DNA from: a virus
Direction: 5' to 3' (one strand)
Length of the DNA: 25,491 nt
IMG/VR virus record: IMGVR_UViG_3300013004_001933
Span: 1-25,491 of that record
Below, one piece after another: positions 1 through 25,491 of the stretch; position 1 is the first letter of the stretch; every line of letters begins with the position of its first letter. The notes beneath the pieces were generated by a model that saw only the letters and a list, made by a program, of their open reading frames with translations, made no database searches and was not told the origin of the DNA. Position numbers and translations under genes: made by a program.

Positions 1-108
1 AAGAAAAATCAATGGCACATGTTGTGCAATGAAACTGATCAACCACTGAAATTAATTGAAATTCAGTTTGGCGACGATTGTGTGGAAGAGGACATAGAAC
101 GTCGATGA
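1..108 (+). CDS. Cupin / type II mannose-6-phosphate isomerase-like protein, C-terminal end (partial)
   Basis: Frame 1 is open from the window edge to a TGA at 106-108 and gives 35 residues. They read through WHMLCN, LKLIEIQFGD and CVEEDIER. This is the usual end of the cupin domain of type II phosphomannose isomerase/ManC and related sugar-metabolism cupins, where IEIQ-GD followed by EEDI-R is highly recurrent. The rest of the gene lies left of the window, so it is unknown whether a nucleotidyltransferase domain precedes the cupin. Its stop overlaps the start of the next gene as ATGA (105-108), so the two are probably co-translated. Being the first visible gene of a glycosyltransferase run, it fits a nucleotide-sugar supply role. 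That role is inferred from a short C-terminus only. Confidence 0.6.
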   Translation, partial: KKNQWHMLCNETDQPLKLIEIQFGDDCVEEDIERR

Positions 109-791
109 AAGCCATACCAGTTTATGTTGGATACGATCCAAGAGAAGCCATTGCTTTTCACACCTGTGCCAATTCAATCATACGGCATGCATCAAAGCCC
201 GTGGCTATTATTCCTGTGGCCTTGAACTTGTTTCGAGACTACGAAGAAACGCACACAGATGGCAGCAATCACTTTATCTACACACGATTTCTTGTGCCGC
301 ACTTACAGGAATACACAGGATGGGCAATATTCATTGATGGCGACATGATTGTGCGAGATGACATTGTGAAACTATGGGAATTGCAAAACCCTTATAACGA
401 CGTTATGGTAGTCAAACATGACTACAAAACTCGGATGCCTGTAAAATATCTAGGAGCACGAAATGAAGACTATCCTCGAAAAAATTGGAGTAGTGTTATT
501 CTGTGGAATTGTAATAGCTTTCCTAACAGGCGACTTACTCCTGAGTTCATTCAAAAATCCACAGGTAGTGAACTCCACCGCTTCTCGTGGTTAGAAGACG
601 AACGAATTGGCGAGTTGCCAAAAGAGTGGAACTGGTTGCCTGATGAATACGGCATTAATAAGGATGCCAAGCTGTTACACTACACGCTAGGCACACCTTG
701 CTTTCAAGAGTTCGCTGACACGCCACAAGGTGATGAGTGGCATAGAGAACGTATTCTAACTGAATACTGCTTACAAAGGAACATACTATGA
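105..791 (+). CDS. GT8-like glycosyltransferase
   Basis: A 228-residue protein in the GT-A fold style. It opens with a Rossmann-like strand, IPVYVGYDPREAIAF. It then has FIYTRFLVP and the metal-binding DxD motif in FIDGDMIV (about D78 and D80), which places the nucleotide-sugar site. A late HYTLGTPCF resembles the conserved C-terminal His-Gly segment of family 8 enzymes. I start it at ATG 105 rather than the TTG at 78. The ATG overlaps the upstream stop as ATGA, the family-like sequence begins there, and GGAAGAGG lies about 12 bases upstream. It overlaps the next gene by 4 bases (ATGA, 788-791). Donor and acceptor sugars cannot be told. The setting suggests surface-glycan assembly. Confidence 0.75.
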   Translation: MKAIPVYVGYDPREAIAFHTCANSIIRHASKPVAIIPVALNLFRDYEETHTDGSNHFIYTRFLVPHLQEYTGWAIFIDGDMIVRDDIVKLWELQNPYNDVMVVKHDYKTRMPVKYLGARNEDYPRKNWSSVILWNCNSFPNRRLTPEFIQKSTGSELHRFSWLEDERIGELPKEWNWLPDEYGINKDAKLLHYTLGTPCFQEFADTPQGDEWHRERILTEYCLQRNIL

Positions 792-1891
792 TTTTACCAG
801 TGGCCCTGGTGGACCGTTGGCCCAGTGACGAGTATAAAATACAACACGCAACAATTGAATCTGCACTCAAACACAGTGTTGCAGATCTATTGAAACTTCG
901 TGCTGAAGTTGAACTGTTAAAACAACTTGAACACGAATGGGGGCTAAGTCCTATCCCTGAAGAATTGCTAACTAAAGATATTAGAGGATTTATCAAGAGG
1001 AACGGTGGCGACTCAATGGGTCAAAGATTTATTGATTATGTTGTAAATCAAGATGCCCAATTTGATCGTTGTTTAAAATTTACAGACTACCCGGCAATGG
1101 TTATGGCTGCATATCCCAGCAGTAAATTTATTGATAAAAATAGATTCCGCACCGAAATGGAAGAGATTGTCAAAGATCCTGTGCTGATACGCGGCATCAG
1201 TTCTGGTAAAATAGCCAAGATTGTGAGAGAACATGATCAAGACTATTACTTTATCGAAACAGGATATCTTGGCAATTATCGATGTGACAACAATCAAACC
1301 GGCAGAAAAGTGTATCATCGCATTGTAAAAAATTCCATGCAACATTCAACTATCATGGATGTGCCCGATGACCGATGGCAACAACTGGTAAAATTCAATC
1401 CAAACTTGGAATACAAAGGCTGGAAGCGCACTGGATCAAAAATTCTAGTGGTGTTGCCCACTAATAAACCATTTCAATATTATGGACACAATCGTGAGAA
1501 ATGGATTGAAAAAGTTGAACGCACTATTAAAAAACACAGTGACAGAGAGATTGTCTGGCGTGAAAAGGCCAGTCGTGGGGAACGTACAAATGCCACTATA
1601 TACGATGCCTTAGATGATGACATTTATGCTCTGGTCACTTACAACAGTATTGCAACTGTGGAAGCAATACAGCACGGAATTCCAGCCTTTGGACTGGCAC
1701 CCACTGCGGCAGATCCGGTATGCAGTAATGATCTTTCACAAATTGAAAATCCCGTAATGCCCAATGAAGAAATTGTTTACAGATGGTTATGCTCGATTGC
1801 TTACAGTCAATTTAGTCTAGATGAAATTTTAACAGGCCAAGCCTGGCAAATGGTATTAGAAAATGCACAACGCCCAACCCTTGATTGTTAA
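788..1891 (+). CDS. Putative GT-B-like glycosyltransferase, copy 1 of a three-member paralogous family
   Basis: A 367-residue protein with no motif I can name outright. Its C-terminal half has GT-B-like alternating strands and helices: KILVVLPTNKPFQYYG, then KHSDREIVWR, then ATVEAIQHGIPAFGLAP. It ends with a signature shared with two other genes in this window: NDLSQIENPVMPNEE, followed by an aromatic helix and LDEILTGQAW. The 'GIPAF' segment after a Ser/Thr-rich strand resembles the donor-binding region of capsule-type transferases (KpsS/KpsC-like), but this is a fold-level impression. The N-terminal third is unique to this copy and partly helical. It is coupled to the gene before it (ATGA) and overlaps the next by 29 bases. 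A polysaccharide-synthesis role is inferred from the neighbours. Confidence 0.55.
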   Translation: MILPVALVDRWPSDEYKIQHATIESALKHSVADLLKLRAEVELLKQLEHEWGLSPIPEELLTKDIRGFIKRNGGDSMGQRFIDYVVNQDAQFDRCLKFTDYPAMVMAAYPSSKFIDKNRFRTEMEEIVKDPVLIRGISSGKIAKIVREHDQDYYFIETGYLGNYRCDNNQTGRKVYHRIVKNSMQHSTIMDVPDDRWQQLVKFNPNLEYKGWKRTGSKILVVLPTNKPFQYYGHNREKWIEKVERTIKKHSDREIVWREKASRGERTNATIYDALDDDIYALVTYNSIATVEAIQHGIPAFGLAPTAADPVCSNDLSQIENPVMPNEEIVYRWLCSIAYSQFSLDEILTGQAWQMVLENAQRPTLDC

Positions 1892-2819
1892 AAGTTATCT
1901 AAGAAGTTTGCCCAGGCATATCAACGGCAACGAAAAAATCAATGCATTGACTTATTTTGCAGAGGGTGCAGCCAAGTGTGGCGATTCAGCATCAGTAACT
2001 GAGTCACAAACATACGAAACATGTGATGTTGGTGCCATTATTGGCAATGCGTTTGATGCAAATCCCAGCAAGGTCAGACTGCCGCATTATCAAGTTCGCA
2101 AAATGGTAATGGATACACAACACAGTCTTCATCGTTACTGGTTAAGCATAGACAGCAACGTATTCATTTACAAAGATGCTGCCAATCCACACAAGTATCT
2201 ACGCTACAGTTTTAATGGTGTGTTTCCTGCCACAGGCATATACTGTAACGAAACACCCGGTGAAGAAAACTGGAACAACATGCGACGTGACTACAATATG
2301 GATCTAAAACCCTGGAGGTCCAGTGGCAATCACATATTGATCTGCTTGCAACGACCGCTGGGGTGGAGTATGCGTGGCGCGGATTTAATGAAGTGGCTTA
2401 AGAGAACATTAGGCAAGATTAGAGAACACAGTGATCGTCCAATCTTAATAAGATGGCATCCAGGTGACTGGAAGGCATTTCCCAATTATAAATCCACGCT
2501 AGTTAAGTTTGGCGTTACAGTGAGCCCACAAAACCGGCACATAACCGAAGACTTGGTCAATTGCTGGGCACTGGTATGCCATAATTCAACTCCCAGTGCA
2601 GTGGCACCAATTGAAGGAATTCCAGCATTTATCACAGATGAGCCTGCATACAGCCAGGGCGGTGATATTGCTAACACTGACCTGAGTCAGATAGAAAATC
2701 CTCACATGCCTAACCGTGAGCAATGGATTAGGAAACTAGCACAATGTCACTGGAGTTTTGAAGATGTCAGATCAGGCCGTTGCTGGAGTCACATGCGCAA
2801 CTGGGTCAAAGTCCCGTAA
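1863..2819 (+). CDS. Putative GT-B-like glycosyltransferase, copy 2 of a three-member paralogous family
   Basis: A 318-residue paralogue of the gene before it. Shared blocks are HILICLQRPLGWSMRG, EHSDRPILIRWHPGDW, a Ser/Thr-rich stretch leading to EGIPAF, NTDLSQIENPHMPNRE, and WSFEDVRSGRCW near the end. The IRWHPGDW block resembles the basic 'KPHP/RPHP' loop of capsule-type transferases that contact the donor phosphate. The start at ATG 1863 lies 29 bases inside the previous gene; a later start would delete sequence that looks coding. Its 3' end runs 48 bases into the convergent minus-strand reductase gene (ends at 2819 versus 2772). The conserved EDVRSG-CW motif sits in that overlap, so it is real coding sequence. 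The function is inferred. Confidence 0.55.
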   Translation: MHNAQPLIVKSYLRSLPRHINGNEKINALTYFAEGAAKCGDSASVTESQTYETCDVGAIIGNAFDANPSKVRLPHYQVRKMVMDTQHSLHRYWLSIDSNVFIYKDAANPHKYLRYSFNGVFPATGIYCNETPGEENWNNMRRDYNMDLKPWRSSGNHILICLQRPLGWSMRGADLMKWLKRTLGKIREHSDRPILIRWHPGDWKAFPNYKSTLVKFGVTVSPQNRHITEDLVNCWALVCHNSTPSAVAPIEGIPAFITDEPAYSQGGDIANTDLSQIENPHMPNREQWIRKLAQCHWSFEDVRSGRCWSHMRNWVKVP

Positions 2820-3602
2820 TTCATTTAACTGTGTGAGATAATCAGGAATGGCAAAATCAAATTCATTTCTAGTGTCTACCAAGATCTTGTTTACATCTTT
2901 GGGGCCGCTGGTCCTGACCACATTCTTTCCTAGATTGTAAACTTCGTTGATCAAGCACAATAACTCATATTTGTTAATGTTTACTGAGTTGTTGACCACA
3001 TGATATATGCCAGCAACACTGGGGTTGCGTACATATCGATCAATACATTTGGCCAACTGCAATGTGGTGATCCCATTCCACCAGGCATTGTCCCAACCAG
3101 GTATTGCAGTTTCAGGATTTCTTCTAACCCAATCAAGTAATCCAGTACCAGATTTGAGTTCGGGACCGATAATGCTCATACGAAATGTAACGTCTTTGCT
3201 GTTGTCAACTTCGCCTAGGCTTTTACTGCGACCATACACATTTGTTTCGGTGTGCGTGTGTTTTTCTTTGTAGTGACCCACAGCACCATCAAACACACAA
3301 TCAGTGCTTAGATGAATCAGTCGAGTGTGAGTGTCTTTTAATCGGTATTCGATGTAGTGTGGCAACCAGGAATTGATTATGCTGGCACGGTCGGGACGTT
3401 GCAGGCACGGCTGTACCAATAGACCAATACAGTTTACAACAAAATCAGTGTTGAGTTGATCAAAAAATTCTGCAACCATAGCGGGATTTTCAACATCTAA
3501 TCGGGTACGGTACACTGCATCAACTTCGTGCCCTTGCTGACGAAGATAACTGACCACAACATGTCCAGCCATGCCGTTGGAACCTAGTACTGTGATTTTC
3601 AT
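2772..3602 (-). CDS. RmlD-like SDR reductase (NDP-4-keto-6-deoxysugar 4-reductase)
   Basis: 276 residues, the usual length for RmlD-type short-chain dehydrogenases. The NAD(P)-binding GSNGMAG is at residues 8-13, with its first Gly at 7. Next come NCIG (57-60), HLSTDCVFDG (97-106) and the catalytic YGRSK (Tyr123, Lys127). Further on, WWNGITTLQLAK is the typical substrate-side segment. Known relatives reduce the 4-keto group of an NDP-6-deoxysugar. Between a UDP-GlcNAc dehydratase and a 2-epimerase it most likely acts on the UDP-2-acetamido-2,6-dideoxy-4-keto intermediate, as WbvR does in the L-QuiNAc pathway or FnlB/CapF in the L-FucNAc pathway. It lacks the extra C-terminal cupin of CapF. 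It overlaps its upstream neighbour as ATGA (3599-3602). Confidence 0.8.
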   Translation of the reverse strand: MKITVLGSNGMAGHVVVSYLRQQGHEVDAVYRTRLDVENPAMVAEFFDQLNTDFVVNCIGLLVQPCLQRPDRASIINSWLPHYIEYRLKDTHTRLIHLSTDCVFDGAVGHYKEKHTHTETNVYGRSKSLGEVDNSKDVTFRMSIIGPELKSGTGLLDWVRRNPETAIPGWDNAWWNGITTLQLAKCIDRYVRNPSVAGIYHVVNNSVNINKYELLCLINEVYNLGKNVVRTSGPKDVNKILVDTRNEFDFAIPDYLTQLNELRDFDPVAHVTPATA

Positions 3603-4579
3603 AAGAATCCTCCCTTGACCAACATGTCTTTGATTTGATCATCGTTCATTAATACTGTTTGAGAACTGAACTCAGAGTGGGGAAATGCTGGTAACTGTTT
3701 GTATTTGTTCTTAAGTTCTGCAGAACACTTGGTAGGAAGTATCACATAGTAATTTTCATCAAAGCAACGACTCAGCACAGCTTCGTGTTTGCTGATCAAC
3801 ATTTCGTCTAGTTTCTCCCCGGGCTTGCTGCCAATTTCTTTTATGTTCACAGTGCCATACTTGTGCATGAGCACACGGGCCACATCTCGAATGTAACAAG
3901 CCGGCATGTTCATAACAAATGTTTCACCACCGATGCTGGTTTCTGCGGCTTTGAACAACAACATGATGGCTTCCTCTAGCGTCAAGAAGAACCGAGTCAT
4001 TTGCAAATCAGTAATGGTAATAGGACCACCTGCTTTGATCTGTTCAATAAAGTACGGAATCACGCTGCCGTTGGAACCCATGACATTGCCGCCACGAATG
4101 CAAACAAACTTTGTGTGTGTGCTTAGATCATTACCTTGTATGATTAACTTTTCACCTACACTTTTGGTCATGCCATACAGGTTCAACGGCTCAACGGCTT
4201 TGTCGGTACTGACATCAATTACTTTGCTGACATGATTTTCTACAGCGGCGTTGACAATGTTGGTGGTTCCTGTGATGTTTGTTTTGATAGCTTCCTGTGG
4301 GTGATCTTCGCAGATGGGCACATGTTTAAGTGCGGCCAGATGAAATATAACGTCAACGCCCTTGGTTGCAAAACGAACAGCATCATAATCTCGAACGTCT
4401 CCTACTACAAACTTCAATCTAGAGTCATGAAACTGTCGTTGCATCAACACTTGTTGAAGTTCGCCACGGCTAAAACATATAATTTCTGTGGGATTATAAT
4501 TTGCCAACAACATACGTATTAACGTTTGTCCCCAACTGCCGGTGGCACCCGATACAAATATTCTTTTTCCGTTAAACAT
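3599..4579 (-). CDS. UDP-GlcNAc 4,6-dehydratase/5-epimerase (PseB/CapD/FnlA family SDR)
   Basis: 326 residues. The cofactor loop GATGSWG is at 11-17 and the acidic GDVRD at 60-64. HLAALKHVP (80-88) is highly typical of inverting UDP-GlcNAc dehydratases. The active site reads STDKAVEPLNLYGMTK, with Thr125, Asp126, Lys127, Tyr135 and Lys139 in the same relative spacing as the PseB catalytic residues. RGGNVMGSNGSVIPYF and the following TDLQMTRFF complete the family pattern. The expected reaction removes water across C4-C6 and inverts C5, giving a UDP-4-keto-L-sugar. A Tyr in YxxxK is closer to PseB/FlaA1; as I recall, CapE/WbjB-type enzymes have Met there. The adjacent reductase and 2-epimerase point to a UDP-L-deoxyamino sugar rather than pseudaminic acid. 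Confidence 0.85.
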   Translation of the reverse strand: MFNGKRIFVSGATGSWGQTLIRMLLANYNPTEIICFSRGELQQVLMQRQFHDSRLKFVVGDVRDYDAVRFATKGVDVIFHLAALKHVPICEDHPQEAIKTNITGTTNIVNAAVENHVSKVIDVSTDKAVEPLNLYGMTKSVGEKLIIQGNDLSTHTKFVCIRGGNVMGSNGSVIPYFIEQIKAGGPITITDLQMTRFFLTLEEAIMLLFKAAETSIGGETFVMNMPACYIRDVARVLMHKYGTVNIKEIGSKPGEKLDEMLISKHEAVLSRCFDENYYVILPTKCSAELKNKYKQLPAFPHSEFSSQTVLMNDDQIKDMLVKGGFL

Positions 4580-5648
4580 GATTTCCTAATAAAATGTTTA
4601 CCACTGTGTCACTAACGTTGGTTCTAGCATATTCAGCAGGTACTGTCCATGCACGATCAACCTGTTTCATAGATTGGTAACCAGCAACAATATTATCAAC
4701 TGCTAGACCAGTTACAATGTTTGATCCACACCAAACAGTTTCTGGGCGTTCAGTAGTGGCACGTATAGTTATAGTGGGTTTATAGAACAAACACATTTCT
4801 TCTTGTACAGTTCCTGAATCACTGATGGCCATGTAACTATTCTTTTCTAACTTTACAAAATCAAAAAACCCCATTGGTTCAGTTATTTTTATACAGTCGC
4901 TTACTGATATATCTAATTCGCGCAAACGCTGACGTGTTCGTGGATGACAACTAAACACAATTGGGCGATCTTGTGCTATGATTTCCATGGCACTAAAAAT
5001 ACTAGCCAATCTCTCCGGACTATCTACGTTCTCTGCTCTGTGTGAGGTGGCGATAATGTACTGGTTAGATTTTAATTTTAATTTTTCTAAAATATTGCTC
5101 TCATCAATTTGATCACAGTAGTAATCTAATACTTCTCTAATGGGATTGCCAGTTACAAACACACGATTGTTTTGTGCACCTTCTCGTAACAAATTTTGTC
5201 TACTGAGTTCAGTATAAGGCAAATTGATAGTGCTAATACTGTCTATTAATCTACGATTCTTTTCTTCTGGTACTGACATATCGTAACAACGATTGCCGGC
5301 TTCCATGTGATACACAGGAACTCCCATGCGTTCACAAACTATAGCACTCAATCCTGAATTGGTATCACCCAACACTAACACCGCATCAGGTTGAAATTCT
5401 GTAATGTACTGCTCTACACCAATCATAGTGGCAGCCAACTGCTGTCCAATTGTACCACGACTGTTTAGTACACAATCGGGTTGTCGCAATCCCAACTGAT
5501 CAAAGAATATATCATTGAGTGTGGCATCGTAATTTTGCCCAGTATGTAATACTCTATGTTCACTGACTTGATCTAGCTTGGGTATAATTCTAGCCAAGCG
5601 AATTATTTCCGGGCGTGTTCCTAAGATGGTTAATATCTTACGCTTCAT
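4572..5648 (-). CDS. UDP-N-acetyl hexosamine 2-epimerase (FnlC/WbjD/CapG/WecB family)
   Basis: 358 residues, close to the family length. Conserved blocks in order are ILGTRPEIIR (8-17), HTGQNYD (35-41), LGDTNSGLSA (about 93-102), HMEAGNRCYD (114-123), PEEKNRRLID, TSHRAENVD (201-209, His203), DSGTVQEE and RATTERPE. HMEAGNRC rather than HVEAGLRT is typical of the FnlC/WbjD/CapG branch, which inverts C2 of UDP-L-deoxyamino sugars, rather than WecB itself. It is the first gene of the three-gene nucleotide-sugar cassette in transcription order. It overlaps the dehydratase by 8 bases, and its last codons (TTAGGA) supply that gene's ribosome binding site. The likely final step of the pathway yields UDP-L-QuiNAc or UDP-L-FucNAc. 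Confidence 0.85.
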   Translation of the reverse strand: MKRKILTILGTRPEIIRLARIIPKLDQVSEHRVLHTGQNYDATLNDIFFDQLGLRQPDCVLNSRGTIGQQLAATMIGVEQYITEFQPDAVLVLGDTNSGLSAIVCERMGVPVYHMEAGNRCYDMSVPEEKNRRLIDSISTINLPYTELSRQNLLREGAQNNRVFVTGNPIREVLDYYCDQIDESNILEKLKLKSNQYIIATSHRAENVDSPERLASIFSAMEIIAQDRPIVFSCHPRTRQRLRELDISVSDCIKITEPMGFFDFVKLEKNSYMAISDSGTVQEEMCLFYKPTITIRATTERPETVWCGSNIVTGLAVDNIVAGYQSMKQVDRAWTVPAEYARTNVSDTVVNILLGNHV

Positions 5649-6165
5649 AATACCCTACATAATATTTCTCTAGGCTGGGCAGTTTAACCTCGACCCAGCC
5701 TGCAAAGTCATCATGTGTCCATGAACTTTTGTGTATATCAAATTGATTACCATGACTCCAAATTCGTTCGTTTTCGATATTGTGTGTATTGTCTGTCCAA
5801 ATTTCAGGTAGTGGGGTAAGTAAAAATATTTTTTTATTGACTATTTTCTTGCAATCTTCCAATAGTCGAACGCCTGCATCTTTGTTTAAGTGTTCGATAA
5901 AATCTATCATTAAAATATAATCCCAACGCTCGGTGGTAATTTCAAAGATAGGAGTAGTCTCAACATTGGCCACAATGTCTGGTTCAACCCAATCCCATGC
6001 ATCAATTGTTAACACACGACACTGTTGTTCTAGCAACGGCGATGAGTAGGCTTTGGGGCCGCACCCTATATCTAATACTGTGCTGCCAGTGGCTACACTT
6101 TCATTAATAAACTGTGACAATAAATCATTGCGACTGGCTCTTTTTCCTTTGATTTTAAATTTCAT
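5638..6165 (-). CDS. Class I SAM-dependent methyltransferase
   Basis: 175 residues. The SAM-binding motif I is VLDIGCGPKA (30-39). An acidic strand end, VLTIDAWDWVEPD, follows, then WDYILMIDFIEHL, the usual motif IV region with an aspartate at the methyl-transfer face, and a later strand KKIFLLTP. The short N-terminus and absence of a target-recognition domain point to a small-molecule or glycan methyltransferase rather than a DNA methylase. It overlaps the 2-epimerase by 11 bases and the glycosyltransferase upstream as ATGA (6162-6165). Methylation of a sugar made or transferred by its neighbours is the natural guess, but the acceptor is unknown. Confidence 0.7.
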   Translation of the reverse strand: MKFKIKGKRASRNDLLSQFINESVATGSTVLDIGCGPKAYSSPLLEQQCRVLTIDAWDWVEPDIVANVETTPIFEITTERWDYILMIDFIEHLNKDAGVRLLEDCKKIVNKKIFLLTPLPEIWTDNTHNIENERIWSHGNQFDIHKSSWTHDDFAGWVEVKLPSLEKYYVGYYEA

Positions 6166-6923
6166 TGTATACTTTCTTTATTTGGTGCATGTATTGTTCC
6201 ATCAACAGTGATGTTAAAATACAAATCTTTATTATTTTGATCAGGCTCAATGTTGTCAGGATGCCCGTAACTCTTATGGTGATATTGATGTATAACCATT
6301 GGTGTTGCTACAAATTCAAGATTGCACACTTGTTTGATTCTATATAGTATTTCTGCATCGTCCCAGTTATGTCCTGTTGCATATCTTTCATCAAATCCGT
6401 TGACTTTGATTAGATTATTTCTGGTAATGGCATTGCAAAAGTGAAATGCCACTGGACGCTCAATTTCGTGATTATACCAACGTGCTTTTTTTGATGTTGA
6501 CACTGTGGGAATTGATCCTTGCTGATGCAATACTGTAACATCTTGTTTAGTACATGCCCAGCAATGAAAACTAAGATATGTTTCATCAGTAAGATTCTTA
6601 GCAACATAATTCAACACATCTCCCATATGGCAACATTCAGGGTTTTGTATCACAATCATATCTCCGCGACTGGCACGCAGTCCTACATTATATGGAATAC
6701 ATGGATTACAATAGTCTTTTTTTGTTACTTTCTCTTTCATACGAATAATATTAAACTGTAATTGTGGAAACTCATTGGGTATACCATCTAAACTATTATC
6801 AGCATCACTGAAGTCATCTACAATGACCACTTCTACATTTTTGTACGCACTATTTGCAATAGTCTGCAATGTGAATTTTAGTTGAGGTAACCTATTATAA
6901 TAGGCCATCACTATTGATATCAT
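6162..6923 (-). CDS. Family 2 glycosyltransferase (GT-A fold)
   Basis: 253 residues. It begins with the classic GT2 start, ISIVMAYYNR, followed by VEVVIVDDFSDADNS (about 30-44), which holds the UDP-binding Asp pair. The sequence GLRASRGDMIVIQNPE occupies the DxD position, here with N-P-E in place of Asp-x-Asp, which is common in this family. GFDERYATGHNWDDAEILYRI contains the ED-like catalytic acidic segment. The C-terminal tail is short with no membrane segment, so a soluble or peripherally bound enzyme is likely. It overlaps both neighbours as ATGA. The local base composition is AT-rich compared with the phage core genes, which suggests separate acquisition. Confidence 0.8.
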   Translation of the reverse strand: MISIVMAYYNRLPQLKFTLQTIANSAYKNVEVVIVDDFSDADNSLDGIPNEFPQLQFNIIRMKEKVTKKDYCNPCIPYNVGLRASRGDMIVIQNPECCHMGDVLNYVAKNLTDETYLSFHCWACTKQDVTVLHQQGSIPTVSTSKKARWYNHEIERPVAFHFCNAITRNNLIKVNGFDERYATGHNWDDAEILYRIKQVCNLEFVATPMVIHQYHHKSYGHPDNIEPDQNNKDLYFNITVDGTIHAPNKESIQ

Positions 6924-7519
6924 ATAAACCTTATGTGCGACGTGGCGTATTTTGCCCGTTGATTGATTATTTCCACAATTTCAAAATTAGACTCTACCAA
7001 TGGTGTTCTTTCCTTGGCAAAGATTCGTAGATCCATTACAACAACAGTATTGGCGTGACTGTGCTTGAGTATCAACTCACGATATGTGCTTGCTGGATAA
7101 TGAAACCCGCAACTGACCCAACTAGTAATGACATCAAACTTAATATCCTCAGAGATATTGATATTATTACAGTCTACCAGATGATAATTTTGTGTGTTTA
7201 ATTCATCTAGTTTGTTTTGTAAAAAATCCAACTTGTAATAAAATGCAAAATTTTTAGAATCAGTGGTGTAACGTGCCTGTTGTTGTGTTCGGGCATCTTG
7301 AGCATTATCGTCGAAATCGCCATCTAGTAGATACAATTCAGTGCCGTACTTTTTATTAAACAAACGACTTTCCCAAGCAAGTCCGCATCCAATGTCTAAT
7401 ATTTTTTTAGGAGGCGTTCCTAGATAGGTATCTAATAGATCAAAGTTTTCTTGTTTATGTTGCTGATACACATCAGTGAACCATTCGTCATTGATCCAAT
7501 CTTTTTGATACAATATCAT
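6920..7519 (-). CDS. Class I SAM-dependent methyltransferase
   Basis: 199 residues. Motif I is ILDIGCGLAWESRLF (40-54), followed by the acidic LYLLDGD strand end. FDVITSWVSCGFHY is the motif IV region, and NTVVVMDLR a later core strand. The WESR and FHYP segments resemble small phage and bacterial methyltransferases found next to glycosyltransferases, but no substrate signature is visible. It overlaps the GT2 gene and the GT8-like gene by 4 bases each, so it belongs to the same translationally coupled run. Sequence identity with the 175-residue methyltransferase is limited to motif I, so this is not a recent duplication. Sugar methylation is an inference from position. Confidence 0.65.
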   Translation of the reverse strand: MILYQKDWINDEWFTDVYQQHKQENFDLLDTYLGTPPKKILDIGCGLAWESRLFNKKYGTELYLLDGDFDDNAQDARTQQQARYTTDSKNFAFYYKLDFLQNKLDELNTQNYHLVDCNNINISEDIKFDVITSWVSCGFHYPASTYRELILKHSHANTVVVMDLRIFAKERTPLVESNFEIVEIINQRAKYATSHIRFI

Positions 7520-8304
7520 TGGTACTTTCTCTGTTCTTGTTTGAATACATCAAGTTCTTTGCGTTTGCCTTTGGCAGACCATATGGCGCTTTCAGTCCGC
7601 ATGGCCCAGTCAATATAACTCATGGGTAACAGACCTTTTTGATATTTTGGCACCAGTTGATCTAGTAGAACTTGATCTAAAAACCAATATAGATCGTGTT
7701 TACCGATACTGGCACGTAAACTGTTTGCGTACTCTTGTAAAAATTCATGTGCACCAGCAGTACCATTGAACAACACAGCACCGGCCAAGTGGGTGCCATC
7801 TTTGGGTTTTTCGTACAGATAAAAATCCTTAGTGCCCAATTGATCATTGAATTGTCCGCGCACTAGCCCGTCAACATCAATACTCAAGCATCGTTGTCCT
7901 GGTTGTAGTAATTCAGCCAGTCTGACAAATCTAGTACAGGCATAGTAAGTTTGATGAATCAGTATTGATAGGTCTTGGCGGCCACGTGTTTGTCCTTTTT
8001 TAAACATTTGTCTCTGTCGATCGTTTTCAAATTGGGTTCTGGTCATCCAGTAGTCAGTTGTATGTTGAAACTCATTCTCACTGGGCTGTTCATAAGTGCA
8101 AGTTACACCTGTGCGGCTTTGACAAAAATCAATCTGATCGGGCCTAGGGTTGTATATGTGTATGTGTACTCCGTATTCTGGAGTATTGGCCAGTATACTG
8201 TTGATCAACGGCCGGGCATGCAGGTCAAAATACACTGAGTCTGCGGCAGCATAGATAAAGAATTTATTTTGATTTAACGTTCCGTTAAGTTGGGGCAATA
8301 TCAT
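7516..8304 (-). CDS. GT8-like glycosyltransferase
   Basis: About 262 residues from ATG 8304. Key blocks are FFIYAAADSVYFDLHA (15-30), YACTRFVRLAELL and CLSIDVDGLVRG, where Asp143 and Asp145 form the DxD metal site. LAGAVLFNG and YWFLDQVLLDQL follow, the usual Asp-Gln helix of this fold. WSAKGKRKE near the end stands where GT8 enzymes carry a His/Lys-Gly loop. A GTG start at 8331 would add nine residues. Neither start has a good ribosome binding site; I prefer the ATG because it leaves a 44-base divergent gap for promoters. It is the first gene of the minus-strand run that ends in the nucleotide-sugar cassette. The sugar donor is unknown. Confidence 0.65.
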   Translation of the reverse strand: MILPQLNGTLNQNKFFIYAAADSVYFDLHARPLINSILANTPEYGVHIHIYNPRPDQIDFCQSRTGVTCTYEQPSENEFQHTTDYWMTRTQFENDRQRQMFKKGQTRGRQDLSILIHQTYYACTRFVRLAELLQPGQRCLSIDVDGLVRGQFNDQLGTKDFYLYEKPKDGTHLAGAVLFNGTAGAHEFLQEYANSLRASIGKHDLYWFLDQVLLDQLVPKYQKGLLPMSYIDWAMRTESAIWSAKGKRKELDVFKQEQRKYQ

Positions 8305-8348
8305 AGTCAGATATTTAGTGAGGGAAAACACAGCCTATAACTAATACT
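8305..8348. promoter_or_regulatory. Divergent intergenic gap, candidate promoters
   Basis: This 44-base gap separates a minus-strand and a plus-strand gene and is the only divergent junction in the window, so promoters for both are expected here or just inside the genes. TATAACTA at 8336-8343 is one mismatch from the T4 late box TATAAATA, but lies only 5 bases before the plus-strand ATG, which would give an almost leaderless message. No clear Shine-Dalgarno sequence is present for either gene. Confidence 0.3.
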
Positions 8349-9182
8349 ATGAGAGTAAGTATTTTTGATCAGTATGGTGCGCTTAATAGTCCGCCGGTAT
8401 TTGCGGCTGTACGTGCAGGGCTTGACAGTCTTGGCATCAAGCACAACAACATGGACAGTTCAGCAGATGTTGCTGTTATCTGGAGCCAACTATGGCACGG
8501 ACGAATGAAGCACAATCAAGGCGTATGGGGCGCATTCCGTAATAGCAATCGTCCTGTCGTTGTAGTTGAAGTGGGCATGCTACGTCGTGGCGGCACTTGG
8601 AAATTGGGTGTTAACGGAACTGGTAACAATGCATACTATGGTGACGAGTTGATTCCAGGCCGGGCGGCGCAGTTGAGACTAGAAACCCAACCCTGGTCCA
8701 ATGCTGGTTACAACATTGTGATTGCCGCACAACGATCAGACAGTGAACAGTGGGCAGGACAGCCGCCCACTGTAGCTTGGTTAACCGAAACTGCTAACAC
8801 CATTAAAAAATACACAGACAGACCTATTGTTATACGTCCGCATCCTAGACAGCGTATCAGTAATATTCCTGGTTGTGTTATTGAGATGCCGCGGCCCATC
8901 CAAGGAACATATGATAGTTTTGATTATGATCGATGTTTGTCAACAGCATGGGCTGTGGTCAATCACAACAGTGGTCCGGGCTCACTGGCTGTATTAAACG
9001 GAGTTCCAGCATTTGTACACGCTAGTAGTTTGGCAGCACCTGTTGGCAATACAGATTTATCCGCAATCAACAATCCGTCAAGGCCAGACCGAACTGCATG
9101 GCTAGAGCGACTGGCACACACAGAATGGTACACAGAGGAAATTGCCTCGGGCCTGCCGCTCAAACGTTTATTGTTGACCTAA
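8349..9182 (+). CDS. Putative GT-B-like glycosyltransferase, copy 3 of a three-member paralogous family
   Basis: 277 residues, the shortest of the three paralogues. It shares KYTDRPIVIRPHPRQR, VVNHNSGPGSLAVLNGVPAF, NTDLSAINNPSRPDRT and WYTEEIASG with the genes at 788 and 1863. The IRPHP loop and the NHNSGPGSLA-GVPAF stretch are the clearest GT-B-like features and would sit around the donor nucleotide. The N-terminal half, from VSIFDQYGALNSPPVF onward, diverges from the other copies, as expected if the acceptor-binding half differs. The gene is isolated on the plus strand between minus-strand runs, and its last 15 bases overlap the convergent methyltransferase gene. This isolation suggests insertion or inversion of a single gene. 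The enzymatic role is inferred. Confidence 0.55.
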   Translation: MRVSIFDQYGALNSPPVFAAVRAGLDSLGIKHNNMDSSADVAVIWSQLWHGRMKHNQGVWGAFRNSNRPVVVVEVGMLRRGGTWKLGVNGTGNNAYYGDELIPGRAAQLRLETQPWSNAGYNIVIAAQRSDSEQWAGQPPTVAWLTETANTIKKYTDRPIVIRPHPRQRISNIPGCVIEMPRPIQGTYDSFDYDRCLSTAWAVVNHNSGPGSLAVLNGVPAFVHASSLAAPVGNTDLSAINNPSRPDRTAWLERLAHTEWYTEEIASGLPLKRLLLT

Positions 9183-9926
9183 CCAAGACAAACTCTTGTC
9201 AATCCAGGCCAGTACAAGATCTTGTTGTCTTACATGCCCGTAGCGATTTATACTTCCTACCGCAGTTTCCGGCAGTAAGTTTTTATCTGCCAACTCATAC
9301 CATGTAGTGGTTCTTGGATCCATTGGAGCATGTTCACTCTTATAAGCAATCACATGTATAAATTCGTCGTCTGGGTGTTTTAAAAAGAACCCTGAATTAC
9401 AATCCCAGCCATTGACGGCCAGCATGTGCATTAAACTCACCACAGTGTGATGATAATAACATCCATTTGGTTGCACAAATGCCAGTTGACGTATATCCAT
9501 GTTGGTAGTTTGCGGAACTGCCATGATCAACATGCCGCCATCCTCGGCAATGGTGTTCCATTTTGCCAATGTCGACAATGGATTGATACAGTATTGAAAT
9601 GCATCGTGGCACCATAGCACATCAAATTTTGACTTGCCAGGCAGATTATCTGTATTTTCAAAATCTATTTTTTGATACACAATGTTTGAATATTTTTTAA
9701 CCACAGCAGGTGTAGCACCTGTGTCTATGCCTGTGCAACGAATATTCAGAGGTATTGGGGCGTCATCTCGAGTTGTTCTAGTCGCCCACCATTCTAGGTC
9801 TTGTCCTGTGCCACATCCCAAATCAACCAGTGTGCCAATGCTTTCCATAAAGTCATCATACTCAAACAGTGTGTTGAGTGTTTGTAAACTGTGTGCATGA
9901 CTTTCGTCATCGTTTCTAAATGTCAT
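9168..9926 (-). CDS. Class I SAM-dependent methyltransferase
   Basis: 252 residues. Motif I is LVDLGCGTGQDLEWWA (33-48). An acidic strand end CTGIDTG follows, then KIDFENTD, which contacts the adenine in many relatives, and FDVLWCHDAFQYC at motif IV. GGMLIMAVPQ is the next core strand. The arrangement is that of UbiE/BioC-like small-molecule methyltransferases, larger than the other two in this window, and the C-terminal 100 residues are of unknown role. It overlaps the uvsY-like gene as ATGA (9923-9926), linking the glycan island to the recombination block in one transcript. The substrate is not identifiable. Confidence 0.7.
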   Translation of the reverse strand: MTFRNDDESHAHSLQTLNTLFEYDDFMESIGTLVDLGCGTGQDLEWWATRTTRDDAPIPLNIRCTGIDTGATPAVVKKYSNIVYQKIDFENTDNLPGKSKFDVLWCHDAFQYCINPLSTLAKWNTIAEDGGMLIMAVPQTTNMDIRQLAFVQPNGCYYHHTVVSLMHMLAVNGWDCNSGFFLKHPDDEFIHVIAYKSEHAPMDPRTTTWYELADKNLLPETAVGSINRYGHVRQQDLVLAWIDKSLSWLGQQ

Positions 9927-10375
9927 AACTGTATATCTTCCATGCCGGCTGCTCGCAGTCTAACCACATGTCCCAACATGAAGTTTTTACTTTCCATTGC
10001 TTTCATAATGCCCAAAAATCGATTGCGTAACAGTGCAACTTCGTTGATAATGGTTTCAAAATCAATAACTTCATCTTCACCATCCACATACTTTTCAGCA
10101 TCTCGACTGGTCAGCGCACGAGCATAGCCTTCTAAATACTTTTGAAAATGCCGTCGTCGAATCTTACGCAGTTGTATGTTAAGGAAGTTCAGCACTGCTT
10201 CAATCTCTTGTAGTTGATTAAAGCGATGCTCGGTCATTCCCGGAAGTGCTGTGATATTTCGTTCAACCAGGCCACCAATGGCACAGTCACGCCGTGCAGA
10301 TACAAGTTCATTTTCGTAATGAGCAATAAAGTCTGGAATGGCGCTGAGATCAGCAACAACGCGGTTATACCACAT
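9923..10375 (-). CDS. uvsY: UvsY-like recombination mediator
   Basis: 150 residues, against 137 in T4 UvsY. The protein is mostly helical and charged. The second half fits the UvsY pattern: a basic helix (RKIRRRHFQKYLEGY), then LTSRDAEKYVDG, an acidic turn, and a C-terminal LGIMKAMESKNFMLGHVVRL. The last segment parallels the LDAIKSRGFAIKHIQDMR region of the T4 protein. In T4, UvsY helps UvsX displace gp32 from single-stranded DNA. Finding it close to uvsX and gp32 on the same strand supports the call. Identity is low by eye, so a conserved T4-like protein of another function is possible. It shares one base with the next gene upstream (TAATG). Confidence 0.6.
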   Translation of the reverse strand: MWYNRVVADLSAIPDFIAHYENELVSARRDCAIGGLVERNITALPGMTEHRFNQLQEIEAVLNFLNIQLRKIRRRHFQKYLEGYARALTSRDAEKYVDGEDEVIDFETIINEVALLRNRFLGIMKAMESKNFMLGHVVRLRAAGMEDIQL

Positions 10376-10641
10376 TAGTTTTCCCAGTCATCGTCTTGGT
10401 CGTGGTCTTCTTCCTCGGGTTCTTCGTCTTCGACGTAATCTTTATCATTGTCAAGATACGCAGTTAAAGCTGCCTTAACATCGCGATCTCCTGTAAAGGC
10501 ATCTCGAATATCCTCTGCATCACTGTCATTGTCCATTAAAATTTGTACTAGAGTTTCTGCCGCTTCGGCACGATCTACTGTGTTTATGTAGCGTTTAAGT
10601 TCTCCCCAAATTTCTTTGGTTAATTTTACATCAATGGTCAT
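10375..10641 (-). CDS. Small acidic phage protein of unknown function
   Basis: 88 residues. The first 65 look like a compact helical domain (IWGELKRYINTVDRAEAAETL, then DAEDIRDAF and a final short helix). The last 23 residues are almost entirely acidic: DYVEDEEPEEEDHDQDDD. A strongly acidic tail on a small protein next to a recombination mediator could mimic DNA or contact gp32/UvsX, but that is a guess. The start ATG 10641 has AAAGGAAA a few bases upstream, a good ribosome binding site. It overlaps the SPASM-like gene by 11 bases. I do not recognise a named family. Confidence 0.6.
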   Translation of the reverse strand: MTIDVKLTKEIWGELKRYINTVDRAEAAETLVQILMDNDSDAEDIRDAFTGDRDVKAALTAYLDNDKDYVEDEEPEEEDHDQDDDWEN

Positions 10642-10963
10642 TTTGTTTCCTTTTATCTAATTTTTCCGTATAAAGATCAGATGCACATGCAGTACAGCTT
10701 TCTTTCCTGCATATTGTATACTCGGTTAAAAACTTAAAATTTTCATCAAACAGATTTCCTAAATTGTCGTTCTTACAGGTACCTGCGTAGACTGAAAAAT
10801 CAACATCTATATAGATACTTGTAACTCCAGCGTTACAAAGCCAACCTTTCCAATGGTGCAAATCTTTATCATACAATTGATTGGCAGATATTTTAACCTC
10901 GCTGCCGTCTTTCAATTCTACTATAGCACTGCAATGAATATCCTCAGTTAGTGTAGTATTCAT
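10631..10963 (-). CDS. SPASM/twitch-like iron-sulfur domain protein, probable separated C-terminal half of the radical SAM enzyme
   Basis: 110 residues. The cysteine layout is Cys43, Cys63, Cys85, Cys90 and Cys93. The text reads WLCNAGVTSIYIDVDFSVYAGTC, then a GN-like turn (DNLGNLF), then CRKESCTAC. This is how the auxiliary-cluster domain at the C-terminus of radical SAM/SPASM proteins looks: a beta-hairpin cysteine pair, then a cysteine cluster. Here it is a separate gene that starts with ATGA on the stop of the radical SAM core gene (10960-10963). The two would give a normal-length single enzyme if joined. The product may act with the core as a two-subunit enzyme, or the split may reflect a frameshift. 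The gene is AT-rich. Confidence 0.6.
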   Translation of the reverse strand: MNTTLTEDIHCSAIVELKDGSEVKISANQLYDKDLHHWKGWLCNAGVTSIYIDVDFSVYAGTCKNDNLGNLFDENFKFLTEYTICRKESCTACASDLYTEKLDKRKQNDH

Positions 10964-11610
10964 GAAAAGTTCATTTGGTTAGTAATCTTTATCGGGAATT
11001 GATTCTTTCCTTGTCTATAATCCTTGATTGGATGTGTATAGCTAACAATTCCGTGTTTTTCTAAAAATGTTTTGTATTGCTCATTACGAGCTCGATGCCA
11101 TGATTCATCCATGATATTGACTGATACTAGACATTTATGACTTTGTGCAAACTGGTGTAGATTTAATACTAGATTAAAAAACTTTTTTTCTTTCATAAAT
11201 TCACTATGTGTAGAAAATGTAATCCAATCACAATAATCCATCATTTCCTTATAGTATGCTAGACTAGCTGTGCCATTGGTAGTGACTCCAACATTCCCTA
11301 GGTCGTGCGCAAAGCACTCATGCAACCATTTTAAAAAAGGAAGAAAATTTTTATTTAAAGTAAGTTCACCCCCTACAAATGCCAAATTATATTTGATATT
11401 TTTCCTAGGGCTAGCTGATATAATTCGATTCCACGCCGCTTGCAATTTCTCTAATGAATAATCTTTAGATGTTTTATCATGCCATTGATCTGGACAATAA
11501 CTACAATCAAAATTACACCTTGTTCCAACTAGCCAATGGATTGTAATACCCGGTGCATACTCACGTATCCGAACAATGGGATTACTGTCAGTTACTACAA
11601 TCGATTGCAT
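10960..11610 (-). CDS. Radical SAM core protein lacking its C-terminal cluster domain
   Basis: 216 residues. The radical SAM signature is CNFDCSYC (Cys32, Cys36, Cys39), which holds the 4Fe-4S cluster that cleaves SAM. FVGGELTLNKNF (78-89) supplies the GGE motif that binds SAM's amino group, and VTTNGT is the next core strand. Family members use a 5'-deoxyadenosyl radical on peptides, tRNA or small metabolites. The protein stops at about 216 residues, where SPASM enzymes continue into a cluster domain, and that domain follows as the next gene. It sits between uvsX (1-base overlap, TAATG) and the uvsY-like gene. Stretches are below 20-30% GC, much lower than uvsX, so it looks like an inserted cargo gene. 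Confidence 0.8.
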   Translation of the reverse strand: MQSIVVTDSNPIVRIREYAPGITIHWLVGTRCNFDCSYCPDQWHDKTSKDYSLEKLQAAWNRIISASPRKNIKYNLAFVGGELTLNKNFLPFLKWLHECFAHDLGNVGVTTNGTASLAYYKEMMDYCDWITFSTHSEFMKEKKFFNLVLNLHQFAQSHKCLVSVNIMDESWHRARNEQYKTFLEKHGIVSYTHPIKDYRQGKNQFPIKITNQMNFS

Positions 11611-12677
11611 TATTCGTTGATGCTTTCGTCGATAATTTCGTCTACTACTCTGATATCTTTCTGGTTGGCAAAATCTGCCATAAGTTTGTCTAAACAGCCG
11701 TTTTCATTTGCTTCCCATTTTTTACGGAACTGTTTGATCACTTCACCATCACTTGTGACAAATACCAAACTGTTGCCTTCTTTCTTGAGAATGTTTTTCT
11801 TCTCTGCCAGGTCAACCAATCCCGAATGTGGACTCATGCCAGTTGAGTAAGGAATCTTAACTTGCATACCTTCAAACGGTTTAGCATAGCGTGTTTTCAT
11901 TACTTTACAGCCGGCACGAATACCGTTGACTTCTGATACTTTGTTGCCATCTTCGTCTTCTTTCAATTTCATTTTCTTCATGGCAACAACAATACTCGAT
12001 GCATAGATAAATCCTTGACCACCGGAGATCTTGTCATCGGGATCGAACATGTCTTGGCTTGCGTATGTATGATTAGTAGCAACCAATCCAACATTGTGAC
12101 TACCAAACATATTAACACAGTTACGAACCAGTGCTGTCAGTGCCTTGGGCTTGCGGCCCATGTCACCTTTCATGTCACCTGCTTCAAACTGGTTAACGTC
12201 TGTGGGAGTCAACAACATGCCCAACGAATCAATCACCCACAGAACCTTCATGCGTTCTTCATCAGGAAGTGCTTTGTAATCAATCATGAATGTGGAAATT
12301 GCTTTGGCCACGTCGTCGATCATGCTCATATTAAGTTTAAGCAACTTTGCCGGATCAGTGTCAACACCCAGTGCGTGTAGCCACGATTCGTCTAGTGCAT
12401 TTTCTGTGTCAACAAGAATAACAAAGATGCCTTGTTCTTGTGCGTTTTTTACAATGTTACCAGAGCAGATGTAACTTTTACCTGCGCCAGATTCACCGGC
12501 AAACACAGTTACCTTGCCTAGCGGAATACCTTTGTTGAAGTCTCCACTAATAAGATAGTTTAAGGCATAGTTGCCTGTGCCAATCCAGTCAGTTGGATCG
12601 TTAAATCCAATACTCAGGCCTTGGATGCTTTTGGTAATGTCCTTGCGGAACTTTGATATGTCAAATGGTTTTGCCAT
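11610..12677 (-). CDS. uvsX: UvsX, RecA-like strand-exchange recombinase
   Basis: 355 residues (T4 UvsX has 391). The ATP-binding Walker A is FAGESGAGKS (59-68). VDTENALDE (89-97) carries the catalytic glutamate, and VLWVIDSLGML (145-155) is Walker B. GLVATNHTYASQDMF with KISGGQGFIYAS is the loop region that contacts DNA and the next subunit. It forms filaments on single-stranded DNA and drives recombination-dependent replication, loaded by UvsY onto gp32-covered DNA; both partners are encoded close by. The C-terminus ends in acidic residues (VVDEIIDESINE), as in T4-like relatives. It is 11 bases downstream of the unknown 12689-13591 gene and shares one base with the radical SAM gene. Confidence 0.92.
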   Translation of the reverse strand: MAKPFDISKFRKDITKSIQGLSIGFNDPTDWIGTGNYALNYLISGDFNKGIPLGKVTVFAGESGAGKSYICSGNIVKNAQEQGIFVILVDTENALDESWLHALGVDTDPAKLLKLNMSMIDDVAKAISTFMIDYKALPDEERMKVLWVIDSLGMLLTPTDVNQFEAGDMKGDMGRKPKALTALVRNCVNMFGSHNVGLVATNHTYASQDMFDPDDKISGGQGFIYASSIVVAMKKMKLKEDEDGNKVSEVNGIRAGCKVMKTRYAKPFEGMQVKIPYSTGMSPHSGLVDLAEKKNILKKEGNSLVFVTSDGEVIKQFRKKWEANENGCLDKLMADFANQKDIRVVDEIIDESINE

Positions 12678-12688
12678 GTTGTGCCTTT

Positions 12689-13591
12689 TTAATGTTTAAC
12701 AATTCTTGCTCGATTATTATCTCGAGAATTACGATATAAAATTTTTCTATAATCAAATAACTTGTTTTCTATGTCAACTACGGTTGCAATTGGTATTTGT
12801 TCTGCTACTAATTTAACTCCCATTTTCTCTGCCCACTGAGAGGATTCGGTACTAAAAGGAATAGTTTCAGGCATTGACAAATTTAATTGAAATGCAAATT
12901 CTAAGTTTTCGTAATTATAGTGATCGGGATATTTTAGTTCTGTGTCAAAAAATCTAAACTTATTATAATACTGACGACCCACGTATGTATAGCCAAAAGA
13001 AAAATTTACTATGTCATTGTTAGTGACCATAGTGTCTTGGTAAGGATTTTTAAATACTTCCCATTTTTCATCGGCTTTAAATTCTAAACGATTAAAACTA
13101 TACTCCAATCGGTGTATGCCCATGTTCACTTCTCTATAAGGGTACAAATATCCTAATTTTTCTAGTGCTGGCGCAGTCTTAACAATTCTAATTTCGTCAG
13201 GATATAATTCGTGTAGCTTGCTACCAATTTTAGATTGGCGCATGTCACTGCTGAATCGCAGTTTGTCAATGTCAATGTCATGATAATGAGAAAACACCCA
13301 ATCTGAATGCTCTTTGTTAAGAAATTCCTGATCTAGATAATTTTCCAAATTAGTATGTTGTTTAAATGATTGTCCTATTAGATCATACAACATCTCATTT
13401 GTCTTTGATATTGCCCAATGCAAGTGTGTTAACTTTTGATCTAGATCTTTGTAAAGTTCTTGATCGTTGGAAAACGCATTTTGTGATTTTTTATTTGTTT
13501 GATCTATAAAAAATTCAAACAATTCATGATTATACTTGACCTCAAAGGGCAGAGTATCTCCAGAGTTATCAAATACTAAAGAAAATTTCAT
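12689..13591 (-). CDS. Protein of unknown function between gp32 and uvsX
   Basis: About 300 residues from ATG 13591. I do not recognise the family. The sequence is rich in aromatic and charged residues (YSFNRLEFKADEKWEVF, FSFGYTYVGRQYYNKFRFF, YPDHYNYENLEFAFQL) and looks like a globular mixed alpha/beta protein. There is no signal peptide, membrane segment or cysteine cluster. A TTG at 13639, just after the gp32 stop, would add 16 residues. I prefer the ATG because a hairpin occupies 13603-13630, although neither start has a strong ribosome binding site. The gene is AT-rich (one 60-base stretch is 17/60 GC), unlike its neighbours gp32 and uvsX, which points to insertion. No function is proposed. 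Confidence 0.6.
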   Translation of the reverse strand: MKFSLVFDNSGDTLPFEVKYNHELFEFFIDQTNKKSQNAFSNDQELYKDLDQKLTHLHWAISKTNEMLYDLIGQSFKQHTNLENYLDQEFLNKEHSDWVFSHYHDIDIDKLRFSSDMRQSKIGSKLHELYPDEIRIVKTAPALEKLGYLYPYREVNMGIHRLEYSFNRLEFKADEKWEVFKNPYQDTMVTNNDIVNFSFGYTYVGRQYYNKFRFFDTELKYPDHYNYENLEFAFQLNLSMPETIPFSTESSQWAEKMGVKLVAEQIPIATVVDIENKLFDYRKILYRNSRDNNRARIVKH

Positions 13592-13602
13592 ATGTGTATT
13601 GT

Positions 13603-13636
13603 TTAGCCCAGGTGTTACCACCCAGGCTAATTTTTT
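13603..13636. terminator. Hairpin directly after the gp32 stop codon
   Basis: TTAGCC pairs with GGCTAA and GGTG with CACC, separated by a 2x2 internal mismatch and closing on a TTAC loop (13603-13630). Six T's follow at 13631-13636 on the plus strand, so read that way it looks like an intrinsic terminator against antisense transcription. On the minus strand it lacks a U-tract and would act as an mRNA-stabilising or attenuating hairpin between gp32 and the next gene. If the TTG 13639 start is used, it lies inside coding sequence. Confidence 0.4.
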
Positions 13637-13639
13637 CAA

Positions 13640-14620
13640 TTACTTCTGTTGACGGGCCCGGATCATGGCCAAAATATCTTCGGCTTTCTGAGTAGGTGCT
13701 GCCGCGGCAGGAGCTGTGACTGGTGCTGTTGCCACAGGTGGCTCGTCCTCATCAAAGTCCGACACCGGAGCAGACACTGCCTTTGGAACAGCAATACTGG
13801 CTGGTGCAGACTCTACAGTGCCTGCGGGTGCAGACACACCTGCGGGTCGGAAGTAAGAACTCCACCGCTCTGTGTCATATGCTTGACCATCTACTGATGC
13901 TTCAAACATTTCTTTCATGACTTTCACAGCCGCTTCGTCTGGCTTCTTGGGCAAGAATGTGCTCAAGTCAAACAAGCCGTGTGCATCCACTGCTGCCTGT
14001 TCCACTTCTGACAGTGCAGACTCTTTACGTGCCCACTTTGAGGTGTTGTAGTCAGCAAAGCCGCCTTTTTGCGTTTTTGTGATGCGGAAGTCCAGACCAC
14101 GCAAGGTGTCTGTTGGAGTTTCTTCCAGTTCTGGATCCATCAGCGCACCTTTAATGATGGTGAACAACTGAGGACCAATGATGAATCTACGGATGGGATT
14201 GTCAGGAGTCTTGTCATCTGCCAAGGGGTTCTCGCGAACAAAGCCTTGGAAAATGTAACTGCGTTTTTTCCAGTACTTGCGACCCATGTCTTCCAGACTT
14301 TTGTCTTTGAACCATGTGCGTACTTCTGTCAGGATTGGGCAAGTTTCTTGCCACATTTCCATACAAGGAACCTGTACGTAAACCTGTTTTGATTCCATCT
14401 CTCCTTTGATGCCATTGAATGGCAAACGAATCATTGCTCGTTCTTGCCAAAAGAATGTGTTTTTTGTGTTGCCGTCTGGGAGGAATCGTAGTGTAGTGGA
14501 TGCGCCTTCTTCCATGTTCCAGTGTGCGTAAATTGCGTTATCGCCACCAGTGGATGCTCCACCTTTGTTGTTGCCTTCTGAGGCTGCGAGACGTGCTCGG
14601 ATGTCTGCTAATGATGCCAT
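13640..14620 (-). CDS. 32: Single-stranded DNA-binding protein gp32
   Basis: 326 residues (T4 gp32 has 301). The core carries ATTLRFLP-like STTLRFLPDG (41-50), VPCMEMWQETCPI (84-96), KYWKKRSYIFQGFV (115-128) and RRFIIGPQLF. This is the OB-fold layout of T4-like gp32 proteins. The N-terminus (MASLADIRARL) would be the cooperativity segment. The tail is a Pro/Ala-rich linker around an acidic DFDEDEPP patch and a final basic helix (DILAMIRARQQK). Only two cysteines (86 and 94) lie where T4 has a His-Cys3 zinc site, so the zinc site is probably lost. The protein coats single-stranded DNA during replication and recombination and coordinates UvsX/UvsY. Its 141-base leader contains several regulatory elements. 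Confidence 0.9.
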   Translation of the reverse strand: MASLADIRARLAASEGNNKGGASTGGDNAIYAHWNMEEGASTTLRFLPDGNTKNTFFWQERAMIRLPFNGIKGEMESKQVYVQVPCMEMWQETCPILTEVRTWFKDKSLEDMGRKYWKKRSYIFQGFVRENPLADDKTPDNPIRRFIIGPQLFTIIKGALMDPELEETPTDTLRGLDFRITKTQKGGFADYNTSKWARKESALSEVEQAAVDAHGLFDLSTFLPKKPDEAAVKVMKEMFEASVDGQAYDTERWSSYFRPAGVSAPAGTVESAPASIAVPKAVSAPVSDFDEDEPPVATAPVTAPAAAAPTQKAEDILAMIRARQQK

Positions 14621-14622
14621 TT

Positions 14623-14665
14623 TAAGTTGCCTTTCTAGTGTTATAAAATGTTTTCTAAGTTGCCT
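14623..14665 (-). repeat. Direct repeat over the gp32 ribosome binding site
   Basis: The minus-strand sequence AGGCAACTTA occurs twice, at 14623-14632 and 14656-14665, 33 bases apart. The copy nearest the gene contains the AGG of the Shine-Dalgarno site and runs almost to the ATG at 14620. The stretch between the copies is AT-rich and unstructured. T4 gp32 represses its own translation by binding a leader with an AU-rich region over the start; this repeat could serve the same purpose. Confidence 0.45.
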
Positions 14666-14677
14666 GTGATGCTAATG

Positions 14678-14713
14678 AAAAAAGCGTGTCACTGTTGTAG
14701 TGTACACGCTTTT
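14678..14713 (-). terminator. Strong hairpin with U-tract in the gp32 leader
   Basis: AAAAGCGTGT (14680-14689) pairs perfectly with ACACGCTTTT (14704-14713). CACT (14690-14693) pairs with AGTG (14699-14702) after a one-base bulge at 14703, and the loop is 5 bases. On the minus strand the stem is followed by six T's (14683-14678), the form of a Rho-independent terminator after the 676-residue gene. Because a promoter-like box lies just upstream, it may instead, or also, be a leader structure for gp32. Confidence 0.65.
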
Positions 14714-14720
14714 GTTGTCA

Positions 14721-14742
14721 GCGTCAATGATATTTATGACGC
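14721..14742 (-). promoter_or_regulatory. Late-promoter-like box inside an inverted repeat, upstream of gp32
   Basis: The minus strand reads CATAAATATCAT at 14738-14727, a 7/8 match to the T4 late box TATAAATA. The same 12 bases recur at 25053-25042 before another minus-strand gene. A perfect 6-base inverted repeat, GCGTCA (14721-14726) and TGACGC (14737-14742), surrounds it. It would place a gp32 transcript start roughly 100 bases ahead of the ATG, with the hairpin and repeats in the leader. Confidence 0.5.
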
Positions 14743-14761
14743 ATTTGTTCTAATGACTATT

Positions 14762-16792
14762 TTATGATCTAATCATCCCGGACAGTTCTCGCAACCGGTG
14801 TAGCACATCTTCTTCTACGTCATCGAACTTTTGAAGTTTACCAGAGTGTCCGTATTGGCCTTGTAACGTTGTGGTTTCTCCCAGAGGTGGGTTGCCGGTT
14901 GTCACTGCAACTTCTTCTGCCATATTGCCTAACATTTGTTCGATCTGCTTGATCCATCCACTTACGTCACTAGATCCAATTTCTTCTACATCACCTACAA
15001 AGTCTGCAACTTCGTCAATGGCGGCTGTTACTTTTTCTGGACCGTACTTGCTCAACAAATCCGAACGTTGCATTAAAATTCTACGTGTGATAGCACTGGC
15101 CACTGGACTGTCTTCCATGCCTTCTGCCATGTCAGGCTTGGAATTATTCATTCCTGATAGTTCTTGCAAACGAGATATTGTATCCTGCTCGCCTTCGTAC
15201 ATGCTGCCGCATTCCATTAGGCCGTGTTCTGGGCAGTGTTCGCCTTCGGCAGTGTAGTTGCATGATCCATCTGTTTCTTCTTCGCCAAATGCATCTTGTG
15301 CGGCGCTGCCTAGTTTGGCACCAGTCATTGCACCACCTGGACTCTTTGTCAGTGCGGCACCACCAATGCCACCTACTATTGAGCCAAGCATGCCATCTTG
15401 TAACAACTCGTTGTTCATTCCGCCATCAACTGAATATTCTTCATCATCTTGTTCAGCTACAGGAGGGGGCGGAACTTCGGCTGGTGCTTCTGCCGGCACA
15501 GCAGGTGCTTCGGGCGCAACTGTTGGCGGGGCTAACTGTTCTGATTTGAGTGCGTCTAGCACCGGCTCAAAATCTTCAAATCCTTTGTTGGACATGTCTT
15601 TGATACGTGCAATAACCAGGTTGCGGCAATCAGCATCGGGATCTTGTTCAGCTAAATCTTGCAGTTGATCGAACAGAATATCATCACCAACTAAACTGTA
15701 CAACTGTTCTGTTGCATTGGTTGCATCTGCACCAACTGGCAACTCTTGTGACAGCAATGCAATAAGTTCTTGCTGTTGTTCTGGGGTGTTGGGTGTTGCC
15801 CAGGTGCCTTCTAATAAGTTTTCGGCCCAGGCTTCAAATATGTTTGCTTCTTTCATTGCAGTTCCTTGTTGTTGTATACGGGCCAAGATAGGCAAGGCCT
15901 GTTCAATTCGCGAATCAATTGTTTCTTGAACAAATAGTGTTTTAATGTCTTCGATGATTACATCTTGCTCGGTTATGTCGGCAGGATTCCAACTTTCAAA
16001 GTAGCTGTTGTATCCACGACTTGAAGCCAGGCCTTTAAGAGTCCGGCTCATTGTGGCATGGTACACATTGGTTTCATTCACCAGGTTGGCAGTGTCGCCT
16101 TCAAACACACGGCCATGACTGGCTCTGCGGAAACGGCTCAGCACATTGAGTTCTTCCACTATGTTGGCAATGTGCTGTCCCCGCATGTCATAGGGTCTGC
16201 CACCTTGACGCACATGCTCTACCATGGCGCGGCCACCTGCTAGGTTGCGGAATGGTAACTTGTAACGCTCGCCTTCGGCTGTTTCTAAAAATAAACTTTC
16301 AACTTGACGGAACCGTGCTTCATTCACGCCCATTGGACGCTTGTGACGTATCATTAAGCGCACAGAATCCGGACCACCGTTCCAACTCACATTCTTTGTG
16401 CCGTTCCACGATTCAAACAGGCCTTCTTTGAGTGCGGCCTGACCTTGCATGCTGTACTTGAGTCTGTTGATATTTTGACTGCCAAAAGTCATAAAATTCT
16501 TTGTGGCAAAGTTTTTAAGTTGATGCTGGAACTCATACCATTCGGTTTTGTCTTCACTGTCCATGCCGCGGCCCACATTGTCACCGCTGAATAATTCCAG
16601 TTGTTTATCATCTCCCAGCATCACAACCACTGTGCCGTAGTTGGTGCCGCCTGCACTGACAAATTCAAAACTGTAAATCTCAGCATCTTCTGCTGTGGGT
16701 GCAGGCTTGCCAGTGCTGTCTAGTATTTCTGGGTCAAAGCCGCGTGTGACCAATAGGTCAAAAAGTTGTTGTCCGGGAGTATTCTGTGCCAT
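14762..16792 (-). CDS. Large modular phage protein, probably virion-associated, of unknown function
   Basis: 676 residues. The first 400 look globular and helical. A Pro/Ala-rich linker follows (about 420-447), then a glycine-zipper stretch (GMLGSIVGGIGGAAL and on to about 500). A cysteine-rich patch CNYTAEGEHCPEHG with two further cysteine/histidine positions (about 509-530) could bind a metal. Near the C-terminus are two copies of one short motif: TISRLQELSGM (about 537-547) and VLHRLRELSGMI at the very end. A glycine zipper can insert into or pack against membranes, suggesting an ejected or entry-related protein, but this is speculative. It follows gp17 by 25 bases, and a GATAAATA box lies just upstream of the start. 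A hairpin terminator follows it. Confidence 0.6.
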   Translation of the reverse strand: MAQNTPGQQLFDLLVTRGFDPEILDSTGKPAPTAEDAEIYSFEFVSAGGTNYGTVVVMLGDDKQLELFSGDNVGRGMDSEDKTEWYEFQHQLKNFATKNFMTFGSQNINRLKYSMQGQAALKEGLFESWNGTKNVSWNGGPDSVRLMIRHKRPMGVNEARFRQVESLFLETAEGERYKLPFRNLAGGRAMVEHVRQGGRPYDMRGQHIANIVEELNVLSRFRRASHGRVFEGDTANLVNETNVYHATMSRTLKGLASSRGYNSYFESWNPADITEQDVIIEDIKTLFVQETIDSRIEQALPILARIQQQGTAMKEANIFEAWAENLLEGTWATPNTPEQQQELIALLSQELPVGADATNATEQLYSLVGDDILFDQLQDLAEQDPDADCRNLVIARIKDMSNKGFEDFEPVLDALKSEQLAPPTVAPEAPAVPAEAPAEVPPPPVAEQDDEEYSVDGGMNNELLQDGMLGSIVGGIGGAALTKSPGGAMTGAKLGSAAQDAFGEEETDGSCNYTAEGEHCPEHGLMECGSMYEGEQDTISRLQELSGMNNSKPDMAEGMEDSPVASAITRRILMQRSDLLSKYGPEKVTAAIDEVADFVGDVEEIGSSDVSGWIKQIEQMLGNMAEEVAVTTGNPPLGETTTLQGQYGHSGKLQKFDDVEEDVLHRLRELSGMIRS

Positions 16793-16799
16793 AGTGTTC

Positions 16800-16807
16800 T
16801 ATTTATC
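16800..16807 (-). promoter_or_regulatory. Late-promoter-like GATAAATA box
   Basis: The minus strand reads GATAAATA at 16807-16800, one mismatch from the T4 late consensus, in the 25-base gap between gp17 and the 676-residue gene. It lies only 7 bases before the ATG at 16792, so a transcript from it would be nearly leaderless. No convincing Shine-Dalgarno sequence is present. Confidence 0.35.
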
Positions 16808-16817
16808 CAATTTAGCT

Positions 16818-18392
16818 TTAACGTAATGTGGCAAAAAACGGCATAGGCTCTATCATTGTATCGCCAAAATCACGCATTTGCGAGTCCATTTCTGTGTGAT
16901 AGTTCTGTAGCAACTGCATCATGCGTATGGCCAACAGTGTGCCCATTACCAAGTCATCTGTTTCACCGGGTTTGGCAGCATAACTTGTTCCGTGTGCCAC
17001 AAACGTTTTGAGTTCTGATACCAGCGGAGCACTGTTGATCGACATCTTTTTGGATTCTACCAAGATCTTTAACTTGCTACAGGCTGATAACTTGCTCTTG
17101 TTTGTGGTGTTAAATCCCTTGCGGATTCTACGTGCGCCTCCGGCCACAGAGTTGTCACTTAAGAAATAGCCTTCAATGTTTTCTTCGCCAAACTCTGCAA
17201 TAGAGATCAGTGCGGCTTCGCCAATGGTGTTGTTTTCTACTGAGTAGTAAATGCTCTTGGGATCTTTAACAGTTTCGTTGATGTGTTTACACACGTCAGA
17301 TAAGATACGTATCTGTGCTGGAATAGTTGTTTTATTATGGCGCCATTCAGCCACTTGTATGGTAGTATTGGCTTCAAACACCTGTATGGCAGCAGGATCG
17401 CCGCCTGTGCCCAAACTTGGGTCCAGGGCTACAACATACAGTTTGCCAGCCTCGGGCCGTTTATACCAACGCACTTGCCCTGTTCTATACAGGGGATCTT
17501 GTTGACCTTTTAACTCAACCAAGATAGCCGGTGCAATCAGTGTTTCATCGTTGATAATAAACTCACAGCCAATTTCTCGACGGAAACGATCTGTTCCCAA
17601 CTGTGCTTCCATACTGGCGCCCCAGGCTTCATCACGGTCTGGATGCTCTTGCCAGAAACTACGGAATGCCTTGAATCCATTGATACCTAGGGGTGTTGGA
17701 TTGCCATATTCATCTTCGCACTTGTTGGCGCTTTTCCATAACAGAGCAAATTGATCTTCGTCTGAGTTTGGTGTTGATGTAATAATTGCCTTACCACCAG
17801 TTGCTAGTGTGGGGCTAATACTGGTCCAAAACTCTTTGGCAATAGTGGGCCGAACAAACGCAAACTCGTCTGCGTATAAGAGTGATATACTCATACCACG
17901 ACCAGTTGTTTCTGTGGTTGTGGCTGATATGATACGGCTTCCGTTTTCAAAGTCTATTGAGCCTTTGTTGTAACTAGTAACACCTGCACGTATGTGATCT
18001 GGGCATAGTTCGTAAGCAAAGCGTATGCGTTGCATGATCTCTTGGGCACCTGTGTACTTGTGTGCGGCAATAAGAATTGTTGAGTCTGGCACAAACATTG
18101 CATACCATAGCAAGTATCCGGCAGCACTTGTGGACTTGCCGGTTTGTCGAGGCATCATAGAGATACTGAAGCGATAATTATGATACACATTGATCAATCG
18201 TTCTTGATACTCAAATGGATGATACAACATTTTGCCTTGTGTAGGATGCTGTATATAAAAGAAATGATCTAGGAAGTATGCTGGACCTGTGACAGAGTCT
18301 GCACAGTCCATAAACTCTGTTATTTCTGCTTCCGAGAATGCTTGCCGCCGGTGCGGCGCTTTGATCAATACGCCTTCTAAACTTTTAGCCAT
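16818..18392 (-). CDS. 17: Terminase large subunit gp17 (packaging ATPase and nuclease)
   Basis: 524 residues, somewhat shorter than T4 gp17 (610). The ATPase half has Walker A MMPRQTGKSTS (79-89), Walker B SLLYADEFAFV (170-180, Asp175 and catalytic Glu176) and the coupling motif ITSTPNS (204-210). The RNase H-like nuclease half has VALDPSLGTGGD (Asp324), YYSVENN (Glu386) and ETDDLVMG (Asp479/480), the acidic triad that cuts concatemeric DNA. It pumps DNA into the prohead at the portal. Its start overlaps the SGNH-like gene by 8 bases and uses AAAGGAT, inside that gene's last codons, as ribosome binding site. The cognate small subunit is probably the gene at the right edge, 6.6 kb away rather than adjacent as in T4. 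Confidence 0.96.
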   Translation of the reverse strand: MAKSLEGVLIKAPHRRQAFSEAEITEFMDCADSVTGPAYFLDHFFYIQHPTQGKMLYHPFEYQERLINVYHNYRFSISMMPRQTGKSTSAAGYLLWYAMFVPDSTILIAAHKYTGAQEIMQRIRFAYELCPDHIRAGVTSYNKGSIDFENGSRIISATTTETTGRGMSISLLYADEFAFVRPTIAKEFWTSISPTLATGGKAIITSTPNSDEDQFALLWKSANKCEDEYGNPTPLGINGFKAFRSFWQEHPDRDEAWGASMEAQLGTDRFRREIGCEFIINDETLIAPAILVELKGQQDPLYRTGQVRWYKRPEAGKLYVVALDPSLGTGGDPAAIQVFEANTTIQVAEWRHNKTTIPAQIRILSDVCKHINETVKDPKSIYYSVENNTIGEAALISIAEFGEENIEGYFLSDNSVAGGARRIRKGFNTTNKSKLSACSKLKILVESKKMSINSAPLVSELKTFVAHGTSYAAKPGETDDLVMGTLLAIRMMQLLQNYHTEMDSQMRDFGDTMIEPMPFFATLR

Positions 18393-19128
18393 GTATATCC
18401 TTTATACTTCTCAAGTGATCAATTATTTTCGCATGTACTCGATGATGACTAGGAGGGCCTGGGTGAGTTAAATCTCTTGATAACCCCAACACAGGATTTC
18501 TAAAATCTTCAACGTCAATCACCAGTACAGGAATACCATGCTGGTGGCACACTTGTTGTATGGCCAGTTCATTGCGTTGTTTGTCAGCAATGCTGTTAGC
18601 GTCAGTAAACCACCAATCGCGAAAAACTTCCTGCACTGTAGCTACTTGAGGAAAGGCCGGAGACATCACAGTACTGACATTGTGTTGATTTATTATTTCA
18701 AATCGTTCTCTAAAAGTTGTTTGTAAAATTACAAATCTTGGTTTGATTATAGGCAACCAATAGTGAGCCAGTCTGAATGCTAGTCCATTGGATACGCCAA
18801 ACACACCAAAATTATCAACTGGAAGTGAGAGATCTTTTGAAATTCTTTCATGGTATAGCTCATCCACTGGAAGTCCGAGTCCTTGAGTAAAACTACACCC
18901 AAACACAGCAAATCCTGGCTGTGCTAGATCAATTTCTCTGGACCTGAATCCTTGAGCATTGTATCGATATTCTATCTTGTGGTCAATCCAGCCGTTCTGA
19001 GCCAACAACTCTCGCTGCCGAGTATTTTTTAAATTTTTATTGTATTCTTGTTCACTGTCAATACTGCACCACAGCAGTGTTTTGCCGGCATGCTGTTGCT
19101 GTACATGACAAGGTGCATGCTCAAACAT
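18385..19128 (-). CDS. SGNH/GDSL-hydrolase-like protein
   Basis: 247 residues. The segment YRYNAQGFRSREID leads to AVFGCSFTQGLGLP (74-87). There the GCSFTQG block fits block I of SGNH hydrolases with Ser79 as nucleophile. DNFGVFGVSNGL (105-116) is the glycine block II. DLTHPG near the C-terminus supplies the Asp219-x-x-His222 dyad. Family members are esterases and deacetylases, many acting on polysaccharide acetyl groups, so it could edit a surface glycan. The block III Asn is not obvious, so activity is not certain. It starts inside the end of the radical SAM gene (8-base overlap) and overlaps gp17 by 8 bases, so it is translated with head and packaging genes. No signal peptide is visible. 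Confidence 0.6.
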   Translation of the reverse strand: MFEHAPCHVQQQHAGKTLLWCSIDSEQEYNKNLKNTRQRELLAQNGWIDHKIEYRYNAQGFRSREIDLAQPGFAVFGCSFTQGLGLPVDELYHERISKDLSLPVDNFGVFGVSNGLAFRLAHYWLPIIKPRFVILQTTFRERFEIINQHNVSTVMSPAFPQVATVQEVFRDWWFTDANSIADKQRNELAIQQVCHQHGIPVLVIDVEDFRNPVLGLSRDLTHPGPPSHHRVHAKIIDHLRSIKDIHG

Positions 19129-20257
19129 TGGTCAACTCCGGCCATAATTTCACAAATTCTCCTAGTTTGTCAGGATGGTATTGTGTTTCAATTTCTGCAA
19201 TGTGTTGTCTAAATTTTTGCAAAATAGCAGGTTGGTCTTGTGTCACACTGTGATAGGTGTTTAATGCATTGTCAAAAAAAGATCTCTCAACAGGTGTTGC
19301 TAATCCTGTGGCGTAAAACTGTTCAATCTCTGCGGCGGCTAATTTGGCAACACCTGGGCCGTGCAAGAACGGATCAAGGTAGTCAGGTTGGAACAAGTTC
19401 TGCCACAGCACAGTTACTCCTGCTTCTTCGGCAAATTCTCGCAGTTCACAGATGCGTGTGGCATTGTAGATGTTGTATACCGCATGGATGCCGCCCCAGT
19501 GTCCAGAGTTAGCAATTAGTTTTTTGACTGCGGACAAGTTGTGTTTTAGCAACGCCCATTCACCACCATGACGCACATATTCAAATCGATCGCCAATGTT
19601 ATCAAAACTCATGCTCCACCCAACTCGGTTCCGTTGACTTAGTTTCTTAAAGATTTTGTTTTTATCTAAGTCTACACTCATGTTGGTGATCAGTGTCACA
19701 ATAGCATCCTGTGGAATAACATCAAGCAGTCGTTCATTTTCCGGCAACAGCAACGGCTCGCCACCAACCAAGGCCACTTCGTGTATGTGTTCTTGATGTT
19801 GTTCAATGAAGTCGCATACTTGTTCATAGTAAGGACGCGATCCCGATTTAAAAGGAATGCCTTTAAGGCTGGCCCACTTAGAACTGCAATATTCCATGCA
19901 GTAGTTACAACTTAGATTGCAGGTGGTGTTCCAGCGTATGTCTATAATAACAGGATAGTGATATTGTGAGCCTGCGGTGGCATAATCAAAGTTGGGATTT
20001 ACGCTGTTGTGCCAATCACGTTCAGACCGGCCACCAAGGCGTTCTGCTTGCACACAGTTGGAACAGTATTTGTGTGGCTTACCTTGTGCAATAGTACTGC
20101 GTATTTCCTGTAGCAGATCTCCGTTGAGGATTTCAATGATGTTGTTGGTGTTTAGGTTACCCAGCATGTTGGGATCACCTGCACAACAGGTTTTAACATC
20201 GCCACGTGGGTTTATATGTAGGCCACGCCAGGGTGCGGCACAGTAGAAATTCGTCAT
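19121..20257 (-). CDS. Radical SAM protein with N-terminal twitch/SPASM-like cysteine domain
   Basis: 378 residues. The radical SAM signature is CNLSCNYC (Cys113, Cys117, Cys120), followed by VALVGGEPLLLP with GGEP at 165-168. The first 70 residues hold Cys6, Cys24, Cys25, Cys65 and Cys68 in an arrangement like an auxiliary-cluster domain: CAAPWRGLHINPRGDV, then KTCC, LGNL and CSNC. In most SPASM proteins that domain is C-terminal. Here it comes first, as in a group of twitch-domain radical SAM proteins often found in phage and metagenomic genomes. The substrate is unknown; peptide or sugar modification are both possible. It sits between a secreted nuclease and an SGNH-like gene in the packaging transcript. 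A 14-base palindrome abuts its start. Confidence 0.8.
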   Translation of the reverse strand: MTNFYCAAPWRGLHINPRGDVKTCCAGDPNMLGNLNTNNIIEILNGDLLQEIRSTIAQGKPHKYCSNCVQAERLGGRSERDWHNSVNPNFDYATAGSQYHYPVIIDIRWNTTCNLSCNYCMEYCSSKWASLKGIPFKSGSRPYYEQVCDFIEQHQEHIHEVALVGGEPLLLPENERLLDVIPQDAIVTLITNMSVDLDKNKIFKKLSQRNRVGWSMSFDNIGDRFEYVRHGGEWALLKHNLSAVKKLIANSGHWGGIHAVYNIYNATRICELREFAEEAGVTVLWQNLFQPDYLDPFLHGPGVAKLAAAEIEQFYATGLATPVERSFFDNALNTYHSVTQDQPAILQKFRQHIAEIETQYHPDKLGEFVKLWPELTNV

Positions 20258-20271
20258 CCTGTATTTACAGG
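20258..20271. promoter_or_regulatory. Palindrome immediately before the radical SAM start codon
   Basis: CCTGTA and TACAGG form a perfect 6-base inverted repeat around a TT spacer, ending one base before the ATG at 20257. In the mRNA it would be too tight a loop for a stable hairpin, so a protein-binding half-site pair or chance is more likely. It occupies most of the 18-base gap after the nuclease gene. Confidence 0.25.
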
Positions 20272-20275
20272 CGGA

Positions 20276-20713
20276 TCATTGGCACCAACTTGTTTTGGCC
20301 TCACCGTAATATTCACGTGCAAATCCATTGGCAATTAGCTGTTGACGTAGACTAACACCGTTGAGTATGACATCACCCAGCACACGGCCACCGTACTTGT
20401 CCCAGTCCATCAGCACAATCTGTCGTTTTTGACTGTTGGCAATCAGTTGTTTGGTAAATGCCGAGGCTGCTTCGCCTCTTTGTGCTTCACTGGGGCATTG
20501 TGCTCTGAAGCCTTTTTCAGGAGTGTCCACACCGTACACACGAACACTGAGTTCTGGTTTCAGTGGTGCTGGTAACCAAGTGGCAGCAATGCCCACAGTA
20601 TCGCCGTCAATCACTCTAGTGATCACAGCGTCATATACAACGCCGGGCTTTTGTTTGGGCTGTGCTAGTACTAGACAAGGCACAACAAGTAAGAGTAGGA
20701 GTAGTTGTTTCAT
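20276..20713 (-). CDS. Secreted thermonuclease (staphylococcal nuclease-like)
   Basis: 145 residues. A signal peptide is clear: MKQLLLLLLVVPCLVLAQ, positively charged then hydrophobic, with likely cleavage after Ala17 (a lipoprotein Cys at 13 is a less likely alternative). The catalytic set of SNase enzymes is present: VIDGDTV (Asp36, Asp38), RVYGVDTPE (Arg58, Asp63, Glu66) and YGGRVLGDV (Arg110). These match Arg35, Asp40, Glu43 and Arg87 of the staphylococcal enzyme with Ca2+-binding acids. The product would cut DNA or RNA in the periplasm or outside the cell. For a phage this could degrade competing DNA at entry or scavenge nucleotides. It lies between putative virion genes and a radical SAM gene. 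Confidence 0.85.
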   Translation of the reverse strand: MKQLLLLLLVVPCLVLAQPKQKPGVVYDAVITRVIDGDTVGIAATWLPAPLKPELSVRVYGVDTPEKGFRAQCPSEAQRGEAASAFTKQLIANSQKRQIVLMDWDKYGGRVLGDVILNGVSLRQQLIANGFAREYYGEAKTSWCQ

Positions 20714-20724
20714 ATAGATATCGA

Positions 20725-21003
20725 TTAGGTGTAATACACAATTTCGCCAGTGGTGGGATTGTAGGCCAATTGCAAAAATCCTGCAGGAAGTCCTGCACTG
20801 CCACCGTCGGTAATTCCGGCAGCAATTTGTGTTAGCGCACCTGAGCTGTTGCCAATAAACACTTGGTCAGTGCTTTGATCAACCACCAGTTCGCCGGGTC
20901 TGGCATTGCCGTTGTAGTTTTCTATTGTTACTTGTGCGTTGTCTTTCATTACAGCACGGCTAATGCCAGTAATGTCATCGTATGGTGGTGGTGGATTGGC
21001 CAT
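20725..21003 (-). CDS. Small putative virion fibre/decoration protein
   Basis: 92 residues. It has a short N-terminal segment (MANPPPPYDDITGISRAVMKDN) and then a beta-rich repeat-like portion: NARPGELVVDQSTDQVFIGN followed by SSGALTQIAAG and a Gly/Ser-rich end. The 'RPGELVVDxxTDxVFIGN' style is common in short stem or fibre proteins of tailed phages, where it forms small beta-turns in a trimer. Its start ATG follows directly on the TAA of the gene upstream (TAAATGG) and uses AAAGGA in that gene's end as ribosome binding site. No enzyme motif is visible. A structural role is inferred. Confidence 0.55.
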   Translation of the reverse strand: MANPPPPYDDITGISRAVMKDNAQVTIENYNGNARPGELVVDQSTDQVFIGNSSGALTQIAAGITDGGSAGLPAGFLQLAYNPTTGEIVYYT

Positions 21004-21390
21004 TTATCGTGGATATCCTTTGAATGCTTTTACCGGGCTTTGTGTCACTACAAACGCAGGCTCGTCGCTCTTGGGTGTAGATATTAGTTTTTTGCCGCCT
21101 AGCGTGTTGGTCATTGCCAATGCTTGATCAATAACTTGTGCTATGCCGGCGTTCATACCGGCCACAACTGCATGTTCACCAAATGTTGTTTCAGCTGACC
21201 ACTCGGGCATGAATGGATTTAGATTATCTTTTATGGAGTCACTACGTGCTCGTGCAAGAGCCACGCCTACTCGATATGTTTTGTACGGGTCCGAAGAACT
21301 TAGACCGGGCAAAGTGTAGGTGTAACGCAAAGGTTCTTTGGTTTCCGGCGGAAGTTCACGTTGCTCTGCGATAAATTCGCGGGCTCTCAT
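21004..21390 (-). CDS. Putative capsid-targeted small protein with shared FKGYPR tail
   Basis: 128 residues. The N-terminus MRAREFIAE closely resembles the T4 internal-protein capsid-targeting sequence MKTYQEFIAE, including an I-x-E that matches the prohead protease cut rule. The middle (LRYTYTLPGLSSSDPYKTYR, then a helix-rich stretch with GMNAGIAQVIDQAL) is not recognised. The C-terminus SPVKAFKGYPR is nearly the same as in the next gene upstream. The two share ends but not middles, so they look like different cargo domains in one frame of tags. It overlaps its upstream neighbour as ATGA and uses AAGGGG in that gene's last codons as ribosome binding site. Packaging into the head is inferred, not shown. 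Confidence 0.6.
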   Translation of the reverse strand: MRAREFIAEQRELPPETKEPLRYTYTLPGLSSSDPYKTYRVGVALARARSDSIKDNLNPFMPEWSAETTFGEHAVVAGMNAGIAQVIDQALAMTNTLGGKKLISTPKSDEPAFVVTQSPVKAFKGYPR

Positions 21391-21758
21391 CGTGGATACC
21401 CCTTGAATCCTTGCACAGGACTTTGTTTGTTGGTTGACGTTAACTCTTGACTGCGCAGGTCTCCGTGATTAAGGTCTTGGTGTTCTGACCCCACAGCTTG
21501 GAATGCTTTTTCTATCATGTCTTGTTCAACATCAGTGTAGGGCATGGCCACATTGTAGCGTCCTGCCCAGGATTCATGATCTATTTTTGGAACAAACGTG
21601 CCATCCGTACACGCGGCAGCCATCATGACTCGATTGAGTTCATACACTCTATCGGCTAGATCTACGTCTCTAAACTTGTTGAGTCCAACAGTGGCTCGAC
21701 TTCTTCGTTGACCAATCTTGCCGGTTTGTTTCTCAATGAGAAACTCATGAGCTCTCAT
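21387..21758 (-). CDS. Putative capsid-targeted small protein with shared FKGYPR tail
   Basis: 123 residues. It starts MRAHEFLIEKQ and ends SPVQGFKGYPR, the same two end tags as the gene after it, with a different centre (KIGQRRSRATVGLNKFRDVD, then MMAAACTDGTFVPKIDHESW and a helical SEHQDLNHGDLRSQE). L-I-E at residues 7-9 would be a prohead protease site if this is a capsid-targeting leader. The IGQRRSRATVGLNKF segment is basic and could bind DNA inside the head. It begins 2 bases after the stop of the 97-residue gene. No known domain is recognised. A head or internal protein role is inferred from the leader and from the neighbours. Confidence 0.6.
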   Translation of the reverse strand: MRAHEFLIEKQTGKIGQRRSRATVGLNKFRDVDLADRVYELNRVMMAAACTDGTFVPKIDHESWAGRYNVAMPYTDVEQDMIEKAFQAVGSEHQDLNHGDLRSQELTSTNKQSPVQGFKGYPR

Positions 21759-21760
21759 GT

Positions 21761-22054
21761 TTATGCGCCTGCGGCGTTGTAAACACTTGACTGTGCAGAT
21801 GTTGCTGTGCCCAGGGCTGTAGCAGTTACATTGGCACCAGCAAGTATAAGACGATTGCCTGCGCCAACATAAATTTCTTGTACAGTGCCTGATGGCACAG
21901 AAACCACGTTGGCATACAAGTTACCAACAGCAGATGCTGAGCCCAGTGCTGTGGCAAACACTTGGTATGTGACATCAGTACTGGTGGCAGCAATAGATGC
22001 TTTGTCTGTGGTCCACACAATGTTGCCTGCGGCGTTGATTACTTGAATAGCCAT
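21761..22054 (-). CDS. Small beta-rich putative virion protein
   Basis: 97 residues, almost free of charged residues and rich in Ala, Thr, Val and Gly: MAIQVINAAGNIVWTTD, VSVPSGTVQEIYVGAGNRL and TATALGTATSAQSSVYNAAGA. The pattern of alternating small and hydrophobic residues suggests a beta-sandwich decoration or fibre subunit. There is no signal peptide or enzyme motif. Its start is read from GGAAAG located in the last codons of the 786-residue gene, 3 bases away. I do not recognise a named family, and a structural role is the simplest guess. Confidence 0.5.
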   Translation of the reverse strand: MAIQVINAAGNIVWTTDKASIAATSTDVTYQVFATALGSASAVGNLYANVVSVPSGTVQEIYVGAGNRLILAGANVTATALGTATSAQSSVYNAAGA

Positions 22055-22057
22055 AGT

Positions 22058-24418
22058 TTACTTTCCAAATGTTCGGTATAAGTTCAACAAGTTCTGTTCA
22101 ACTTTTGCACTTTCTTCCATGCTAACTTGTCTACGCAGTTGACTGGCCAGCACAGGAATAGTTGTTTGACCTGTACTCTTGGGACCATTTAATCCACCAG
22201 AGTATTGCAGTGCATTGTCACTTGTTTCTGTGTTGCTGGGCCAGTTGGGATCGTTTTCGTCAATCACGTCGCCACTGGATTGTTGACTGATGCCGGCCAT
22301 CTGTAACAATTCTGCCAGGCGTTCAGCATCTTCACCATCAGCATTTACTGTGATGTTTTTACGACCTTCACCGTGTTCATCATCTTGACTCATGTTCACA
22401 GTAACACTCATGCCTTCTGTGATCAGAGTTTCTAGTTGTGCATCCAGTGTTTCGTAAACACTGCCACCAAACTTGAACTTGCTATTGGATTTCTTAGGCT
22501 CGTCTTCTTTGACTTCGTCTTTCTTGTCATCGTACTCAATGTCTTTGGCTACTTTTTTACCGGCTTTTTCGGCTTTATCATCTTCGGCACCACGCTTCTT
22601 GCCATGGATACCATCTTTTTTCTTTTCATCATACTCGATGTCTTTGGCCACTCGCTTGCCGGCTCGTTCTGCGCGGTTGTCTTTTTTATCTGTAGACTCT
22701 GCTTCTCTAACTTGTGCGTCGCCCGACTGTTGATTTTTAATCAATGTCATTGCCGCATACAGAACAGATTCTAAACGACTGGCATACCCTTGTGGGAATT
22801 CGCCGCCACGCTGTGCTTGCTTTGCTATTGCTCGAATATCAGCAAGGTCGTTATAAATTTGTTGTGCCTGTCCTTGGTCAGCGCCTTCTTCCATGTCGCC
22901 TTCTTTGACTTTGCGTTCGCCTTTGTGCTTGTAGGCTTTGGCAGTGGTGCGTTCGGGTCCTTTTGCTGGACCCTTTGGACGGCCACGACCACGCTTGTCA
23001 ATGGTGTTGCCTTCAGCATCAGTTTCACTACCAACTGAGTTGCCTTGTGGATCAACACGACGTGTTACTCGACGGCCTGTTGCTGTCCACTCTGTGTCAT
23101 GCTTGGCACCGTGTGTGACTTCGCCTGTGCGTGGTGTGTCTTGGCGAGGCTTTTTGTAGTTGGTAAACGGATTTTTATCATCATCTTCGTCAACACTGCT
23201 GGTGTCTGTGTATTCTTGGTTGCCCATTTTAAATTTGCCGCCTTTGGGAGTGGCTTTGAGTTTGCCGGTAAACGCATTGCCTTCGTCAGCCACTTGTTGG
23301 CGGCCGCCCAGTGCATTACGCATGGCTTCGGCAGCAACATCACCTAACATTTCGTCAACTTCTTTCTTGGCGCCAGCAATCTTGTCGGCAAAAGTAATTT
23401 TGTCTTTGGGTTCAGCAAGTGCGGCAAATGATTTTTGCTTGGCAGTCATTGGAGCACCGGCTTCAGGCAAATTAGGTTCTGCGTGTGTACCATGTGCGTC
23501 TTTGATACTGCCTTTTAAACTAGTAATTTGGTCTCTACTTGGCATGCCTTTTCGTTTACCAGAAAGGTTGATATTATTTTTAATTCCACTGCGTCCAATG
23601 CCTTGTCCTTTTTGTAAAGGATCATTATGATCAAATTCGCCACCACCTTTTAGATTTTTTGAGCCAGGATAGTCATCTGGTTTTGGACCGTTGTAGTAGT
23701 CATCCATGCTGTAATCATCGTTTTCATAGTCAGGAGGTTCTTGTGTGTACAGTTTGTCTTTGTACTTGGCATCGCGCCATTTGGCCGCTTCGTCTGTTTT
23801 TTGTTCTGGCTTCTTGCCAGTTTGTGGCATGTCCATTTTGCGTTGCAAGTCACGAATCATGTCTACATCGCTGCCGTGGCCAACTTTGTTTAGTACTGCA
23901 CTGCCGGCTTTTTTAGCCATGCCGCCAACTTTCTTAACCACATCGCTCAGACCTTCTTCCATTCCACCATCTAAATCAATTTTATGCATAGCGGCACTTT
24001 GTTGTGCGTTGGCATATCGTTGACCTCTTTCTGGATACATCGGGTCTCTTCCATAAAATTCTTGCTGTTTTTTAACTTCTTTATTCATTATTCCTTTGTG
24101 CGCATCAATCGCTGATTGGCGGTCTGCTGGATTTTTAGTAATGTTTGCTTTTAAGCCTTTTAACTTAGCGCCAGCAGTTGCCATTGTATCACCAAAGCCT
24201 TCGTCTACTTCTTTGTTGTCATACTTGTCATACCGGTTGCGAACAGGATCCAATGACTTGCCTTCACGTCCGGCTTTGGCCAGGGCCTGCATACCTTCTT
24301 TGCCGTACTTTTCGTAGCCTTTGGCAGCACGACTCATGTCACGTTCGTTTAACGGTGCGGCTTCGGGTCGGGCGGCGATGCCGTCTAGTGTTTTGTTTAG
24401 GTTGTGGAAAAAACTCAT
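22058..24418 (-). CDS. Large, mostly disordered Lys/Glu-rich phage protein with AT-hook, probable head-associated or scaffold-like
   Basis: 786 residues, very rich in Lys, Glu, Asp and Gly with few hydrophobic stretches. Visible parts are helical N-terminal segments, repeated EEG/DEG turns (KEVDEGFGD, GGMEEGLSD, GDMEEGADQ), and an AT-hook-like KRGRGRPKGPAKG (about 475-487) that would sit in the DNA minor groove. An internal duplicated block RAERAGKRVAKDIEYD / KAEKAGKKVAKDIEYD follows. The C-terminal domain starts LITEGMSVTVNMS, contains ERLAELLQMAGI and ends NLLNLYRTFGK. LITE-G fits the prohead protease cut rule. It may be a scaffold or an internal, DNA-binding head protein; both are inferences. 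AAAGGA in the end of the gene upstream serves as ribosome binding site. Confidence 0.6.
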   Translation of the reverse strand: MSFFHNLNKTLDGIAARPEAAPLNERDMSRAAKGYEKYGKEGMQALAKAGREGKSLDPVRNRYDKYDNKEVDEGFGDTMATAGAKLKGLKANITKNPADRQSAIDAHKGIMNKEVKKQQEFYGRDPMYPERGQRYANAQQSAAMHKIDLDGGMEEGLSDVVKKVGGMAKKAGSAVLNKVGHGSDVDMIRDLQRKMDMPQTGKKPEQKTDEAAKWRDAKYKDKLYTQEPPDYENDDYSMDDYYNGPKPDDYPGSKNLKGGGEFDHNDPLQKGQGIGRSGIKNNINLSGKRKGMPSRDQITSLKGSIKDAHGTHAEPNLPEAGAPMTAKQKSFAALAEPKDKITFADKIAGAKKEVDEMLGDVAAEAMRNALGGRQQVADEGNAFTGKLKATPKGGKFKMGNQEYTDTSSVDEDDDKNPFTNYKKPRQDTPRTGEVTHGAKHDTEWTATGRRVTRRVDPQGNSVGSETDAEGNTIDKRGRGRPKGPAKGPERTTAKAYKHKGERKVKEGDMEEGADQGQAQQIYNDLADIRAIAKQAQRGGEFPQGYASRLESVLYAAMTLIKNQQSGDAQVREAESTDKKDNRAERAGKRVAKDIEYDEKKKDGIHGKKRGAEDDKAEKAGKKVAKDIEYDDKKDEVKEDEPKKSNSKFKFGGSVYETLDAQLETLITEGMSVTVNMSQDDEHGEGRKNITVNADGEDAERLAELLQMAGISQQSSGDVIDENDPNWPSNTETSDNALQYSGGLNGPKSTGQTTIPVLASQLRRQVSMEESAKVEQNLLNLYRTFGK
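22522..22680 (-). repeat. Internal duplication in the 786-residue protein
   Basis: Two about 60-base blocks, 22522-22581 and 22621-22680, lie 99 bases apart in frame. They encode AERAGKRVAKDIEYDEKK and AEKAGKKVAKDIEYDDKK. The DNA copies differ mainly at third codon positions while the protein is kept, so the duplication is not recent and the peptide appears to be under selection. Confidence 0.75.
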
Positions 24419-24422
24419 TTTA

Positions 24423-25028
24423 TTATCCTTTAGGGTTGTAGCCGGTGGCTGGCTTGGGTGGGCGTTTGACGTTGGTCATTGGACTCTTGTCACCCATGGG
24501 TAAACTGTTTGTGGTCACTGCTGGAGGTGTCCGACCGCCGGCCACTGTGAAGTCACTGCGATAGGTATTTTTCAGCACTGCATGTTGATCATACGGAGCA
24601 GAGTAGTCTTTGTACAAGGCTTTCTGATCTGCATCCGGTGCAGGATATGGAGAATCCAATAGATCTTTGTTTTGTTTTTCAACGTCTGCAGTCAACTTGT
24701 CATTGCTGTCTTCATACGGCACAGTCAACATGCGCACACGATTAGGATCAATGCCCATCATTTGTGCAATCTGCTGTATCTGTGGCTCAATTGCAGGATA
24801 TCGGAATTCAACATCCATGTGTGTCACACTGTGGTTATCGAACGCAGGAAAGTCTGCTGGCCGGGCCTGAACTGGTGAAGTCTTTGGCGTGGTGATTTTA
24901 ACCACGTCAAATTGACGAAGTTTTTCTTCCAGTGCCCGAACTAAATCTTTGGGAGTATCACCCACGATTTTAATGCGGTAGTTGTATACTCTTTCGTTTT
25001 CTGACAAGTATTCTTTAAAATGTTTCAT
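24423..25028 (-). CDS. Putative head-associated protein with capsid-targeting-like leader
   Basis: 201 residues. The N-terminus MKHFKEYLSE matches the style of the T4 capsid-targeting peptide MKTYQEFIAE, with L-S-E as the possible prohead protease cut. Then comes a compact alpha/beta unit: YNYRIKIVGDTPKDLVRALEE, KLRQFDVVKI, and HMDVEFRYPAIEPQIQQIAQ followed by NRVRMLTVP. This looks like a ferredoxin-like fold. The last 80 residues are Pro/Asp/Lys-rich and probably flexible (SPYPAPDADQK through PPKPATGYNPKG). It starts 17 bases after a CATAAATA late box, with AGGGA as ribosome binding site, so it probably heads a late transcript. No named family is recognised. Confidence 0.6.
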   Translation of the reverse strand: MKHFKEYLSENERVYNYRIKIVGDTPKDLVRALEEKLRQFDVVKITTPKTSPVQARPADFPAFDNHSVTHMDVEFRYPAIEPQIQQIAQMMGIDPNRVRMLTVPYEDSNDKLTADVEKQNKDLLDSPYPAPDADQKALYKDYSAPYDQHAVLKNTYRSDFTVAGGRTPPAVTTNSLPMGDKSPMTNVKRPPKPATGYNPKG

Positions 25029-25041
25029 AATCGATCCCTAT

Positions 25042-25053
25042 ATGATATTTATG
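25042..25053 (-). promoter_or_regulatory. Late promoter candidate CATAAATATCAT
   Basis: The minus strand reads CATAAATATCAT, seven of eight bases of the T4 late box TATAAATA plus a shared downstream ATCAT-type tail. It overlaps the TAA stop of the gp16-like gene and lies 17 bases before the ATG of the next gene, with AGGGA in between as ribosome binding site. The identical 12 bases occur upstream of gp32 (14727-14738). Confidence 0.6.
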
Positions 25054-25491
25054 CTTGTTTATTCTTTTGGTCTCTTGTGCCAATAAGTCGATCCAATAAA
25101 TCGTTGCGACTCAGCACTTGCCCTTCGGCAGTTTCCACAGATTCTTCTTCATTATCGCCCGCACGTTTTTCCCGGTCCAGATCCAGTCGGGCTTTTTGCA
25201 ACTGCAACTGAATCATCTTGAGTTTCTTGTTCATCTTGGCTGTTTTAGCAGTCAATGCGTGTCCCAGCATGGCACCTGCCACTGCAAAGATTTCACTGGC
25301 ATAGCGGCTGTCGATCTGCATGCCAAGATCCATCAAATCATCAAATGTTTCTGTGGCTTTTTGTGCCAGTTCGTCCATGTCGCCATCACTGGCTTCTAGA
25401 TCACGCACACCGGGCAAGGCAGCGTCAATCTTGTCAATGGCATTGTCAATTTCAGTTATGGCATATTGCGTGGTGGCAATATCCGGCACAG
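25049..25491 (-). CDS. 16: Probable terminase small subunit gp16 (5' end cut by window edge)
   Basis: At least 147 codons are open to the window edge; a GTG at 25489 is the first visible start but the gene may begin further right. The central region, LGMQIDSRYASEIFAVAGAM followed by MNKKLKMIQLQLQKARLDL, parallels the T4 gp16 segment with R-x-x-EVFA, a following LMGQM and a long Asn/Lys-containing coiled helix. Predicted coiled coil and length near 150-165 residues also fit. The small subunit recognises the packaging site and stimulates gp17 ATPase. It is on the same strand as gp17 but 6.6 kb upstream, whereas T4 has them adjacent. An unrelated coiled-coil head protein remains possible. Confidence 0.6.
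   Translation of the reverse strand, partial: VPDIATTQYAITEIDNAIDKIDAALPGVRDLEASDGDMDELAQKATETFDDLMDLGMQIDSRYASEIFAVAGAMLGHALTAKTAKMNKKLKMIQLQLQKARLDLDREKRAGDNEEESVETAEGQVLSRNDLLDRLIGTRDQKNKQA

Follow-up and report, generated by a model that had tools for sequence, protein, structure and literature searches.

Paired genes with a T4-like leader and a conserved C-terminal tail encode probable internal head proteins of apparently uncultured T4-like jumbo phages

For protein delivery from a phage head, the textbook example is the set of internal proteins of phage T4. The products of two adjoining T4 genes, ipII and ipIII, begin with MKTYQEFIAE|A, where the bar marks the cut. According to the available text of one review, the prohead protease gp21 cuts after L/I-x-E, the IPIII leader depends mainly on residues 4 and 7 for targeting and on residues 8 and 10 for processing, and the T4 internal proteins are not highly conserved (PMC9026906). 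The accessible part of another source describes Ip1, Ip2 and Ip3 as homologous in the leader only and as blocking different GmrSD enzymes (PMC12373910). In the phiKZ-type phage SPN3US, gp53 and gp54 are diverged head paralogues with identical N-termini that contain protease motifs, as given in the available portion of PMC5694885. In the cultured jumbo phage PA5oct, the head protein gp333 starts with MKINDIITE and the head protein gp332 ends with SPLSKAPKK, and both are marked ESI-MS/MS in the sequence record.

The locus described here lies in the IMG/VR virus record IMGVR_UViG_3300013004_001933, of which positions 1 to 25,491 were analysed (25,491 nucleotides, referred to as the window). It consists of gene B (21387..21758, minus strand; 123 aa, MRAHEFLIE|K...SPVQGFKGYPR), the upstream member of the pair, and its paralogue gene A (21004..21390, minus strand; 128 aa, MRAREFIAE|Q...SPVKAFKGYPR). 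The preliminary description placed the two reading frames correctly; the strand is new, as both genes are read from the minus strand with B first, and the plus-strand reading of 21004-21758 is interrupted by stops. The stop of B overlaps the start of A by ATGA, which couples the translation of the two. The leader of B (21732..21758, minus strand) is presumably cut after E9, where L-I-E fits the L/I-x-E rule in the available text of PMC9026906, and the leader of A (21364..21390, minus strand) has EFIAE of T4 ipII and ipIII as its final five residues. The tail of A occupies 21007..21039 and that of B 21390..21422 (both minus strand), and the AAGGGG of the latter is also spaced from the start codon of A as a Shine-Dalgarno sequence would be. 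The two proteins have 6 of 9 leader residues and 9 of 11 tail residues in common.

The neighbourhood contains a terminase large subunit (16818..18392, minus strand) that is 51% identical to those of jumbo phages of the PA5oct group, and a protein weakly like the virion structural family phrog_13484 (14762-16792). A third leader-bearing protein of 201 aa, MKHFKEYLSE|N... (24423..25028, minus strand), has KSPM near its C-terminus and a weak match to phrog_14802 (virion structural; head and packaging, E=0.002), and is also found near the pair in two relatives, G007 and G002. Another upstream protein (25049-25489) matches phrog_16202, a family of unknown function (E=8e-13), and has a weaker match to the terminase small subunit family phrog_445 (E=0.005). 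Directly downstream of the pair is a putative secreted thermonuclease-like protein with a signal peptide (20276-20713, minus strand), named by reading the sequence. By the same kind of reading, a cluster at 788-9182, which includes a UDP-GlcNAc 2-epimerase-like gene at 4572-5648, resembles genes for sugar-nucleotide enzymes, glycosyltransferases and methyltransferases, and two proteins (10960-11610 and 19121-20257) are radical-SAM-like with CxxxCxxC.

The leader follows the consensus MRAxEF[ILV]xE and is variable from residue 10 onward. IPIII residues 7, 8 and 10 correspond to F6, [ILV]7 and E9 of this consensus, and the cut motifs in the window are IAE in A and LIE in B. In a set of 258 family reading frames, A3 is present in 256 and E9 in 252, both positions outside the selection pattern, while M1, R/K2 and the F-like residue 6, like S, F, G and Y of the tail, are conserved by construction. 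Position 7 is V in 52 of the 258, which departs from strict L/I-x-E. Where position 9 is A or Q, as in four members (L044, L070, L114, L300), residues 11-13 read ITE, LSE, ITE or LGE; three of these members look closely related, so there were perhaps two independent events. The strict leader is present in 244 of 260 distinct tail-bearing reading frames, and the other 16 are these four with I/L-x-E shifted downstream, seven with a second (type II) tail, L307 (MRAFEIITE), two with no start in the stretch (L263 and L290), the chimera L046, and L068. The proposal that the leader has the T4 capsid-targeting and prohead-protease form is borne out, with EFIAE identical in A and L/I-x-E fitting the rule in the available text of PMC9026906.

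Genome-wide, the leader pattern is found in 2 of 252 called T4 genes, namely ipII and ipIII, and in 7/412, 5/417, 4/310 and 6/319 genes of four relatives, where 0-0.24 would be expected from internal methionines. The pattern misses other T4 head proteins with propeptides, such as ipI and alt, and therefore its sensitivity is limited. A wider pattern found two genes in the PA5oct stretch, one with and one without a mass-spectrometry note (59 of 171 called genes have such a note). The form TATAAATA was found 0 times in the window against 0.77 expected.

The machinery that would act on such a leader is present in relatives of the window. The gp21-type protease (PF03420) and Gp23 (PF07068) are absent from the 25 kb window, but each was found in 6/6 large relatives; in a second Gp23 search, 6/14 records matched, and the eight without a match were fragments of 4-47 kb plus two records of 171 and 177 kb. 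With the cut sites placed by analogy, the propeptides of the relatives' major capsid proteins (MCPs) end KYLKE|NASAG, LLAE|SSAG or YLVE|SPTAG, and that of PA5oct FLVE|NASAG. An initial caveat had been that Gln and Lys after the cut in A and B are not the usual residues. This objection is weakened, as the MCPs of relatives have Asn or Ser there and the rule, in the available text of the review, names no residue.

A and B are like the T4 internal proteins in having a short N-terminal leader ending in F-[ILV]-x-E; both groups consist of small proteins encoded, for ipII and ipIII as for A and B, side by side, and gp21- and gp23-type genes are found in relatives of the window, as in T4. In contrast, T4 IPII and IPIII have no tail and are basic (pI 9.56 and 9.65), whereas the A family has a tail and, by its median, is not basic. 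The isoelectric points of A and B in the window are 8.94 and 8.07, and the family medians are 6.17 for mature A and other non-B members (n=160) and 8.18 for B (n=98). Because body homology was looked for by profile and the A3 profile gave nothing in T4 up to E=10, the likeness is limited to the leader format. SPN3US gp53 and gp54 resemble A and B as diverged head paralogues whose N-termini bear a protease motif, but they differ in their A-x-E motif, long propeptides and phage group, and the available portion of that paper mentions no common tail.

The search of IMG/VR turned up 173 candidate stretches coding for A relatives (80 of the 173 were taken in) and 43 loci with relatives of B, and types that bridge A and B exist. 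A bridging query gave 102 stretches (80 of 102 taken in), and a type II query gave 38, mostly on contigs already seen. Because some end peptides were among the patterns used to fetch the loci, the sampling is not wholly bias-free. Profiles made from the bodies only found 268 distinct reading frames among 7461 in the fetched loci; 254 of these have the strict leader MRAxEF[ILVMF]xE and six a type II leader, and 254 end in F.G[YF] plus at most four residues and six in N[KR]YG[VI]. The common ends first noticed in the window are therefore real and kept across the family. The sets used for comparing middles, residue conservation and end pairing were restricted to reading frames whose leader passed a lenient pattern (259, of which 258 remained once length was limited). 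The family occurs in many environmental phages and appears to belong to uncultured T4-like jumbo phages.

Twelve large contigs of 157-364 kb, all found through the family itself, each contain one A-like and one B-like gene (12/12). In one of them (G009) the bridging C type occupies the place of B. In another (G008) A and B are about 150 kb apart and a third match (E=0.9) spans the leader only; because of this distance, the tandem arrangement is dispensable. The number of tail-bearing genes per locus, over 192 loci with at least one, is one in 20 loci, two in 158, three in 12 and four in two, where a locus is a cut stretch, a contig may count more than once and L126-L220 are left out. One third copy (L046:7032-7328) is a chimera in which a signal-peptide-like start, MKKLLLTLLLVPAMALA, is followed by the C-terminal half of an A gene; that start resembles the protein downstream of A in the window.

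Named relatives were sought widely. tblastn of A and B against 50,697 named phage records gave no relative up to E=1, and a type II member gave only chance-level matches there. One degenerate pattern in genome_contigs gave 53 stretches and no confirmed relative. When five cultured jumbo phages and T4 were searched with profiles, nothing convincing emerged: the hits in PA5oct and a Vibrio phage (E 0.03-0.04) fall inside other proteins, and thus PA5oct, with its one match at E=0.03 within an unrelated protein, has no convincing A/B homologue. Its gp333 nevertheless starts like the type II leaders. A and B match nothing in Pfam and PHROGs, and their family relatives have no convincing match in them. 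No mention of FKGYPR was found in the literature searched.

The middles of the two proteins had at first been called unrelated, and the pair read as a cassette in which cargo is swapped between two fixed tags. Compared directly, the middles in the window are 20% identical and 25/500 shuffles score as high, and a shallow profile test gave a probability of 1.6%, in the same register. The trimmed middles of 113 A-type and 98 B-type proteins, when aligned by hhalign, gave a probability of 93.8% and a score of 44.4 over 103 columns, and the best of 50 column-shuffled controls reached 17.2. For the A subtype to which the window's gene belongs (60 sequences), the comparison with B gave 81.8% and a score of 34.7, against 16.9 in controls. 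In 60 distinct adjacent pairs the middles have a mean identity of 0.21, against 0.76 for the leaders and 0.75 for the tails, two values that follow in part from the selection patterns; the middle scores more than 3 sd above shuffles in 12 of the 60. The AlphaFold2 models are weak (mean pLDDT 66.4 for A and 65.5 for B) but put two helices at equivalent points of both proteins, residues 35-52 and 83-94 of A and residues 37-50 and 76-89 of B. Because the trimmed middles align over their length, A and B are, as judged from their profiles, old paralogues with diverged bodies and conserved ends, not swapped cargo, and the claim of unrelated centres does not hold. While T4 Ip1-3 have only the leader in common, A and B thus share body and tail too.

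The tail, S-P-V-x-x-F-K-G-Y-P-R, was a second element of the swapped-cargo reading. A portable tail was ruled out: with the ends removed, 259 of 260 distinct tail-bearing reading frames match the body-only profiles at E<=1e-5, so the tail was seen only on this body. The exception, L068, is a frame of 65 aa on the opposite strand and resembles a chance frame. Tail positions outside the pattern are also conserved, S-10 in 244/247 and E-8 in 246/247.

Taken together, A and B are probably a pair of proteins of the inner head or prohead core in uncultured T4-like jumbo phages, with a leader that a gp21-type protease would trim. The leader, perhaps aided by the C-terminal tail, would bind the acidic core within the prohead, the protease would then cut A and B after E9, and the mature proteins of about 13 kDa would remain in the head with the DNA. 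A structural role is favoured because the pair is conserved.

An extension of this reading is that the two ends form a two-part head-loading signal, a cleavable leader plus a tail mimicking the C-terminus of the acidic core protein encoded next to the protease, and maybe a natural module for packaging enzymes. We regard it as possible but rather doubtful. The idea comes from ends that change together over A- and B-type bodies, and from fusions. A second end type, with a MKIRELLE-like leader and SPVAKKKKNKYGV, is present on both A- and B-like bodies. Among distinct members, MRA leaders go with F.GY tails in 248 cases and with other tails in eight, and MK[IL] leaders with NKYG[VI] in six and with F.GY in none; four of those six were added by hand, and one reading frame has another start. 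In G013, a 735-aa DUF6267/cytidylyltransferase-like protein (165097-167304; L354:5097-7304, P0001) has an A/B domain fused C-terminally that lacks its own leader, matches the family profile at E=7e-10 and ends in SPVATPKRNKYGV; IESINE|A upstream of the fused domain is possibly an internal cut site. In L077 and L078, which encode the same 332-aa protein (L077:5386-6384), an unrelated domain of about 190 residues lies between a MRAKEFIVE leader and an A body with its tail. This domain has no PHROG, matches DUF3990 weakly (E=0.0017, below Pfam's cut-off), and in a further search gave a single weak match to a designed ankyrin chain. We take DUF3990 to be ADP-ribosyltransferase-like, and the fusion could possibly be a packaged enzyme. 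T4 Alt, a packaged ADP-ribosyltransferase, would be a parallel.

The simple C-terminal signal SP[VILM] shows no enrichment genome-wide (7 against 6.06 expected in G007, 4 against 4.19 in G008 and 6 against 4.64 in G002). A narrower motif, defined after the sequences had been seen, occurs 3 times in G007, 2 in G002, 2 in G008, 1 in G013 and 0 in T4, against 0.56, 0.53, 0.38, 0.67 and 0.44 expected. The three matching genes among the 412 of G007 are A, B and the acidic core protein; in G013 only the fusion protein matches, not the core protein. Imitation of the core protein is put forward as a hypothesis only, because this motif is post hoc and SP[VILM] alone is not enriched.

The preliminary description saw in A and B packaged effectors delivered with the DNA, with varied cargo on fixed tags; anti-restriction proteins would be an example of such effectors. 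The T4 precedent of Ip1, Ip2 and Ip3 speaks for such a role, as do the leaders on unrelated bodies within the same genomes, the weakly DUF3990-like domain inserted between leader and A body in L077 and L078, and the 12 tail loci with three genes and two with four, although contigs may repeat there and the third copy in L046 is chimeric. The middles, however, are homologous, the tail is confined to one body, and the 12 large contigs, found through the family, each hold one A and one B-like gene. Foldseek of the A model against the PDB gave no match, from a weak model (pLDDT 66). Selection points the same way. The middle of A against that of L003 gave dN 0.033 and dS 0.388 (dN/dS ~0.09), B against L087 gave dN 0.049 and dS 0.411 (~0.12), and B against L091 gave a ratio of ~0.11; the middle of A against L009 gave no dS. 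Purifying selection acts on A and B, and close relatives present no arms-race pattern, with which an anti-defence function is compatible. Overall, the effector reading appears improbable.

A different possibility is that A and B are prohead core or scaffold helpers that are directed to the prohead and afterwards broken down or expelled, as T4 gp67 and gp68 are, and so are absent from the virion. The acidic protein directly upstream of the protease has an SP[VLY] ending in 6/6 relatives (L201, L202, L203, L204, L205, L206), with the ends GVNTKSPV, GVNTKSPV, GVNTKSPY, GVNIRSPLPRN, GVNAKSPLPGGRKG or SSNDRSPVAK; the conserved pair, the non-basic A family and an SP[VLY] ending shared in this way with the tails would all suit helpers. 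In a Vibrio jumbo phage the corresponding core protein has the end HSTVKAYKK, which lacks SP, and in PA5oct the counterpart is gp332. Against helpers, the sharply conserved L/I-x-E sits at the leader, as in proteins that retain a mature part, and we judge this alternative unlikely.

It is very unlikely that the leader serves more generally in interaction or export, unrelated to the head, and that the proteins act elsewhere. By eye, CTS-like leaders are seen on lytic transglycosylase- and metallopeptidase-like proteins of relatives (L119, L120; G008 57107-57631; G013 31151-31552), which would fit a general motif; these proteins may equally be listed as candidate packaged enzymes. On the other side, EFIAE is identical to the T4 signal, and I/L-x-E is shifted downstream where E9 is missing. 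Moreover, a 66-aa reading frame in G007 (62030-62230), MRAQEFIKE|NASVGATSSGSVAT (in full MRAQEFIKENASVGATSSGSVAT), matches the MCP on both sides of its presumed cut, and G002 has a 65-aa counterpart (65051-65248) with the MRAxEF start and the MCP-like stretch.

Finally, the notion that the common ends are DNA-level signals, the tail encoding the next gene's Shine-Dalgarno sequence and the ATGA overlap fixing the first codons, draws on an AAAGG-type sequence upstream of the next ATG and on the ATGA overlap with the next start in 47 of 49 distinct B genes, but is scarcely credible given the tail's synonymous codon variation (all four GGN and four CCN codons in B, three GGN and four CCN in A), which implies that the protein and not only the DNA is conserved, given that the tail is retained in 7 of 53 distinct A genes that have no ATG between 6 bases upstream of the end of the stop codon and about 20 bases downstream of it, and given end values of dN 0 with dS 0.52 (A, L003), 0 with 1.29 (B, L087) and 0.078 with 1.10 (B, L091), where identity of the ends follows partly from the picking patterns. 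The first two of these observations rule out the tail as a Shine-Dalgarno sequence only.

If the probable role as internal head proteins is correct and both proteins are packaged, a conserved family of head-loaded proteins, as yet unnamed, is present in environmental jumbo phages. For each of four genomes, scanning with the leader form M[KR]..EF[ILV].E and its variants gives a small set of 4 to 7 candidate head-cargo genes. A new element is the conserved C-terminal tail, which is not described for T4 leaders in the available text of the sources and could serve as a second handle for loading proteins into capsids.
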